Source: Lachnoclostridium sp. An181 (GTDB lineage Bacteria; Bacillota; Clostridia; Lachnospirales; Lachnospiraceae). From it: a stretch of DNA of 64,000 bases. Below the pieces are notes generated by a model, which was not told where the DNA came from, made no database searches, and saw nothing but the letters and a program-made list of their open reading frames with translations. The position numbers and the translations under genes were made by a program. Positions 1-64,000 of this stretch are shown here, piece by piece. The stretch's first letter is position 1; every line of letters starts with the position of its first letter. The stretch is from the NCBI RefSeq assembly GCF_002160325.1, contig NZ_NFKJ01000005.1:62001-126000 (forward strand), given 5' to 3'.

Positions 1-1035
1 TCCATATCTGCGTTTGACATCTGCCATTCTTTCCTCAATATCCAAAAAACTCTCATTTCCTGCCAATGCATCACAAATCTGAATCAATCTGTCATAATCG
101 TCATACTTCATTTTCCCGAGAAGATCGCAAGCATCGGCAGCTTCATTTTCCGGAATATCAATTTTTCCTATATAGATCCCAAAATCTTGATTTGGAAAGG
201 AATGAGTCAGGCATACTTTTGCCACTTGTCTAAACCCAAGACGCTGCATATACTGATGCCCATAGTATATATGCCCAAGATCCCGGACACGAAACCTTCT
301 TCCAATGTCATGCAGCAACGCCAATACATAGGCTTTTTCTGCATCCATAGAACATGCCATGGCAATCTCTTGGGCGCATAGAGCTGCTACTCTGCAGTGA
401 TTCCCCCACGGGCCGGGATTTAGCTCCTCGGCAGCTGCAAGAAGTATTTCTGCATTTTTCTTATCAGGATATCCACGTTCTATCTGACGTAACGTCTCTA
501 TGGCATCTGTCCAGTTTCCAACACGAAGATATTCTGTCTTTTTCTTCTGATTTGCCTTACTGGAAAACAAAAGTACAGGAATCCCCCTGCTTATAACTGA
601 GTCACAATTCTCAGGGCTATCATCGATCAGCACAGATATCTTTTCATTCATACAGGCGTTTGCTTTATCCAAAGTACAAATCAATTTGTCATAGACAATC
701 CCGCCATTTTTTAGCTCTTCTCGTGTAGTTTTATAGGGATCTGTGTATAATTCATCTGTTCGCGCGGTAATGATCACTATTCTATGGCCAAGATCGCGCA
801 ATTTTTGGACTCCCCATGCAGCATCTGATTTAAACGGCGTGCTTGCAACCACCTTGTCATAATAGGCTCTGCAAAATCCAATCTCATCTTTTTTCCACTC
901 GGGCGGCAAGTTGCTATATGAAATATTTTTCTTCTTCAATTCATCCACATCCGCCCCGAAATATTCTGCTACAAATGGGAGAAAATAATCAAAAGATTCC
1001 GTTAATGTATCGTCTATATCAATCGCTATGTTCAT
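1..1035 (-). CDS. HAD phosphatase-HD hydrolase fusion (3' end outside window)
   Basis: The minus frame is open from an ATG at 1035 to base 1 with no stop, so at least 345 residues are present and the C-terminus lies outside the window. The protein starts MNIAIDIDDTLTES, the DxDxT nucleophile motif of HAD phosphatases of the 5'-nucleotidase type, followed by a conserved VLIDDSPENC segment at about residue 185. The second half has an HD signature (ALLHDIGRRFRV, then HIYYGHQYM), typical of HD-domain phosphohydrolases. A nucleotide or phosphate-ester hydrolase with two catalytic domains is likely; the substrate is unknown. Both domain calls come from motifs read directly. The fusion is continuous in one frame. 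Confidence 0.8.
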   Translation of the reverse strand, partial: MNIAIDIDDTLTESFDYFLPFVAEYFGADVDELKKKNISYSNLPPEWKKDEIGFCRAYYDKVVASTPFKSDAAWGVQKLRDLGHRIVIITARTDELYTDPYKTTREELKNGGIVYDKLICTLDKANACMNEKISVLIDDSPENCDSVISRGIPVLLFSSKANQKKKTEYLRVGNWTDAIETLRQIERGYPDKKNAEILLAAAEELNPGPWGNHCRVAALCAQEIAMACSMDAEKAYVLALLHDIGRRFRVRDLGHIYYGHQYMQRLGFRQVAKVCLTHSFPNQDFGIYIGKIDIPENEAADACDLLGKMKYDDYDRLIQICDALAGNESFLDIEERMADVKRRYG

Positions 1036-1050
1036 ATCCGTTAGTCTCCC

Positions 1051-1363
1051 TTATATCAAACCACGGTTCGCGCAGTAATAGTAAATCCCGTCACCTGCGA
1101 CATGACCGCATATTTCATCAGCTGTCTGTTTGAGTTTATCCGATGCATTTTCCATTGCTATCCCCAGCCCGACTGCCTGCAGCATTTCAATATCATTATC
1201 GCCATCACCAAAAGCAATGGCATCTTCCTGTGTCAATACAGATCATGACATTTTTTTGCTTTAATCGTATAAGTGTTTTTATCATCTTTTCCGATATCAT
1301 TTTCTTTTTCATATCAATAAGTGTTCCATCAATATCAAAAAATGCAATTTTTATATTATTCAT
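1051..1363 (-). pseudogene. Decayed Cof-type HAD phosphatase
   Basis: An N-terminal HAD start (MNNIKIAFFDIDGTLID) begins at the ATG at 1363 and reads for about 40 residues. The C-terminal Cof signature (AIAFGDGDNDIEML) lies in another frame ending at 1051. The two pieces abut near 1240. The central cap domain, more than 100 residues in normal Cof proteins of about 260 residues, is missing and the frame is shifted. This is a gene with an internal deletion and no intact product. It sits just upstream of the HAD-HD gene on the same strand. Confidence 0.75.
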
Positions 1364-1544
1364 ACTTCAATTCTCCCTCACCAGTCCCTCCAGGCAATAA
1401 TGAAAATCTGATTTTTTCTTGCTTTCCTGCAAATATTTTAATATAATTATATCATCAATTTTATAATAATTATAGGAGATAATCACAGTATTTCTATGAT
1501 TATATCGTTAATTTATAGCAAGATTAAAAGGGAGTTGTGCAATT

Positions 1545-2480
1545 ATGGCGTTATCTGCTTGTGGTGTGACGATCGACAAAAAAGGGAAAGAAGTTATGGA
1601 ACATGGACTTACGATGTTTCCGCTCTCCTGTTTTGATGATAATTTGCAAATATATCCTGTCCCATGGCACTGGCACGATGAATTTGAATTCATTATTATT
1701 ACAGAAGGAATTGCTCATATACAGGCAGAAAATGCAACCATTCCTGTAATCCCAGGTGATGCAATCTTTATCAACTCTGGTGTACTCCACAGCATTGAAC
1801 ATGGAAAATGTGCAGATATAAACTGTCATTCGCTTGTGTTTCACGCCCGGATCATAGGTGGCAGTGTAGAAAGCATTTTCTGGCAAAAACTCATCACTCC
1901 AATTCTACACGATGAATCTTTCCGTTATCTCTACTTGAATCAAACCATTCCCTGGCAGGCTGATATTATTGAGGATATGAAAAGTGCATGGCAGGCTGTA
2001 GCAGACGAAATATTTGATTACGAAAATGTTGCCCGCTACCATTTATCTCGGGCTTTTCGTCTCATCAATAGCAATAAGCCAGTTTCTCAGACTAAGGTAA
2101 GACAGCGCGAAAAATTGTCGACTGAACGAATTAAAACAATGATAGAATATATTGAGAAAAACTATTGCGAAGACATAACGCTGGAAATGATTGCTGACAG
2201 TGTTTCTCTAAGTAAAAGCGCCTGCTTGTATTGCTTTCACCAAAGGCTGGGTACAACTCCCATACGTTATTTGATTCAGCTGCGAATTGAGAAAGCGGCG
2301 GAGCAGTTGATAAAATCAGATGAACCCGTAAACAAAATCGCAATAAATTGTGGGTTTTCAGATATCAGTTATTTCTCTAAATGCTTTCGCGAAATGAAAG
2401 GTTTCACACCTAAGGAATATCGGAAATCATATAATATGAACAAGGACAGAACCCCCGAAAAGGAATTCCATCCTCATTAA
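1545..2480 (+). CDS. AraC-family transcriptional regulator
   Basis: A 311-residue AraC/XylS regulator. The N-terminal half has a cupin-like sensor (PWHWHDEFEFIIITEG, with GDAIFINSGVLHSIEH further on), a common ligand-binding fold in sugar-responsive AraC proteins. Residues about 200-295 carry two helix-turn-helix motifs (DITLEMIADSVSLSKS and PVNKIAINCGFSDISYFSKCFREMKGFTPKEYR). Either the first ATG at 1545 or the Met at residue 18 could be the true start. No structural gene of a sugar pathway is adjacent, so the regulon is unknown. Confidence 0.88.
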   Translation: MALSACGVTIDKKGKEVMEHGLTMFPLSCFDDNLQIYPVPWHWHDEFEFIIITEGIAHIQAENATIPVIPGDAIFINSGVLHSIEHGKCADINCHSLVFHARIIGGSVESIFWQKLITPILHDESFRYLYLNQTIPWQADIIEDMKSAWQAVADEIFDYENVARYHLSRAFRLINSNKPVSQTKVRQREKLSTERIKTMIEYIEKNYCEDITLEMIADSVSLSKSACLYCFHQRLGTTPIRYLIQLRIEKAAEQLIKSDEPVNKIAINCGFSDISYFSKCFREMKGFTPKEYRKSYNMNKDRTPEKEFHPH

Positions 2481-2492
2481 TTCATCTTAATT

Positions 2493-2852
2493 TTAATTGA
2501 TCTTGCCGGCCTTTTTCAAAATCGCCTCCACAGCCGCACAGGCCGGACAATCACAATATTTCGCTCCTGCAGCCTTTATTTGTCTTGCATGATCTGCAAC
2601 ACCTTTAGCCGCATCCGCTCCTCCAAACACCTGACTTCCTGCATCTGATTCCGCAAACGCGATCAAGCCGTCAACAGTAACGATGTCCTGTTCCAGCTTG
2701 GCAAAATATTTGTCTGTTTCGGTTTCTTCGTTCTCCGTGCCCACCGCACTCAACCAGGTTTCCGCTGCATTTTTGGCCTCCTTGCTGCATGTCGGGGCCT
2801 CCATTAATTCTTTTGTTTTTCCAACAATATACTCCACTACTTCTTTTTTCAT
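2493..2852 (-). CDS. Small conserved cysteine-containing protein, function unknown
   Basis: A protein of about 119 residues starting MKKEVVEYIVGKTKELM. I placed the start at 2852 because an AAAGGAGG ribosome site sits at the right distance; the longer reading to 2903 has none. It is mostly helical and acidic, with a C-terminal CDCPACAAVE motif that could bind a metal or form disulfides. Similar short proteins are common in Clostridia and are often labelled Hsp90-like in databases, but I see no Hsp90 domain. It converges on the AraC gene. The function is not known. Confidence 0.6.
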   Translation of the reverse strand: MKKEVVEYIVGKTKELMEAPTCSKEAKNAAETWLSAVGTENEETETDKYFAKLEQDIVTVDGLIAFAESDAGSQVFGGADAAKGVADHARQIKAAGAKYCDCPACAAVEAILKKAGKIN

Positions 2853-2938
2853 AAAACAGACCTCCTTTGTTCTTTCATATGGTTTCATTTTAGCACATTT
2901 CACAGAACATTGGGCCTATACTTTTATATTCCATACGC

Positions 2939-3973
2939 TCATTTCTTAATCAATTCCAGCCACCCTTGCTCTTCTTTCATAAAGCCATACGTTTCTTCAT
3001 CCCCAAAAGATTTCAGCAGGTTCTCTTTCATTTCCTTAATAACATTCTCATCCATTTCTTTGAAAGACATATGTGTATAAAGGGGCGATGTTCGAAAAGC
3101 TGTGATATGTTCAATCCCAGACAACATCTTTTTTGCAACATGCAGCACGGTTTCTCTGTCTTTTTGCGAGGTTGCCAGATCCAGTCTGCCGCAAACTTCA
3201 TAGTACTCTCCCATTTCAAAAAGCTTTGCAAGGCCCTCCTGTTTTTCCACCATTGCTTTCGCTTTTTCCATATCCTTCTCTTTCATCGCCACCATATATA
3301 TTCCCTGCAGCACAGCGCTGATAATCTGATACTCTGCAAATAACAGTTCTTCATATGTTTTGTAAGCATCCTGCGTCCGTCCCATTTTATAAAAAACAGC
3401 TGCCTGTTTTCGTTTCCTTTCCGAATTTTGTTTGGAAAAATAGCTCAAGTACGTTTCCGCTTTTTCATAGCGGCCTTTTCTTAAGTAGAAATTGTATAAA
3501 GAATCTGCTGCGCTATATCTCACATCCTCATCTTTACTTTCCAGTGCTCTGACATAACAGTCCACAATAAAAGCATCGTATTTCTCGGAATCCGGAACTT
3601 CTCTAAACAGCCTTTGCGCATCTAAAATAAGCGCCAGCTGCCAGGATAATCTTGCGCAGTTTGGGTATTTCTCCAATGTCTTTTTCACCCAATCAAATGT
3701 CTCTTCATAAGTTTTTTCCTTAATATACCTGTCTGCTTTTAAAACAAACTTTTGTATTTCTTCCGCTGTCAGCTCCCCTTGAAACGACAACAAAGTGTCC
3801 AGAGAAATATCCAGAAGTCTTGCGATCGGCGCCAACATCATAATATCCGGATAGGAATTCCCGTTCTCCCATTTGTTTACTGCCGGCGCTGTGACCCCCA
3901 GACGATTTGCCATCTCCTCCTGTGTCATATTTTTTTCTTTTCTATATTTTCGTATTGTCTCTCCTATCTGCAT
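2939..3973 (-). CDS. XRE regulator with TPR-like C-terminal domain
   Basis: About 344 residues. Residues 1-60 form a classical XRE helix-turn-helix (IGETIRKYRKEKNMTQEEMANRLGVTAPAVNKWENG). The rest is a helical repeat region (KADRYIKEKTYEETFDWVKKTLEKYP, DSLYNFYLRKGRYEKAETYL, KMGRTQDAYKTYEELL) resembling tetratricopeptide repeats. Such proteins are usually DNA-binding regulators whose repeat domain binds a peptide or protein. The ATG at 3973 has an AAAGGAGC site upstream; the longer frame to 4000 lacks one. No neighbouring target operon is evident. Confidence 0.82.
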   Translation of the reverse strand: MQIGETIRKYRKEKNMTQEEMANRLGVTAPAVNKWENGNSYPDIMMLAPIARLLDISLDTLLSFQGELTAEEIQKFVLKADRYIKEKTYEETFDWVKKTLEKYPNCARLSWQLALILDAQRLFREVPDSEKYDAFIVDCYVRALESKDEDVRYSAADSLYNFYLRKGRYEKAETYLSYFSKQNSERKRKQAAVFYKMGRTQDAYKTYEELLFAEYQIISAVLQGIYMVAMKEKDMEKAKAMVEKQEGLAKLFEMGEYYEVCGRLDLATSQKDRETVLHVAKKMLSGIEHITAFRTSPLYTHMSFKEMDENVIKEMKENLLKSFGDEETYGFMKEEQGWLELIKK

Positions 3974-4123
3974 ATATAGTGCTCCTTTCCTTTTTTGCAT
4001 CGGCCTTTGCTAAATTAAGCATAGCAAACAGAGAAACTTTTCACAATTGAGCAGATTTTAATTATTCGTTCATAAAATTAACCAACACTTATGTAAGATT
4101 GAATAGCAAAATTTATCTTTCCA

Positions 4124-4813
4124 TTATTTAATGATATTCCTTTTCATAGGAGCCAGCTGATTTTCGCCTAAAATAGTATTGATCGGCTTTTTTAGTCTAC
4201 TGCCAAAAAATTTTACAACCAAACCAGTCAGCAATGCTGATAAAATTGTTCCCTCCCTTGTACCCACGATCGTAAAATCAAAGAACAAAAGTGACACAAT
4301 AAGAGAGACCACCACACACAAAACATCAAATACGATTTTTACATTGCCAAATTCTCTATTGCTTATATCGGAGATTGCTTTTACGAATGCTTCTCCTGAA
4401 TTCATGATCACATTCGCGATAACCGAAAGAGAGATTCCAAAACCAAGAATTACAATACCCAACAATACCATAGCCAAACACACCGGATAAGAATTGACCG
4501 GAATAAAGGACACCAGCCACATTCCAAAATCTGTAAACCATCCAAATAGAAATGAAAGCGGAATCTGCAATAACTGTACAGGTTGGAATTTACTTCGCAG
4601 TATTAATATCTGTCCTATAATAAGAAGGCAATTCCAGATAATCAACCATGTCCCCATAGATACGGAAGAAAATTTACAACTCATTACATTTGCAACAGAC
4701 GAAATAGGCGATACCCCTAATTCCCCGCCCTTCGTAAATGCGACTCCCAGCGCCGCAAAGAAAAGACTTATCACAAATAATATATATCGTTTCAAAATTT
4801 CAGCTTTACTCAT
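4124..4813 (-). CDS. YczE/YitT-type multi-pass membrane protein
   Basis: A 229-residue integral membrane protein with five or six hydrophobic segments (ILFVISLFFAALGVAFT, WLIIWNCLLIIGQILIL, VCLAMVLLGIVILGFGISL, IVFDVLCVVVSLIVSLLFF). The first helix is followed by a GGELGVSPISS motif, as in the YczE/YyaS/YitT group. Its start overlaps the end of the upstream MarR gene by 8 bases, so the two are translationally coupled and probably form a regulator-transporter pair. The substrate is unknown. Confidence 0.75.
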   Translation of the reverse strand: MSKAEILKRYILFVISLFFAALGVAFTKGGELGVSPISSVANVMSCKFSSVSMGTWLIIWNCLLIIGQILILRSKFQPVQLLQIPLSFLFGWFTDFGMWLVSFIPVNSYPVCLAMVLLGIVILGFGISLSVIANVIMNSGEAFVKAISDISNREFGNVKIVFDVLCVVVSLIVSLLFFDFTIVGTREGTILSALLTGLVVKFFGSRLKKPINTILGENQLAPMKRNIIK

Positions 4814-5249
4814 CAGATTTTACTCCTCTCCCGTACATATTTTTATTAATGTTTTCTAAAAATACATTGAGCATTTCTTTTTCCTTCTCGTCAAATCCTA
4901 AAAGCGCCATCTCTTCTATGGCCTCAAATTTTTGTTTCACCTGTTCTGCAAGAAGTTTCCCTTTATCCGTCAAAAAGACGTATAAGCTGCGCCGGTTGCC
5001 ATTAAGATTTTTTCGTACTATCAACTCCTTGTTTTCCATTCCCAGCAATATTGAAGTAATGGTTGCAGGCTCCATATAGCACGACTTTGCGATTTCTTTT
5101 TGAGCAACACCATCGTGGTCCAATAAATAGTCTAGTATCTTTGGCTGGCCCGGTGTCAGCTCAAGATTCAAATCTTTTAGACTCGCAAGCAAAGACTTTT
5201 GAAATAATAAATGGTCTGCCATAAGCAGATAATGGATTGTTTGTTTCAT
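4806..5249 (-). CDS. MarR-family transcriptional regulator
   Basis: A 147-residue winged-helix protein. The core reads LTPGQPKILDYLLDHDGVAQKEIAKSCYMEPATITSILLGMENKELIVRKNLNGNRRSLYVFLTDKGK, the MarR fold with recognition helix and basic wing. It is the first gene of a two-gene operon with the membrane protein and probably autoregulates through palindromes just upstream at 5268-5288. The inducer is unknown. Confidence 0.88.
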   Translation of the reverse strand: MKQTIHYLLMADHLLFQKSLLASLKDLNLELTPGQPKILDYLLDHDGVAQKEIAKSCYMEPATITSILLGMENKELIVRKNLNGNRRSLYVFLTDKGKLLAEQVKQKFEAIEEMALLGFDEKEKEMLNVFLENINKNMYGRGVKSDE

Positions 5250-5267
5250 AATTCCCTCCCGAAAATA

Positions 5268-5288
5268 TTAGAATTCTAATAATTAGAA
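5268..5288. promoter_or_regulatory. Probable MarR operator, overlapping palindromes
   Basis: Two overlapping perfect palindromes, TTAGAATTCTAA (5268-5279) and TTCTAATAATTAGAA (5274-5288), lie 20-40 bases upstream of the marR start. Dyad AT-rich sites of this kind are typical MarR operators. Assignment to this regulator is an inference from position. Confidence 0.55.
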
Positions 5289-5368
5289 CATTAATATTTT
5301 AACCATCTAAAATCACTTTGTCAAGGAACAGTCGCAAGTCCCATGAAGTGCAATCTCAAAACTTTTTC

Positions 5369-5397
5369 TTGATAATTGATTTTCCATCTGATACAAT
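5369..5397 (+). promoter_or_regulatory. Sigma-A promoter of the decayed DUF2798 copy
   Basis: TTGATA, a 17-base spacer and TACAAT precede the truncated DUF2798 gene. The spacing and downstream sequence (AACTCCCGCAAAACTTTGG) match the promoter of the intact copy at 9423-9451, so the promoter was duplicated with the gene. Confidence 0.65.
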
Positions 5398-5424
5398 AAC
5401 TCCCGCAAAACTTTGGTATGAATT

Positions 5425-5661
5425 ATGCTAAAGGCAAAATTCCAAAACATAATTTTTACTCTTCTCATGGCTTTCGCCATGGTATATGTCATGATCTGTT
5501 ATAATTTTTCCTATGGCATTCTTCTGCCAGATTTTCTATATAGGACCTTTTTTGCGTCTTATTTTCCGAATCCTTTTCCGGACCGGGAGAGATGCCTAAT
5601 ATGGGTCTGCCTGTCTCTGCGTTTTTCTTTTCTCTATAGCTTTTTCCCCTATTCAGGTTAA
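5425..5661 (+). pseudogene. Internally deleted DUF2798 paralogue
   Basis: The first 27 residues (KFQNIIFTLLMAFAMVYVMI) are nearly identical to the intact DUF2798 protein at 9550-10020. The sequence then jumps to the nucleotide equivalent of the last transmembrane segment (FFSQIFYIGPF) but in another frame, reading GILLPDFLYRTFF. About two thirds of the gene is missing and the product would be non-functional. The junction lies around 5505-5515, with short similar sequences at both ends of the lost segment. Confidence 0.75.
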
Positions 5662-5767
5662 AAAAATGGACCGCTCCCCAAAAGGACCGGACATGGCCAT
5701 CAGCCTATTTCATCCGCTTTCAGCTCTCTTTGAAACACTAACAACCGAAAAATCCAAAAATAAAACA

Positions 5768-5800
5768 GCGCAGCCCATTGTTATCCGCAATGGACTGCGC
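5768..5800 (-). terminator. Intrinsic terminator of the SPFH cluster
   Basis: A 13-pair stem (GCGCAGTCCATTG with CAATGGGCTGCGC, one G-U pair) and a 7-base loop are followed on the minus strand by TGTTTTATTTTT. It lies 55 bases beyond the stop of the last cluster gene. Confidence 0.8.
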
Positions 5801-5854
5801 CCCAAAATTTCATCACATTATTTAAAACTTTAAAGAATACACGCTCAACACGTT

Positions 5855-6484
5855 TTATTGGATTGGTGAACCACAATATTCACACTCGCCAGTTTCACCC
5901 TGAATCCTATTGCTTGCCCCACAACAGCTGCACACCACGACTCTGGATGAGTTGTTTGCAGCATCATCTGTACCAGGAGCAGATGTTTTCTCTTTGTTCT
6001 CCACCACTACAATTTCACGGATGTTATCATCTATGCGTACATTTTTCAAAAATCCTTTTTCAATCATCTTTTGAATGTCTGCTCTCACAACATCATATGT
6101 TTTCCCAGTGGAGGATGCTATACTGTCAAGCCTTTTTTCATTCTCATTTACCAAAATTGCCAAATACTGTTTTACGGTGTCTGCCTCAGCCTTCATTTTT
6201 CTTGAAATAATGTGCAAAACAACTGCTGCTATTCCAAAAAATACACCTATTTTCGCATTTATCGAATCATTATCAGTTACAAATATTCCAATGAATCCTA
6301 GCGCAGCAAGAACATATGAAACAATTGCAAGCTTCTTGACTGTTTTATCCCCACTCAATGCTGTCTTTCTATCAAAGGAAACACGTTTGTAAATTAAAAA
6401 CACTCCTATTGGCCAAAAAACTATGATAAAAAATATAATCCAAGGCCAACTATAAATTGCACTCATCTTTTTATTATCTTTCAT
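5855..6484 (-). CDS. Membrane protein with winged-helix-like and zinc-ribbon domains
   Basis: A 209-residue protein. The first 95 residues contain three or four hydrophobic helices (WPWIIFFIIVFWPIGVFLIY, LAIVSYVLAALGFIGIFV, IGVFFGIAAVVLHII). A soluble region (AEADTVKQYLAILVNENEKRLDSIASSTGKTYDVVRADIQKMIEKGFL) looks like a small winged helix. The C-terminus is a zinc ribbon (CSCCGASNR, then CEYCGSPIQ). It is the last gene of the SPFH cluster, which resembles the ydjGHI arrangement of Bacillus subtilis (SPFH plus zinc-ribbon membrane partners). A role in membrane or envelope stress is inferred only. Confidence 0.65.
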   Translation of the reverse strand: MKDNKKMSAIYSWPWIIFFIIVFWPIGVFLIYKRVSFDRKTALSGDKTVKKLAIVSYVLAALGFIGIFVTDNDSINAKIGVFFGIAAVVLHIISRKMKAEADTVKQYLAILVNENEKRLDSIASSTGKTYDVVRADIQKMIEKGFLKNVRIDDNIREIVVVENKEKTSAPGTDDAANNSSRVVVCSCCGASNRIQGETGECEYCGSPIQ

Positions 6485-6502
6485 GATCCTTCTCCCCCTA
6501 AG

Positions 6503-7180
6503 TTAGAAACTACCTTTCTTTTTTTGTTTTATCTGCGCAGAGCGCACTTTTATCAGATTTTGGATTTGTTTTATCATTTCTTCGATTTGGAGACTACCAT
6601 CTTCTCTGAACAGTTGTCTCAGTTCATCCAGTTTCCCCAAAATCTCTTTCTCATTCCCACAGGTGTCCGTATGATCCGAATACTTCAGCATATCCGAAAT
6701 TTCTCTCAACCCTTCTGCGTGTTCTGATTGTGCAAATGTGATCGACATTTCTTCCGCCTTCCTGTAACACTCATCAACAAGTGCACGGGAGGATGCATGT
6801 TGTTTGTTCTCTTCTTTTGCTTTTGTTCCGAAATACAATGTCACAAGATCTGTCACTGCAATTACAGCAATCAACAACAGATTGATCAGGATATACTGCG
6901 TGACAAGAACCGGAAAAATATTTACAAAAACAAGAGAGATTCCCAAAACAACAAGTATATGTATCAGACTGGACATGATATTTGCTGTCCCGAAAATACT
7001 TCCTTCTATTTTCAGAGCTTTAATCGTGCCTATCATTTCAGCGATCAACAAAAACACCAAAGACAGCCAGAACATCGGAACCGTAAAAATATTATCAACT
7101 GCCAATAGATAGAAAATAATCGTCGCGATCATTGCTATACAAAAACATACAGCAAGTGTTGTCCTGTTACTTTTTTTCAT
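6503..7180 (-). CDS. Membrane protein of the SPFH cluster
   Basis: About 225 residues. Four hydrophobic helices fill the first 110 residues (TTLAVCFCIAMIATIIFYLL, FWLSLVFLLIAEMIG, LIHILVVLGISLVFVNIF, YILINLLLIAVIAVTDLV). A charged cytoplasmic tail follows, with a coiled helical region ending IEEMIKQIQNLIKVRSAQIKQKK. The start at 7180 is preceded by AGGTGGTGAG. It lies between the SPFH gene and the zinc-ribbon membrane gene, all on one strand. No enzymatic motif was recognised. Confidence 0.6.
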   Translation of the reverse strand: MKKSNRTTLAVCFCIAMIATIIFYLLAVDNIFTVPMFWLSLVFLLIAEMIGTIKALKIEGSIFGTANIMSSLIHILVVLGISLVFVNIFPVLVTQYILINLLLIAVIAVTDLVTLYFGTKAKEENKQHASSRALVDECYRKAEEMSITFAQSEHAEGLREISDMLKYSDHTDTCGNEKEILGKLDELRQLFREDGSLQIEEMIKQIQNLIKVRSAQIKQKKKGSF

Positions 7181-7191
7181 TTTCTCACCAC

Positions 7192-8481
7192 CTATTTCAG
7201 GGCTGTTCCGCACTCTGGGCAAAATTTCGCCTTTTCGTCAAGCTGATTGCCGCAGGATGGACACTTTCTCACAATCGACTCTCCGCACTCTGGGCAAAAC
7301 TTGCTGTCTTCAGGAACCGGTTTCCCACAGTTTGGACATAGGCGTGGAAGTGCTTTCCCACAGGTTGGGCACACTTTTGCGCCATCCGGCATATCTGCTT
7401 TGCAGTTTGGACATGGGTTATATTTTTTTCCACACTCCATGCAAAATTTTGATTCCTCCCTCAATGCGGCTCCACAGGCCGAACACTTTATTTCCTCACT
7501 TTTTTCTACCTTTGCTTCAGTGTCACATCCACAATGATTGCAGAAACGATCTTTCTTGTCTATTACTGAATTGCATTTGGGGCAGATTTTTGTCTCATGG
7601 GTATCCATGCTTTTTGACAATTCTCCAAACTGATTCCCCATCATGCCGCCGACTCCAACTCCCATGCCCAGTCCAATACCTGCGCCCATCATACCGCCCT
7701 GCATAGAATTGGGATTTGTTGCTGCTCCTTCCAGCGTATCAAAAGTTCTTTCCTGTTGATAACTGTATCCGACAATATCCATCTCAGCTCTCTTAGCAAG
7801 CGCTTTCTTCAATTGCTGTACTGTTTCGTCAGCCTCCGGTACATTGATATCATTTACATAAAAAGACGTCAAACCGATTCCATATTCTTCAAAATCAGGT
7901 GTCATACTTTCTTTCAGAAAATCTGAAATCTCATCCAAATACGCATTAATCTCCAAAACACTGACCTTTTCATGTACCAGATAAGAGGATATAGCATCTT
8001 TTGCCTTTGTCAAATACACCCCTCTAAAATATTTTAAAAGATTGGTCTTGTCAAACAATGGCAAAGTTCCCACCAATTTCATGAGAAACTTTTTCGACTC
8101 TTCTATCTGGATTCCAAACTGGCCAAATGCTCTCACCGGAACAAACACTTTATACTTTGGATCCTGTAATTGTATTGGCGTCGCGGTCCCCCATTTTACA
8201 TCCAAGGTAAATACTTTGTTTATGTACCATACTTCTGCGCTAAAAGGAGAACGTCCTCCAAACGGAAGATTGATCAACTTATTCAATATCGGAATATTTT
8301 GTGTGCTCAGAGTATGTCTTCCTGCCTGGAACACATCGCATACCTGCCCACCTTTTACCAAAATTGCTTCCTGCGATTCATTCACGATCAGCTGTGTCCA
8401 GGTGCCCAATTCACTGTTTGGGTATTTCCAGGCAAAAACATCCGGATTCCCATCATACTTAATCACATCAACAATCGCCAT
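7192..8481 (-). CDS. SPFH-domain protein with five C-terminal zinc ribbons
   Basis: About 429 residues. The first 250 residues match the SPFH/YdjI type (MAIVDVIKYDGNPDVFAWKYP, SQEAILVKGGQVCDVFQAGRHTL, KVFVPVRAFGQFGIQIEES). A glycine/methionine-rich linker (GMMGAGIGLGMGVGVGGMMG) leads to five consecutive CxxC..CxxC zinc ribbons (CPKC/CNHC, CSAC/CMEC, CPNC/CPTC, CPNC/CPEC, CPSC/CPEC). SPFH proteins build ring-shaped membrane scaffolds; the ribbons probably mediate protein contacts. The start at 8481 has GAGGTGAAAG upstream. It is the first gene of a three-gene cluster. Confidence 0.8.
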   Translation of the reverse strand: MAIVDVIKYDGNPDVFAWKYPNSELGTWTQLIVNESQEAILVKGGQVCDVFQAGRHTLSTQNIPILNKLINLPFGGRSPFSAEVWYINKVFTLDVKWGTATPIQLQDPKYKVFVPVRAFGQFGIQIEESKKFLMKLVGTLPLFDKTNLLKYFRGVYLTKAKDAISSYLVHEKVSVLEINAYLDEISDFLKESMTPDFEEYGIGLTSFYVNDINVPEADETVQQLKKALAKRAEMDIVGYSYQQERTFDTLEGAATNPNSMQGGMMGAGIGLGMGVGVGGMMGNQFGELSKSMDTHETKICPKCNSVIDKKDRFCNHCGCDTEAKVEKSEEIKCSACGAALREESKFCMECGKKYNPCPNCKADMPDGAKVCPTCGKALPRLCPNCGKPVPEDSKFCPECGESIVRKCPSCGNQLDEKAKFCPECGTALK

Positions 8482-8722
8482 CTCTTTCACCTCATCATAA
8501 CCACTGCTGTAGCTGTTTTCCACATTTCAACTCTATTAAAATGTATCATTCCTTATGATATCTGTCTATCATCTCAATACATTTTATAATAACATAAAAA
8601 AAGTGGTATTGCCACTATGGATTGAAACCCAAAATAAAAATATTTCTAATATTCCAGTTCCATCACATCATCAGGAATGCCAGCTCTCAATTATCTTCAT
8701 TTCAGTCTGTTTTATTTCTCAC

Positions 8723-9127
8723 TCATACAATATATACCTTGTTTACACAAAAAGACCACGGTGGATTTTCCAGGATCTCGTAATATGGCTTATGAAAATA
8801 GCTGTAAAATGCCAGATAAAAGATCATATCTCTTGGTCCCTGAATGTCCTTTATTGTCTTGCCTATGTACTGCATCTTCTGACCTTCATCCATACTTTCC
8901 CAACACAGGTTTCCCGTACGCTCAATCTGTCTGGCTACTGCCTGACAGCTCTTTTTTGTCTGCTGTGCCACAGCCGGATAAATATCCTTGGTCATTCGTA
9001 TATCATCCAACGGTATCTTCCTGTAAAACAGCAGTTTTTTCACTATCTCAACTGCACATGCCATCGGAAAAATATCCCTTCTCGTAGGTCCTAGTATGCT
9101 GCGGATTAAAATGGTTTCTTTTGTCAT
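8723..9127 (-). CDS. Stand-alone Spo0A-C-like DNA-binding protein
   Basis: A 134-residue protein. The segment FPMACAVEIVKKLLFYRKIPLDDIRMTKDIYPAVAQQTKKSCQAVARQIERTGNLCWE resembles the C-terminal effector domain of Spo0A (VTKELYP, VERAIRHAIE region). There is no receiver domain, so it would not be controlled by the normal phosphorelay. It may be a Spo0A-like regulator or a dominant competitor. The resemblance is moderate and judged by eye. Confidence 0.55.
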   Translation of the reverse strand: MTKETILIRSILGPTRRDIFPMACAVEIVKKLLFYRKIPLDDIRMTKDIYPAVAQQTKKSCQAVARQIERTGNLCWESMDEGQKMQYIGKTIKDIQGPRDMIFYLAFYSYFHKPYYEILENPPWSFCVNKVYIV

Positions 9128-9549
9128 ATCAAAAACTCCTTTCTGTTTTAGCTTTTTCCAGCTTTTTTAAGAATATGACAAATTTTCCATTTTCGACATT
9201 CAATAATATAAAAAATGCTTTTCTTTTTTACTATATATTTTCTCTATAGTTTTTTACAGCTTTCTCCGCATTATCTTCTGCAATATGAACATATATTTGC
9301 TTATTCTTATTTTAGTTTGGTACAAAACACTATTCCAAGACTCATTATGAAAAATTTTATTCTGAATCCATATATTCAGTCATAATCACTACAAAAAGTT
9401 TGACCTTTAAAACAATTTTTTCTTGATAATCATAGAACCTTCTGCTATAATAACTCCCGCAAAACTTTGGTATGAATTGGAAACAGGCAGTCCTCGCTGC
9501 TGAACAACACATCTTTTTGCCAAAATAATTAGACAAAGGAGATAACTTT
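9128..9549. other. Intergenic region, AT-rich
   Basis: No gene seen. It is strongly AT-rich and holds the sigma-A promoter of the DUF2798 gene at 9423-9451. The last 130 bases resemble the region upstream of the decayed copy near 5300-5425. Confidence 0.5.
9423..9451 (+). promoter_or_regulatory. Sigma-A promoter of the DUF2798 gene
   Basis: TTGATA, a 17-base spacer and a perfect TATAAT lie about 100 bases upstream of the start codon at 9550. A GGAGATAAC ribosome site sits directly before the gene. Confidence 0.75.
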
Positions 9550-10020
9550 ATGCCAAAGACAAAATTTCAAAACATCATTTTTACTCTTCTCATGGCTTTT
9601 GCTATGGTATATGTCATGATCTGCTATAACATCTCGTTAAACCTTGGTGGTATGAAAAACGAGATTTTTTTTATGGCGTTTCATGAACTTCTCATCATGT
9701 GGCCTCTTGCCTTTATCCTCGAATTTTTCATTGTAGACAAATTGGCTCATCTATTGGCTTTCCGGCTGGTGACACCCGGAGTAGACAAGCCATTATTCCT
9801 CATGTTGGGGATTTCTTCTATGATCGTATGTATCATGTGCCCGGTCATGAGTCTTGCTGCCACTTTGCTTTTTAAAGATGCAGGCCCACAATGGTTCGCT
9901 GTATGGACTCAAACCACAGTTATGAATTTCCCTATGGCTTTTTTCAGCCAGATTTTCTATATAGGTCCATTTGTACGCCTGATCTTCCGGGTTCTATTCC
10001 GAATCAAGGAAGAAAAATAA
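9550..10020 (+). CDS. DUF2798 four-helix membrane protein
   Basis: A 156-residue integral membrane protein with about four transmembrane helices (IIFTLLMAFAMVYVMICYNI, LIMWPLAFILEFFIV, FLMLGISSMIVCIMCPVMSLAATLLF, FPMAFFSQIFYIGPFVRLIFRVLF). It matches the DUF2798 type, often found twice per protein or in several copies per genome. The function is unknown. It has its own promoter and a strong terminator, so it is a single-gene unit. A decayed copy lies at 5425-5661. Confidence 0.8.
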   Translation: MPKTKFQNIIFTLLMAFAMVYVMICYNISLNLGGMKNEIFFMAFHELLIMWPLAFILEFFIVDKLAHLLAFRLVTPGVDKPLFLMLGISSMIVCIMCPVMSLAATLLFKDAGPQWFAVWTQTTVMNFPMAFFSQIFYIGPFVRLIFRVLFRIKEEK

Positions 10021-10034
10021 AAAATTGTTTTATT

Positions 10035-10080
10035 GAGAAAAGCCAGAACAGGTATTACCTGTCCCTGAGCTTTTCTTTTT
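10035..10080 (+). terminator. Intrinsic terminator after the DUF2798 gene
   Basis: Nested stems GAAAAGC/GCTTTTC and ACAGGTA/TACCTGT are followed by TTTTTCC on the plus strand, 15 bases after the stop codon. Confidence 0.75.
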
Positions 10081-10443
10081 CCGTTTCCGCAATCTAACTG
10101 CTGTTTCAACAAGAGAATCTATCTTGTATTGCATTTTGTTTTTTGATTTTATCACATTATAAATGTTTTTTTCAACAAAATAATGTCATAGTTTTTCTAT
10201 ATACTACCACAATCCACACCTCCGCTGTTGTCTGCAATATAACAGTCACGGTTCATTGTAATGTACAAAAAAGTTTATCTTATTGGTCACTTCAAATTTG
10301 TATTCTCCTTTGCGCAGATACTGACTCCCTTCACTCCCAGACTCTCCCGGTTATTGATATCCTATTTTTTTCAAATTCTGACAGCTTACTGCTAATAAGA
10401 TGTATAGAAATACAGTTGTTCTTCTATATATAAAATATATTTT
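10081..10443. other. Intergenic region without recognisable gene
   Basis: AT-rich spacer between the DUF2798 terminator and the convergent GNAT gene. I see no coding pattern, repeat or RNA. Confidence 0.5.
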
Positions 10444-10881
10444 TTATCTTTCTTCTATATGTCCATTCCATCTCATCGTATAATCTGTTTCCGTTGTATC
10501 CTCATCTACTCCTTCTGAAACTATAAGCAAGCCTTCTCTCAAATAGAAGTTCACTGCACGCGTATTTTTCTGATAGACATTCAATGAAAACCGGGGATAT
10601 ATTTTTTTGATATGATCCAAAAGACTTTTCCCGATTCCCATGGAACGGTATTTTTTATCAACAAAAATTCCTGCAAGATAATCTCCCATCATACCGGCAA
10701 ATCCTTGTATATTCTTATCTTGCTCATATACGTACATATCTGCCTGCAAAAACTGCTCTTTCACTAGAGAATAATGTGATATCCAATACTCTCTTGGCAC
10801 GAAATCATGTGTTTCCACATTTCCCTCTAACCAAATCTGTACCACTTGTTCTATATCTTTCCTTTCAAACTTTCTTATCAT
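10444..10881 (-). CDS. GNAT-family N-acetyltransferase
   Basis: A 145-residue GNAT enzyme. The acetyl-CoA loop is visible as YLAGIFVDKKYRSMGIGKSLLDHIKK (the R/QxxGxG/A signature), followed by LNVYQKNTRAVNFYLREGLLIVSEG. The start MIRKFERKDIEQVVQIWLEGN is typical of small YhhY/YjaB-like acetyltransferases. It lies 5 bases after the exporter gene on the same strand and is probably co-transcribed. The acceptor is unknown; an antibiotic or small amine would fit the neighbour. Confidence 0.85.
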   Translation of the reverse strand: MIRKFERKDIEQVVQIWLEGNVETHDFVPREYWISHYSLVKEQFLQADMYVYEQDKNIQGFAGMMGDYLAGIFVDKKYRSMGIGKSLLDHIKKIYPRFSLNVYQKNTRAVNFYLREGLLIVSEGVDEDTTETDYTMRWNGHIEER

Positions 10882-10886
10882 GCCTG

Positions 10887-12110
10887 TTATCTCCTCTTTC
10901 CATATCTGATTTTATAGCAAAACAAAACTGCTGCATTTATCAAGAGCATGCTGACTCCTGATATAAAAAACCATACATTTACTCCGACTTTTTCCGCAAT
11001 GGGACTGCTTATCAATAAACCGACTGGCATTGTTACCGATGAGATCAATGTAAGAACAGAAAAAGCTCTCCCCATTTTTTCAGGCACAACAGTCTCCTGA
11101 ATATACGCTGTCAATGGGATGGTATGAACATTTCCCGATGCACCAAGAAGAATACAGGCAAAAGTAAAGAGAAACCATCCGATATAAACAGGCGGTATGA
11201 TACCACAAACGGCAGAAATCAATCCCATTCCAAACAATCCGATAAAAGATACCTTTATTTTTTTCTCAACTTTGAGCACACTGGAAAACAGCAGAGAAGA
11301 TACCATCATACCAACAGCAAAAGCAAGCTCTACAGCACTTCCGTACATTGCAGACAATCCAAAATAATCACTGGTCATCAATGGATAAAAAGACGACAGC
11401 GGAGCATAAAAGAACATACAGAAAGCCTCACCTAATATCAGATACAGAAGTTTTTTATCCTCCTGGAAAACCTGAAGTCCCCCCTTAAACTGCTGTATCA
11501 TATTTTCTTTTTCCGTTTGCTTTTTCTCTAATTTCGGAACACTTACAACACCTAATGCCACACTTGCGAAAACAGCACCTATTACATCACTCATCAAGAC
11601 CACTGACATCGGAAACATGGCGTAAAGGGATGCGCCAATGACCGGGCCAAGGAAAAAGGAACCCGCATTCATCAGCTGCATCCATCCATTTGTCTTTACA
11701 AGCTGTTCTGACGGAACAAGCTGCGGGATGATAGACTGGATTGCAGGCTGCTGAAATGTACTTCCAATTCCTCTCACACACAGCATAACAAATACTGTCC
11801 ATACAGGCAGGTCAAAAAAGAACAACAAAATGGCATAGATCACAGCAACTGTACCCATTGCCATATCCGCAAAAATGCAGATAAACTTGCGGTTTAGCCT
11901 GTCTGCTGCAATTCCCGCAACAGGACTAAAAAGAGTCATAGGCAAATAGGCCACAATCCCGGATATTCCAAGCATCAGCGGTGATGAAGTTTTCTCTGCA
12001 AGCCACCAGATCAAGGCAAATTGAACGCCATGACTTCCCAATAACGATATTGCCTGCCCTAAGGCAACTACTAAAAATTTAGATTTCCATTTATTTGTTT
12101 CACACATCAT
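10887..12110 (-). CDS. MFS efflux transporter, Mef-like
   Basis: A 407-residue major facilitator with about 12 hydrophobic helices. The N-terminus (KWKSKFLVVALGQAISLLGSHGVQFALIWWLAEKT) and the loop AGIAADRLNRKFICIFADM (the MFS motif A variant GxxxDRxxRR) resemble the macrolide-efflux Mef/MFS group. Similarity by eye does not fix the substrate. The gene has a long 5' leader with a five-codon peptide and hairpins (12121-12420), a hallmark of translation-attenuation control of antibiotic resistance genes. A GNAT gene follows. Confidence 0.8.
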   Translation of the reverse strand: MMCETNKWKSKFLVVALGQAISLLGSHGVQFALIWWLAEKTSSPLMLGISGIVAYLPMTLFSPVAGIAADRLNRKFICIFADMAMGTVAVIYAILLFFFDLPVWTVFVMLCVRGIGSTFQQPAIQSIIPQLVPSEQLVKTNGWMQLMNAGSFFLGPVIGASLYAMFPMSVVLMSDVIGAVFASVALGVVSVPKLEKKQTEKENMIQQFKGGLQVFQEDKKLLYLILGEAFCMFFYAPLSSFYPLMTSDYFGLSAMYGSAVELAFAVGMMVSSLLFSSVLKVEKKIKVSFIGLFGMGLISAVCGIIPPVYIGWFLFTFACILLGASGNVHTIPLTAYIQETVVPEKMGRAFSVLTLISSVTMPVGLLISSPIAEKVGVNVWFFISGVSMLLINAAVLFCYKIRYGKRR

Positions 12111-12162
12111 ACTTATCCTTTCTCAACAATATCAAAATGTTACCTCAAAAGGACAATAAAAA

Positions 12163-12190
12163 AGGATAACCCATGATCATGAGTTATCCG
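12163..12190 (-). terminator. Leader terminator upstream of the MFS gene
   Basis: The stem GGATAACTCATGATCATGGG pairs with itself through a near-perfect palindrome (GGATAACTCATGA/TCATGGGTTATCC), followed by TTTTTTATTG on the minus strand. It lies about 55 bases before the transporter start, so it must be bypassed for expression. Confidence 0.7.
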
Positions 12191-12376
12191 CCACCTATTT
12201 TGCACTCAAAAATTTGAAATTTAATACTGGACATACCTATTCACACCAACATTTAAGTACACCAATAAGCACCGCCTACATACAGAGCCAGCTCAAATCA
12301 TTTATTCGCAAAATAAGTACAACAAAAAAACCCATCATAATCTGGGATGAAACAAACATTTTTTATTGTCCCTAAA

Positions 12377-12394
12377 TTAACGAATAAACGACAT
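12377..12394 (-). CDS. Putative leader peptide MSFIR
   Basis: Five codons, ATG TCG TTT ATT CGT then TAA, preceded by GGGAGGTGGCTTG. The coding bases TTTATTCG are exactly complementary to CGAATAAA 80 bases downstream in the leader. The role in attenuation is inferred. Confidence 0.45.
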   Translation of the reverse strand: MSFIR

Positions 12395-12435
12395 CAAGCC
12401 ACCTCCCTTGTTTTAATGTGTTTGATTTTATCATA

Positions 12436-12603
12436 TCAGTTTACAAAAAACAAGTATAATTTTCCTGTACTGATAATCCATACCTTTGTTGCATTTTCGG
12501 AAGGCTTTCCTTTGACGATATGTACGTGGATTGGTTCAACGGGTTTATTCTCATTTGTCCAGAAATAAATCCAGTATTCTCCCATTTTAAAGATTTGAGG
12601 CAT
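12436..12603 (-). pseudogene. C-terminally truncated DUF4160 gene
   Basis: Reads MPQIFKMGEYWIYFWTNENKPVEPIHVHIVKGKPSENATKVWI, the conserved start of DUF4160 proteins (HVHV-type core), then ends early. Compared with the copy at 15067-15345, which continues through a helical tail, about 35 residues are missing. GGAAGGGGGC precedes the start at 12603. It overlaps the end of a truncated upstream gene. Confidence 0.6.
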
Positions 12604-12740
12604 TTTCAAAGCCCCCTTCCTGAGAAAATTCAATAATAAGATAAGCTGTTGATCTTATTATTTCTTCAAACTGCTTAATCTCTTCTTCCGAAAAATGGTA
12701 ATTGTCAGTGTTATCAACAGTTTTTCTAAAGATGTTAAGA
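12587..12740 (-). pseudogene. C-terminal relic of a small partner gene
   Basis: Only the tail (SEEEIKQFEEIIRSTAYLIIEFSQEGGFENAS) is recognisable as coding. The stop overlaps the DUF4160 start, a typical operon junction. The N-terminal part is missing and is replaced by the control region of the divergent XRE gene. The family is unknown. Confidence 0.35.
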
Positions 12741-12812
12741 TGCGTTGCTTGTGGCAACGGGCAATTCCGACTACAATAATGGTAACGATGGAAAGAAAGG
12801 AGGCTATCCCTA

Positions 12813-13322
12813 ATGCTCAACGAAAATATTAAAGCAATCAGAAAATCAAAAGGACTTTCGCAACAGGAGCTTGCTGTCAAGCTGAACGTCGTGCGACAAA
12901 CAGTTTCTAAATGGGAGCAAGGACTGTCGGTTCCCGATTCTGATATGTTAATCTCCATATCGGAAGCGCTTGAAACACCTGTAAGCACGTTGCTGGGAGA
13001 AACTGTTATTGAAACGGAGGTTGATAACATAAAAGCCATTTCCGAAAAATTGGAAGAGATAAATTGGCAACTGGCACAAAGGAAAAACACGAGAAGAAAA
13101 ATTATTCGTTGGCTGCTTATTTCATTATGCGCAATCACAGTAATGTTTTTTGCAGCCTTAGTAATATTAAAGAGTCCTTATTTGGGGTGGGATTATAGTG
13201 ACCCTGAAACCGCTGTTCTTGGAGTGGCATTTCACTCATTTGAATGGTTGTTTGTCAGAGTAGCACCAATTATCTTTATTATTGCAATCATTGGAATTTT
13301 CTTAACACGGAAGAAAGAATGA
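12813..13322 (+). CDS. XRE-type regulator with transmembrane C-terminus
   Basis: A 169-residue protein. Residues 1-65 form a helix-turn-helix (IKAIRKSKGLSQQELAVKLNVVRQTVSKWEQGLSVPDSD). After a linker there are two hydrophobic helices (WLLISLCAITVMFFAALVIL and VAPIIFIIAIIGIFL), so this is a membrane-tethered DNA-binding protein, a frequent Firmicutes arrangement. The ATG at 12813 is preceded by AAAGGAGG. No partner gene follows; a repeated hairpin element lies downstream. Confidence 0.82.
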   Translation: MLNENIKAIRKSKGLSQQELAVKLNVVRQTVSKWEQGLSVPDSDMLISISEALETPVSTLLGETVIETEVDNIKAISEKLEEINWQLAQRKNTRRKIIRWLLISLCAITVMFFAALVILKSPYLGWDYSDPETAVLGVAFHSFEWLFVRVAPIIFIIAIIGIFLTRKKE

Positions 13323-13425
13323 AATCATGTTCTGATAGCATTATGGTATGGAATAAGGAGGAACTAAACAGTTCCTCCAATACCGCCCCTATTTATGATG
13401 CGGCTGCCCATAACGTATCCAAATG

Positions 13426-13480
13426 GGAAAAAACCGCACTTACTTGTGATACGGCTCTCTATAACGTATCCAAGTGCGGT
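13426..13480 (+). repeat. Repeated hairpin element, copy 1
   Basis: Inverted repeat AACCGCACTT ... AAGTGCGGTT with an inner GATACG/CGTATC pair, ending in TTTATAC. A related but degenerate copy lies at about 14995-15055 (ACCGCACTTACTGGTGATACG), and a further partial copy is directly upstream (CGTATCCAAATGGG). It may act as terminator of the XRE gene. Confidence 0.55.
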
Positions 13481-13496
13481 TTATACATTTAATATT

Positions 13497-13781
13497 CTAT
13501 GCTATTCTTTCTTTACTTTTTTCTAATTCGTGCAAATATAAAGGATCAATATCAATACACTCGTTTATATTTCTTCCTCCAGCCACATCCCATGCTAATG
13601 TACCATTTAAAACCATACATTTGTTCATAAAAATGTGATACGCCTTTATTCGCTCAAAAATGTTAGGGGACAGATCCTTTTCTGCATGACAGCATACAAT
13701 TTTCCCATCATCAAAATATACATCCACAGTATAATCTTCGTACGGTATTACCTGGATCACAGTTGGAATATATTCTAACAT
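13497..13781 (-). CDS. DUF2442 protein
   Basis: A 94-residue protein starting MLEYIPTVIQVIPYEDYTVDVYFDDGKIVCCHAEKDL and containing LNGTLAWDVAGGRNINECIDIDPLYLHE. This matches DUF2442, usually encoded next to DUF4160 in a two-gene cassette often suspected of being toxin-antitoxin-like. Here it follows an intact DUF4160 gene by 19 bases. The molecular function is unproven. Confidence 0.78.
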   Translation of the reverse strand: MLEYIPTVIQVIPYEDYTVDVYFDDGKIVCCHAEKDLSPNIFERIKAYHIFMNKCMVLNGTLAWDVAGGRNINECIDIDPLYLHELEKSKERIA

Positions 13782-13800
13782 TACAGCGCCTCCTTCATAT

Positions 13801-14061
13801 TTAAACCAAAGGATTGATTCTGTTTAATGGTTTTCCATCCTTTGCAAGTTCCCAGTTCTGCATTAATTCATCCTGATGAATCACGCACCATGCCAACACG
13901 AGTTTCAGTTGTCTTGATGGCAATGCTCCCTGCAAAACACAGGCGTCATTTATATCGATCAAAGCCTTTTTCCCATTATATTCCACATGAAAGTGGGGTG
14001 GATTATGGTCATCATAATACATAGTAATCCTTATTCCATAAAACAAAGCAATTTCTGGCAT
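13801..14061 (-). CDS. DUF4160 protein
   Basis: An 86-residue protein, MPEIALFYGIRITMYYDDHNPPHFHVEYNGKKALIDI, with the DDHNPPHFHVEY core of DUF4160. It is the first gene of a DUF4160-DUF2442 cassette. The cassette type is common on mobile DNA. Decayed DUF4160 copies flank it at 12436-12603 and 15067-15345. Confidence 0.8.
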   Translation of the reverse strand: MPEIALFYGIRITMYYDDHNPPHFHVEYNGKKALIDINDACVLQGALPSRQLKLVLAWCVIHQDELMQNWELAKDGKPLNRINPLV

Positions 14062-14164
14062 ACATATACCTCCACCTTAACAGCTCACTTCTTTAATATT
14101 ACATACGACTAATTTTAGTATAGCTTAGACATCATATTATGTACAGATAAATTAAGATTTACAC

Positions 14165-14821
14165 TTATGAATGTATCTTGTTTTTTATACGCAAACTTGC
14201 TTCTATGTGCATAATCCAATGTCTTGAAAACGGCATTTGTATTAGTCCCCGAATATCTTTACCGCACCAATAATCAATAAGCCAAATTGCATTTTCATCA
14301 TCACTTACAACGTTCAATGATTTTAAGCATTCTTTTCTTTCTTCTGATATTTTCTTTTTCAATTCATCATAGGATAAACTGCTGATTATCTTCTCGGTGC
14401 TATCCTTTACCTCAAAAATATATGAATAAAGTTCCTTCAAGTTAAGCTGTTTTGAAAAGTCCGCAACCTGCTCTTTTACAAGTTCATTTCCTGTTGTGAT
14501 TATAGGCGAATTGATGCGTTCCTGATAATTGCCCGAAAAAAATACCTGCTCGCTTTCACTTATCAATGTGTGTGCAACTATATCTTCAATACGAAAAATG
14601 TGCCAAATCGAATATGCAATCGTTTTACTATGATAACCATCTGCATTTATAAATGGAATTGCATCGAAATCTTCTCTGTTTAATTCCTCATTAAATGTTG
14701 TTAAGGTTTCCATTAACTGATTTCGCAAATCAAATAATGTGTTAATACCTGCTTCATAGGTATCTTTCTTTTTAATTTGCGTTTGCATTGTTTTATTTAG
14801 TTCAGACCATATCTTATTCAC
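14165..14821 (-). CDS. DinB-like helical protein
   Basis: A 218-residue helical protein. Conserved histidines in YSIWHIFRIEDIVAHTLI and in the C-terminal RHWIMHIEASLRIK fit a DinB/DUF664-like four-helix bundle with a metal site. Close relatives are sometimes labelled phage head-tail adaptor, but no phage genes are nearby. DinB-like proteins often act as thiol transferases or metal-dependent hydrolases; the activity here is unknown. Confidence 0.55.
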   Translation of the reverse strand: MNKIWSELNKTMQTQIKKKDTYEAGINTLFDLRNQLMETLTTFNEELNREDFDAIPFINADGYHSKTIAYSIWHIFRIEDIVAHTLISESEQVFFSGNYQERINSPIITTGNELVKEQVADFSKQLNLKELYSYIFEVKDSTEKIISSLSYDELKKKISEERKECLKSLNVVSDDENAIWLIDYWCGKDIRGLIQMPFSRHWIMHIEASLRIKNKIHS

Positions 14822-14994
14822 AATAAATCATCCTCCAACAATTCCAATCTACCGCCCCAGTTTTCTTCATTATATCACTCGTTTATTTCCCTGTCATTCG
14901 ATTTCTCGCTCATGCAAAAAGGGAATGAAAACTCTTTTGTCCACTCCCTTACCAAATACTCCACATGATTCATTACTTCACACCATATCATATC

Positions 14995-15055
14995 CAAATG
15001 CGAAAAAACCGCACTTACTGGTGATACGGTTCTCTATAACATATCTAAATTCGAT
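14995..15055 (+). repeat. Repeated hairpin element, degenerate copy 2
   Basis: Shares CCAAATGCGAAAAAACCGCA and CTTACTGGTGATACGGTTCT with the element at 13420-13480. The right arm is mutated (ATATCTAAATTCGATTT), so the hairpin no longer closes fully. Confidence 0.45.
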
Positions 15056-15066
15056 TTCAATAAAAA

Positions 15067-15345
15067 TTAGCAGTAACAGCTTATTTCTCCAAAATATGAA
15101 TACCATTTCTGAATAATATCAACACTGCGTGCCTCGATCATTCTCATAATATTACGCAATGTATGTGGGGGTATTCTTGAATTATTATTGCAAAGCAGAC
15201 ATTTCCCTGCGCTGGTAATCCATACCTTGGTCGCATTTTCGCAAGGCTTTCCTTTTGCAATATGTACATGAATTGGTTCAACAGGCTTATTTTCATTTGT
15301 CAATAAATCCAGTATTCTCCCATTTATATTGGGGTAGCCAGTATG
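15067..15345 (-). pseudogene. Frameshifted DUF4160 gene
   Basis: Encodes TNENKPVEPIHVHIAKGKPCENATKVWITSAGK and the helical DUF4160 tail (IPPHTLRNIMRMIEARSVDIIQKW). Just before TNENKP, four bases are missing relative to the copy at 12436-12603 (GGATTTATTGACAAATGAG against GGATTTATTTCTGGACAAAT), which breaks the frame after MGEYWIY. Confidence 0.6.
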
Positions 15346-15457
15346 TAGCATGTTTAAACCTATATTGTTCATCCGGTCTCTCTATATACACTTTTACAGT
15401 TCCATCCTCTTGCATATCAGAATGAACAATTTCCGTTTCATGGTTCAATGTCATAAT
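15293..15457 (-). CDS. Small partner gene fused into the DUF4160 relic
   Basis: A 54-residue frame, MTLNHETEIVHSDMQEDGTVKVYIERPDEQYRFKHATYWLPQYKWEN, then a tail derived from the DUF4160 start sequence. I chose the internal ATG at 15457, which better fits a conserved start. It probably is the partner of the broken DUF4160 gene. The family is not recognised. Confidence 0.35.
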   Translation of the reverse strand: MMTLNHETEIVHSDMQEDGTVKVYIERPDEQYRFKHATYWLPQYKWENTGFIDK

Positions 15458-15499
15458 CAATCCACCGATATACCATTTTACCGCAATATTTTTGAGCAA

Positions 15500-15775
15500 A
15501 TTCTCATGTATCCTTATTTTTTACAGACCCAGTCATAGTTGATTGAAATGGTATATTTTCAACCATTGTATCCCTCCGCAACTTGCAATTTAACAAACAA
15601 ACCATTTTTCTCCATTATACCATCCCGTCATTCCCCTGTCATTTTCTTTCTTGAATATATAAAAGAGGAAAACAAAACGCCATATGACGAAACTTGTTTC
15701 CAAAAATATCAGCTCATTTTCAGGATATCAAATATAAAATGTTTTGAAATTCAATATCATTTTGTATATGGAAAT
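15500..15775. other. Intergenic region without recognisable gene
   Basis: AT-rich sequence between the DUF4160 relics and the oxidase operon end. No conserved coding frame, repeat or RNA seen. Confidence 0.5.
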
Positions 15776-15821
15776 GCTCCGGGATGAGAGGACTGCCGTA
15801 CGCATTTTTCATACCCGGAGC
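15776..15821 (-). terminator. Probable terminator of the oxidase operon
   Basis: Perfect 8-pair stem GCTCCGGG/CCCGGAGC with a 30-base loop, 25 bases beyond the oxidase stop. The tail on the minus strand is only weakly T-rich (ATTTCC), so it may be a processing or weak stop signal. Confidence 0.45.
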
Positions 15822-15845
15822 AAATTTAAAATTGATTACTGCTCT

Positions 15846-18800
15846 TTACTTTCTTCCTTTGAATATTCTTCCGCACATTTCTTTACATCTGCACCGGATT
15901 GACTGTTTCATCACGCGGAATATGCCCCACATTCCTGATTCCACGTCCCATCCAAAACTTCCTGAACGATACAGATAATCACCCGGACAGGAGGCTCCGC
16001 CTTTCAGCTCCATGTCAAAACGGTTCCCGATGCTGATTCCTCCCTGAATCGGGATTTCCCTGGACAAGTCGTCTTTTGGCTGTTCCCGCCACAAATGCCC
16101 GTGAATGGTCAGCGATACATTTCTTGGCTTATCTGCAGGCATCATTGTCCGGAAGATGACCCGGTCGCCTGAATACGCCTTGTATACAGGTGTTGCCGGA
16201 TCGCCATGGACTTTGCTGCTGAATACTTTCCACACCCGCGCATCCCTTGACAGCCGGTTTGCAAAACGTTCTGACCGGTAATTATATCCTTTTTCGCCGG
16301 TATCCTCCGCCTCGACCGCTTCCCCGCTGTCCGCTGCTGCTGTCTGGACTAAATTTCCCTGTGCATCCAGAAGACGGATCCCGTTCTGAATGAACAGTAC
16401 ATATTCCCGGAACGTTTCTGTTCCCGGCGCCGTTATCACTGCCTGTTCCGCATACGGATTTTTCTTTTTCGTAAAATTCTCATACCACCTCGCTCCTGTC
16501 GGTTCTACGATCACTGCTCCGAATAATCCGTGATATCTGTGGTTCCTCATATCTCCAAAAGACTGTAAGATACATGTTCCATATTCACGGTCCGCCTTCC
16601 AAAAATAACGCTTGCTCTCGCCGATTCCCACTGTCTGCTCTTTTGGATTATACCCCACATTGATCCCTGAATCATTGACAGGGTCATATTTCAGGAACTG
16701 AGGATTCAAAGAAACCCTGTTTGACGGCTTATGTTTCAGCTCAAGCGGCACGGTCGGATAATCAAAATAAGGGACCGGATGGTTCGGATCCAGGACATTG
16801 TGCAGCGTGACCTCCAGCCAGTCCCCGACATTTGCACGCAGTATCAGAGGCTTGGGAGTATACTTTCCGGCAAATACAAGATCCACATCTTCCAGAGGGA
16901 CAAAAATCAATCCGTCCGGATCATGATCCCCGTAGCGATTGTAAACAAGTTTTGTCTGGATCGCAGCCACTTCATAGCGTCTTACCACGTCATCTTTGCC
17001 CGGACACGGCGGCAGCGGCAAAATCATATCCTTACCTTTGCAGAGCGGTTTTAAGCATTTCTGATATCTGTCATAGGCCCGGACAATGCCCCAAAGACCC
17101 AGCCATGCATCGTCAATACCACCGAAATAGTACAGGTAATCTCCCGGCTGATAGGAATCTTTGATGTTAAGATTGAATGCCTCTGAAACTCCGGTTGTCT
17201 GTGAAACCGCCAATGGCGACCGTTCATCCTCCAGTTCTTTTCGCCATGACATTCCTGTTATATTAAACGCATGCTGTTCCTCATGTGCCCCGTCTATCAA
17301 GCGGATCATCAGTTCATCTCCCGGATACGTTTCCAAAACAGGCGTCGCCGGATCTCCATGCACGTAAGAGCTGAAAATATAGGCTGGGTCTTCGTGCTTT
17401 TTCAGTCTTTCCCTCATTGGCTCTGAACGGTAATTGATCCCCATTACTCCAGGATCGTCATGAGCCCCAGGGACAACCGGAGGATTCAGTGGATTTCCGT
17501 CTTTATCAAACAGGTTTGCAAAATCATGAACAAAAAGCGCAAATTCCCGGAACGATGTTCCATCTCTTCTTCGAATCACAGCCTGCGTCCCAAACCGCAG
17601 ATCTTTTCCGTTTCGTATATTATGAAAAGTCGCGCCTGCCTCCTCGATGATCAAGGCCCCAAACACGCCATGGAATTGATGTGCATTTGCAAACAAATGG
17701 TCATGGAAAAATACGGTCCGCAATTCTTCATCCGCAAAAAAACGCTCTACCAGAGTTTCATATTTTCTGGCTCCTGCGATATTATTCCAGCCGTTTGCCG
17801 CTCCATCGGAAGTAATCGTATCAAATTTAACCAAATGCACATGATGTCCTACAATGTCTGTTCTTGTTCTAAGCTGAAACGCATTTGCCTCCAGATATTC
17901 CGGAAGCAGATTCGTGGTCCGCAGTTCAATACAGTCTCCGGCATTGGCACGTATTACCAATGGCTCCACACTGATTTTCTGCTCCTCCACCATACGGATA
18001 TAAGATTCCAGACCTCCAAAACGCTCCAGTTCTTCTTTTAATACAAAGAAACGCCCCTCCGGATCGTGCCAGCCATATTGATTGTACGTAAGTTTTGCCT
18101 GTACGAGAGCAATCTCAAAGACTTTCACATTTTCGCACTGCTTTTCTATCTCCAAACATTTTTTGCAGTCGCCGCGCTCTTCGTCGATCTCGAAACACTC
18201 TTTACAGTCTCTGCACTCTTCATCGATCTCAAAACACTTTTTGCAGTCTCTGCACTTTGAACATTCGCCTGTTGTGTGGCAAGGACAAGTATCTGTATAC
18301 AATGCTCCGGGAACTGCATTTTCCACAAAATTTGCTTCCTCCAGAGGCGTTGGACATGCCACTGGATTTCCTTTGGCATCCAATACTCCGCACGGCGGCT
18401 GATGCGGCGGTTTCCCCACTTCTCCAAAGATAAAGTTCGGGTATCCCGGATGAAGTTTATCTTTTTTTGGCGGCTGTTCCCGGTCTTTTAACGGCAGAAG
18501 TGCCGGTATCGGTGTTCCGTCCGGAAGTTTGCCGTTTCCATCCTCCAGACGGTCATAGATCCTCCATAAGGTCCACATCCCTTCATGGAAATGCGGATAC
18601 AAATGACAGTGAAAAATCACATCTCCGATCACTCTGTTCCTGCTGCCCGCCCCATATAAAATATCCAATGTGTAGCATTCCTGAGGACTGATCGTAATCG
18701 AATCAATGATCGTAGAAACCGGATTTTCCGTTTCCAGTCTCCACTGGTGATTGTGGAGATGGAACACATGGGTTTCCTTGATTCCTCCATGAACCAGACG

Positions 18801-19631
18801 GATTTTCGCCGGATCTCCCACATATGCCCTGAGGATCGGGGGCGCCGGATCTCCATATACCCATGAACTCATGGAAATATCTTCCCCGGAATCTACAGGG
18901 TCATGCGACAGCGGCATCCGATTTCTCATGGGTTCAGAGCGATAGCTGATTGCCGTCGTGGAGGATGGCAATCCTGTCCGATGGTCAAGCGGAGGTTTCC
19001 CATCCTTATCCAGAATCTCCAGCTCATCATGAAAGAACACCGTATATTCTCGAAAAGCCGGTTTCCCAGGCTGGTAAATATCTGCCATCAATCCACTTTC
19101 CATTTCCTCCCCAGTCTCAGGATGAAACCATCTTGCGCCAGGCGGCTCCACGATCACCGCTCCAAACAGTCCATGAATGTTGGTGGCTTCTTCACTGCTT
19201 CTTGGATCGGCCATATCATGGAAAAGAAATACCCCTTCTGTATCAGCATACCACGTGTATTCTATTTCACCACATGTTGTACTGTCCTGATTGAATCCGG
19301 TACTGGTTCCGTCCGAAGTCATAACATCATATGCCAGCCCCTGTAAATGAATCGAAAGCCTTCGGTTTAACCGATTGCGAAATTTTACTTTTACGGTATC
19401 TCCAAGATTTACCCTCAGTACCAACGGCTCTACCTCTTCGTAAGGCTGAGGCGGCGTCTGGTGGAATCTTTGGAGCGCCTCTTTTTGTATTCTCTGCGAA
19501 TCTTGTTCCAACACATATAAAAGTCCATTGGGATCATAATCCCCGTACCTATTATATACAATGGGAATCTGTATTGCTTCCAGTGTAAAACGACGAATTC
19601 TGTTTTGGCAAGGATATTGACATAACTGCAT
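15846..19631 (-). CDS. Giant multicopper oxidase, MnxG-like, with cysteine-repeat insert
   Basis: A 1261-residue protein built of three tandem copies of a two-cupredoxin unit, each starting I..VYNRYGD.DP-like and containing FREY..F and NYRSE/MRxR motifs. Copper ligands are visible in unit 1 (HVFHLHNHQWRLE; HCHLYPHFHEGMW) and unit 2 (HHVHLVKFD; FFHDHLFANAHQFHG). Unit 3 has lost most of them (YRSGSFGWDVESGMW). The size and six-domain layout recall the manganese oxidase MnxG of Bacillus spores. Between units 1 and 2 lies a cysteine-rich insert with three repeats of the type CRDCKKCFEIDEE. There is no signal peptide. It is followed upstream in the operon by a DUF2935 gene ending 3 bases before. 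Confidence 0.85.
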   Translation of the reverse strand: MQLCQYPCQNRIRRFTLEAIQIPIVYNRYGDYDPNGLLYVLEQDSQRIQKEALQRFHQTPPQPYEEVEPLVLRVNLGDTVKVKFRNRLNRRLSIHLQGLAYDVMTSDGTSTGFNQDSTTCGEIEYTWYADTEGVFLFHDMADPRSSEEATNIHGLFGAVIVEPPGARWFHPETGEEMESGLMADIYQPGKPAFREYTVFFHDELEILDKDGKPPLDHRTGLPSSTTAISYRSEPMRNRMPLSHDPVDSGEDISMSSWVYGDPAPPILRAYVGDPAKIRLVHGGIKETHVFHLHNHQWRLETENPVSTIIDSITISPQECYTLDILYGAGSRNRVIGDVIFHCHLYPHFHEGMWTLWRIYDRLEDGNGKLPDGTPIPALLPLKDREQPPKKDKLHPGYPNFIFGEVGKPPHQPPCGVLDAKGNPVACPTPLEEANFVENAVPGALYTDTCPCHTTGECSKCRDCKKCFEIDEECRDCKECFEIDEERGDCKKCLEIEKQCENVKVFEIALVQAKLTYNQYGWHDPEGRFFVLKEELERFGGLESYIRMVEEQKISVEPLVIRANAGDCIELRTTNLLPEYLEANAFQLRTRTDIVGHHVHLVKFDTITSDGAANGWNNIAGARKYETLVERFFADEELRTVFFHDHLFANAHQFHGVFGALIIEEAGATFHNIRNGKDLRFGTQAVIRRRDGTSFREFALFVHDFANLFDKDGNPLNPPVVPGAHDDPGVMGINYRSEPMRERLKKHEDPAYIFSSYVHGDPATPVLETYPGDELMIRLIDGAHEEQHAFNITGMSWRKELEDERSPLAVSQTTGVSEAFNLNIKDSYQPGDYLYYFGGIDDAWLGLWGIVRAYDRYQKCLKPLCKGKDMILPLPPCPGKDDVVRRYEVAAIQTKLVYNRYGDHDPDGLIFVPLEDVDLVFAGKYTPKPLILRANVGDWLEVTLHNVLDPNHPVPYFDYPTVPLELKHKPSNRVSLNPQFLKYDPVNDSGINVGYNPKEQTVGIGESKRYFWKADREYGTCILQSFGDMRNHRYHGLFGAVIVEPTGARWYENFTKKKNPYAEQAVITAPGTETFREYVLFIQNGIRLLDAQGNLVQTAAADSGEAVEAEDTGEKGYNYRSERFANRLSRDARVWKVFSSKVHGDPATPVYKAYSGDRVIFRTMMPADKPRNVSLTIHGHLWREQPKDDLSREIPIQGGISIGNRFDMELKGGASCPGDYLYRSGSFGWDVESGMWGIFRVMKQSIRCRCKEMCGRIFKGRK

Positions 19632-19634
19632 TGT

Positions 19635-20537
19635 TTATTCTCCTTCCTGTTTCAGAATACGGAGATAATGATTCGCTTCACGAAGCACATGATCCGCCAG
19701 CAATGGTAGGATAATGGAACGTATATCGCATCCGGTAATCCCTTTTGTACCTGCTGCTTTGAAATCGCGATATCGCTTTGTGGTTTCCAGTGTTCTTTTT
19801 GTCAATCCGTTCATCGTTTTGCAGTCCTGCCGTTTCGCCTCCTCCAAAAGCCGGAAGTAATCCTCTGCAAATGTATCTGCTGTTTCTACGAGTTCACACT
19901 CTGTCGGGTCAAGCAATCCACGGATAAACAATGCATGTTCCATCATAATCTGATTCCAGAACAATTCCGTCTCAACGATATTTTCTGACGACATGCACGT
20001 TTTTTCCTCCAACATTGTTATAATCTGCCGATATAATTCTGCCTCCCGAATGATATGCTCAATCAACAACGGATAATTGGCAGTGTATAACCTGCAGGAA
20101 GTAACCTCCCTCAATATCTGCTTTTTAAACATGATCAAACCGCTCAGCAAACGCAGAACATGCCGATTCAACTGACGTATCTGCCATACCATTCTTTTGT
20201 CCGCATATTTTGCACAGCCTGCCCGCAGTTTTTTCTCTGCCTGTGTGATCCGAAAATCAATCGGAATTTTTGTAAGTCTTCCTGTCTGCTGTTCCGCCAT
20301 TACCGTAAATTCTGTGAACACTTCTCCGGAACGCAGCACATCTTCTCCTACCATTCCGTCCGCAAGCCGCACGGTCTGCCGCAGTATTTTTTCAAATTCT
20401 TCACGAAACCAGTTTGCCTTGTTTCTGTATTCTGTTTCTCCTGCCGGAAAGGCAGCCTGAAGGAACAATGCATGCTCCTTCATAATTCTCCCGAAAAACA
20501 AATGTGTTTCCAGTGATGTTGTAATAAATTCTTTCAT
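19635..20537 (-). CDS. DUF2935 helical-bundle protein
   Basis: About 300 residues made of two similar halves, each a four-helix bundle: TTSLETHLFFGRIMKEHALFLQAAF in the first and NIVETELFWNQIMMEHALFIRGLLDPTE in the second, with HxxxE/H motifs later (LIEHIIREAELY; LADHVLREANHYLRIL). These fit DUF2935, a hemerythrin/ferritin-like metal-binding fold. It precedes the oxidase by 3 bases, so it is probably its metal-handling or assembly partner. I chose the Met at residue 5; the annotated frame begins at 20549. Confidence 0.75.
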   Translation of the reverse strand: MKEFITTSLETHLFFGRIMKEHALFLQAAFPAGETEYRNKANWFREEFEKILRQTVRLADGMVGEDVLRSGEVFTEFTVMAEQQTGRLTKIPIDFRITQAEKKLRAGCAKYADKRMVWQIRQLNRHVLRLLSGLIMFKKQILREVTSCRLYTANYPLLIEHIIREAELYRQIITMLEEKTCMSSENIVETELFWNQIMMEHALFIRGLLDPTECELVETADTFAEDYFRLLEEAKRQDCKTMNGLTKRTLETTKRYRDFKAAGTKGITGCDIRSIILPLLADHVLREANHYLRILKQEGE

Positions 20538-20549
20538 GCTTTTGCACAC

Positions 20550-20824
20550 TCTGTTATTTTCATATTCTTTATAATATATGTGAGTATCTAAAGTTTGGGG
20601 AGTTCGTTTTACTGACTGTTAAGATATGATCGGTTTCTAAATACATTTCTTTTTTCTGTATCGGTCGGTGTGGACAAATGTGTTAAAAAGCATACGACAA
20701 ATATTTATATTTCTTTTCTATAATTTGGTATTTTCTTGAGGCAAACAAAATCCTGGGGTGCGTTTTCATCGGTTCTTTGTTGTTTATCAGGCAGCTGTGC
20801 GCACTGGATGCACTTAGTAATGAA
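20550..20824. other. Spacer between oxidase operon and array 1 trailer end
   Basis: AT-rich, no gene. It holds the promoter region of the DUF2935-oxidase operon (minus strand) and the leader-distal flank of CRISPR array 1. Confidence 0.5.
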
Positions 20825-23800
20825 GTTTCCATACATCTCATGTTGTTGTTTATCTCTAAATTGCGAGGAAGTAGCATTAAATACTGCTACGTTTCAATAC
20901 ATCTCATGTTGTTGTTTATCCACAGTCTTAAAAGGAGGAACCGGAATGGCATACGCGTTTCAATACATCTCATGTTGTTGTTTATCGTATTCTGTTATCT
21001 ATTTGAAGCTAAATAGATCGGTTTCAATACATCTCATGTTGTTGTTTATCGTCAGATCTACAACGTATATATAATGCTTTGGGCTAGTTTCAATACATCT
21101 CATGTTGTTGTTTATCTCAGATCTGCAACGTATATACAATGCGCTCGGATAGTTTCAATACATCTCATGTTGTTGTTTATCGATGATATTGAGAGTATCA
21201 ACTTCGCCGGGTACATGTTTCAATACATCTCATGTTGTTGTTTATCCCGCACCTTTCATAAGAATGGTCGGAAAATTATCATGTTTCAATACATCTCATG
21301 TTGTTGTTTATCATACTCTTTCTGTTATGTTCTCATGCGCGGACGTCCGTTTCAATACATCTCATGTTGTTGTTTATCTCATTATTTTAGCGTAAAATAT
21401 ACGCCTTTAGAGGCGTTTCAATACATCTCATGTTGTTGTTTATCGCAAACAAAAAGCCACAGTCCAAAAGCTTAATCCTTGTTTCAATACATCTCATGTT
21501 GTTGTTTATCTATACCGGCTTGAAATTGTATCAAGTCGCTAACCGTTTCAATACATCTCATGTTGTTGTTTATCAATTAGTTTCGTGCCCAACGGAACAA
21601 GAAGCCATGTTTCAATACATCTCATGTTGTTGTTTATCAGGCTTTTTGCTACTGAATCCGATTACATTGAATATGGTTTCAATACATCTCATGTTGTTGT
21701 TTATCTTTTCGGGAAATGATAAGCAAAGCACTTGCAAATCAGTTTCAATACATCTCATGTTGTTGTTTATCTGCAAAAGCATAACGGTGCGGTTCTATTA
21801 ACATTGTTTCAATACATCTCATGTTGTTGTTTATCAGATTATGACCACGTTGTTAGGAACAACCGTAGAAAGTTTCAATACATCTCATGTTGTTGTTTAT
21901 CACAACTGCATACAATAGGGCAAGCGCAGGAACGAGTGTTTCAATACATCTCATGTTGTTGTTTATCTTGACTTCCTTCTAGTAAAGCACTATACCGCCC
22001 AGGTTTCAATACATCTCATGTTGTTGTTTATCTATAATAATCACCTGCCTTATTCAATTGTTTAAAAGTTTCAATACATCTCATGTTGTTGTTTATCCAT
22101 GAGCAATAATAAATCAGAAAGGATAGAAAGAAGTTTCAATACATCTCATGTTGTTGTTTATCCTTGAAAGACGACCGTAATTATATAAGGCATAGCACTG
22201 TTTCAATACATCTCATGTTGTTGTTTATCACGTTGCAGATAGAGGCGCAGGCAAGTACACAAGAGTTTCAATACATCTCATGTTGTTGTTTATCGATAAT
22301 GGTAGCCAGGGTATGAAAAGAAAAGATTGTTTCAATACATCTCATGTTGTTGTTTATCACGCCTTCATATTCGTTCTCATAGGCAGCAGGATGTTTCAAT
22401 ACATCTCATGTTGTTGTTTATCTATAGCATAGCTGGCATGTTGTAGCGTGGCAAGGTGGTTTCAATACATCTCATGTTGTTGTTTATCTAGGAAGGTTCA
22501 CGTATCCAAATTCACTTTCACCGTTTCAATACATCTCATGTTGTTGTTTATCAATCCCTACAATGTGAAACGCATGGCAAAGTAACAAGTTTCAATACAT
22601 CTCATGTTGTTGTTTATCTTCCGCATCGTGTGAAAGCAGGTATCACACATAACAAGTTTCAATACATCTCATGTTGTTGTTTATCTACTCTCCTACTATT
22701 ACAGAAAACACAGGGAACGAGTTTCAATACATCTCATGTTGTTGTTTATCGTCAATTCAAGCAATCAGACATAGCACTGTCTCAAAAGTTTCAATACATC
22801 TCATGTTGTTTATCCGAGCGTATATGGGTGGCTATACCATTCCACAGCGTTTCAATACATCTCATGTTGTTGTTTATCTTCTGTCTGCCGTTTGATTGCA
22901 AGCGCAAGAAGTGTTTCAATACATCTCATGTTGTTGTTTATCCAGACGTGTATGAATCCCCGTCTCAGAAAGCAACGTTTCAATACATCTCATGTTGTTG
23001 TTTATCAAAAATGCTTACAATGCTTTGCAACCAATCTGATGGTTTCAATACATCTCATGTTGTTGTTTATCGCCGATTTTTTACAAAATAAAAACCGACA
23101 ATCATAGTTTCAATACATCTCATGTTGTTGTTTATCGACTATGTGCTGTGCCTACGGTTTCGTAACCTTTGTTTCAATACATCTCATGTTGTTGTTTATC
23201 CTTCCTCGGCCAACCGGACACGCAACACATAAAAGCGTTTCAATACATCTCATGTTGTTGTTTATCGGACGGATTAGCGATCCGATGCGTTACCATTACG
23301 CCAGTTTCAATACATCTCATGTTGTTGTTTATCTGGATTGATTGTATTTACTCTATCTACAAATTCTTCAGTTTCAATACATCTCATGTTGTTGTTTATC
23401 CGCGATGCAGACTGTAAAGAAGAACGCGATACCAGTTTCAATACATCTCATGTTGTTGTTTATCGTTCCATCAACAAAATTCCACACGTGCTGTACATAT
23501 GTTTCAATACATCTCATGTTGTTGTTTATCAGAGGTTGGATTTATGAATAAAAACTTAACGAGTTGTTTCAATACATCTCATGTTGTTGTTTATCGCACT
23601 GTAAATTAAGTAGATTACACCAATAATAAGGTTTCAATACATCTCATGTTGTTGTTTATCCCCCCTTCATTACGCGCGCGACCTGCGGAGTTTTTTGTTT
23701 CAATACATCTCATGTTGTTGTTTATCGCGATGTCTATTAGAGGGTATGGCATATCTGCCATATGTTTCAATACATCTCATGTTGTTGTTTATCGGATAGG

Positions 23801-24648
23801 GAGGATAGGTAAAATGAAAATTGTATTTAAGTTTCAATACATCTCATGTTGTTGTTTATCGAAAAGCCATACTAGCAATGGGGAACATGTCAAAGTTTCA
23901 ATACATCTCATGTTGTTGTTTATCATATTTCTCTTATTTCAGTAATTCTTTCATGCATAGGTTTCAATACATCTCATGTTGTTGTTTATCTGAAGTAGAA
24001 GGAAAAACAGTTGACCCATCCACCGGGTTTCAATACATCTCATGTTGTTGTTTATCAAATCATCCCCTCTGTCCGATAAAAAGTTTATCACGTTTCAATA
24101 CATCTCATGTTGTTGTTTATCAAAAACTTGGAATAGAAAAACCAGGGACATTTATAAAGTTTCAATACATCTCATGTTGTTGTTTATCCCGACAAAAGGC
24201 TGTTGGGATCGGACAGCAGGACAGCGTTTCAATACATCTCATGTTGTTGTTTATCGAGAACTTGAACAGTCCGGAACAGAACCAGGTGAGTTTCAATACA
24301 TCTCATGTTGTTGTTTATCAGTAAAAGAAATCGCAAAAGAAAAGAACATTAGAATGTTTCAATACATCTCATGTTGTTGTTTATCGGGAAGTACAAGTGA
24401 TACAAGCAAAGACTGGTACTTGTTTCAATACATCTCATGTTGTTGTTTATCAATTATGAATTGTTTGAATGATATTTGGCAGGCGGGTTTCAATACATCT
24501 CATGTTGTTGTTTATCCGTAACCAGAACCGGAACAGGGATAATCGTGGCAGAGTTTCAATACATCTCATGTTGTTGTTTATCGGATTTACTGTACCATAA
24601 TCAATAGCTAAATAGTATGTTTCAATACATCTCATGTTGTTGTTTATC
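20825..24648 (-). CRISPR. CRISPR array 1, 59 repeats and 58 spacers
   Basis: Direct repeats of 30 bases, written on the plus strand as GTTTCAATACATCTCATGTT followed by GTTGTTTATC; spacers are 33-37 bases. I counted 59 repeats. On the minus strand the repeat ends in ATTGAAAC, the usual 8-base crRNA handle of type I-B/III systems, so the array is transcribed leftwards. The leader is on the right (24649-24909) next to cas2. The leftmost repeat (20825) has one mismatch, as expected for the oldest end. Repeat 31 (22788) has lost three bases. Two adjacent spacers (21051-21086, 21117-21151) are related. The spacer number indicates long and active acquisition. Confidence 0.98.
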
Positions 24649-24909
24649 TAACGCATTTGCGCCATTTCTCCATTTCATTATCCCCGATTTCCCCTTATTT
24701 TTCAAGCTTTTTTCATATTTTTACCAGGCGGTGTCCCAAATTCCCGTCACTGTTTCACAATCCCTGATTTTCCTTGTATTTCCCGGCTTTGTGACCTTTT
24801 CTCCATTTTTCCGCCTGGTAAAAATTCTCTTATATTTCCCCTGAACAGCAAAACCATAACCTATTTTCTGCTATTATAACCCCTTCGTTACACCCCTCAT
24901 CCTCTCTGA
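24649..24909 (-). promoter_or_regulatory. Leader of CRISPR array 1
   Basis: AT-rich region between the last repeat and cas2. It shares with the leader of array 2 the repeat-adjacent TAACG, the block TTATTTTTCAAGCTTTT and a widely spaced inverted repeat TTTTTACCAGGCGG (24718-24731) / CCGCCTGGTAAAAA (24811-24824). It should contain the array promoter and the integration signals for Cas1-Cas2. Confidence 0.8.
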
Positions 24910-25200
24910 TCAAATCATCAGATCCTCACCGGTCTCCTTTCCTCCGTTTCCAAGGACCTCTTCACCAAACACACTGTCATTCATCAATTTAATAATACAG
25001 ACAAAATCCTCTTCTTTATTAATCACTTTCTTTAGATCATTGCGCAGACTGATAAATTTCGATGGCGTCATCTCTCCTCGAAACACAGATTTCTGATAGT
25101 GGGACAGATACTTTTTGCAGACTTTAAAAACCTTTTGTACCCTTTTTTCTCCCACATCATAAAACAAAAATGCATAATTATAATTTAACTGTTTTTTCAT
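24910..25200 (-). CDS. cas2: Cas2 spacer-integration subunit
   Basis: About 96 residues, MKKQLNYNYAFLFYDVGEKRVQKVFKVCKKYLSHYQKSVFRGEMTPS, with the Cas2 ferredoxin-like start (YDV followed by R..K..K.C..YL...Q.SVF.G.). Cas2 dimers bridge Cas1 dimers during spacer integration. I chose the ATG at 25200, six bases after AAGG; a Met two codons earlier is possible. It overlaps cas1 by a few bases and is the last gene of the type I-B operon, adjacent to the array 1 leader. Confidence 0.93.
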   Translation of the reverse strand: MKKQLNYNYAFLFYDVGEKRVQKVFKVCKKYLSHYQKSVFRGEMTPSKFISLRNDLKKVINKEEDFVCIIKLMNDSVFGEEVLGNGGKETGEDLMI

Positions 25201-26198
25201 TAACATCCTTCTTTCAATGAAAACGGAATAAATGGTTTTTCTTCCAAAATATTTTTGATCAATTTATAACAGTCCAGTTTCAATGCTGTGCGATAACTGA
25301 CTTTTCTTTTTAATTTCGGATGTGCAAACACACTCTCCATTCTCGCCTCAAACGCCTCAATAAATATTTTTCTTCCTTCTTCATTTAACAGACAGTAATT
25401 CACCCGTCTGTCAAAGTGTTTTGTCACCTGAAGTTTCCGGTTGTTTACCAGATCAAATATTGTCCGAAATACGATCGCTGGCTTAAATACCTCGCTTAAA
25501 TCCAGACTCAAAGAGAAACGTCCCTCTGACGGCTCGTGCAGAAAACTGATTCTTGCGTCCAGGTGGGTCTGGGAAATTGCGGATATTGTCTTTGTGTAAA
25601 GTAATGTATTTCCAAAGGATACCAGAGCATTCATCGGGTTGTCCGGTGGCCGCTTTACCCTTTTATTCATCACAAAATCTTCCGGGAGAAAATATTGGAA
25701 GTCATTATAAAATTTCATCCACACTTCTCCCTCAACTGCCAGCAATTCTTTAATTCCGGCTGCATTCTCCACCTGATCAAAAAATACATTTTTAATCCAG
25801 TCAATGGTTTCTTTTACTTCCTTTTTATTATGTTTATAGTAATGATAAAGTATCTCATAAATATTTTCTCCAATGCCCCGCACAATTGCCTTTGCGATTT
25901 CCATTCTGCGGTTCTGGAATGTTTCCACCTGTTTCACGAGCAGCCTGCCACTCAGATAATGATCCCTGGGATAAAATGTTCCGCTGTATCCTCCATAATA
26001 ATTAAAATAATGAACGATCACATGGTTCTGGGCAAGAAAATCCAGCAGTTTTGTGTTGATACTGACTTCATTCATACAATAAATCTCTTTTGTGTTCTCT
26101 ATTGGAATATACACGTTTTTCCCGTTTTTACGAAAACAGAGGGAATTATCTTTTCTGTTCAATTCTCCCATGGACATAATATATCTCGTACTTCCCAT
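25200..26198 (-). CDS. cas1: Cas1 integrase
   Basis: About 332 residues, starting MGSTRYIMSMGELNRKDNSLCF. The conserved catalytic region is visible: KRPPDNPMNALVSFGNTLLY, THLDARISFLHEPSEGRFSLSLDLSEVFKP, with the metal-binding His and Asp/Glu. Cas1 is the metal-dependent integrase that inserts spacers at the leader-repeat junction. The start at 26198 has AAGGTGAG upstream, while the longer frame begins inside this site. As the only Cas1 in the window, it probably serves both arrays. Confidence 0.95.
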   Translation of the reverse strand: MGSTRYIMSMGELNRKDNSLCFRKNGKNVYIPIENTKEIYCMNEVSINTKLLDFLAQNHVIVHYFNYYGGYSGTFYPRDHYLSGRLLVKQVETFQNRRMEIAKAIVRGIGENIYEILYHYYKHNKKEVKETIDWIKNVFFDQVENAAGIKELLAVEGEVWMKFYNDFQYFLPEDFVMNKRVKRPPDNPMNALVSFGNTLLYTKTISAISQTHLDARISFLHEPSEGRFSLSLDLSEVFKPAIVFRTIFDLVNNRKLQVTKHFDRRVNYCLLNEEGRKIFIEAFEARMESVFAHPKLKRKVSYRTALKLDCYKLIKNILEEKPFIPFSLKEGC

Positions 26199-26219
26199 AT
26201 TTCTCACCTTTTCTTTTGT

Positions 26220-26732
26220 TTAAATATAACAATACTCATAGTATGCGCATTTTTTACATTTCTGTTTATTCAGACATTCCGGAATTTTGTCCCATTCCAA
26301 CAGTTCCTCGATTTCCTGCAAATACGCTTGTAATTGTTTTTCTGTTTCCTCTGTCAGCTCTACATACAGCACCTTGCTGTCTTTTTTATTCTTTTCCGCA
26401 AACTCCAGGCGCCCTTTCCGAATGATCCCTTTGGATTTCAGCACACTCAGGTAATAGATCAGCTGCCATTTAGACGCCTCTACATCAGCATCTGACTTTT
26501 TGATTTCTGTGAGATATTCACCGCTGAGCTTATCCAATCTTATATTCTCAATTGCGATTTCCGTATTCTTACTCTCCTGTGCTTTTTGTTCATGAATCGC
26601 CTTGCCGATCTTCACTTCCTCACTGTTGTCTTCCAGGTTCAGTCTGTTTCCAAAAAGATAGCACTGTCTTTTACAATGAAAATAATAATTTACCAATGTC
26701 CCGTTTACTTTCACAATTTCACCGCCTGTCAC
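26220..26732 (-). CDS. cas4: Cas4 nuclease
   Basis: A 170-residue Cas4. Four cysteines of the iron-sulfur cluster are seen: YYFHCKRQCYLF near the start (one) and NKQKCKKCAYYEYCYI at the end (three). The RecB-type core reads GKAIHEQ, then LTEIKKSDADVEASKWQLIYYL. Cas4 trims prespacers and selects PAM-containing ends in type I-B adaptation. It overlaps the cas3 stop by 4 bases and precedes cas1. Confidence 0.93.
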   Translation of the reverse strand: MTGGEIVKVNGTLVNYYFHCKRQCYLFGNRLNLEDNSEEVKIGKAIHEQKAQESKNTEIAIENIRLDKLSGEYLTEIKKSDADVEASKWQLIYYLSVLKSKGIIRKGRLEFAEKNKKDSKVLYVELTEETEKQLQAYLQEIEELLEWDKIPECLNKQKCKKCAYYEYCYI

Positions 26733-29272
26733 AAAAATAATCCAAACTGATTTTCAAAACGATTTCTCTGAAAAACGCCGTTTTCAAAATACTCTTCCCC
26801 TTGTTCTATATAGAAAATATCCCCAATCCGGTCATCACTGTAAAATTCCTTCCATTTATTGACCTGATAGAGGAAATGATTCATTCTTGTTCTGATCTCA
26901 AATAACTTAACCGTCTTTTCCGCGTAGTCCATTTCCTCATTTTGCAACAATTTCACATATTCCTGCCATACTGCTCGTCCGTCCAAAATTTCTCCATTTT
27001 CCTCTTCAATGATACGTGCAAGAAATACAGAAACCAGGTTATTATTATCCGGAATCAGTTCCATTCTCTTTTCCACTTTCGGGAAGTTTAATCCGCCTAC
27101 CTCATCACGGAAAAATTTTTCCAGATTGTCTTCATTTTCTTTTTTTCCCCGCATCCTGATAGCATCCAAGATTTTTCCGTAATACAGGTTAAAATCTTTA
27201 GAAGATAATACTTCTTGCATCTCTTCATTTTGTAAGGTCAACTGTGCATCTGTCCGAAGATCATCATGATAAATGGCTCTTGCATCATCCAACTCAAAGA
27301 AATAAACCGTCCCTTTCTCTTTCCCCGACCTGTTTATTCTCCCCATAAACTGCTCTTCACTGTCTAATTTGGAACAATCCTTATATCCGATATCCATGTC
27401 AATATCCACTCCTGCTTCTACAACCTGCGTTGCGACCAGGATTACACCCTGTTCCTTTTTTACTTTTTGAATAATCTGTTTTCTCTCCTGAATACTGGTA
27501 TCTCCTGTCATCAAAAGGATCTCCACTTCTTCCGCTACAGAAAGGATCTCAAAGAATTCATAGGCATGCGCTTTAGAGATAAACTCAATCAATATATTTC
27601 TGCTGCCATCCTGATTTTCACTTACATGCTCTGCCAGTTCTTCTAATGAGAGGTTTCTCTTCAAAAGACTATAATCTGCCTGAACCCGATTTCTAAAAAT
27701 CGGATGTTCAAAATACTTTTTTCTGTCCAGAATAAGTGGAACCGCGTCTTCTTTATTCTCTGTCAGGACTTCCAGATTCGGCAAGGTTGCTGACATAATT
27801 ATGATTTTGATATTCAAAAGTTGGGCATACCCTTTTAAAAAATGAATGATTTCTCCCCATATTCTGATATTGTAACTTTGAATTTCATCCAACACGATCA
27901 CAGAATTACAGATCTGATGGAATCCGAATAAGTCCTGTTTCTGTTTGCCAAACAATGTCCGGAACAAGCTGACATGTGTGGAGAGAACAATCGGATAATT
28001 CAAAAACTGCCTGTCCAGCAAAATCTTCTCATAATTTTTCTTTTCTTCCTCTCCATAATTCTCCTCGTCGTCTTTCATCTTTACCAGAGAATTCACGACT
28101 GCCACCTTGGACAAGATATCCTCGCGCCCTTCAAACACTGTTTCCATAGAGGACATGTTTTGTTCTACTAAGGTGTTAAATGGATAGATATAGAAAATTT
28201 TATTTATTTTCGGGCATTCTCTGACCAGCTTTAAACTTAGATTCATCGCAGTATTGCTTTTCCCGCTCCCCGTCGGAGCTTCCAGGTAAAAAACTGCATT
28301 TTCTTTTTTTTCCTCCAGCACCCGCTCTGCCTCCAGAAATAATTCAGTCCTTAAAGGATTGATTTTCTGTTTCTGCAATTCTTTCTGATCCATTGGATAA
28401 CATTCTTTTTCGTATTTTCGGATGGATTGCTGAACCTCTGTTTTTTCGTATACATCATATATTTCATTCCAGTCGCACTCATTCCCGAAATTTTGGATTT
28501 CTGTTCCGTTCATAAATTCCGAAGTCGCATAGTAATCCGCGGCCGTGAGCAGGGAATACAAAAGTCTGGTATACGCATACAAAATCACTTGTTTTTCGGA
28601 AGGAAGTTCGCTCGTCTTTAACTTTTTTCTTATGGAAAGCTTTCCTTCCTCATCGGTTGTGTTTAGCCTCCACATTTTCAGCCATTCCACTACATCCGCA
28701 CCAACGCCTGCAGGCTCCCCGTCATCTTCATATTCATAACTTATCAAATAGTCCCGGAATTTTTCCATTGCACTGTGATGTCTGGCAATCAGAAAGGAAT
28801 GCACATACACCAAATCTTTCAGTTGTTTTCTGATCTTTGCGTCTTCCACCACCATGATACGTTTCAAAAAGTAATCCATATAGATTGTTGCAGAAATCAA
28901 TGAATGTTTACTGCCAACATTTCCCCCTGGCTGCAACTCTTTTTTCCACACATGCGCCATCTTTTTCCACTGATAGAGTGGATTTATTTTCCCAACGTCG
29001 TGAAATGTCACAACATTTGCCGCCATCTCTTCATATATAAAGGTCACTTGTTGTTCTTCCGTCTCCAGATACCTCTCCTGGAACCTTTCAAAAACATCAT
29101 ACAACTCTTTCTTTTCCATAAGCATCAGAAAATATTTTTGACTAAGCGCTGTATGCTCCAGCAAAGTTTCTCTTTTTTCTCCTCCCCCTTCTTCTTTTCT
29201 ATGCGCATAACAATCCAAAACAAGTGATTCTATCTCTTCCAAGTTCAAAAATTTCTCTTTCCAGTTTCTCAT
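26729..29272 (-). CDS. cas3: Cas3 HD nuclease-helicase
   Basis: About 847 residues. The HD nuclease domain comes first (LEHTALSQ at 39, the HD pair at 91-92 in FHDVGKINPLYQW, KHSLISA at 122, RHHS at 164). The superfamily 2 helicase has Walker A EAPTGSGKS (331-339), DEIQ (462-465), SAT (494-496) and the C-terminal QVVEAGVDIDMD / QFMGRINRSGK motifs. Cas3 is recruited by Cascade to unwind and degrade target DNA. I chose the ATG at 29272 because of GGAGGAATTT. A terminator hairpin separates it from cas5, unlike the tight coupling elsewhere in the operon. Confidence 0.96.
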   Translation of the reverse strand: MRNWKEKFLNLEEIESLVLDCYAHRKEEGGGEKRETLLEHTALSQKYFLMLMEKKELYDVFERFQERYLETEEQQVTFIYEEMAANVVTFHDVGKINPLYQWKKMAHVWKKELQPGGNVGSKHSLISATIYMDYFLKRIMVVEDAKIRKQLKDLVYVHSFLIARHHSAMEKFRDYLISYEYEDDGEPAGVGADVVEWLKMWRLNTTDEEGKLSIRKKLKTSELPSEKQVILYAYTRLLYSLLTAADYYATSEFMNGTEIQNFGNECDWNEIYDVYEKTEVQQSIRKYEKECYPMDQKELQKQKINPLRTELFLEAERVLEEKKENAVFYLEAPTGSGKSNTAMNLSLKLVRECPKINKIFYIYPFNTLVEQNMSSMETVFEGREDILSKVAVVNSLVKMKDDEENYGEEEKKNYEKILLDRQFLNYPIVLSTHVSLFRTLFGKQKQDLFGFHQICNSVIVLDEIQSYNIRIWGEIIHFLKGYAQLLNIKIIIMSATLPNLEVLTENKEDAVPLILDRKKYFEHPIFRNRVQADYSLLKRNLSLEELAEHVSENQDGSRNILIEFISKAHAYEFFEILSVAEEVEILLMTGDTSIQERKQIIQKVKKEQGVILVATQVVEAGVDIDMDIGYKDCSKLDSEEQFMGRINRSGKEKGTVYFFELDDARAIYHDDLRTDAQLTLQNEEMQEVLSSKDFNLYYGKILDAIRMRGKKENEDNLEKFFRDEVGGLNFPKVEKRMELIPDNNNLVSVFLARIIEEENGEILDGRAVWQEYVKLLQNEEMDYAEKTVKLFEIRTRMNHFLYQVNKWKEFYSDDRIGDIFYIEQGEEYFENGVFQRNRFENQFGLFL

Positions 29273-29288
29273 AAATTCCTCCAATTGC

Positions 29289-29320
29289 AAAAAGCCCCGC
29301 AAAAAGAACGGGGCTTTTTT
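29289..29320 (-). terminator. Terminator-like hairpin between cas5 and cas3
   Basis: Stem AAGCCCCG/CGGGGCTT with a 9-base loop, flanked by A and T runs so it can work in both directions. It begins directly after the cas5 stop and ends 17 bases before the cas3 start. It may limit readthrough from the Cascade genes into cas3-cas4-cas1-cas2. Confidence 0.75.
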
Positions 29321-29321
29321 A

Positions 29322-30080
29322 TCAATAAAAAATTAAAGTTTTATCCGCCGTTCTGTACACGGCAGCATCTTGAATATGCAGTTTAAAATCTGTGAATTGA
29401 AAAGTTTCATAAATATAGAGATTTGTATATGCATCCAGCCCTGCAGGCAATGTCTCTTCATATTTAAATCCATCCAGTTCCTCATCTTCATCGTCATCCG
29501 GCAATACGATTTTCGCCGCTCGTTTTGGAAAAAGACAAGACAGATGAATTTCCGGTTCTTCATTTTTTTTAAGCTCCACAATTGCTGCCTTAGTAATATC
29601 AGCCATGTGATCATTTTTGCCCAAATACGGTATATAGATGCATCTCCGGTTTCTCACAAACTCTGCAAGCTTTTCTGCACCTTCGCAATCCAGAAGTACG
29701 TAAATCTCCCACTTGGGATTTTCCAGCCACTGCTCTTTTACAATCAGATTTCCACCCTGTTCCTGAGAAGCATATCCTACAGAATTGTTGAAATACTGCA
29801 CTTTCTTGGAAATATATCCTTTTTTATTTTTGGGGACAACAGAAACTTTTATCTCTTTGAGTTTCTCATAGAATTCCGGGAATTCTTCTGTTATGGCAGC
29901 TTTTTTCCCTTTGCTTTTCCACTCTTTCTGGCTATATCCCGAGTATCCCAAAATAGCTCCAAACACTCCAAGAAGTGCAACTTTATGGATCTGTCCGAAT
30001 GTAAAATAATAATAGCTGTTTACCTCAGGCTTTTTAAAGAACGCATTTCTTCCGCTCAGTGTAAACTTCAGCGCCCTCAT
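29322..30080 (-). CDS. cas5: Cas5 of type I-B Cascade
   Basis: A 252-residue Cas5 of the Hmari/I-B group: MRALKFTLSGRNAFFKKPEVNSYYYFTFGQIHKVALLGVFGAILGYSG, with the RAMP fold and the HKVALLG(V/I)xGAIxG region. Cas5 binds the 5' handle of the crRNA and caps the Cas7 filament next to Cas8. It is encoded 3 bases after cas7. Confidence 0.93.
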   Translation of the reverse strand: MRALKFTLSGRNAFFKKPEVNSYYYFTFGQIHKVALLGVFGAILGYSGYSQKEWKSKGKKAAITEEFPEFYEKLKEIKVSVVPKNKKGYISKKVQYFNNSVGYASQEQGGNLIVKEQWLENPKWEIYVLLDCEGAEKLAEFVRNRRCIYIPYLGKNDHMADITKAAIVELKKNEEPEIHLSCLFPKRAAKIVLPDDDEDEELDGFKYEETLPAGLDAYTNLYIYETFQFTDFKLHIQDAAVYRTADKTLIFY

Positions 30081-30083
30081 AGG

Positions 30084-31025
30084 CTACACCTCTTTTTGCG
30101 TAATAATATTAAAATACTTTGCCTGTTTTACATAAGAATTCAGTTTTGTTGTATACGGATTATAGTAAATCTCTATATTACGAATCTTATCCTGCAGTTC
30201 ATCCAGGAAAAATCCTTCACAGCCAATGGTAATCAGATTTTTTTCCTCACCTTTTTCAAATGTAATGTACTCAGACAAATTTGGAAGGTACAAATCTTCT
30301 TCTGTTTCTACAAACATTGCAAATTCATTTTCGCATCCTTCCTTTGCATTTGTGGCAAAAGCAGTTGCAGACACAAGGGCTGTCCTCTTAAAATTCTGAT
30401 AATCTTCTTCCGTATAACCTTCCGTAACTCCCAGTTTTTCCAGTTCTTTGTATGCAAGTGGATTGATGACAAACGGATAAAAATAATGTGCCTCATTGCT
30501 TGTAATCTTTGTTCCAAGCGTAGAGTTTTTTGCCTCTCCTTTTTCTTTATCATCTTTTGTCCCATCTCTGAACGGGGAAAGAATCTGCTGCTCTTCAGCA
30601 GTTGTTCCTTCATATTTATTGAATCCCTGTCCAAACTGCACAGCTCCTGTGATTGATATATTGCTACCGCTCTCCGCAAAGGTCGCGCCAAAGTTTTTTA
30701 CATCCACAGCTGACATAAGATTTTTCAGAACTTCTCTTGCATCCGCTTTCTTTGACAAATCGTCCACCGCAAATAAAGCCTCATAACGGTCTTTCAATGT
30801 ACATGGGATCAATTTCCCATCATCTTTTTCCGAGAATTTCATGGATTTGATATATAAAACCTTTTTTCCTTCGTTGTCCCACATTTTTTTCATCGGATAT
30901 TTCAGAGCCTTATCGCTGCCAAACACGGTACCGTCTGAAATTGTTTTCGGAAATCCCGTAAAATCAGCATTCCAGTTCGCCATAATTGAAGATATTCCAA
31001 GTACACCATATACTCTTTTATTCAT
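30084..31025 (-). CDS. cas7: Cas7 (Csh2-type) backbone of type I-B Cascade
   Basis: A 313-residue Cas7: RVYGVLGISSIMANWNADFTGFPKTISDGTVFGSDKALKYPMKKMW, the start typical of Csh2/Cas7 in I-B. Further conserved segments are FGATFAESGSNISITGAVQFGQGFNKYEGT and SNEAHYFYPFVINPL. Cas7 forms the helical backbone along the crRNA spacer. It overlaps cas8b by 8 bases, so translation is coupled. Confidence 0.95.
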   Translation of the reverse strand: MNKRVYGVLGISSIMANWNADFTGFPKTISDGTVFGSDKALKYPMKKMWDNEGKKVLYIKSMKFSEKDDGKLIPCTLKDRYEALFAVDDLSKKADAREVLKNLMSAVDVKNFGATFAESGSNISITGAVQFGQGFNKYEGTTAEEQQILSPFRDGTKDDKEKGEAKNSTLGTKITSNEAHYFYPFVINPLAYKELEKLGVTEGYTEEDYQNFKRTALVSATAFATNAKEGCENEFAMFVETEEDLYLPNLSEYITFEKGEEKNLITIGCEGFFLDELQDKIRNIEIYYNPYTTKLNSYVKQAKYFNIITQKEV

Positions 31026-32766
31026 TTACACTTTCCTCCTTGTTGGATTCATAAATCAGGTTATCTGCAATATAACCGGCTACCATGACATCCTGCCTCA
31101 TCTTTCCTTCCGGACGATAATTAAACACCAGATAATAAAGGTTATTAAATCGTGAGCCGTTTTCCTGAATTCTGTAATTATATTTCATAAAGAACTCTAA
31201 AAGTTTTTCTTTTAACCTCTCATCACGTTTAAGATTAAAAAATGGATTTGCCAAAGAATGCATCTTGTCCTTTGCCTTATTTAGAGAAATAAAATATCTG
31301 AGCAGCTGCCCTGCCGCAAAATAGTATTCCTCATCACTTTCAATGGCACTGTTCCCTTTCTGTCTTATCTTGTTCCGCAATTTTTCTATGATCTCCTGGT
31401 ACAATACCGCCATCTTTTTTTCACCTCCAAAATATTCCTTCAGAGAAATCTTCAGATTCCACTGTTTTTGTGCTTTTGAAACAGAATTATTTTTGATCCA
31501 ATGCAGCATAAGATTTTTGCATACCTGATCCAAAACAGCTGCAATCTGGTCCTCTTTGCCCTTATACAGCCATGCAAAAATACTCTCCCTTGCAAACATC
31601 AAGTTTCGTGCAATTTCTCCTTCCACCGCCAATTCATCCGCCGGTGTAAAATAGTTGGAAATCAACCAGTTGGAAAACAGCACCTCATTGAGCATCCCCT
31701 GCAATTCTCCGACATTTCTGTAATCCTTATAAATTTCATCCGGATCAGGAGTCTGCAGAATATTCTGATACGAAAACTTTTTCTTCAATCGAAACCGATA
31801 ATCCACTACGGAGTCTTGATGATGAATTTCCAGCTCTTTTCCTTTTTTTATCTGGAGAAAGAATCCGGTAAAATTTTGCTTGATCATATCATCTTTTCCA
31901 CAAGGCCAGATCTTTCCGGACTCTGCATCAAAAAATACGTTTGTCTTTCCTGCTGCCGCCTTACTCATCAGATAATCAAAAAACTTCTTCTGCAGCAATG
32001 CCTCATTGGAGGAAATCAAATACGGAACAATCAACTTTCTGCTTTTATGTTCCAAAAACGGTTTCTTGGAATTCATCCCCATATTGTCATTTGGCAGTCC
32101 AAAAATCTCTCCGTCAATTTTTATGTTATAATCATTTTTATTGAAAATCTTTGTGACCAGATACCTGTTATTCTCTCTGATGTAAATATTGTCATCATCT
32201 TCAAAAAAGATTTTCAAATATCCTTTTCCACTCAGTTTCACTCCAAGTTCTTCCAAAGAAAAAATATGCTCCAAAATCCACTTTTTATTGCTCAAAAGCT
32301 TTTCCTGATCTACTTCTCCGACTTTTTTTGCAATGTAATCGTACATCTCCCTGTCTTTCGGTTTTATATATTTTTCCCTTGGATTTTCCAGCACGTGATA
32401 ATACCGCTCAATTGCCTCGTCATTCAATTTTCCATTCTGAAAACTCTCCTGTTTCACCCAAAACGAAAGGTAATTATTTGAATGAATTACTTTCTTTGGA
32501 TCCTGGGGCTTGTCCATACTGACAAGCTGGCTGTAATAATCCAGAAAGCAGATCCTCGCATAATTCAACGGCTCATTTTCAAGCTTTCTGGTTTTTTTGT
32601 TCATTTTAATCTCAGCCTGACTCTGAATCTTCCCGTCTCTGTCGACAATCAAATACAATCCATCAGAGGGGATATAATTGTCCAGCACCAGCTGATCCGG
32701 ATTCCCGGTTCGCTCCCCGACTCTTTTTAATTCCTTTTCAAATATTTCCAGACAATCTTTTAACAC
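31018..32766 (-). CDS. cas8b: Cas8b (Csh1-type) large subunit
   Basis: 582 residues, Csh1/TM1802-like: MLKDCLEIFEKELKRVGERTGNPDQLVLDNYIPSDGLYLIVD and LNYARICFLDYYSQLVSMDKPQDPKKVIHSNNYLSFWVK. Cas8b recognises the PAM and, by its C-terminal helical part (or an internal product), supplies the small-subunit function. The start is a GTG at 32766 behind AGGAGGTGAA. A metal-binding CxxC pair is not obvious. It follows cas6 by about 30 bases. Confidence 0.9.
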   Translation of the reverse strand: MLKDCLEIFEKELKRVGERTGNPDQLVLDNYIPSDGLYLIVDRDGKIQSQAEIKMNKKTRKLENEPLNYARICFLDYYSQLVSMDKPQDPKKVIHSNNYLSFWVKQESFQNGKLNDEAIERYYHVLENPREKYIKPKDREMYDYIAKKVGEVDQEKLLSNKKWILEHIFSLEELGVKLSGKGYLKIFFEDDDNIYIRENNRYLVTKIFNKNDYNIKIDGEIFGLPNDNMGMNSKKPFLEHKSRKLIVPYLISSNEALLQKKFFDYLMSKAAAGKTNVFFDAESGKIWPCGKDDMIKQNFTGFFLQIKKGKELEIHHQDSVVDYRFRLKKKFSYQNILQTPDPDEIYKDYRNVGELQGMLNEVLFSNWLISNYFTPADELAVEGEIARNLMFARESIFAWLYKGKEDQIAAVLDQVCKNLMLHWIKNNSVSKAQKQWNLKISLKEYFGGEKKMAVLYQEIIEKLRNKIRQKGNSAIESDEEYYFAAGQLLRYFISLNKAKDKMHSLANPFFNLKRDERLKEKLLEFFMKYNYRIQENGSRFNNLYYLVFNYRPEGKMRQDVMVAGYIADNLIYESNKEESVNE

Positions 32767-32798
32767 ATATTCACCTCCTCATATTTTTCATCTGCACA

Positions 32799-33506
32799 TT
32801 AAATCCATCGAAAATTGCAGTATCCATATCCTCTGCTGTTCATCTCTCCAATCCCGGTCCCCAGCAAAAAATAGGCCAATTCCTGCGCCATCTCATTGTC
32901 TGCAATCTGCAAATTCAATTTGTCACCCAAAAGCCGGATTTCTTTATACTCCACTCCAATTGGTTTCTTATTCATAAACCGGATTCCAGTATACAATTGA
33001 AAATCTTCTTCAATCCTCTCTTCGATATATGCCTGATATTTTTTCACTGCATTTTCAAATAATCTTCTCTCATACTCTTCCAGCTCCATGGTATTTCTCC
33101 AATATCCGCCATCCGATTTCATAATTACCGGGAGCAAACTGTAAATCTCCCCGATTATTTTTTTCGGGACTATTCGAATTTCCGCAGTCAATCCCTTCAT
33201 TTTCGGAGTGATATGGTCCTTTAAAACCTTCAAAAAGTACTCTGCGAGTTTTGCATCTACCGTCCGCAAAGTTACGGTATAAATGTGATCAGCCTGGTAC
33301 ACCCCATTGGTCTCCAATGGATAGAACCCGGAAAAACAATACTGTTTAAATTGATTTTGGTTGTGGAGTTCAAGCAGATCCTCGCGCTTTGCAAGTGAAG
33401 AGTCAATGAAACCAGCTATCGTACGCATGGTTTGAGGATATGGTATGTCTTGCAAAATGTAGGTTTTGATCTTTAATTCATAGACTTTTGTTTTTGTTTG
33501 TTGCAT
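32799..33506 (-). CDS. cas6: Cas6 crRNA-processing endoribonuclease
   Basis: A 235-residue RAMP protein: MQQTKTKVYELKIKTYILQDIPYPQTMRTIAGFID at the start and the C-terminal glycine-rich loop GTGIGEMNSRGYGYCNFRW characteristic of Cas6. Cas6 cuts within the repeat and leaves an 8-base ATTGAAAC handle. It is the only Cas6 in the window and heads the type I-B operon, so it very likely also processes array 2 for the type III-B complex. Confidence 0.92.
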   Translation of the reverse strand: MQQTKTKVYELKIKTYILQDIPYPQTMRTIAGFIDSSLAKREDLLELHNQNQFKQYCFSGFYPLETNGVYQADHIYTVTLRTVDAKLAEYFLKVLKDHITPKMKGLTAEIRIVPKKIIGEIYSLLPVIMKSDGGYWRNTMELEEYERRLFENAVKKYQAYIEERIEEDFQLYTGIRFMNKKPIGVEYKEIRLLGDKLNLQIADNEMAQELAYFLLGTGIGEMNSRGYGYCNFRWI

Positions 33507-33597
33507 TTTGTTACCTCTTTGTTGATTTTAAATGCGGTTTATCTGTTCTTTATAATTGCAGTTGTTGGCAATAGGGATGATCGTACGGTTTGTCTTA

Positions 33598-33750
33598 AAC
33601 ATCAAAGGGGATAGTTATTGTTTATCTAATAAATCTTCCCGCAGCAGTTGCCGCATACTCATTTCAATACAGCTAATGTTGTTGTTTATCCCAGTCTGCG
33701 CATATGCTTGTCCAGTCTTCAACCGCGTTTCAATGCATCCCATGTTGTTT
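33598..33750 (-). CRISPR. Decayed CRISPR mini-array upstream of cas6
   Basis: Three degenerate repeats: a half repeat ending GTTATTGTTTATC (to 33627), a near-complete one at 33661-33690 with three mismatches, and a truncated one at 33727-33750 (GTTTCAATGCATCCCATGTT). The intervening segments are 33 and 36 bases, the normal spacer length. The repeat type is that of array 1. No leader is visible, so it is probably dead. Confidence 0.75.
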
Positions 33751-33787
33751 CCAAGCGTTTTCCAATTAAAGTTATATTCGATAAATC

Positions 33788-34018
33788 TTATATTTCTGCT
33801 TGAACAATACGTCCAAAATTTATCTCATCTTTAAAAAGATCATACACATATTCTGAACTTTCCAAATATAAACCGGTTTCTTTATCTTGAAGTTTCTCAA
33901 AGACTTTTGAGTTATAAAACTTGTTCATAGCCTCATCATATTCTATATTATGATCTGAAGAAAACATATCAACAATATCCTGAACTATATATTCAATCAA
34001 CTGTTCCTGCTTACCCAT
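33788..34018 (-). CDS. Small antitoxin-like protein, DUF3791-related
   Basis: 76 residues with IEYDEAMNKFYNSKVFEKLQDKETGLYLESSEYVYDLFKDE. The same motif (FEEATMKFYKSETYKTLQNTENGLWAESAEYIADRYFEDI) occurs in the paralogue at 36786-37031, so the two flank array 2. It starts 1 base after the DUF3990 stop, as third gene of the cassette DUF3791-DUF3990-this gene. An immunity or antitoxin role is inferred from context. Confidence 0.6.
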   Translation of the reverse strand: MGKQEQLIEYIVQDIVDMFSSDHNIEYDEAMNKFYNSKVFEKLQDKETGLYLESSEYVYDLFKDEINFGRIVQAEI

Positions 34019-34019
34019 A

Positions 34020-34523
34020 TTAATTTCCTACCTTTCGCAAAAGTTTTATACTTTTTTCTGTATGAAAAGAATACTGCGATGATGTCTTCTTATATATCAT
34101 TCCTTTCAATAAGGTTTCAAAATCAATAATTTCATTTTCATACTGACGAAACAATAATGCCATATTATCATCGGCAACAGGTCCGATAACAATATCATAT
34201 TTATTATCCTTATTGCATAAGACATCTTTCACATTTGTAAATGTACGCTTTCTATTATGCATGACAAATTTTGCCCATTCTTCCGTTGTTTCTAAACCAA
34301 AATCTTTAATCTTGATAGTTTCTATTCTTCTAAAATCATCTTGTATTTCAAAAGTATTTACAACAGGGGAACCACCATAAATCTTTGACACCCTTACAGC
34401 CATTTTTTCTGCCTGTTCTTCTATGTCTGTCAGATAAAATCCTTTCCCAAAATCTTTATATGGTCTGCACATTGCCAAATTTATACTATCAATTACAATG
34501 TTGCTACCATGATATAATCTCAT
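34020..34523 (-). CDS. DUF3990 protein, ADP-ribosyltransferase-like toxin candidate
   Basis: About 167 residues. MRLYHGSNIVIDSINLAMCRPYKDFGKGFYLTDIEEQAEKMA contains the YHGS and GKGFYLT motifs of DUF3990, related to the ADP-ribosyltransferase fold (the YHG..., G.GFY.T core binds NAD). DUF3990 genes are usually sandwiched between small DUF3791 genes and behave as candidate toxins. The start at 34523 has GGAGG upstream; it overlaps the upstream gene by 4 bases. It lies between cas6 and array 2. Confidence 0.72.
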   Translation of the reverse strand: MRLYHGSNIVIDSINLAMCRPYKDFGKGFYLTDIEEQAEKMAVRVSKIYGGSPVVNTFEIQDDFRRIETIKIKDFGLETTEEWAKFVMHNRKRTFTNVKDVLCNKDNKYDIVIGPVADDNMALLFRQYENEIIDFETLLKGMIYKKTSSQYSFHTEKSIKLLRKVGN

Positions 34524-34738
34524 AACATACCTCCATTTTTCCGGCACAATATCCCCAAGTCTTCTATTATTGTTTCAAAATCTAAAGTATGCTCAACTTC
34601 ATAGTTTTCTTTTATAAACGCAATACCTTTAAATTGAAAAAGATAACGAAATGCTTCTTGTATACTGAGATTATGGTGTTGTGCAAATTCGTTTACACAT
34701 GCAACAGTAAAACCTATTTTCTTTTTCTTTTCACTCAT
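34520..34738 (-). CDS. DUF3791 small protein, antitoxin candidate
   Basis: 72 residues: MSEKKKKIGFTVACVNEFAQHHNLSIQEAFRYLFQFKGIAFIKENYEVEHTLDFETIIEDL, which matches DUF3791 (FxVxCIexya..h..s...ay..l...gg..fl...Y...H). AAAAGGAGGT precedes the ATG at 34738. It is translationally coupled to the DUF3990 gene by an ATG-stop overlap. Confidence 0.72.
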   Translation of the reverse strand: MSEKKKKIGFTVACVNEFAQHHNLSIQEAFRYLFQFKGIAFIKENYEVEHTLDFETIIEDLGILCRKNGGML

Positions 34739-34866
34739 CCAAAACCTCCTTTTCTTTAACAAACGATTGTTTACATCGTAAGCTCTCCATTTTTCTCTTA
34801 CCAATTCTCTTTATATAATTCTTAATTTCTATGTTTTTACTTCACTTTCAAATTCATACCACTTCT

Positions 34867-35055
34867 TTAAACAAACATATTTTGCAACATAAACTTCTTA
34901 GTTTTCTGCACTTCTTTGTACTTACGCTGGTGAAGGGTGATACGGTGGTCGAGACTTTCAAAATATTTTGCAATCTTTTTTGTTCATCTAATTTAGGAAA
35001 CATCGTTTCTATATTTTTCATAATACAAATTTGTTATATTTGCACCTTCAACTCT
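34867..35055 (-). pseudogene. hsdS: C-terminal relic of a type I restriction specificity gene
   Basis: On the minus strand the sequence reads AKYFESLDHRITLHQRKYKE followed by VQKTKKFMLQNMFV and a stop, the classical C-terminal helix and tail of HsdS subunits. Just upstream, in another frame, PKLDEQKRL gives the preceding HsdS linker. The rest of the gene is missing. It is a remnant of a restriction system lost from the defence island. Confidence 0.65.
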
Positions 35056-35127
35056 CATTGCAAATTCTTTGTACAATGTTACATTGAACATAGTCGCTGT
35101 AAATAGAGGATTATTATCTTTATTAAA

Positions 35128-36467
35128 AATAGAAATCATCTCATGTTGCTATTTATCGTAATTGTTTTGAGGGTGTATGTTCCCTCTGCCGGTTTCAATA
35201 CATCTCATGTTGCTATTTATCCTTTACAGATCTGAAAAAAGCAGGAACAGCAACAACGTTTCAATACATCTCATGTTGCTATTTATCATATTCCGGCCTG
35301 AGATGCTCTGAATATCCATCAATGTTTCAATACATCTCATGTTGCTATTTATCAGATGTATCACGAAACAAAATGTTAAAATCAAAATGTTTCAATACAT
35401 CTCATGTTGCTATTTATCATCTATTGCATTTAAAAATGCAACAATCGATAAAGAGTTTCAATACATCTCATGTTGCTATTTATCGTGGCTCCGAGCACAA
35501 GTGTATTGCTAATGGACAGGTTTCAATACATCTCATGTTGCTATTTATCATGCCAATGATTATGAATTACATCATCATTGGTTAGGTTTCAATACATCTC
35601 ATGTTGCTATTTATCGCGTTATATGCCTCTTTAAATTTTGTAGAAAACCAGTTTCAATACATCTCATGTTGCTATTTATCATCGAGGCAATTAAATTAGA
35701 CTGTGATGATAGCCCGTTTCAATACATCTCATGTTGCTATTTATCATGTGAATTTGACTACAGTGTTATTTCCAGTATCATGTTTCAATACATCTCATGT
35801 TGCTATTTATCACAATCGTACTGATTCCTAATATTCCGGCAAAACTGTTTCAATACATCTCATGTTGCTATTTATCATCGTTCAGACCACCCCATAGCCT
35901 TGGCAAACTTATATGTTTCAATACATCTCATGTTGCTATTTATCCCAAGAATTGCGAATAAATACCGCTCACTCCAATACGTTTCAATACATCTCATGTT
36001 GCTATTTATCGATTATGGAGATGTATGTTATTACAGATTTGATCAGTTTCAATACATCTCATGTTGCTATTTATCTTTTCCGCCGGGGCGTATCATATGG
36101 GATAAATGCAAGTTTCAATACATCTCATGTTGCTATTTATCAGTGTAATAACTTGGAGGAGTGGGAGATAGAAAAACGTTTCAATACATCTCATGTTGCT
36201 ATTTATCAAATTACCTTGTTTCCTTTAATCTCAGACGGAGCGTTTCAATACATCTCATGTTGCTATTTATCGTTTTGTTATGTACCCGCGTTTCATCCAT
36301 TCTTCGGTTTCAATACATCTCATGTTGCTATTTATCACCTCAGTCAGTGCAATCTGATCGCCGGGAGAAGTGTTTCAATACATCTCATGTTGCTATTTAT
36401 CCTGCTTGTGTTCGCAGAACTGTCAAAAAACTTTTACGTTTCAATACATCTCATGTTGCTATTTATC
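35128..36467 (-). CRISPR. CRISPR array 2, 21 repeats and 20 spacers
   Basis: Repeats of 30 bases, written on the plus strand as GTTTCAATACATCTCATGTT followed by GCTATTTATC. They differ from array 1 at two positions only. Spacers are 34-38 bases. I counted 21 repeats including a degenerate leftmost one (35128-35157). The minus-strand repeat again ends ATTGAAAC, and the leader is on the right (36468-36785), so transcription and growth have the same orientation as array 1. It lies just downstream of the type III-B operon and has no cas1, cas2 or cas6 of its own. Confidence 0.98.
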
Positions 36468-36785
36468 TAACGACTTTACGCTGTTTTCCGTTTTTATTAT
36501 CTCTTATTTTCCTTTATTTTTCAAGCTTTTCCTCCTTTTTTACCAGCCGCACTCATTTTTTTATTTTTTCACCTAAAATCCTCTGTTTTTCCCTTAACCA
36601 AGGGTTTTATAGTGGTTTCTTATTTTTTTCCACCTGGTAAATAGTGCTCTTCTTTTCTTAGTTTATTACTATTTCTCACTATATATTTTTACAGTAAACC
36701 ATTTACGTGCAGCTATCTCAAAACACCTTCCTTTCTTCCTGCACTCTTTATCTTTGTTATAAAGCAACCTATTCTCTCTATACTA
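36468..36785 (-). promoter_or_regulatory. Leader of CRISPR array 2
   Basis: Starts TAACG next to the repeat and shares TTATTTTTCAAGCTTTT with leader 1. It also keeps the inverted repeat, as TTTTTACCAG (36536-36545) and CTGGTAAA (36634-36641), with start-to-start spacing 98 bases against 97 in leader 1. Confidence 0.75.
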
Positions 36786-37031
36786 TTAGATTATATTCTC
36801 CATTGCGATATCTTCAAAATATCTGTCAGCTATATACTCTGCCGACTCTGCCCACAAACCATTTTCTGTATTTTGAAGTGTTTTATAAGTCTCTGATTTG
36901 TAGAACTTCATGGTTGCCTCTTCAAATCCAATATTAAATTGTTTCTCCAAAATTTTGATCACTGCTCTTATCTGAATACATACATTCATTGTAATATCTT
37001 TTCCATTAAAGGAATAAACAGCATCATTCAT
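36786..37031 (-). CDS. Solitary paralogue of the antitoxin-like protein
   Basis: About 81 residues, related over its length to the product of 33788-34018 (ATMKFYKSETYKTLQNTENGLWAESAEYIADRYFEDI). The ATG at 37031 is preceded by GGGAGGGAAG. Here no DUF3990 gene accompanies it. It lies between the leader of array 2 and the III-B operon end. It may be an orphan antitoxin or a relic of a cassette. Confidence 0.6.
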   Translation of the reverse strand: MNDAVYSFNGKDITMNVCIQIRAVIKILEKQFNIGFEEATMKFYKSETYKTLQNTENGLWAESAEYIADRYFEDIAMENII

Positions 37032-37179
37032 AGACTTCCCTCCCAATCACTTTTCATCATTATAATACCTTTTCTGTATGAAATGATTTTTGATTCTTTA
37101 CTTTGCTATATCTTAAATATTCTGTTGACTCAAATTCTCGTTCTTTCTTTGCATTATTGTTTCTTATACTTTTCATTCC

Positions 37180-38643
37180 CTAAAATATATTTTCTATAAA
37201 ATTAATAAGACATTTTACTTTTTCAAACAAGTTTATCTTCGGTAAATCTACAAATAAAGCAATTACTGCTATTACCACCCCAATTATAGCCCATTTATTC
37301 GCTATTGTAGTTAATCTTAGACTAGCACTCACATTCGCAACTTCATACAAACCTGACATTTCCTGATTCAAAATAGCCTGCTCTTCATTAATCAATAACT
37401 GTTGTTGAAAAAGATGATATAGTTCTATTCCCTGTTCCTGACTGGAAATCTCCAAGATCATAAAATGATTCTGAAAACTGACATAATCCTCCTGCATTTT
37501 CATAATCTTTTCTGCCTTTTCTGGAGTTATTTTTCCTGAATCATTTGTCTCTTCTTCTACAATTTCCCCTGCTCTTTCTGAAAAAAGTATCAATCCTTGT
37601 TTTTGCGCCAAAGTCAAGGACAGCATATAAAAATACTCTTCCACAAATGGCTTTACTACTGTATTTTTAATTACATTGCTCTCTTTACTCTCTTTACTCT
37701 CTTTGCTCTCTTTACTCTCCTCATCTGTAATACAAGTCAGGGAATAATTTGTACATGCATACAAAGTTCCACAATCAGACCATCGAAAGTATCCTGCCCG
37801 TTCAAAAAGTTCTTCTCTCATCTTATCATTCTGACACTCGCAGTCACCGCTATCCACATATATGATGCTATAAAGTAGTTTTTGGATATTGGATTTACTA
37901 TATTTTTTTTGCTTTATCTGCTCAGAAAGCCATTTGTCTCTTATCAAACACGTCAAAAACATCCTGTCATCAGCTGTAGGCTCCAAATCTTTCCATTGTT
38001 CATTTTCTTTTTCATTCAAATCACCTGACAGTAGACTTTTTAGAAATGTAACTGGCTGTATTAACTCTTCATATTTCTCAGTTTTAATTTTTTCTCGGAA
38101 ATTTTGGATATTCTCAGTTTTATTAACCCTATTTTTGATTCCCAATTGTTCTGCACATAAAATTATACCTTCATCTGGCTCATCAGGAATAAATGGCAAA
38201 AAGGTTCTTCTTCCCAAATTATTAATTGATTTTATATCCTCAATACTACGATATTTAAAATTCAATACTCGTATCGATAAAATCCCAACCCCAAAATCAT
38301 ATAAATGCAATTCAATTTTATCAATGGGCAATTCAAAAGTTTTCTTGATTTGCTCATCTATTTTTGCTTCGATAAAATAGTTATACTCTCCCTGATCATC
38401 CATTTTATATTGATATATTTCGCATTTTGAACTGTTTTCGTCAAAAAATATTTTTCTCGCTTTTTTACTCAAATACTGATGCAGCATAAAACGCTCTTTA
38501 CTATTTTTCCACTCAGTTTCCCGTACCCATCTTCCAGAAGATAATAAATCCTTTCTTACTTTATCATGATTATCTTTCACATATGTAAATGGCCACGAAA
38601 AAATATGAATACTTTTCGCCTCATAATAATTCTTGTCTTCCAT
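37180..38643 (-). CDS. Type III-B associated CorA-like membrane protein (candidate effector)
   Basis: About 487 residues, last gene of the III-B operon. A large soluble N-terminal part (IHIFSWPFTYVKDNHDKV; LHLYDFGVGILSIRV; RRTFLPFIPDEPDEG) is followed by a long helix (MQEDYVSFQNHFMILEISSQEQGIELYHLFQQQLL) and one strong transmembrane segment near residue 451-467 (WAIIGVVIAVIALFV), then an amphipathic tail. This is the plan of CorA-like proteins associated with type III-B CRISPR, although a second helix and a GMN motif are not visible. An in-frame (KES)n repeat lies mid-protein. I chose the start at 38643, right after the exonuclease stop, behind AAGGAAAG. Function as a signal-gated membrane effector is inferred. 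Confidence 0.6.
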   Translation of the reverse strand: MEDKNYYEAKSIHIFSWPFTYVKDNHDKVRKDLLSSGRWVRETEWKNSKERFMLHQYLSKKARKIFFDENSSKCEIYQYKMDDQGEYNYFIEAKIDEQIKKTFELPIDKIELHLYDFGVGILSIRVLNFKYRSIEDIKSINNLGRRTFLPFIPDEPDEGIILCAEQLGIKNRVNKTENIQNFREKIKTEKYEELIQPVTFLKSLLSGDLNEKENEQWKDLEPTADDRMFLTCLIRDKWLSEQIKQKKYSKSNIQKLLYSIIYVDSGDCECQNDKMREELFERAGYFRWSDCGTLYACTNYSLTCITDEESKESKESKESKESNVIKNTVVKPFVEEYFYMLSLTLAQKQGLILFSERAGEIVEEETNDSGKITPEKAEKIMKMQEDYVSFQNHFMILEISSQEQGIELYHLFQQQLLINEEQAILNQEMSGLYEVANVSASLRLTTIANKWAIIGVVIAVIALFVDLPKINLFEKVKCLINFIENIF

Positions 38644-38644
38644 T

Positions 38645-39172
38645 TTATCTTTCCTTTGCAAATATTTTTTTCCAGATCATTACCATTAATTCTACATCAT
38701 ACATAGCATTATGTGTCTGCTCTTCTCCTATATTATGCACCAGTTCCTTTCTGTTTTTTAACGGATCAATTCCTTTCGCCAATAATAGACTGCTTAAATC
38801 CACGAGAGGATACGGTGCATGAAACATTCTCTCCACACGATTCAATTCTACACATTTTTGAAAAAGTCTGCATTCCACCGGATAGCATACATCCGCAACC
38901 GCATATGCATGCTCGGCATATTTCATCCATATGTTCCAGGTTTTTTCCAAGAGTTGTTTTTCATCTTCAACCTCTTCATATCCTCCTATTACTGGAAGGA
39001 CATGAGCCTTTGTCCATTTGTCTGTCACAATCAAATTTTCCTTTTTGACTCCCAGATATCTGCGTTCTATTTCTTTCATTTCCCGATTAAGAATGAGCAT
39101 TGCCACTGTTAAAAACCTGCCATAAAGTCCATCTGTTTCAGCATCAACAAAAACATAATATTCTCTATCCAT
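38645..39172 (-). CDS. DEDDh 3'-5' exonuclease of the III-B operon
   Basis: 175 residues with all four DEDDh positions: D10 and E12 in FVDAETDG (Exo I), D94 in AVADVCYPVE (Exo II), and H154/D159 in HNAMYDVELM (Exo III). Family members degrade RNA, DNA or small nucleotides. Lying between cmr6 and the CorA-like gene with 3-4 base junctions, it probably destroys the signal molecule or processes the crRNA/target. In CorA-containing type III loci such a phosphodiesterase is a recurrent partner. Confidence 0.85.
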   Translation of the reverse strand: MDREYYVFVDAETDGLYGRFLTVAMLILNREMKEIERRYLGVKKENLIVTDKWTKAHVLPVIGGYEEVEDEKQLLEKTWNIWMKYAEHAYAVADVCYPVECRLFQKCVELNRVERMFHAPYPLVDLSSLLLAKGIDPLKNRKELVHNIGEEQTHNAMYDVELMVMIWKKIFAKER

Positions 39173-39175
39173 ATC

Positions 39176-39952
39176 CTACCTCTTTTTCTCAAAAACTTCT
39201 CTTTTCACAGGAGTTTTAAATTTTCCAAATCCTACATTTGTTTTTGCTCCAACTCCCATATCCAGAATAATTCTTAAGAATAATTCTTTTTTCTGTTCCG
39301 CTGTAACTCTTTGATCTCCAGACACATAATCGGAAAGCAAAAAACCAAATTTGAATTTTACGCCAGGTTTTACTTTTATCAAATTTATAGGAATCGGGTT
39401 CTGATATATCTTTTTATGCGGAGTGATATACTCAAGCTCCATCCACTTATTGCCTTTTCCTCCAACAGGATATGCTCCTAAAAACACATCTGAATTGTCA
39501 AATATCTGCGTTTCCAAATCATCAATTTTTATATTTTCACAATGGATTTCCTGTAAAATAGACTTTATATATTCTTCGTATTCTTCTTTCTCATTTTCCG
39601 GTCTTCCTCCCGGAAAATAACTGCGCAAAATCCCTTTTAGAGATGACCCTGGATAGTATGGAATTCCCGTCACATAATCAAAAGTAAATCCACACTTGAT
39701 TACTTCTTTCTCATTTAAGTCATGTGCTCCGCCTGTGCCAATTAAAAGCCCCGGATAGGTTGTCTCCAATTCTATGGTCTCAAATCCTGGTATACTTTCC
39801 ATTCCCTGAAAAAATCGGATCTTTTTAAACTGAAACTTTGTAATTTCCTTGTTCTTTTCTTCAAAATTTGGTGATGTTTTTAAATCTTCCATATATTCTA
39901 TATTGAATATATAATTCATATTTCGAGATCTGTATCTCTTTTGATCATTCAT
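39176..39952 (-). CDS. cmr6: Cmr6 (Cas7-like) subunit
   Basis: About 258 residues. The RAMP signature is GFTFDYVTGIPYYPGSSLKGILRSYFP and, near the end, DMGVGAKTNVGFGKF, as in Cmr6, which caps the Cmr filament at the crRNA 3' side. The start at 39952 follows GGAGGGGC; the frame from 39967 begins in this site. It is coupled to cmr5 and the exonuclease. Confidence 0.9.
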   Translation of the reverse strand: MNDQKRYRSRNMNYIFNIEYMEDLKTSPNFEEKNKEITKFQFKKIRFFQGMESIPGFETIELETTYPGLLIGTGGAHDLNEKEVIKCGFTFDYVTGIPYYPGSSLKGILRSYFPGGRPENEKEEYEEYIKSILQEIHCENIKIDDLETQIFDNSDVFLGAYPVGGKGNKWMELEYITPHKKIYQNPIPINLIKVKPGVKFKFGFLLSDYVSGDQRVTAEQKKELFLRIILDMGVGAKTNVGFGKFKTPVKREVFEKKR

Positions 39953-39966
39953 TTTTTGCCCCTCCA

Positions 39967-40389
39967 TTACTCCTCTGTTAATTTATAGAGGTTCATAGCC
40001 AATTTTAACGCAATCGCTGCATTGATCATTTCTTCTTTTGCCCGTTTTGGAGCTGTCATATCTATATATTCTAGCAAATCCTTACACTTTTTCTCATTCT
40101 CATGCGTTCCACCACTGATTTCTTTTACTTCTCCATGCTCTTTTAAAATCAATTCAATTGCTTCCATTAACTTACTTCTTTTCACTGCACTATTTCCATC
40201 ATTAAGGAAAAAACACACTGCTGCCAGAAGACTTCCTGTTGCCACCGCAGCACCAAAAGATGCTATCTGACTTTGATATGCCTTTTTTATTTCTGTTTTC
40301 CCAGTGTCCGGATTTTTCTTTGCAATTCCTGAATCTTGCAAACTCTTATATGCATATGCGATTTCTTCATCAATTACTTTTTTATTCAT
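39967..40389 (-). CDS. cmr5: Cmr5 small subunit (Cas11)
   Basis: About 140 residues, mostly helical: MNKKVIDEEIAYAYKSLQDSG; KAYQSQIASFGAAVATGSLLAAVCFF; NAAIALKLAMNLYKL. This is the pattern of Cmr5 (R/KxYxsxvrslpalIxxnGL..al.F). Cmr5 forms the inner belly filament of the Cmr complex. The ATG at 40389 follows AAGGAGAG and overlaps the cmr4 end by 8 bases. Confidence 0.85.
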   Translation of the reverse strand: MNKKVIDEEIAYAYKSLQDSGIAKKNPDTGKTEIKKAYQSQIASFGAAVATGSLLAAVCFFLNDGNSAVKRSKLMEAIELILKEHGEVKEISGGTHENEKKCKDLLEYIDMTAPKRAKEEMINAAIALKLAMNLYKLTEE

Positions 40390-41131
40390 CTTTTTTCTCT
40401 CCTTCAACTGTTACTTTACAGAATCCATAACCAATAGACGCATTTCCTCCAAACTGCACTACTTTTCCGTCAATGCCTTTTTTTAATTTTTCCAAAGAGT
40501 CCTGATCAGAAATAACTGCAAATGTAAAAATAGAACCATGCGGTACAACTTCTTCATACCAAAGATTTACGCTCTTCCCGTTTTCCAGTTTATTACGCGC
40601 CATCACTGGAAGATCGATCGAATTCATGTCGCTTTCCGATACAAGATAAATTTCTTTTTCATCATATTTTATTTTCTTTGTTAAAAGAATTCCCTCTGCC
40701 TCTTCATTTCTATCCGCTTTTTGATCGTTACTTTCTATGTGTTTTTTCACTTGGTTTGTAAATAACTCCATCTTTTCATTATAAATTTTCAACATTGTAT
40801 CTGTTGTCAAAAGGTAATATGCTTTGTCACCTGCAGATGCACGGGCAGGGCGCGCCAACATATCTGCCTGCATGATCTTAAGACTTCCCGGCTTTCCATC
40901 CTCATCTGCTCCCTTTCCAAACAACTGGTTCACAATCTCGTTGTCCCAATCTTTTCCTTTCTTTTTTTCAAAAAACTCTCTTAAAGCACCTTTCAAGCCT
41001 GATGAATGAATCGTAGGAAATCCTGTTACCGGATCTTTCTCTACTTCATTATCAATGATATTGTAATTAACTTCTCCATTTCCCACGTGAAGATTTGTAA
41101 TACATTCCAGTTTAATTACGATTGATGACAT
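40382..41131 (-). CDS. cmr4: Cmr4 (Cas7) backbone and target-RNA slicer
   Basis: 249 residues: IVIKLECITNLHVGNGEVNYNIIDNEVEKDPVTGFPTIHSSGLKGALREFF, then SLKIMQADMLARPARA and the C-terminal GGNASIGYGFCKV. The Asp in the IIDNEVEKDP loop corresponds to the metal-dependent RNA cleavage residue of Cmr4, so slicing every six bases is expected. It overlaps cmr3 by 16 bases. Confidence 0.93.
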   Translation of the reverse strand: MSSIVIKLECITNLHVGNGEVNYNIIDNEVEKDPVTGFPTIHSSGLKGALREFFEKKKGKDWDNEIVNQLFGKGADEDGKPGSLKIMQADMLARPARASAGDKAYYLLTTDTMLKIYNEKMELFTNQVKKHIESNDQKADRNEEAEGILLTKKIKYDEKEIYLVSESDMNSIDLPVMARNKLENGKSVNLWYEEVVPHGSIFTFAVISDQDSLEKLKKGIDGKVVQFGGNASIGYGFCKVTVEGEKKDE

Positions 41132-42207
41132 TTCTTATTTCCTCCTATCCGTACAATATGGTTATAACCTATCTGTTTACAGTTTTCATTTTCCAGTTTC
41201 AACGGGCAGTTCTCAAAAAAGACACTTCCACTCTGTATCAAATTGTACTGTACGTTACTTCTATTTTGTTTTTTTGTGTATTGTTTCTCTTGATAATTTG
41301 TTGTCAGATTTCTCATCTGCTTTTCTTCAACAATACAAAAGGATGAGTAATCCGGCTGCTCTGTTACCACAAGATCTGAATATGCATAGATCCACTGTCC
41401 TTCGCAATCAGAAAAAGCCTGTACTATTTTTTCCTCCAGATCGTTCTTATCCACCTGCTGTGTAGTAACTAAAAATGCTGATTTTTTTAACCCCATATAA
41501 CAGATCTCTTGTTTTGGCAATTCTTCATTCGCCTCTACAAAGACTGCAAAACTCACTCCTTTTTTCAGTATTTTTGCTTCTCGTTTAAAAAATCCATCTT
41601 CCTGACTATCTAAATTTTCAGGATTGTTTTTCCGATTTCCTGTAAAAACAATTGTACTGATCAAACCTTTTTCAGCTTGTTTTTCCTGGAGATTAAAAAA
41701 ACTATGCTCATACCCCTCCTTTGGATTGTAAGACAATGGCAGACAGATTCGCCCTGCCGATGTCTGAATACATGTTTGTCCCATTTTCATAGGCTCTACC
41801 TGATAGGTTTCATGATTTATTTCTTCATTTTCTTCTTTTTTATGAATCATACAAAATGGTGTTTTTATCAAATATTGCTCTTTTTCATTAATCAGAAACA
41901 CTGGCGAAACACTTTTTAACACACCAAAGTCCTGTTTCTTCTCCCCAAAACAAAAACTTTCTTTTCCAATGCATGCGTCCATGGCCTTTTTCTCTGCATC
42001 CGTATAACAAAAATCTTTTTTCAAAATTCCTTTCCCTTTTAGCAGAAAATACCTAAGCATCCCGAGCACAGTCGTCTGTTCAGGTATGTCATTGGATTTA
42101 ATAAAATATGTAGTCTGTTCAATCTTGACATTTTTGAATTTAAATCCCTGTTCTTTTCCAAATGTATAGGGTTCCAAAGGACGCATTTTCACTAAATATT
42201 GTCTCAT
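41116..42207 (-). CDS. cmr3: Cmr3 (Cas5-like) subunit
   Basis: 363 residues: MRQYLVKMRPLEPYTFGKEQGFKF, then NDIPEQTTVLGMLRYFLL, the RAMP start of Cmr3 that binds the crRNA 5' handle beside Cas10. It begins in an ATGA overlap with the cas10 stop. Confidence 0.88.
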   Translation of the reverse strand: MRQYLVKMRPLEPYTFGKEQGFKFKNVKIEQTTYFIKSNDIPEQTTVLGMLRYFLLKGKGILKKDFCYTDAEKKAMDACIGKESFCFGEKKQDFGVLKSVSPVFLINEKEQYLIKTPFCMIHKKEENEEINHETYQVEPMKMGQTCIQTSAGRICLPLSYNPKEGYEHSFFNLQEKQAEKGLISTIVFTGNRKNNPENLDSQEDGFFKREAKILKKGVSFAVFVEANEELPKQEICYMGLKKSAFLVTTQQVDKNDLEEKIVQAFSDCEGQWIYAYSDLVVTEQPDYSSFCIVEEKQMRNLTTNYQEKQYTKKQNRSNVQYNLIQSGSVFFENCPLKLENENCKQIGYNHIVRIGGNKKCHQS

Positions 42208-43757
42208 TTCTCATCCCCCTTTTCTGTCAGGAATTGTTTTATGCGCAGCATACCAAATAGTTTCTCCCGTACTTTTTCTTTTTCCGTTTCTCCATTTGTG
42301 TTTTTCAAAAACGTATAATAAATATCTGATATATTTCTCACATATTCCTGCAAATCTTTTTGATTCGGATTGTCGAAAAGATTAAGCCATGCATCTTGAT
42401 ATGATTCTTCATTCAGCTGTTTATCCATCTCTTTTAGGACACTTTCATATTGAAAAAGTTTATGCCACATTCCGTGTAAAACCAGCTCTTCATCTGCATT
42501 TTTCCCCAGTTTTAACTGCATCAATGTTTTAAATTGATCGTACTCAAAGTCTTCTTTCTGATCATCAGACATTATGCCTTCCCACTTTTTGTTTTTTATT
42601 GTAAGTCCAATTCTCTGACCACTGTGTTTCAGAAGTTCTATGGCCATGCAGTCTTTTCCCCCTTTATTTTTAGCAACATACAGTAAGGTATCTGCATTTC
42701 GTTTTGCCTCATACAAAGGATACTTTACATGTTGAATTGATATTCCAAAAGAAAGCGTTGGTAAATTTTTTGTCCTGCTCAGTTCTTCCTCGCTTTTTAT
42801 TTTTTCTTGAAATATTTTTCCCAGGTTTTGACATAGCTCAAAAACAGAAATCCCTTTTCGATTCTCTACTGGTGACAGGAAAAGCAGGTCATCTCCACCA
42901 GCATAAATAGTCATCCCACCAAATTTTGCAATCTTCTTGGCAGCCTCTTGAGCATACTCCAGGCAAACTTTTGAAAACCTGGTAATATTCTCGTTTGTCA
43001 ATTCCTTTAACAATCTGGTTATGTTATCTCCATCTGCCTGTACAACTGCAAAGTATCTGTATTTTTTTAAATTCTCCTGTTTTTCTTCAATTCCCCACGG
43101 ATTCGCAATTTCTTCTATAGAACGAATATGTATCTTTTCCTTGTCCGTTTCTCGAACAAATTGCTTTTTGGACTTCTCGTCCTTTATCTGCTTAAAAAGT
43201 TCACTTGCTTTAATTTTCTGATTTCCACTCACATCTCCATGATCTAAAAATAATTTCCTAAACGGATTGTCCTGATTATCTTCTGGAAATGTTCTCATCA
43301 ACTCCAGAGCATCCAGATATGGGGATAATTTTAAAATGCAGTTCTCTCCATTCAGTTCCTCTTTGTCAAAAACTACATAATGTATCTGTAAATACTTTTC
43401 TAAAAAGTATTCCTCCTTTGCCTCTTCTCCTCCCTGCTTTCCAAATCCCTTACTGGTTTCTTTTTTTACTTTCTGTATTAGTTGTTTTAACTTCTCTTCA
43501 CAGAAATCTTCCGCAAAAAAAATAATCCTGTCATGGAATTTTCCAATTCCATCATCTGTTTTTGTATCATCTGAAAAATGTGGAGAGTAAATCTGAATCG
43601 AAGAACCGATTGCTGTTTTTTCATCTTGCAGCGCACTGCAAATTCTTTTGGTAATATCCGAAAACAAATAACTCCCAAACCACAATGCCGCTGGTATTGA
43701 TACTTCACTTAACGTATCACCAATCGGACCAATCGTAATCCCTACATATTTAGTCAC
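42204..43757 (-). CDS. cmr2: Cas10/Cmr2 with active cyclase site, no HD domain
   Basis: About 517 residues. The first palm-like domain reads KYVGITIGPIGDTLSEVSIPAALWFGSYLFSDITKRIC, typical of Cmr2. The second palm has YFAVVQADGDNI and the catalytic AGGDDLLFLSP (about residue 287-290), so nucleotide cyclase/transferase activity is expected. No HD nuclease motif exists at the N-terminus. Without HD, the antiviral output must be Cmr4 slicing and signalling. I favour a GTG start at 43757 (AGGTGAG upstream) overlapping the cmr1 stop. Confidence 0.94.
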   Translation of the reverse strand: MTKYVGITIGPIGDTLSEVSIPAALWFGSYLFSDITKRICSALQDEKTAIGSSIQIYSPHFSDDTKTDDGIGKFHDRIIFFAEDFCEEKLKQLIQKVKKETSKGFGKQGGEEAKEEYFLEKYLQIHYVVFDKEELNGENCILKLSPYLDALELMRTFPEDNQDNPFRKLFLDHGDVSGNQKIKASELFKQIKDEKSKKQFVRETDKEKIHIRSIEEIANPWGIEEKQENLKKYRYFAVVQADGDNITRLLKELTNENITRFSKVCLEYAQEAAKKIAKFGGMTIYAGGDDLLFLSPVENRKGISVFELCQNLGKIFQEKIKSEEELSRTKNLPTLSFGISIQHVKYPLYEAKRNADTLLYVAKNKGGKDCMAIELLKHSGQRIGLTIKNKKWEGIMSDDQKEDFEYDQFKTLMQLKLGKNADEELVLHGMWHKLFQYESVLKEMDKQLNEESYQDAWLNLFDNPNQKDLQEYVRNISDIYYTFLKNTNGETEKEKVREKLFGMLRIKQFLTEKGDEK

Positions 43758-44874
43758 AAATCTCACCTACCTTTACATCGCAACCTTTAAACTTAGCGTT
43801 ATAATACTGAACATATTCTTTAAGAAAATCACCCATATCAAATTCATCTTTAGCAGGAATCCTTATTTTTCCTTTATTTTCCCCTTCCTTTACACTAAAT
43901 TCATATTGTGTTTCATATATCTCTTCCAAGACTGGATATGCAGTAATAAATACTGTGTTTTTAATCACTTTAAAATAAATTGGCGATGGGACCCTTTCCA
44001 ATTTTATCTCTTGACCATCAGATTGCTTTTTAGTTCCGGTTTTTTTAATCTCAATATCTAATTTTTTTGGATATGTATAAGAAATCTGTTCTGCTGTCCC
44101 TAAAAGTGCCCGCACATACTTTTCATTATCAATCCCCTTCTTCTGCATATATACATAAATATAAGGACTAGCAAAGTCTTTTTTTATGTTTATCCCTGAT
44201 TTCATTGCCTTATAAAATGTATTCATATTACGAAACATTTTTCTATAAAGCTTTACTCTTTCTAGAGGAAGAAATGACATCTCATAACAAAAGTCTGCCC
44301 CTGTTTCCTCTTTTAACTTTTTTGCTATCTCTTTTTTCTCATCCTCATTTAAATTCTGATTAAAATTTGTTTCTTTGGGCAGAAAACTTCCAAACCCTTT
44401 TCTTTGTTTTCCTCCAAAATTAGTGACAATAAAAAAGTCTTCTATCGCACTTTCTATCTCTTTTCTCAACTTTGCATGAAAGCAGATAATGGTAACCTTT
44501 GGAGACAGAAAAACAACATGACTGCTCTTTCCTTTACAAAAAAATATTTCGTCTCTTTTCTGTTCCACTACCTGTTTTTCGGCATTTATTTTTTCTGTCT
44601 CACAAATTTCCATTTTATATTTTAAAGAGAAATGCTCCTCATCACTAAAATAGTCAGGATACTTCTCCTTTACATTTGTTTCAAAGTCTAATCCTTCTCT
44701 CTTCTTTATTTGTCTCACTATAAAGCGATCCAATTTCGGTTTCACTTCAGTCGCTCGTAATGTAGGTATTTCCTGTGCTGATAAAGTATCTATTTCCGTT
44801 TTTTCTTCTTGAAAATGAACCATCGGAAATTGTGGTTCCAGCGTCATTGTAAGTTTGCATCCGTCAAATCTCAC
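43750..44874 (-). CDS. cmr1: Cmr1 (Cas7-like) subunit, first gene of the III-B operon
   Basis: 374 residues: GCKLTMTLEPQFPMVHFQ at the start, TLRATEVKPKLDRFIVRQIKKREG, and the Cmr1 glycine motif FFIVTNFGGKQRKGFGSF. Cmr1 sits at the 3' end of the crRNA filament. The start is a GTG at 44874 with AAAGGAGGGG upstream. It leads an eight-gene operon in which every junction overlaps or is within a few bases. Confidence 0.85.
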   Translation of the reverse strand: MRFDGCKLTMTLEPQFPMVHFQEEKTEIDTLSAQEIPTLRATEVKPKLDRFIVRQIKKREGLDFETNVKEKYPDYFSDEEHFSLKYKMEICETEKINAEKQVVEQKRDEIFFCKGKSSHVVFLSPKVTIICFHAKLRKEIESAIEDFFIVTNFGGKQRKGFGSFLPKETNFNQNLNEDEKKEIAKKLKEETGADFCYEMSFLPLERVKLYRKMFRNMNTFYKAMKSGINIKKDFASPYIYVYMQKKGIDNEKYVRALLGTAEQISYTYPKKLDIEIKKTGTKKQSDGQEIKLERVPSPIYFKVIKNTVFITAYPVLEEIYETQYEFSVKEGENKGKIRIPAKDEFDMGDFLKEYVQYYNAKFKGCDVKVGEICD

Positions 44875-45122
44875 TTTCCGTCCCCTCCTTTTGAATCTCA
44901 GTGTTATTTTAAAATATATTTTCTATTTCTAGGATAGCACTGGTGTCACTAATTTTCAATAACTTTTATTCTTTTCTGTTATTCTTTTCTTTACGAACCA
45001 AAAAATTTTCGTTAGAATGATATATTATATTGTAACCCCAACACACAGTGTATTTAAATGTGTTTTTTTATAAGGCATTTAAATTTGATAAACCTCAACA
45101 TGCGATGTACATTTCAAAAAAA
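44875..45122 (-). promoter_or_regulatory. Promoter region of the III-B operon
   Basis: AT-rich gap between the thi terminator and cmr1. TTGAAA (44954-44959), a 17-base spacer and TATCCT (44931-44936) on the minus strand form a candidate sigma-A promoter about 60 bases before the GTG. No repeat or other gene is seen. Confidence 0.45.
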
Positions 45123-45150
45123 TGGCAGGTAATCCACGGACTACCTGCCA
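45123..45150 (-). terminator. Terminator of the thi operon
   Basis: Stem TGGCAGGTA/TACCTGCCA with a 10-base loop, followed by TTTTTTTG on the minus strand. It lies 40 bases beyond the thiC stop. Confidence 0.85.
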
Positions 45151-45192
45151 AATATCCTCTAATCCCTTATATCAATCTCTTTCCTAATTCCA

Positions 45193-46497
45193 CTACAAAA
45201 TATCAATATACTCGCCATTGAGTGCCTTATTCATACTTCTCACAGCACAAAACTTCCCGCACATAGAACAACTGTCCTCGTGTTCTGGCGCTCTTTCATC
45301 GCGGATTTGTTTTGCTGTCTCTGGGTCAATGGCGCATTCCCACTGTTTTTCCCAGTCAAATGTTCTTCTCGCTTCCGCCATGCAATCATCCAGATCTCTT
45401 GCATGAGGAATTTTTTTCGCAATATCTGCTGCATGAGCTGCAATTTTAGATGCGATAATTCCCTGTTTGACATCCTCCACATTCGGAAGTGCCAGATGCT
45501 CTGCAGGTGTGACATAACAGAGAAATGCTGCTCCTGCAGATGCAGCAACCGCGCCGCCGATTGCTGATGTAATGTGATCGTATCCTGGCGCAATGTCTGT
45601 GACGATCGGACCAAGTACATAGAAAGGAGCACCCATACAAATTGTCTGCTGCAGTTTCATATTTGCCTCAATCTGATCCAGAGGCATATGCCCAGGTCCT
45701 TCCACCATGACCTGAACATCCTTTGCCCACGCACGTTTTGTCAGTTCGCCAAGACGGACCAGTTCTTCAATCTGACAAACATCACTTGCATCTGCAAGGC
45801 ATCCCGGGCGACACGCGTCTCCAAGGGAAATGGTTACATCATACTCCCTGCAAATATCAAGAATTTCATCAAAATATTCGTAAAATGGATTCTCCTCTCC
45901 TGTCATGCTCATCCACGCAAATACAAGGGAGCCGCCGCGGGAAACAATGTTCATCTTCCTTTTATGCATCTTGATCTGGTCAATGGTTTTCCTCGTAATG
46001 CCACAGTGCAGTGTGACAAAATCAACTCCATCTTCCGCATGCAAGCGGATCACATCAATAAAATCTTTTGCAGAGAGTGTGGCAAGATCCCTCTGATAAT
46101 GAATCACACTATCATAGACAGGAACCGTACCGATCATGGCAGGGCATTCGCTTGTAAGTTTTCTTCTGAAAGGCTGTGTATTGCCATGGGAAGAAAGATC
46201 CATAATTGCCTCTGCTCCCATATCCACGGCTGCCATCACTTTCTGCATTTCAATGTCATAATCCTTACAATCCCTGGAAACGCCAAGATTTACATTGATC
46301 TTTGTGCGCAGTATAGAGCCGACCCCATTTGGATCAATACACGTGTGCAGCTTATTGGCACAGATCGCAACCTGCCCTTTTGCCACAAGTTCCCGAATCT
46401 CTTCCTCTGTACGGTATTCCTTTTTTGCAACTGCTTTCATTTCCGGAGTGATAATGCCACGCTTGCCAGCATCCATTTGTGTTGTGTAATTTCTCAT
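45193..46497 (-). CDS. thiC: ThiC phosphomethylpyrimidine synthase
   Basis: 434 residues. The radical-SAM type C-terminal cluster motif is [11 protein letters not shown] (CxxCxxxxC). Core segments [43 protein letters not shown] and [13 protein letters not shown] are diagnostic. The enzyme converts AIR to HMP phosphate, the thiamine pyrimidine. It is the last gene of the TPP-riboswitch operon. Confidence 0.97.
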
Positions 46498-46531
46498 CTT
46501 CTTTTCTTCCTTTCAAACAGATCATAAAACT

Positions 46532-47329
46532 TCAACCCGAAAAACAACTGTTAAGATCAAATAAATGATTGATCGGTCCGGATCCTTTTCCAAAATCCAG
46601 CATTGCTGCAAGCGCGCCGGAAATGTAATCTTTTGCTCTCTGCACAGACTCTTCCAGAGAAAACCCTTTTGCAAGATTGGACGCAATAGCGCTGGAGAGC
46701 GTGCACCCTGTACCGTGGGTGTTCGGATTGTCGATCCTCTTTCCTTCAAACCAGCGCCATTTCCCGTCTGCGTACAGCAGATCATTGGCGTCATTGACAC
46801 AATGTCCGCCCTTGACCAGCACCGCGCATCCGCAGCTGTCTCCAATCATTTTTGCAGCCTTTTGCATATCTTCTTTTGTCCGAACCTTCATTCCGGAAAG
46901 CACTTCTGTTTCCGGGATATTCGGTGTGATCACAGCCGCAAGCGGAAACAGTTTGCTCATCAGCATAGAAACCGCATCCGTTTTCATCAGCGCTGATCCG
47001 CTTGTCGCAACCATGACCGGATCAACCACAATATTTTTTGCTTTATGAGCAATCAGCCGTTCAGCGATCACTTCTATCAGTTCTGCAGAAGATACCATGC
47101 CAATTTTTACTGCGTCCGGATAGATATCCTCAAATACAGCATCTATCTGCTGCCTTAAAAAATCCGCAGTTACCTCCATGATCCCTGTCACACCGGTTGT
47201 GTTCTGCGCTGTCAGTGCTGTGATCGCACTCATTGCGTAAACACCATTCATTGTCATTGTTTTGATATCTGCCTGAATGCCGGCGCCTCCGCAGGAATCA
47301 CTGCCTGCGATTGATAATGCTGTTCTCAT
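46532..47329 (-). CDS. thiD: ThiD hydroxymethylpyrimidine (phosphate) kinase
   Basis: 265 residues: MRTALSIAGSDSCGGAGIQADIKTMTMNGVYAMSAITALTAQNT, VDPVMVATSGSALM, and the C-terminal NTHGTGCTLSSAIASNLAKG. This is the ribokinase-fold ThiD that phosphorylates HMP and HMP-P to HMP-PP. It precedes thiC by 34 bases. Confidence 0.96.
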   Translation of the reverse strand: MRTALSIAGSDSCGGAGIQADIKTMTMNGVYAMSAITALTAQNTTGVTGIMEVTADFLRQQIDAVFEDIYPDAVKIGMVSSAELIEVIAERLIAHKAKNIVVDPVMVATSGSALMKTDAVSMLMSKLFPLAAVITPNIPETEVLSGMKVRTKEDMQKAAKMIGDSCGCAVLVKGGHCVNDANDLLYADGKWRWFEGKRIDNPNTHGTGCTLSSAIASNLAKGFSLEESVQRAKDYISGALAAMLDFGKGSGPINHLFDLNSCFSG

Positions 47330-47369
47330 CGTCTCTTCTCCTTTTCGATTTTTTGCATTATTTTTATTG

Positions 47370-47402
47370 AGCGGCAGAAAGTGGTGCCCCCAGTCTGCCG
47401 CT
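47370..47402. terminator. Hairpin between HAD gene and thiD
   Basis: Stem AGCGGCAGA/TCTGCCGCT. The T-run (TTTTTATTT) follows on the plus strand, but on the minus strand only CAATAAAAAT follows. For the thi operon it may be a processing or attenuation structure rather than a full terminator. Confidence 0.45.
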
Positions 47403-47408
47403 TTTTAT

Positions 47409-48065
47409 TTACAGACTAATATAATTCCAGAATTCTTCGGCATGAGGATACTCCGCAATATAGCAGTCTGCCATTTCCTTCAGTTCTGTTTGCTGTTCCT
47501 CGTGGACATCATACACTGCTGTTGCCAAAAACCCGTCTGTTTTTGCGGTTTTCAGTGCGTGCAGCGTATCTTCAAATACCATGGTCTCTGCTTTTTCTGT
47601 TTGCAGATGCCTGGCAGCAGCCCGGTAGATATGCGGCTCTTCCTTACTATGTCCTACGGATGCACAAGTAAAAATCCGTGTAAAATAATCCCTGACTCCA
47701 AGCCTTTGAAGAGCTGCTGTTACCAGATGTTCATTTGTGACAGTGGCAATGCACATGTTTACACCTCGTCCGCTCAGTTCTTCCAGGAAATCCGCAGCGC
47801 CCGGTTTCAGCAAAACCGTATCCAGATAAAAATTTTCCACTATCCGGTCCACATCCCGGATAATTTCCTCCACAGAAAGAGAAACTCCATAGTGCTCTCT
47901 GTAATAGTGTGCGGACTGTTCCATGGTAAATGTCTTAAACGTTTCCTTTAAATCTTCTTTTGGTTCTTTTCCAAGAGACCGAAGATAGGTTTCTCCAATC
48001 GTATCCCAGATGGCCATGGAATCCAGAAGTGTGCCGTCCAGGTCAAATATTGCGCCTCGGATCAT
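47409..48065 (-). CDS. HAD-superfamily phosphatase in the thi operon
   Basis: 218 residues: MIRGAIFDLDGTLLDSMAIWDTIGETYL (DxDGT nucleophile), IATVTNEHLV (Thr motif II), GHSKEEPHIYRAAARHL (Lys), VFEDTLHALKTAKTDGF (DD-like acid motif). It is a beta-phosphoglucomutase-type HAD enzyme. The location between thiE and thiD, overlapping thiE by 4 bases, suggests a thiamine-phosphate phosphatase. That role is an inference. Confidence 0.85.
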   Translation of the reverse strand: MIRGAIFDLDGTLLDSMAIWDTIGETYLRSLGKEPKEDLKETFKTFTMEQSAHYYREHYGVSLSVEEIIRDVDRIVENFYLDTVLLKPGAADFLEELSGRGVNMCIATVTNEHLVTAALQRLGVRDYFTRIFTCASVGHSKEEPHIYRAAARHLQTEKAETMVFEDTLHALKTAKTDGFLATAVYDVHEEQQTELKEMADCYIAEYPHAEEFWNYISL

Positions 48066-48703
48066 TCTTCCACCGCCTTTCTGGTGAGTGTTTTTAATTC
48101 TGCCGTCGCAGTGTGAATATCCTTTGCTCCAAAAATGGAACTGATCACGGCAATCCCACAGATTCCGCTGCCCCTTAATTGGGACACATTTGCCTTTCCG
48201 ATTCCTCCAATCGCGATAACCGGAATATGAACTGCCTCACAGATATTTTTTAATGTTTCCAGGCTTACATCCTCAGCATCTGCTTTGGATCCTGTCGGAA
48301 ATACAGCGCCAACGCCAAGATAATCCGCACCTCTTTGTTCTGCCAAAATTGCCTGCTCTACGGTCTGCGCCGATACGCCAAGAATCTTTTCATCTCCAAG
48401 AACAGCCCTCACATCCCCGGCCTCCATATCACTTTGTCCCACATGCACACCATCCGCATCCATTTTACGGGCAATGTTTACATTGTCATTGATCACAAAC
48501 GGGACATGGTAACGCCTGCAGAGCTCTTTGATCTCAATGGCTTCCTTTAAAAAATTTTCCTCATCCAGTTCCTTTTCGCGCAGCTGAATAAACGTGGCGC
48601 CGCCTTTTAATGCCTCTTCCACTTGCTCGTAAAGGGTCTGTTCTCCCAGCCAGGAACGGTCCGTAACTGCATAGAGTAATAAATTTTTTCTATCGCACTT
48701 CAT
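48062..48703 (-). CDS. thiE: ThiE thiamine-phosphate synthase
   Basis: 213 residues: LLLYAVTDRSWLG, GGATFIQLREKELDEENFL, VPFVINDNVNIARKMDADGVHVGQSDM, GADYLGVGAVFPTGSKADAE, IPVIAIGGI. These are the TIM-barrel ThiE motifs that join HMP-PP and HET-P. It overlaps thiM by 14 bases. Confidence 0.96.
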   Translation of the reverse strand: MKCDRKNLLLYAVTDRSWLGEQTLYEQVEEALKGGATFIQLREKELDEENFLKEAIEIKELCRRYHVPFVINDNVNIARKMDADGVHVGQSDMEAGDVRAVLGDEKILGVSAQTVEQAILAEQRGADYLGVGAVFPTGSKADAEDVSLETLKNICEAVHIPVIAIGGIGKANVSQLRGSGICGIAVISSIFGAKDIHTATAELKTLTRKAVEE

Positions 48704-49511
48704 ACTTTGCTCCTTTGTTCAATGTCTCTGCATCCATGTTGTATATCGCATCAATGATGCGGTTGCGGTAGGATGCATTTCCCTCCCCTGGCTGCATATT
48801 TGCAAAACCGATTTCCCCGGCAAGTCCCATAAGGCAGACCGCAGCAGCAACCGCCTCTGTTTTATTTTCCGGATTCGCTGCAGCATACGCTGTTGCCATG
48901 CCTGAAAGCTGGCAGCCCGTACCCGTGATCTTACTCATTTCCGGCCTTCCGTTTCGAATGACAAAACATTTCTCCTCATCCGCCACCAGATCGATCGCTC
49001 CGGTAATCGCCACAACCGCGCCTGTCCTTGCTGAAAACTCTTTTGCAAAAGCAATCATTGTGTCCAGGTTTTCCTCAGTCACTGTGTCTGCCGCATCCGC
49101 ATCCACGCCCTTTGTGCTGCCGCTGCCAAGCGCCAATGTTTTGATTTCCGAAATATTCCCGCGAATCACATCAATTTTGATCTTATCCATCAATTTAATA
49201 GCCGTATTGGTGCGCAGCGCACTTGCCCCTGCACCAACAGGATCCAAAAGAACCACATGTCCCAATTCATTTGCCTTTGCCCCTGCAATCAACATTCCCT
49301 CAATGCTGCGCTTATTCAAAGTTCCGATGTTGATATTCAGCCCTTGGCATATGGATGTGATATCTGCGACATCTTCCGGTTCGTCCGACATGATCGGACT
49401 TCCCCCGCAGGCAAGCAGAACATTTGCCACATCATTGACCGTCACATAATTGGTGATATTATGTACAAGCGGTGTTGTCTTTTTTACATTTTCAAAACAA
49501 TTTTCAAACAT
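48690..49511 (-). CDS. thiM: ThiM hydroxyethylthiazole kinase
   Basis: About 273 residues: TTPLVHNITNYVTVNDVANVLLACGGSPIMSDEPEDV, VLLDPVGAGASALRT, KITGTGCQLSGMATAYAA. ThiM phosphorylates salvaged thiazole. The start at 49511 follows AAAAGAGGTT. It is first in the operon, directly behind the riboswitch and its terminator. Without thiG/thiH/thiS here, the thiazole is probably salvaged. Confidence 0.95.
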   Translation of the reverse strand: MFENCFENVKKTTPLVHNITNYVTVNDVANVLLACGGSPIMSDEPEDVADITSICQGLNINIGTLNKRSIEGMLIAGAKANELGHVVLLDPVGAGASALRTNTAIKLMDKIKIDVIRGNISEIKTLALGSGSTKGVDADAADTVTEENLDTMIAFAKEFSARTGAVVAITGAIDLVADEEKCFVIRNGRPEMSKITGTGCQLSGMATAYAAANPENKTEAVAAAVCLMGLAGEIGFANMQPGEGNASYRNRIIDAIYNMDAETLNKGAKYEVR

Positions 49512-49588
49512 GATAACCTCTTTTCCCCGAACATTTTTCGGAATATGATGATTCAATTATTCAGCGGAAATCATGGAACATACACAAA

Positions 49589-49614
49589 AAAGGAAACTAC
49601 CGATTTGGCAACTT
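49589..49614 (-). terminator. Expression-platform terminator of the TPP riboswitch
   Basis: Ten-pair stem GGAAGTTGCC/GGTAGTTTCC (some G-U pairs) with loop AAATC, followed by TTTTTTG on the minus strand. It lies between the aptamer and thiM, so TPP binding is expected to terminate transcription. Confidence 0.75.
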
Positions 49615-49634
49615 CCTTTCATATTCGCGATTGT

Positions 49635-49724
49635 CCAGGCATCCCTACGTTGGCATTATCCAAATCAGGTTCATGGGTCGAAGGTCATACCTTCCTCTCA
49701 GCCTGTCATACAAGCTCCCCGCTG
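49635..49724 (-). ncRNA. TPP riboswitch (THI element)
   Basis: On the minus strand the conserved pieces are GGCTGAGAGG, CCTTCGACCC, ATGAACCTGATTTGGATAAT and GCCAACGTAGGGA, the signature of the TPP aptamer. It lies between the promoter and thiM and controls the whole thi operon. Confidence 0.97.
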
Positions 49725-49740
49725 TTTAATTGTTGAGAAT

Positions 49741-49769
49741 ATTGTACACTATTTTTAGTGTAATGACAA
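49741..49769 (-). promoter_or_regulatory. Sigma-A promoter of the thi operon
   Basis: TTGTCA (49764-49769), exactly 17 bases and TACAAT (49741-49746) on the minus strand. Transcription would begin about 10 bases before the TPP aptamer. The spacer is a small palindrome (ACACTAAAAATAGTGT). Confidence 0.8.
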
Positions 49770-49849
49770 GTAAAGAGGGCACAGCCGACGGCCATGCCCA
49801 CATTTCTTTCTAACACTTTCTATTTTTCATCTTTAATATCTGAATTGTA

Positions 49850-50296
49850 TTATTTCGGCTGCTGCCAGTAATGAAGTTTGGGCAGCATTTCCTCAAAATA
49901 GGCTCTTGCCTGCTCTACCGGCCAATTTTCATTTGCCATATGTTCAGCACAAAAATCAATCAATTTTTCAATATTTGTATATGTGAATTTTCCTTCAGCA
50001 TAACACCATTTGCAGTATTCCTCATTAAATGTACCGTCAGTCTCTTTACTCATAGTAGTGTCATCGAGAGGCATACCGCAACACTGGCAGATCAGTTTCC
50101 TCGGAGAACCTAAAAGTGTATTAATAGAAACGCCAAACAGTTTTGACAACAATTTCAGCGTTTCTGTATTTGGTATGGTTCCACCGGTTTCCCAACGGGA
50201 GACTGCCTGGCGTGTGACATGAATTTTTTCTGCAAGTTCATCCTGAGATAATTTGTTCTTAGTACGTAGTTCCAAGATAACATCTTTTGTTTCCAT
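49850..50296 (-). CDS. XRE regulator with zinc-ribbon C-terminal domain
   Basis: 148 residues. The N-terminus is an XRE helix-turn-helix (ILELRTKNKLSQDELAEKIHVTRQAVSRWETGGTIPNTETLKLLSKLFGVSINTLL). The second half is a putative zinc-ribbon module (CQCCGMPLDD ... EEYCKWCYAEGKFTY ... FCAEHMA ... MLPKLHYWQQ), common in Clostridia. A sensor-regulator is likely. Its target is not evident. Confidence 0.8.
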   Translation of the reverse strand: METKDVILELRTKNKLSQDELAEKIHVTRQAVSRWETGGTIPNTETLKLLSKLFGVSINTLLGSPRKLICQCCGMPLDDTTMSKETDGTFNEEYCKWCYAEGKFTYTNIEKLIDFCAEHMANENWPVEQARAYFEEMLPKLHYWQQPK

Positions 50297-50589
50297 AATA
50301 AATCATCACCTCCATACAAATACTATATCAATACAGTCTATAAAAGAAAAGCAACTCTCTGTTGCTAAAAAATGATGATTTGTTATTTTCTCTAAGTTTC
50401 CTTATCGCTTGTTCCTCTCGAAATTCCAGCTTATTTCCATTCTATAAACTGAAATTTATCACATTTCAACTATATTTGCTGTTCGGATTGTAATCCTATC
50501 ACTTATATTTGAACTGGCCGTTTTTGACCACCATCTTGTTTTTACCGCTTACATTGATTCCTCTTAATAATGCAATGTATCTCTTCATA

Positions 50590-51075
50590 TCATTTTTTAC
50601 TCTTCCGGAATGGTTTCAGGAAAAGGAACCATCCAAAAATCATAAGATCCGATAACAACGCCGGAATCAGATCACTCCAGTAAATCGTTTGTCCTTGAAT
50701 GATTTCCGCCGTATACTCCCCGACAAATACAGGAATCAGATTGTTGTTTAAAAAGTGTACAACCACCATCAAGAAAAAATTGAGAATATTATTAAGCAAA
50801 TAGATCCAGATAATGGGTTCTCTTTCCTTTTAATCCATAGGCCACTCTTTTTTCATTGTCTGAACCTAAAAGTAAAATCCAGAAAATCACGCTGCTCATG
50901 ATCAGAAGTGCCTGAATGATTATCTGCCAGACAGAAGTTTCCGTTTTCCCCGACTGTATCGTAATTGGGCAAAATACGAAAACCACTGCACACAGAATCA
51001 TACTAGCTGTAAGCAGGATAAAAAACAGAAAGAACGCCTTTGGAAGATTTTTATTTCCATTTGTGTCATCTTCAT
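50590..51075 (-). pseudogene. Frameshifted multi-helix membrane protein
   Basis: Consecutive frames give FFLFFILLTASMILCAVVFVF, then WQIIIQALLIMSSVIFWILLLGS, then, after a shift near 50795, ILNFFLMVVVHFLNNNLIPVFVGEY and LLSDLMIFGWFLFLKPF. A GAGGAGATGTT site with ATG occurs at about 51075, in yet another frame (MKMTQMEIKIF). Together they make one membrane protein of about 160 residues with two frameshifts. The family is unknown. Confidence 0.55.
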
Positions 51076-51118
51076 AACATCTCCTCAGGTCTTATTGATT
51101 TTCTGTCTCCAAAATCTC

Positions 51119-51760
51119 TTATTTTCCCTTTAATCTCTGAATAAATTTATCTACTTCCTGATACATCGTTTTACTATTAATTACCTTTGCTAAATTCACA
51201 AAACCTTTTCCTGTCGTATTATCTCTGATCATTGTTTGTGAAATTATCCCATATAGGAGTTGCTGTAACTCCTTTCCGAATAATCGAAATCTTCTCTGTT
51301 TCATTATATAATCCTCTCGGATAGCCACAAAATACAATCTCTTCCATTGCCGAAAACTTTTCGTATTCTTCATTTGTTGGTATCATTGCTGGTCCTATAC
51401 CCATATAATAAACGTCAATATTTTTGTTTTGCAGATTTCCTATTGTTTCTGCCATTAGCATGGCTACCAAATCTAAATCTCCCAACTGAAAAGTTTCAAC
51501 AATTGAACTATCAAACTGAAGTTTTGTTGTTTTAGTTGATGCTATTCCTTTTTCCTAAATGTGTAATTCCATAAAACAGGACGCTGCATTTTCTAAAACA
51601 TGATAACTTGTAATCAATAATGGAATAGCATTTTCCTATCTACCTTAATCGAAAAAATAAATCCTGTTCCACCAGTAAGTGAACCATCCGCCCTTTCGGC
51701 ATAAAACGGGACAACTGTATAAAGTAACTGTGAGAAAACATCATGCTTACTCTTATTCAT
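51119..51760 (-). pseudogene. Broken trypsin-like serine peptidase
   Basis: The ATG at 51760 opens MNKSKHDVFSQLLYTVVPFYAERADGSLTGGTGFIFS, then the frame shifts. Further pieces are ENAIPLLITSYHVLENA (with the catalytic His), LGDLDLVAMLMAE (Asp), NEEYEKFSAMEEIVFCGYPRGLYN and IIRKGVTATPIWDNF. The Ser region (GxSGSP) is absent, replaced by a short tail. The gene is dead. Confidence 0.7.
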
Positions 51761-51951
51761 TTTCAACTTTCCTTTCTTCTGTTTCATCAAAATTTCTGTA
51801 ATATCTCTCTTTTAAATACAACTCTCAATATTTATATTTTGATTATAAAATAATTTTAAAAATTTTTTTATTGGATCTATACTGATTAAGAGGACACATT
51901 ATGTAAATATACATTACAATTAAGCAGACACAAAAAAGGAGATATCTACAG

Positions 51952-52765
51952 ATGTCCACAAACAACAAAGGTATCTGCTATGACGAAGACTCCAAAAGAA
52001 CTCTTGTCAATCTCTACCAAGCCGGCGGTAAAACACAAGCAACATTCTGCAAAGAATACGGAATTGCTCCTATGGCGTTAAACCGCTGGATTAAACAATA
52101 CTCAACTGTTCAAATCGATGATGGTAAAGTTTTAACCGCTAAGCATGTAAAACATTTTCAAAAGCGAAATGTCCAACTTGAAAAAGAACTACTCATATTA
52201 AAAAAAGCGATTGCCATCTTCACGCCACACTCAAACAACGATTAGAAACTGCTCATAAGCTCCGTTTTCAACACCATATTAAAACTCTATGTGAATCCCT
52301 CGGTGTTAATCCTGGTACTTATTACAAACATTACAATTCGGAACCAGCTGATCGTACCATAGAAAACCAGAAGATTTCCAAATGCATTCTCCAGATTTAT
52401 GCTGACTGCAACAAACGTCTCGGTGCATATAAAATCACTTACATTCTTCAGCGTCATATGGCATAAACATCAGTGTCTGACGAGTGTACCGATTGATGCG
52501 AACCCTCAAATTACCACGTATGTCTATGGACAAAATCATAGCTTGGGACATTTCAGGCAAGCCCGAGGTTGATCTTGTTATGAATGCATTCAAAAAAGCT
52601 TATGATAATCGAAACTTTCCCCCAAGACTTATGTTTCATTCTGATCGAGAATCTCAATATACCGCCTCTTCATTTAGTCAACTATTAGATTCTCTTAATG
52701 TGGTGCAATCATTTTCAAAAAAGGGCTATCCTTTCGATAATACTTGCTTGACTATACTCCAGTAA
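51952..52765 (+). mobile_element. Internally deleted IS3-family element
   Basis: The first ORF (51952-52245) is an OrfA with HTH (KRTLVNLYQAGGKTQATFCKEYGIAPMALNRWIKQY) and a leucine-zipper-like tail. OrfB follows in the shifted frame (LETAHKLRFQHHIKTLCESL, GAYKITYILQR). It then jumps from LMRTLKLPRMSMDK to IIAWDISGKPEVDLVMNAFKKAYDN, with loss of the first catalytic Asp region, and keeps MFHSDRESQYTASSFSQLL (second Asp, as HSDRGSQYT). The 3' end with the catalytic Glu is missing. It is a non-autonomous relic. Confidence 0.8.
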
Positions 52766-52963
52766 TTATTTATCTTTATTATTCTTATCATTTTTATTCA
52801 AATGCGTGGTTGATAAACATAAAAATGACGAACCTAGGCATAAAAATATTACTGCTGTATTAGTATTCTTATCAATAAAATTCACTATTGATATAATGTA
52901 ATAACATATTGAGGCAGCTAGAAAACATAAAAAACATATTTTCTCTCTTTTATCTTTTTTCAT
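52766..52963 (-). CDS. Small two-helix membrane protein
   Basis: About 65 residues: two hydrophobic helices (ICFLCFLAASICYYIISIVNFI and NTAVIFLCLGSSFLCLSTT) with a charged tail. The start at 52963 is preceded by GGTGGAG. It lies on the same strand as the XRE gene about 130 bases upstream and may belong to that unit. The family is unknown. Confidence 0.45.
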   Translation of the reverse strand: MKKDKREKICFLCFLAASICYYIISIVNFIDKNTNTAVIFLCLGSSFLCLSTTHLNKNDKNNKDK

Positions 52964-53094
52964 AATTTCTCCACCTTTCAAATTCAAATCTTCACATTAC
53001 TGGAATTCTCCGTTGCATTTAATCCTTCCAGCTGATTACTGTTCTTATATCCAGAGTCCTTACCTATTATACTTTTAAACTTGTAACATTCTCT

Positions 53095-53562
53095 TTACTC
53101 AGCTTTTCTTTCCAGGCTAAGCAAATAATATCGATAAGTTATATAGCCAATGGATGTCATAAAAACCAAAATAAAAGCTACATTATCTTTCAAAGTTCTG
53201 AAATAAAGAGCAAAAAAAACAAATCCGATACTTTGAATCATAATTTTAAATTTTCTATCTTCAAGTTTTCCCATTTTAAATAAACAATAGCGAATTCCTA
53301 TTACTGCCGGAGAAAACACGATTGCTATTATAATCAGGAATATGGTTTGCTTATTAGTAGCAAATTTCTTTAATATATTTCTCTCTTTATTGTCAATCTC
53401 CAAACATTGGTACAACAGACTTAGTGACGCCTCATCAGGTACGCTTTTTCCCAACTCCCATTTTGAAATAGTCTGTCTGGTAACATATACAGAATTTGCT
53501 AGTTCTTGCTGCGTCATTCCTTTTTTTATTCTCGCCTCTTTTATCATTTCTGAAAGTTCCAT
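53095..53562 (-). CDS. XRE regulator with two transmembrane helices
   Basis: 155 residues. HTH in 1-60 (MIKEARIKKGMTQQELANSVYVTRQTISKWELGKSVPDE), then hydrophobic segments (TIFLIIIAIVFSPAVIGIRYCLF, IQSIGFVFFALYF, VAFILVFMTSIGYITYRYYLL). It is a membrane-bound regulator type frequent in Firmicutes. It follows the 93-residue membrane protein by 10 bases. Confidence 0.78.
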   Translation of the reverse strand: MELSEMIKEARIKKGMTQQELANSVYVTRQTISKWELGKSVPDEASLSLLYQCLEIDNKERNILKKFATNKQTIFLIIIAIVFSPAVIGIRYCLFKMGKLEDRKFKIMIQSIGFVFFALYFRTLKDNVAFILVFMTSIGYITYRYYLLSLERKAE

Positions 53563-53572
53563 ATATCCTCCA

Positions 53573-53854
53573 CTATCTACTGTTAGTATTCAGGACGCTA
53601 CTAACAGCACTAACCGCTCCAATACATATTATTATAGTGAAACTCGTATCCCATTCCCGCTCAAATAGAAATCCATATATACATATAAAAGCAAAAGCAA
53701 TAAAGAAAATCCACCTGAACACTTTTGGATAACGATTTGATACTTTTATAATGTACATTACAACTGGCACTAGCAACAATCCAGCTATACCAAATAATCC
53801 AATGGTAACCATCCAAAAGATATACTTCTTATTTTTTTCCATAAATCTCAACAT
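53573..53854 (-). CDS. Small membrane protein upstream of the XRE gene
   Basis: 93 residues with three hydrophobic helices (YIFWMVTIGLFGIAGLLLVPVVMYI, WIFFIAFAFICIYGFLF, FTIIICIGAVSAVSSVL). It is the first gene of a two- or three-gene cassette with the XRE regulator. The ATG at 53854 is preceded by AAGGAGGTTT. The function is unknown. Confidence 0.6.
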   Translation of the reverse strand: MLRFMEKNKKYIFWMVTIGLFGIAGLLLVPVVMYIIKVSNRYPKVFRWIFFIAFAFICIYGFLFEREWDTSFTIIICIGAVSAVSSVLNTNSR

Positions 53855-54232
53855 AACTAAAACCTCCTTTATTTTATACTCACATTTTAGGAAGTCTGTC
53901 TGCTAAAGTCACGCAACGGTCACCATAATTAACGCAACATCTACCTTGTATCTTCATAATAATTATGATTATTTCTACTTTCTCAGATGTTCTGCTGTAA
54001 CTATGCTCTATACGCTCTATTGGTATTATATTTTTACAATTATTCTGTTATTCTAATGGAAATCCTCGCTTTTTACTCTGTAAACTTCAAAGTTTCTTTA
54101 TTCGTATTTTACCATAGTTCACACCAAAGCGCTATTCCTGTACCAGCAAAGAACAGCTTTTCGACTACTCTCTACCTTACACATATACAATATCTTTCAG
54201 CACACTTTCCTCTACATTGGTTTTGATATTAT
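53855..54232. other. Intergenic region without intact gene
   Basis: AT-rich sequence upstream of the XRE/membrane cassette. I see no convincing coding frame. Confidence 0.45.
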
Positions 54233-54429
54233 TCATTAATGCACCCCATTTCATCTGGTCCTGTTCGTTTGGCGATTCTGTCACACCTTGTTTTTCTGCC
54301 ATTTGTTTCATTTTTTCGTTTTTATATCAAATATTCAAGTGTACTTTTATCTACATTTTCAGCTATAAAATCTCTTCTGTCATGAGCTAATGCACCAGCT
54401 CCAACCATACCACTAATTGTTCTTTTCAT
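54233..54429 (-). pseudogene. Relic of a plasmid-mobilization protein start
   Basis: The ATG at 54429 reads MKRTISGMVGAGALAHDRRDFIAENVDKS and then stops. A short shifted piece (KMKQMAEKQGVTESPNEQDQM) follows. The start MKRTIS..G.G...H..R.F.A.N.D matches the mob relic at 55253-55682, so this is probably a second truncated copy. Confidence 0.45.
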
Positions 54430-54477
54430 TATCTTTTTATCTCACCTGCCATTCTTAAAAGAGTGCCAGATATGGCG

Positions 54478-54600
54478 AACAAAAGTTTTCTCGCCGGATA
54501 CAGCGATTTTGTTACTTTTGTCAAAGGTAACGCAAAAGCACTTTTGATAGCCTACATTCATCAAAAGTACCCTTGTGCCCTGCCGGAGGCTATTTCCTCC
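54478..54600. repeat. Dispersed element next to mob relics, copy 1
   Basis: Contains TTTTGTTACTTTTGTCAAAG, GTAACGCAAAAGCACTTTTG and CCTTGTGCCCTGCCGG. A related copy lies at 60890-61012 (TTTGTTACTTTCGCCGAAAG, CAAAAGCACTTTCGACAGCC, TTGCGCCCTGCCGG). Both sit beside relics of the same mobilization gene, so they may be part of a transfer origin or element terminus. Confidence 0.5.
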
Positions 54601-54686
54601 CGTTGATCAGATTGTTTCCGATGGAATCCGAAGAATATGACCAATAGCGATACAACTATCCAAAAAACATAAAATAAAACCAACGA

Positions 54687-54736
54687 AAAAAGGCCTTACC
54701 AAATTGATTTCACTCAATTCAGTAAGACCTTTTTTG
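54687..54736. terminator. Bidirectional terminator hairpin
   Basis: AAAAAAGGCCTTAC and GTAAGACCTTTTTT form the stem around an inner dyad (ATTGA/TCAAT). It ends in A/T runs on both sides. No intact gene is adjacent, so it is probably a leftover. Confidence 0.55.
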
Positions 54737-55066
54737 TCGGTTTCACACATATCACTCGATAACCAATGGATTCTTGACAAATAATACAAAATACCCATTG
54801 TTATCATTTTATTGTCAAATAGAAGTTTATTTGCTCTCAAACGCCATGTTTATAAGGGTTTTCTCAATTTGTTTACTATTCGAACTCGCAAAATTAAATT
54901 TAGTTCTATACAGTTTTGTATAGGAGATTTGGTTTTATTTGATTTTATTTATTTCCAACTGTCATATCTCTATGGCCTGTTTCTGCTAGTGTTATCAATC
55001 TGTTATCACGATTTTGTTATCAAAATTACAGCTATATTTCAAATTTTAAATCTAGCATTTGGCAAA

Positions 55067-55260
55067 TTAATCAATACAACCACTTCCCAATACCACACTC
55101 GCAAAATCATCTCCAATAAGTAACGCTTTATTACTATTGTCTTTAAGTTCTAATATCATTTGATGTTTAAACTCATTATAGCTTAATAAAGTATATATCA
55201 CCTCTAGCGAATCATACCCTTTTCCCACATAAAAATTAATTGTATCAATTAAGGAAAATC
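55067..55260 (-). pseudogene. C-terminal fragment of an unknown protein
   Basis: The minus frame reads DTINFYVGKGYDSLEVIYTL, then LSYNEFKHQMILELKDNSNK, then ALLIGDDFASVVLGSGCID and a stop. It looks coding but has no start: it merges upstream into the mob relic. The family is not recognised. Confidence 0.35.
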
Positions 55261-55682
55261 TATATGCAGGTGCGGTGTTGCCTCATCCAGATGGAGATGA
55301 GCGGAAAACACACGCAAGGCAGGATTCCGTTCCTGAAAACCTTTTATATATTCATCCCATATTCTTGCTGCAATCTGTCCATCAGGCGTTTCCGCTCCCA
55401 TATCATTTTTATTTCCAATCTGAAGGATTATCTCATGAAATGGTTTTTCCTGCTTTCCAGAACGGATTTTTTCATAATGATTTTCGATCTTTCCTTGTCT
55501 GCTTTACATTATACCTTTCAAGTGCCTCATCAAATAATTCATGGTATATTTCTTGAATATCCTGATTGCAGTATTCCACATTCCAGTGACTCCGTTTCGG
55601 ATCTGTATTCTTTGCATGGAATTTTCTGCTGTTGTGGTTGACAAAGCCTTGCCCTGTTATAAAGCTGATTGTCCTCTTCAAT
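55253..55682 (-). pseudogene. Truncated plasmid-mobilization relaxase
   Basis: Starts at a TTG (55682) behind AAAGGAGAG: KRTISFITGQGFVNHNSRKFHAKNTDPKRSHWNVEYCNQDI. After a frameshift near 55490 it continues IRSGKQEKPFHEIILQIGNKND and ends with HLHLDEATPHLHIDF, the HxHxDE..PHxH metal motif of MobV-type relaxases. Everything downstream is lost. Confidence 0.7.
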
Positions 55683-55700
55683 AACTCTCCTTTCTCCCTT
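55659..55700. repeat. 42-base direct repeat, copy 1
   Basis: The 42 bases from ATAAAGCTGATTGTCC to CTTTCTCCCTT recur identically at 60832-60873. They cover the ribosome site and first codons of the mob gene in both places. Confidence 0.75.
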
Positions 55701-56264
55701 TTCCACGAATCAGCACTGTATTCTCTTCCGGCCAGTAATCTGCCATATCCAGAGCGGAAAGTTCTCCCACCCGAAGCCCCAGACAGAAAAGCAGCTCGAT
55801 TATACACATATTCCGGACAGCCAGTCTTTCTTTATATTCTGACCAGGCCTGCTGATACTGGAAAGTAGCCGCCAGAATCAGCTCTTTAATCTCTTCCCTG
55901 GATAATGTCCTGGGCAATGTCCTTGGCAACTGAAATTTTCTGGCCGTGAACCGGAAGAAAATCTCATTTAAGTTCAAAACCATTCTGAGATAATCACAAT
56001 ACTGCTGAATGGAAACATATTTTCTGCGGATAGAACGGGGTGCTAATTCTATCTCATTCTGCATATAAAAAAATATTCATAGATGCTCCGGTCATTGATA
56101 TCCCCGTAATGCCGTCTTTCCAGCCACCTGGAAAAATTCTGCAGGTCATTTTTATAGGCATACAGGGTATTGGATGACAAGTTTCTCTGCACAAAAAGCA
56201 TATCAATAAAGTCCTGGATCAGGACTTCCTGTTGTTCCTTATTATATTCCATAGGCCCCTCCAT
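55678..56264 (-). pseudogene. Truncated, frameshifted tyrosine recombinase
   Basis: The ATG at 56264 (or the Met at residue 5) opens MEYNKEQQEVLIQDFIDMLFVQRNLSSNTLYAYKNDLQNFSRWLE, a XerC/D-like N-terminal domain. After a shift near 56055 it continues APRSIRRKYVSIQQYCDYL, LPRTLSREEIKELILAA and IIELLFCLGLRVGELSALDMADYW (catalytic Arg). It is cut at RGKGRK, where the mob relic begins. The second Arg and the Tyr are missing. Confidence 0.75.
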
Positions 56265-56689
56265 TTTTCTCCTATCTGTTCATACAATTCCAATGATACC
56301 TTCTTATCCTTTTACTGTCCGGGGAGGGTGTCTGAAGAAAAATCCCGGAGGCTTGTTTTTTGGCGAGCAATTTTCCCCATTTTCATCGTTATGATTCCCT
56401 AAAATCAGCGTTGTATATTCATGCAGTTTCAAAGAATATCAATACATTTCCAAAAAATCAAGGACGCATTCGCGCCGCTATCGCGGTTAAAATCCTTGAT
56501 TTTACGGTAATGTATCGATAATGGTAATCAAGGCATGAATGAGTAATTATAATTGTCTGACAATGATGATTTTAAGGAAGTGCCGCGCCAATTATGAGGA
56601 ATTGACCTCGCTCATAAACAAGGCTTCCGTTCCCGCTGTCTGTCCATATCATACCTTATATAAATTATAGTGTATGAATGGCCGAAAAA
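56265..56689. other. Intergenic region with a long imperfect palindrome
   Basis: No gene. It contains the palindrome at 56437-56520 and G-rich runs around 56320. Confidence 0.5.
56437..56520. repeat. Long imperfect inverted repeat
   Basis: Outer arms TATCAATACATT / AATGTATCGATA and inner perfect arms AAATCAAGGA / TCCTTGATTT, with CGCG dyads in the loop. The structure is about 84 bases. It could be a small insertion element or a hairpin RNA. Only one copy is seen. Confidence 0.55.
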
Positions 56690-56738
56690 AAGGACCCTGC
56701 ACTGTCTTTTCAAAGGCAGTACAAAGTCCTTTCCCTTC
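56690..56738 (-). terminator. Terminator of the YhgE/Pip gene
   Basis: Stem AAGGAC..TACTGCC with GGCAGT-like partner GACAGTGCAGGGTCCTT, followed by TTTTTC on the minus strand, about 10-50 bases beyond the stop. Confidence 0.65.
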
Positions 56739-56747
56739 TTTTTTCTC

Positions 56748-59700
56748 TTATGCCAGTCCCTTTTCCTCTAACCAGTTATCCAGAGTCCTTTTTCCTCTTT
56801 TCATCTTAAGGGTTCGGATCTGGAACTCCAGAATGGTCAGCAGGGTAAAGACGATCCACAAAACGGTCAGGAATATTACGGCTTCCTGAATACTTTCTCC
56901 TCCTGATATGGTACTTCGGAAGGCTTCCACCGTATAAGTGAACGGTACCCAGTCATGAAGATAAGGGACAAAGCTTCCGGACAGTTCCAGGGGGTAGGTT
57001 CCCACAGAACCTGCCAGCTGGATCACCATAAATACCAGCATCAGGAAACTTCCCACTTTGCCAAAAGTATTGGTAAAGAAATACATCACAGACATAAAAG
57101 CCACCGAAGCCAGACAGGCCACCGCCAGGGTTTTCCCCATTTCCACCGGCTCAAAACCGTCACACAGATGAAGCATAAAGATCATCACCGCTGCCTGGAG
57201 CAGGGCAATCAGATACAGTACCGATGCCTTGCTTCCCCACCAGGCCAGACCGGATTTCAGCTTTCCGCTGTACTTTGTCAGCGGATACATAAGACTAAAG
57301 GCAATACAGCCTACCCAAAGTGCCACAGACATCATATAGGGGGCCATGGCATGGCCGTTATTTTCTACCCTGGTGATCTGTGTTTCTTTTGTTTCCACAG
57401 GAGCTGCAAACATATCCGCCGTATCTTCTCCTTTATTCGTATCCCGGATCTGTTTTGCCCCCTCTGCCAGACTGTCTTTTAAAGTCCTAGTTCCTTCCGC
57501 CAGCTGTTCAATCCCGGATCCAAGAGTTTTACTTCCATCATGAAGCTGGGAAGCTCCGCTGCTGATCTGGGAGGCTCCGTCCTCCAGCTGTACCGCTCCT
57601 CCAAGAAGAGCCTGATTGTTTGCAATAAGCTGGCCGGTTCCCTGGGACAACTTGCTGGTTCCGGCTACCAAGGTATCCATACCCGCCGAAAGAGTTCCTG
57701 CTCCCTGAGAAAGGGTCTGGGCTCCTGTCTTCAGACTTCCAGTTCCCTGTTTCAGATCCTTTGCTCCCTGGGACAGCTGTTCCACTCCCTGGGAAAGAGC
57801 CGGAAGCTGTCCCTGCATTTCCTGTACTCCTTTATCCAGATCAGAACTCCCCTGTACCAGACGGCCAAATCCCTCATCCAGCTGCCCGGCTCCCTGTACC
57901 AGTGCTTCCGTTCCCTGTGTCTTCAGTGCTCCGGCTCCATCCTTTGCACTCTGGATTCCGCCGGCAAGTGCAGGTGCCGCCTCAGTCAGCTGTTCTACTC
58001 CCCGGTTCACTTCTCCACTTCCCTGGGTAAGACGGTCAGCACCTTCCCTCAGCTGAGACAGACTGTCTCCAACCTGTGTGCCGATTCCGCTCTTCAGCTG
58101 CTCCATGCCGCTGTCCACTCCTGCCAGATACTGTTCTCCGGCTGTTTCTGTCTGAGCAGACAACTGTCCCAGACCTTCTGATAATGCCTGAAGACCCTTT
58201 ACCACACTGCTCAGGTCTGTAGAATTTTCCCCTGCCAAACCGGCCCCGGTCATATCCCGGGCCTGCCGGGCTGCCTCTGCCATGGTCTGCTGATCCTGAG
58301 ACAGGGCGGCACTGCTGTTCCCAAGAGCCTGAGAAGCTTCCTGGAGACGGTTTCCCGCCTCATTGGCTGCATCGGCGTTTTGCTGTGCAGCTGCCACTGC
58401 CTCCCAGGCAACGGATGCCACTGCATCTATATCTCCTGAATCAATTGCCTGCTGCAAGGAATCACTTAAATAAGAGGCGTCTGTACTTTCCACACCTCCC
58501 AGATTTTCTGCCGCAGCCTGGGCTGCCTCTGCCTGGTTTCCGGCTTCCTGGGCATTCCTCTCTAAAGTATCGCCCAGCTGGTCCCCACTTCCTGTTTCCT
58601 GGGACATGCTCTCCGTTCCCTGAATCCCCGCAAGGAGCTGATCGGCACTGGATTTTAACTGGTCCGCGCCCTCTTTCACAGAGTCAAAAACCTGTTTTCC
58701 TCCATCCTGCAGCTGTCCGTTTACCTGATCAATACTGGCAGAAATGCCGGGGACTACCTGTTCTTCCAGAAGCTTCATTCCCTGGGAAAGCTGAGCTGCC
58801 CCTTCATAGACCTCATTTGTACCTTCCTGAAGTTTCTGTGTCTGCCCGGGAAGCTGGGATGCTGCACTGTTCAGCTGATCCAGTCCTTCCTGTAAAGATG
58901 CAAGACCCCTGTCTGTCTGTTCAGCTCCTGCCTTCAGACTTTTGCTTCCCTCTCCCGCTGTCTTGACACCTGCGGCAAGCTGGGAAGACCCCTGGGATAA
59001 TGCCCGGACTCCCTGAGAAAGTCCCGGGATCTTTCCTTCTAACTGTCCCATGCCCTCTTCCAGGGACTGGGCTCCTGCATCCAGGCTTTCACTTCCGCCG
59101 GCAAGTTCTTTTGCCCCGCTGTCCAGGGTTTTCGTCCCCTTGTTCAGTTCACTGGCCCCATCCTGAAGTTCACGTGCTCCCTTGTCTGCGGCTGTTACTC
59201 CATCTGTATAAGTCTTTAGTCCCTCTTCTAGGGTCTGACTGCCATCTCTGAATACCAGAGTACTATCTGCCAGAACCTGTAAATTCTCTTCGATCTGTTC
59301 ATTTCCTGAGGCAAGTGCCCGAGTTCCCTCCTGGAGCTTCCCGGAACCATCTGCCGCTTCCTCCATTCCGTCCCCGGCCTTACCGATCTGTTCAAAAACC
59401 GCTTCTGCATAGGTGCGGGTAACTTCTTCCCGGACAGAACTCTGGATTTTCTCCATAGCTGTCTCGCTCATCTTAGAAGCAATGTAATTGGTACCCGGGT
59501 TTGTTTCATAAGAAAGTTCCATTTTTTCAGGTTTTTCCCGGGTAAGGGTGGCTGCATTGGCTGAAAAATCCTCCGGTATGGTAATGACCATATAATAACT
59601 TCCGTCTTTCAGCCCCTGCCGGGCCCTTTCCTTATCTGTAAAAGAAAAATTCAGAGAACTGTCCTCTTTCAGATTCTCCACCATTTCTTTTCCTATGTTT

Positions 59701-59894
59701 AATGTTTCTCCCTCATATTCTACCGGTTTATCCTCATTCACCACAGCCACGGGCAATTTGTCCATATTGCCATAAGGGTCCCACATGGATCCCAGAAAAA
59801 GGGTGGTATAAATGGTAGGAATTGCAATAATCGCAACAATAACTACCAACATGAGTTTATTACTCAGTAGCTTTTTCCACTCTAGTTTCAGCAT
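56748..59894 (-). CDS. YhgE/Pip family membrane protein
   Basis: About 1048 residues. One N-terminal membrane helix (LMLVVIVAIIAIPTIYTTLFLG) is followed by MWDPYGNMDKLPVAVVNEDK, the YhgE/Pip signature. A very long extracellular region with L..G...L..G heptads (EGTRALASGNEQIEENL and many repeats) forms a coiled stalk. Five helices close the protein (MMSVALWVGCIAFSLMYPL, ASVLYLIALLQAAVMIFML, VGSFLMLVFMVIQLAGSVGTYPLELS). The family includes Pip, a phage receptor of Lactococcus, and ESX-type secretion relatives. The start at 59894 has GGAGACAGGAGA. It is divergent from tetR and probably repressed by it. Confidence 0.9.
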   Translation of the reverse strand: MLKLEWKKLLSNKLMLVVIVAIIAIPTIYTTLFLGSMWDPYGNMDKLPVAVVNEDKPVEYEGETLNIGKEMVENLKEDSSLNFSFTDKERARQGLKDGSYYMVITIPEDFSANAATLTREKPEKMELSYETNPGTNYIASKMSETAMEKIQSSVREEVTRTYAEAVFEQIGKAGDGMEEAADGSGKLQEGTRALASGNEQIEENLQVLADSTLVFRDGSQTLEEGLKTYTDGVTAADKGARELQDGASELNKGTKTLDSGAKELAGGSESLDAGAQSLEEGMGQLEGKIPGLSQGVRALSQGSSQLAAGVKTAGEGSKSLKAGAEQTDRGLASLQEGLDQLNSAASQLPGQTQKLQEGTNEVYEGAAQLSQGMKLLEEQVVPGISASIDQVNGQLQDGGKQVFDSVKEGADQLKSSADQLLAGIQGTESMSQETGSGDQLGDTLERNAQEAGNQAEAAQAAAENLGGVESTDASYLSDSLQQAIDSGDIDAVASVAWEAVAAAQQNADAANEAGNRLQEASQALGNSSAALSQDQQTMAEAARQARDMTGAGLAGENSTDLSSVVKGLQALSEGLGQLSAQTETAGEQYLAGVDSGMEQLKSGIGTQVGDSLSQLREGADRLTQGSGEVNRGVEQLTEAAPALAGGIQSAKDGAGALKTQGTEALVQGAGQLDEGFGRLVQGSSDLDKGVQEMQGQLPALSQGVEQLSQGAKDLKQGTGSLKTGAQTLSQGAGTLSAGMDTLVAGTSKLSQGTGQLIANNQALLGGAVQLEDGASQISSGASQLHDGSKTLGSGIEQLAEGTRTLKDSLAEGAKQIRDTNKGEDTADMFAAPVETKETQITRVENNGHAMAPYMMSVALWVGCIAFSLMYPLTKYSGKLKSGLAWWGSKASVLYLIALLQAAVMIFMLHLCDGFEPVEMGKTLAVACLASVAFMSVMYFFTNTFGKVGSFLMLVFMVIQLAGSVGTYPLELSGSFVPYLHDWVPFTYTVEAFRSTISGGESIQEAVIFLTVLWIVFTLLTILEFQIRTLKMKRGKRTLDNWLEEKGLA

Positions 59895-60018
59895 TCTCCT
59901 GTCTCCTTTCTGTCTGCGCAACTAGTTATAGTTTAATAGATACTATGTTGATTATTTACACATACTGCATTATACTAGGGTTATAAATACCTTACAACCG
60001 ACAATAATCCTTCGTTGC

Positions 60019-60051
60019 GTCTATTAATAGACAAAATGTCTATCTAGTGTC
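60019..60051. promoter_or_regulatory. TetR operator cluster between yhgE/pip and tetR
   Basis: Two overlapping perfect palindromes, GTCTATTAATAGAC (60019-60032) and TAGACAAAATGTCTA (60028-60042), plus a further GTCTA at about 60048. They lie in the divergent promoter region, 40 bases before tetR. Confidence 0.7.
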
Positions 60052-60092
60052 TATGGTTTATAATTTTTTTATATTTTCGAAAGGAGAAATCT

Positions 60093-60719
60093 ATGAAAGA
60101 AAAAACTGACCGGAGAATCCGCAAAACAAAAGCCCAGCTTCGAGCAGGGCTTGCAAAACTTATGCAGGAAAAAAGTATTAAAGAAATTACTGTAAAAGAA
60201 CTGGTAGAGGAAGTGGATATCAACCGTTCTACTTTCTATCTCCATTATACGGATATTTTCAATATGCTTTCCACCATTGAAGAAGAACTGCTGGAAGAGA
60301 TCCGCCAGACCATTCAGAATCATCCGGTCAGTCCCTTTAACGAATCCAGCTTTCCTTTTATTGAGGATATTTTTCATATCCTGGCAGAAAACAAAGATAT
60401 CTGCAACGCCTTGCTGGGGCCAAACGGGGATATCGCGTTTATCCATCGCATTGAAAATCTGATTTCCACCCACAGTCTTAACGTACTGCGCCGGACTTTT
60501 CCGGACACTATTGAAGACCTGAAATATTCCTATTCTTTCTGTCTTTCCGGCTGCATCGGTCTGGTGAAAACCTGGCTAACATCCGATACCGATGAAACGC
60601 CTCAATATATGGCCCAGCTCACCTTCCGGCTGATCATGAACGCCCTCCGTCATATGTATCCTGATAACACGCCCTCACAGACACCTCTGTCAGGTTCCAA
60701 AAGCCCTCTGCCGGAATAG
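60093..60719 (+). CDS. TetR-family regulator
   Basis: 208 residues: RRIRKTKAQLRAGLAKLMQEKSIKEITVKELVEEVDINRSTFYLHYTDIFNML, the TetR helix-turn-helix, with a ligand domain that is variable as usual (TetR_C-type LAENKDICNALLGPNGD). AAAGGAGAAA precedes the ATG. Divergent transcription and the operator suggest it represses the YhgE/Pip gene and itself. Confidence 0.9.
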   Translation: MKEKTDRRIRKTKAQLRAGLAKLMQEKSIKEITVKELVEEVDINRSTFYLHYTDIFNMLSTIEEELLEEIRQTIQNHPVSPFNESSFPFIEDIFHILAENKDICNALLGPNGDIAFIHRIENLISTHSLNVLRRTFPDTIEDLKYSYSFCLSGCIGLVKTWLTSDTDETPQYMAQLTFRLIMNALRHMYPDNTPSQTPLSGSKSPLPE

Positions 60720-60762
60720 ATCCGGCAGACACTTCTTCAGGATCTGTGTCTGACCGGGATTT

Positions 60763-60855
60763 TTATTGCTTTTCCAGAGCTTTCTGATACTCTTCCTTCA
60801 GTTCTTTGATTTTTTCCTCCTTTTCCCTGTCATAAAGCTGATTGTCCTCTTCAAT
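60763..60855 (-). pseudogene. Second mob-gene start relic
   Basis: A TTG at 60855 reads KRTISFMTG, as at 55682, then stops. In a shifted frame YDREKEEKIKELKEEYQKAL and EKQ run to a stop at 60763. The first bases are within the 42-base repeat. Confidence 0.5.
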
Positions 60856-60873
60856 AACTCTCCTTTCTCCCTT
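60832..60873. repeat. 42-base direct repeat, copy 2
   Basis: Identical to 55659-55700. The two copies bracket the recombinase relic, the YhgE/Pip gene and tetR. Confidence 0.75.
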
Positions 60874-60889
60874 GTCGGGTAGTAATCAG

Positions 60890-61012
60890 CGCCGGATACG
60901 GCGCACAGGCTTTGTTACTTTCGCCGAAAGTAACTCAAAAGCACTTTCGACAGCCGTTCCGTCCGTCAAAAGCTGCCTTTGCGCCCTGCCGGGAGCTTAT
61001 CTGTCCTACGGA
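60890..61012. repeat. Dispersed element next to mob relics, copy 2
   Basis: Related to 54478-54600 (shared TTTGTTACTTT, CAAAAGCACTTT, GCCCTGCCGG). It adjoins the 42-base repeat and the end of the small IME gene. Confidence 0.5.
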
Positions 61013-61245
61013 CGGAGCGGCTGATTCAGCCGCCTTGTTTCCGCCGCTATCGCTTTTCGTATTGCAGACGCCACATTTGCCACTGTGCTTTCCTCCCATC
61101 CTGCAAGCCATACCAGTGTCCGCATTTCTCCTTTTGTCAGCTCTACCTCTCCAAAAATTTCATTGAGCATAGCAATCTGTCTCGCCTCCATCTCATAAAA
61201 TTTTTCATTTATATTCCGTGTTCCACGTTCCGGCTGGATAATCAT
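61006..61245 (-). CDS. Small IME accessory protein
   Basis: 79 residues: GTRNINEKFYEMEARQIAML and NEIFGEVELTKGEMRTLVWLAGWEESTVANVASAIRKA. The start at 61245 has GAAGGAGGG. Proteins of this type accompany mobilization genes in Clostridia. The function is unknown; the C-terminal helix-turn-helix-like part could bind DNA or protein. Confidence 0.55.
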   Translation of the reverse strand: MIIQPERGTRNINEKFYEMEARQIAMLNEIFGEVELTKGEMRTLVWLAGWEESTVANVASAIRKAIAAETRRLNQPLRP

Positions 61246-61318
61246 AAAATCCCTCCTTCCGCCTTGTCCGCTATCACAGGAGCGTGCACGCTCCTGTCTC
61301 ATACCATCAAAGGAAACT

Positions 61319-61552
61319 TTACCAGCGGAAACTGTCAGGTATCCCACGCCTGTCCAGATATTCCTGCCGGGCTTTTTTCCGTTCCGTCTCTGTTGGTGCA
61401 GTCTTAGCCTTTCCATATAACTCACGCAATACCATTGCATCTAATTTCTTCTCCAATCCTATCCTTATCTCATCCATATAGCTGTCGTCCTCCATCAGAT
61501 GATAGTGGATCAGTTGCACAAACAATTCCTGTGGTATCTGTACCTGTTTCAT
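61319..61552 (-). CDS. Small IME protein, complexin-like
   Basis: 77 residues: QIPQELFVQLIHYHLMEDDSYMDEIRIGLEKKLDAMVLRELYGKAKTAPTETERKKARQEYLDRRGIPDSFRW. This is a conserved small helical protein of Clostridia mobile elements, sometimes misnamed complexin-2. Its role is unknown. It is on the same strand as the integrase and ATPase genes. Confidence 0.65.
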   Translation of the reverse strand: MKQVQIPQELFVQLIHYHLMEDDSYMDEIRIGLEKKLDAMVLRELYGKAKTAPTETERKKARQEYLDRRGIPDSFRW

Positions 61553-61618
61553 CCAAAGCTCCTTTCAAGGTGGCAACATTACCTGTTCCTAAAGAAATGG
61601 TAATCTTGCCATGTTGAA

Positions 61619-62629
61619 TTATTGTTCCGGCAATACCCACGACCAGTGTCCGCCGGGTTTTATCGACTGGACGCCAAGATCCTTCTTCGCATTCCAGAGC
61701 GTTTTCCTTTTAATGCCACGGCTTTCCGACTCTTTAAGGATTACATTCTGTTCAACTGCTCCATCCGCCAATATATCGAGCAGGAACTCTTTCGCCTCTT
61801 TTATCTTCTGCCCACGGTTATTGCCGCTCAGCAGATCATCCGCACTGATGTCATATTCCCCGATCCATTCAAATCCGTTCTCTTTATCCAAGCGAAAAGC
61901 GATTGATTTTCCCTCTGGTGCAAGGGAGCTTTTTACATGGCAAACTACTCTTGTTTCCGGCTCGTTCTTCACACGCCCTACAATCAGAACACTCCTTGCC
62001 GCCGCCTGAAAGTCAATAGAACCAAGCCCCCTATATGAAGATTTTCCGGTGCTATTCTTGTTCATATGACCGATCAGTACAATCGCACAGTGGTATTTTT
62101 CTGCCAGCACAGATACCCGCTTCATCAGCGGGCGGATTTCATTTGCCCGGTGCATATCTACTTCTGCTCCAAGAAAACTCTGGATCGGATCTAAGACTAT
62201 AAGACGAGCGTTTGTCTGCCGGATTGCCTGTTCCAGACGTTCATCTAACATTGTCAACGGCTGTTCACTATCATCAATGACAAGCACTTTAGAGCAGTCT
62301 GCCCCTGCCGCCAGAAGACGGGGCTTTATAGTATCTCCCAGCCCGTCTTCTGCGGTCTGGTAAATCACATTGACTGGCTCGTTTGCCTTTTCTGTGGGTT
62401 CTTCCTCTCCCTTCTTTACCGGAAGTACAGGCTCGCCTTTTGTCAGCTTTGCTATGATCTGCAATACCATTGTCGTTTTGCCCTCTCCGGGATCGCCCTG
62501 AATAATTGTTACTTTCCCATAAGGGATGAACGGATAGAGCAGCCATTCCACCTGCTCCACCGCAACATCCTCCATATTGATCAGCCGGAGTCCCGGCTCT
62601 GCCTTTCGGTTTTTCAAATTTACCTCCAT
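61619..62629 (-). CDS. AAA-family replication/helicase ATPase (RepA-like)
   Basis: 336 residues. Walker A is GDPGEGKTT (about residue 46), Walker B LIVLDPIQSF (about 148), then IVLIGHMNKNSTGKSSYRGLGSIDFQAAARSVL. This is the RecA-like hexameric fold of RepA/DnaB-type ATPases of mobile elements (AAA_25). It may help element replication after excision. Confidence 0.85.
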   Translation of the reverse strand: MEVNLKNRKAEPGLRLINMEDVAVEQVEWLLYPFIPYGKVTIIQGDPGEGKTTMVLQIIAKLTKGEPVLPVKKGEEEPTEKANEPVNVIYQTAEDGLGDTIKPRLLAAGADCSKVLVIDDSEQPLTMLDERLEQAIRQTNARLIVLDPIQSFLGAEVDMHRANEIRPLMKRVSVLAEKYHCAIVLIGHMNKNSTGKSSYRGLGSIDFQAAARSVLIVGRVKNEPETRVVCHVKSSLAPEGKSIAFRLDKENGFEWIGEYDISADDLLSGNNRGQKIKEAKEFLLDILADGAVEQNVILKESESRGIKRKTLWNAKKDLGVQSIKPGGHWSWVLPEQ

Positions 62630-62722
62630 TTCCGGTTGAAAGCATTATGGGACTCTGGTAGAATACAGATAGATTGATTTTGGTATTTTACCAAGTCCCA
62701 GCCTTTAGGTGTTTGCCGACAC

Positions 62723-63052
62723 TTAAAGGCTTTTTTCATCTTTCATACCCTGCATTGTATTTGTGATTAGTTCAATCGTATCTAATAAGTCTCTGGAAAC
62801 GCCAGCGCCTGCCTCTATGCGTTCCAACTGTTCCAGTACCTTTGCCAGTTCATTTTTCAGAGCTTTATACACTTTCGGATTTCCAACCACTACAACTTCT
62901 TTTTCCTGCAGACGGCGGATAATATAATCCTGCTTTGTCAATCCTGACAGCCGCACAGCCGCCTCAAGCTGTTCATCTTCTTCCGGCGATACCCGGAACG
63001 CTACAATCTTATTTCTCCAACGCCCCTGCCGATCCAAAACTTTTACTGACAT
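62723..63052 (-). CDS. MobC-like mobilization accessory protein
   Basis: 109 residues: RNKIVAFRVSPEEDEQLEAAVRLSGLTKQDYIIRRLQEKEVVVVGNPKVYKALKNELAKVLEQLERIEAG, a ribbon-helix-helix start as in MobC/relaxosome accessory proteins. It overlaps the integrase end by 10 bases, so the two are translationally coupled. Confidence 0.8.
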   Translation of the reverse strand: MSVKVLDRQGRWRNKIVAFRVSPEEDEQLEAAVRLSGLTKQDYIIRRLQEKEVVVVGNPKVYKALKNELAKVLEQLERIEAGAGVSRDLLDTIELITNTMQGMKDEKSL

Positions 63053-64000
63053 TCCTTGTTTTCTCCTTTCTCTGTTCTGTTCCCTGTTCTCTCAACATTA
63101 AGCCTGTCTGCCATTTCTGTCTGCTTTGAGGGGAATAGGTGTGCATACCGGTAAGTGATTTTTTCACTTTCGTGTCCTACCCGGTCTCCAATCGCCAGGG
63201 CAGTAAACCCCATATCTATCAATAGGGAAACATGGCTGTGACGAAGGTCATGGATCCTGATCCGTTTTACCCCGGCAGCCTTACATCCCCTGTCCATTTC
63301 ATGTGATAAATAGTGTTTCGTCACCGGAAACAGGCGGTCTGTTGGTTTCAGGCTGTAATACAGCTTCATACAATCTTCCATTTCCTCAGACAGAAATTGA
63401 GGCATTTTAACCACCCGGTTACTTTTCTTCGTCTTCGGGCTGGTAATCACATCTCTGCCCTTTAACCGCTGATAGGATTTATTGATCGTTACCGTCTGGT
63501 TATGAAAGTCAAAATCCGCTGGCGTCAGTGCCAACAGCTCGCCCTCCCTGATCCCACACCAGTAGAGCATTTCAAAAGCATAGTAGGAAAGCGGCTTGTC
63601 CATCATTGCCTCCGCAAATTTCAGATATTCTTCTTTTGTCCAGAACAACATTTCCTTGCTTTCCTCCGCTCCCATTGTTCCTGCCTTTCTCGCCGGATTG
63701 ATATTCAGATCATAGTAACGGATCGCATGGTTGAAAATAGAACTCAACTGTCCGTGGATTGTTTTCAGATAGGTGGGAGATACGGGTTTGCCTGTTTTCC
63801 CATTCTGACTCCGCATTTCATTCTGCCAGTCGATCACATCTTTTGCCGTGATCTCAGACAGTTTTCTTTGCCCCAGATAGGGAAGAATTTTGCTTTGAAT
63901 AATGCTTTCCTTTGTAAGCCATGTGTTTTCTTTCAATCGTGGACGCACGTCTGCCTCATACAATTTGCAGAAACTTTCTAATGTCATATCCATATTTGCC
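63043..64000 (-). CDS. int: Tyrosine site-specific integrase (5' end outside window)
   Basis: At least 318 residues; the frame continues to the window edge before the Met at 63993, so the arm-binding domain is probably cut off. Core: TLESFCKLYEADVRPRLKENTW, LYWCGIREGELLALTPADFD (Arg), KTKKSNRVVKMP, HDLRHSHVSLLIDMGFTALAIGDRVGHESEKITYRYAHLFP (HxLRH, GH, Tyr). All catalytic residues are present. It belongs to an integrative mobilizable element with the genes 61006-63052. Confidence 0.92.
   Translation of the reverse strand, partial: ANMDMTLESFCKLYEADVRPRLKENTWLTKESIIQSKILPYLGQRKLSEITAKDVIDWQNEMRSQNGKTGKPVSPTYLKTIHGQLSSIFNHAIRYYDLNINPARKAGTMGAEESKEMLFWTKEEYLKFAEAMMDKPLSYYAFEMLYWCGIREGELLALTPADFDFHNQTVTINKSYQRLKGRDVITSPKTKKSNRVVKMPQFLSEEMEDCMKLYYSLKPTDRLFPVTKHYLSHEMDRGCKAAGVKRIRIHDLRHSHVSLLIDMGFTALAIGDRVGHESEKITYRYAHLFPSKQTEMADRLNVERTGNRTEKGENKECQ

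Follow-up and report, generated by a model that had tools for sequence, protein, structure and literature searches.

Two adjacent CRISPR spacers encoding one peptide most likely derive from a single coding site in two diverged phages

Background

Several described systems bear on the locus examined here. In the type I-B system of Clostridioides difficile the PAM is YCN, and TCN is weaker than CCN for interference, as stated in the accessible part of PMC8406132. The part of PMC8482600 that we drew on lists TCN as a I-B PAM and reports that I-B and type III systems frequently have arrays and adaptation in common, the coding-strand bias of I-B spacers being 55%. A type III-B module that uses type I-F guides against escape phages has been described in Marinomonas (excerpted text of PMC5576922), and a 10-nt seed, formed by the first guide positions, is given for type I-B in the section consulted of PMC4326828.

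We analysed a CRISPR locus of Lachnoclostridium sp. An181, a member of the Lachnospiraceae (assembly GCF_002160325.1; genome of 2,771,487 bases). The whole stretch of DNA under study, called the window throughout, is 64,000 nucleotides long and corresponds to positions 62001-126000 of contig NZ_NFKJ01000005.1. Like the system of C. difficile (available portion of PMC8406132), this locus has the I-B gene set, Cas1-Cas2-Cas4 and a TCN motif, which falls within YCN; in contrast, its best matches carry TCN only, with no CCN among them. As in Marinomonas (excerpted text of PMC5576922), a III-B module accompanies a type I system that faces diverged phages, although that work was experimental and concerned type I-F, whereas here the likeness is one of gene context alone.

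Results

A complete type I-B operon adjoins the leader of array A1 (Table 1), in which cas8b, cas7, cas5, cas3 and cas6 lie in one operon and the adaptation genes cas1, cas2 and cas4 are of type b. Three arrays are present, and a single cas1-cas2-cas4 set was identified, that within the I-B operon; a scan of ten proteins at the cmr locus and beyond it revealed no second one. This cmr/cas10 locus, of type III-B, lies 12-20 kb from A1. Its cas10 has just 520 codons, and a 175-codon ORF within the locus (38645-39172) is without a PADLOC match.

Table 1. Features of the CRISPR region, in window positions
Feature	Position	Strand	Remarks
CRISPR array A1	20825..24648	-	59 repeats of 30 nt, 58 spacers; transcribed right to left
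Spacer A1.3	21051..21086	-	36 nt; older of the pair, further from leader; plus-frame SDLQRIYNALG
Spacer A1.4	21117..21151	-	35 nt; newer of the pair; same peptide SDLQRIYNALG
Spacer A1.5	21182..21216	-	next newer than A1.4; portal match (phrog_533)
Leader side	24649..24860	-	conserved at right end of A1, A2 and A3
cas2 (Cas2b)	24910..25206	-	
cas1 (type I-B)	25200..26207	-	
cas4	26220..26732	-	
cas3 (helicase and HD nuclease)	26729..29302	-	Cas3b 4.5e-289
cas5 (type I-B)	29322..30080	-	Cas5b 8.8e-55
cas7 (type I-B)	30084..31025	-	Cas7b 7.5e-40
cas8b	31018..32766	-	Cas8b 2.3e-187; no NCBIfam match
cas6	32799..33506	-	Cas6b 1e-96
CRISPR array A3	35192..36467	-	variant repeat; 20 repeats, 19 spacers
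Type III-B locus	37180..44874	-	cmr1, cas10, cmr3, cmr4, cmr5, cmr6 and CorA-like gene

The A1 repeat, GTTTCAATACATCTCATGTTGTTGTTTATC, occurs in 59 copies, 57 of which are identical; the exceptions are one substitution in the copy at 20825 and a 3-nt loss in the copy at 22788. The latter (22788-22814) measures 27 nt rather than 30, and the array continues on both sides of it. Array A2, on the same contig and outside the window, has the same repeat and holds 24 spacers. Reverse-complemented, the repeat terminates in ATTGAAAC, which we take to be the usual crRNA 5' handle. Together with the position of the leader at the right ends, the ATTGAAAC handle indicates that the arrays are read from right to left and that newer spacers lie to the right.

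Several sequences in and around these arrays are recorded as observations in their own right. To the left of A3 (33658-35190), about 1.4 kb of small ORFs lie between two degenerate repeats, near 33660 and 33730, and a partial repeat near 35140, which looks like an older array split by an insertion. A 1261-codon ORF (15846-19631) contains a threefold 39-nt repeat rich in cysteine codons (18135-18256). The fecal 'phage' record MT836941.1 (L024) carries an A1-type repeat outside any array (3383-3412, 4 mismatches in 30), with a poorer copy (9 mismatches) 52 bases upstream of it (3331-3412 for both) and, as a neighbour, a 900-codon ORF that by eye resembles the cell-wall hydrolase of a conjugative element. 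Such a solitary repeat might act as a decoy.

Spacers A1.3 and A1.4 are each bounded by perfect 30-nt repeats and align without gaps, 29 of 35 bases being equal, which amounts to a divergence of about 17% if the site is a homologous one. All six differences are synonymous in a single plus-strand frame, fall at codon positions 3, 3, 3, 1, 3 and 3, and include a two-base leucine change, so that the alignment, the six silent differences and the shared peptide SDLQRIYNALG described in the original prediction were reproduced in full. None of the five remaining frames gives equal open peptides from the two spacers. When six random substitutions were placed on the first spacer, with success defined as all changes being synonymous in an open frame, in any of the six frames, this outcome arose in 71 of 200,000 trials under uniform substitution and in 222 of 200,000 under a transition bias. 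An all-against-all comparison of 101 spacers (58 from A1, and 24 and 19 from the two sister arrays, a few degenerate array-end units being excluded) returned this as the sole similar pair, with a score of 17 against 7 for the runner-up. On the leader side, which in type I is the PAM side, the two guides start at the identical base, as expected if one PAM fixed both spacers; their far ends differ by one base, A1.4 being the shorter.

Other spacers of the arrays match one broad group of related tailed phages and prophages. Spacer A1.5 agrees at 32 of 35 positions with a prophage portal gene that lies in a different genome of the family, all three differences being synonymous; in this search of relatives at most two candidates were scored per genome, and there were matches in at least 3 of 395 genomes, its own included. 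Related phage contigs and prophages were gathered starting from that portal gene and, as they were collected through a spacer match, the sample leans to this phage group. The 101 spacers and 101 reversed-spacer controls were then compared with 67 loci totalling 1,011,888 bases, some of them near-duplicates or unrelated contigs, and 11 of the 101 spacers exceeded the best control (0.72). Portal genes account for A1.5, A3.18 and, in a portal relative, A2.21; the terminase large subunit for A1.56 and A1.23; the start of a head-tail adaptor gene for A1.1; a primase for A1.50; and families of unknown function for A1.54, A3.5 and A1.38. The eleventh, A2.6, has a weak match near a gene start and, by gapped blastn (E 0.1), matches the start of an antirepressor gene in five Ruminococcus gnavus phages. 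Phages related to the matched ones infect Roseburia, Blautia and others. Inside ORFs, 44 of the 66 mismatches of the eleven spacers are synonymous, as are 26 of 30 for the best six. Spacers and known phages thus often differ silently here, and within the array the pair presents the same picture. One portal gene family is targeted by all three arrays at three different sites (A1.5, A3.18 and A2.21), the spacers lying at 21182-21216 and 36337-36371 of the window and the third site at 2132-2165 of locus L009. A further match, of A1.52 to what by eye is a kinase-like host gene (28/31, genome G445), was set aside as probable chance.

These matches also define a motif. On the plus strand of the array, the triplet to the right of the best match is NGA, equivalent to a 5'-TCN PAM, in 10 of the 11 mapped spacers; with a GA frequency of 0.065, as found in seven of the loci, the probability is about 1e-11. 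The motif stands on the crRNA 5' side of the protospacers, as in type I-B. Counting phages added later, 11 of 14 spacers have TCN, a figure that falls to 9 of 14 when the two ties are scored as lacking it. The best match of A2.6 is without TCN, and next to its match in the R. gnavus phages stands TGA; for A1.56 and A2.21, other contigs contain matches of equal quality with TGG and TAA to their right, and the motif is absent for A1.0 and A2.13, which score level with the control. Among later additions to the phage set, which had no control, a better A1.50 match is followed by TTA and that of A3.13 (26/35) by TAA, while those of A2.1 (30/38) and A1.19 (26/35) are both followed by AGA. Lesser matches are often without TCN, as diverged homologs would be.

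For the pair itself, no protospacer was found in the viral_contigs or genome_contigs collections, in 396 other genomes of the family or in phage records, and a search of both spacers and the peptide against phage and prophage sequence likewise found none. A degenerate pattern for DLQRIYNALG gave 0 matches in viral_contigs, 0 in genome_contigs and 0 in the 396 genomes. Shorter or relaxed patterns returned, in turn, 11 stretches, 1 (among those 11), 1 and 2, 4 genome contigs, and 7; these were short frames, or longer frames with at least one residue changed, and by eye none had a tie to the phages of the array. The nearest, a 161-codon frame with ELQRIYNALG in a Bacteroidaceae MAG (L059), agrees with A1.4 at 25 of 35 bases and looks spurious as a frame; two other loci, L124 and L129, presumably resemble tape-measure genes and are not counted as targets of the pair. 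With at most two mismatches, two further family genomes matched, and the backwards control also matched two. With at most three, the genome itself gave nothing beyond the two spacers and ten phage records gave 0 matches. Neither tblastn of the doubled peptide nor blastn of the array against phage records returned anything for the pair, and a match in the plasmid collection belonged to another spacer. A PHROGs search with the X-padded peptide had no match, and BLOSUM scans of the collected phage and prophage loci yielded no convincing peptide.

Discussion

Spacers A1.3 and A1.4 most likely go back to a single coding site, homologous in two diverged phages. The original prediction had proposed the same coding site in two diverged phages: the coding site and the two diverged sources stand on the spacers themselves, while the phage origin comes through the other spacers of the arrays. 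Because the pair's own protospacers were found in no collection searched, its phage origin, gene and PAM are inferred. We infer that its targets are phages of the same broad tailed group, PAM-bearing and cut by type I-B. The account that we consider probable as a whole is that the local type I-B adaptation machinery (Cas1-Cas2-Cas4) took up the two spacers on separate occasions, that both would come from a protein gene of two related phages, at one and the same PAM-defined protospacer, and that both would direct the I-B Cascade/Cas3 complex to phage DNA.

The two units are adjacent, as a tandem duplication would leave them, and one might suppose that a single spacer unit was duplicated within the array and then mutated. 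All six changes are synonymous, however, the spacers differ in length by one base, and 57 of the 59 repeats, the flanking ones among them, are unchanged, which leaves too little time for a single spacer to have changed six times. Copying followed by mutation is very unlikely, to the point that we regard its probability as practically negligible, and the earlier statement that the spacers were not copied from each other holds on the strength of the synonymous pattern and the intact repeats. Two sites in one genome would equally account for separate acquisitions, if a phage or other element carried two diverged copies of the gene. Divergence confined to silent positions is presumably easier to obtain between orthologs in related phages than between such paralogs, and no record searched, the array itself excepted, held even one full copy of the peptide; we hold this reading to be highly improbable. 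A further question is which effector the guides serve. The claim that the crRNA would pair with the coding-sense strand was borne out: with the leader at the right end and the repeat handle as found, the minus strand is the one that gives the crRNA, and the guides would be complementary to the mRNA of the SDLQRIYNALG frame if that frame is the gene. This orientation would allow the nearby III-B complex to use them, and such use is plausible, the more so as I-B and type III systems often share arrays and adaptation (consulted part of PMC8482600) and III-B can employ type I guides against escape phages (excerpted text of PMC5576922). The stronger proposition, that the guides serve mainly III-B (Cmr/CorA) and that selection for mRNA pairing kept the pair, has to contend with the fact that A1, its leader and its repeat adjoin the I-B operon, that a PAM motif stands beside the mapped spacers, and that by longest ORF 4 of the 11 mapped guides cannot pair with mRNA against 7 that can, a split too small to show or exclude an orientation bias. 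We judge it distinctly improbable, and on the same three grounds the assertion that the orientation was as needed for RNA targeting by type III was not upheld. Operon adjacency and the TCN PAM point to I-B rather than type III, and the pair is best read as a product of the local DNA-cutting type I-B system, which it most likely also serves.

Within the preferred account of two I-B acquisitions, a causal link between the two may be added: A1.3 would have partly recognised the diverged phage and thereby triggered uptake from the same PAM site. Priming usually takes spacers from the region surrounding the primed site, which counts against this link. Against the target of A1.4, the A1.3 guide would have mismatches at positions 3, 6, 8, 9, 15 and 27, so that it probably gave little protection against the second phage. 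Four of the six lie in the first ten of 35 guide positions, where the I-B seed is placed (consulted section of PMC4326828), with a hypergeometric chance of about 0.04 by hand arithmetic, and in a 58-spacer array the two members of a pair would be neighbours by chance in 3.4% of cases. With about 5,200-5,800 PAM sites per phage of 40-45 kb, independent sampling is expected to give just 0.01 to 0.08 same-site pairs if 11 to 30 spacers come from one phage group, but 0.3 to 1.0 unlinked pairs if 58 to 101 do; a single pair would thus be no surprise were most spacers drawn from one group, and would be notable were few of them. According to the accessible part of PMC8406132, earlier literature contained no acquisition data for a bacterial I-B system. 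Primed re-acquisition is a sub-case that we regard as possible if unlikely. The fuller sequence of events, in which a phage lineage escaped through the silent near-seed changes (3, 6, 8 and 9) and priming retook the same protospacer, placing the new spacer alongside the old, seems to us quite unlikely. Adjacency and the placement of the mismatches are weak hints of escape and primed re-acquisition. In the literature we recognised no paper on same-site re-acquisition or on near-identical neighbouring spacers, which does not imply that there is none.

Conclusions

The pair is genuine, an ordinary trace of repeated infection within known CRISPR biology that calls for no new mechanism. On present evidence it makes a neat example from nature. 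Such a pair reveals the origin of its spacers in a coding site, together with the reading frame, without any phage genome, and tells that a diverged form of one target returned. If re-acquisition of the same site driven by priming were true, it would show how arrays keep pace with drifting phages.
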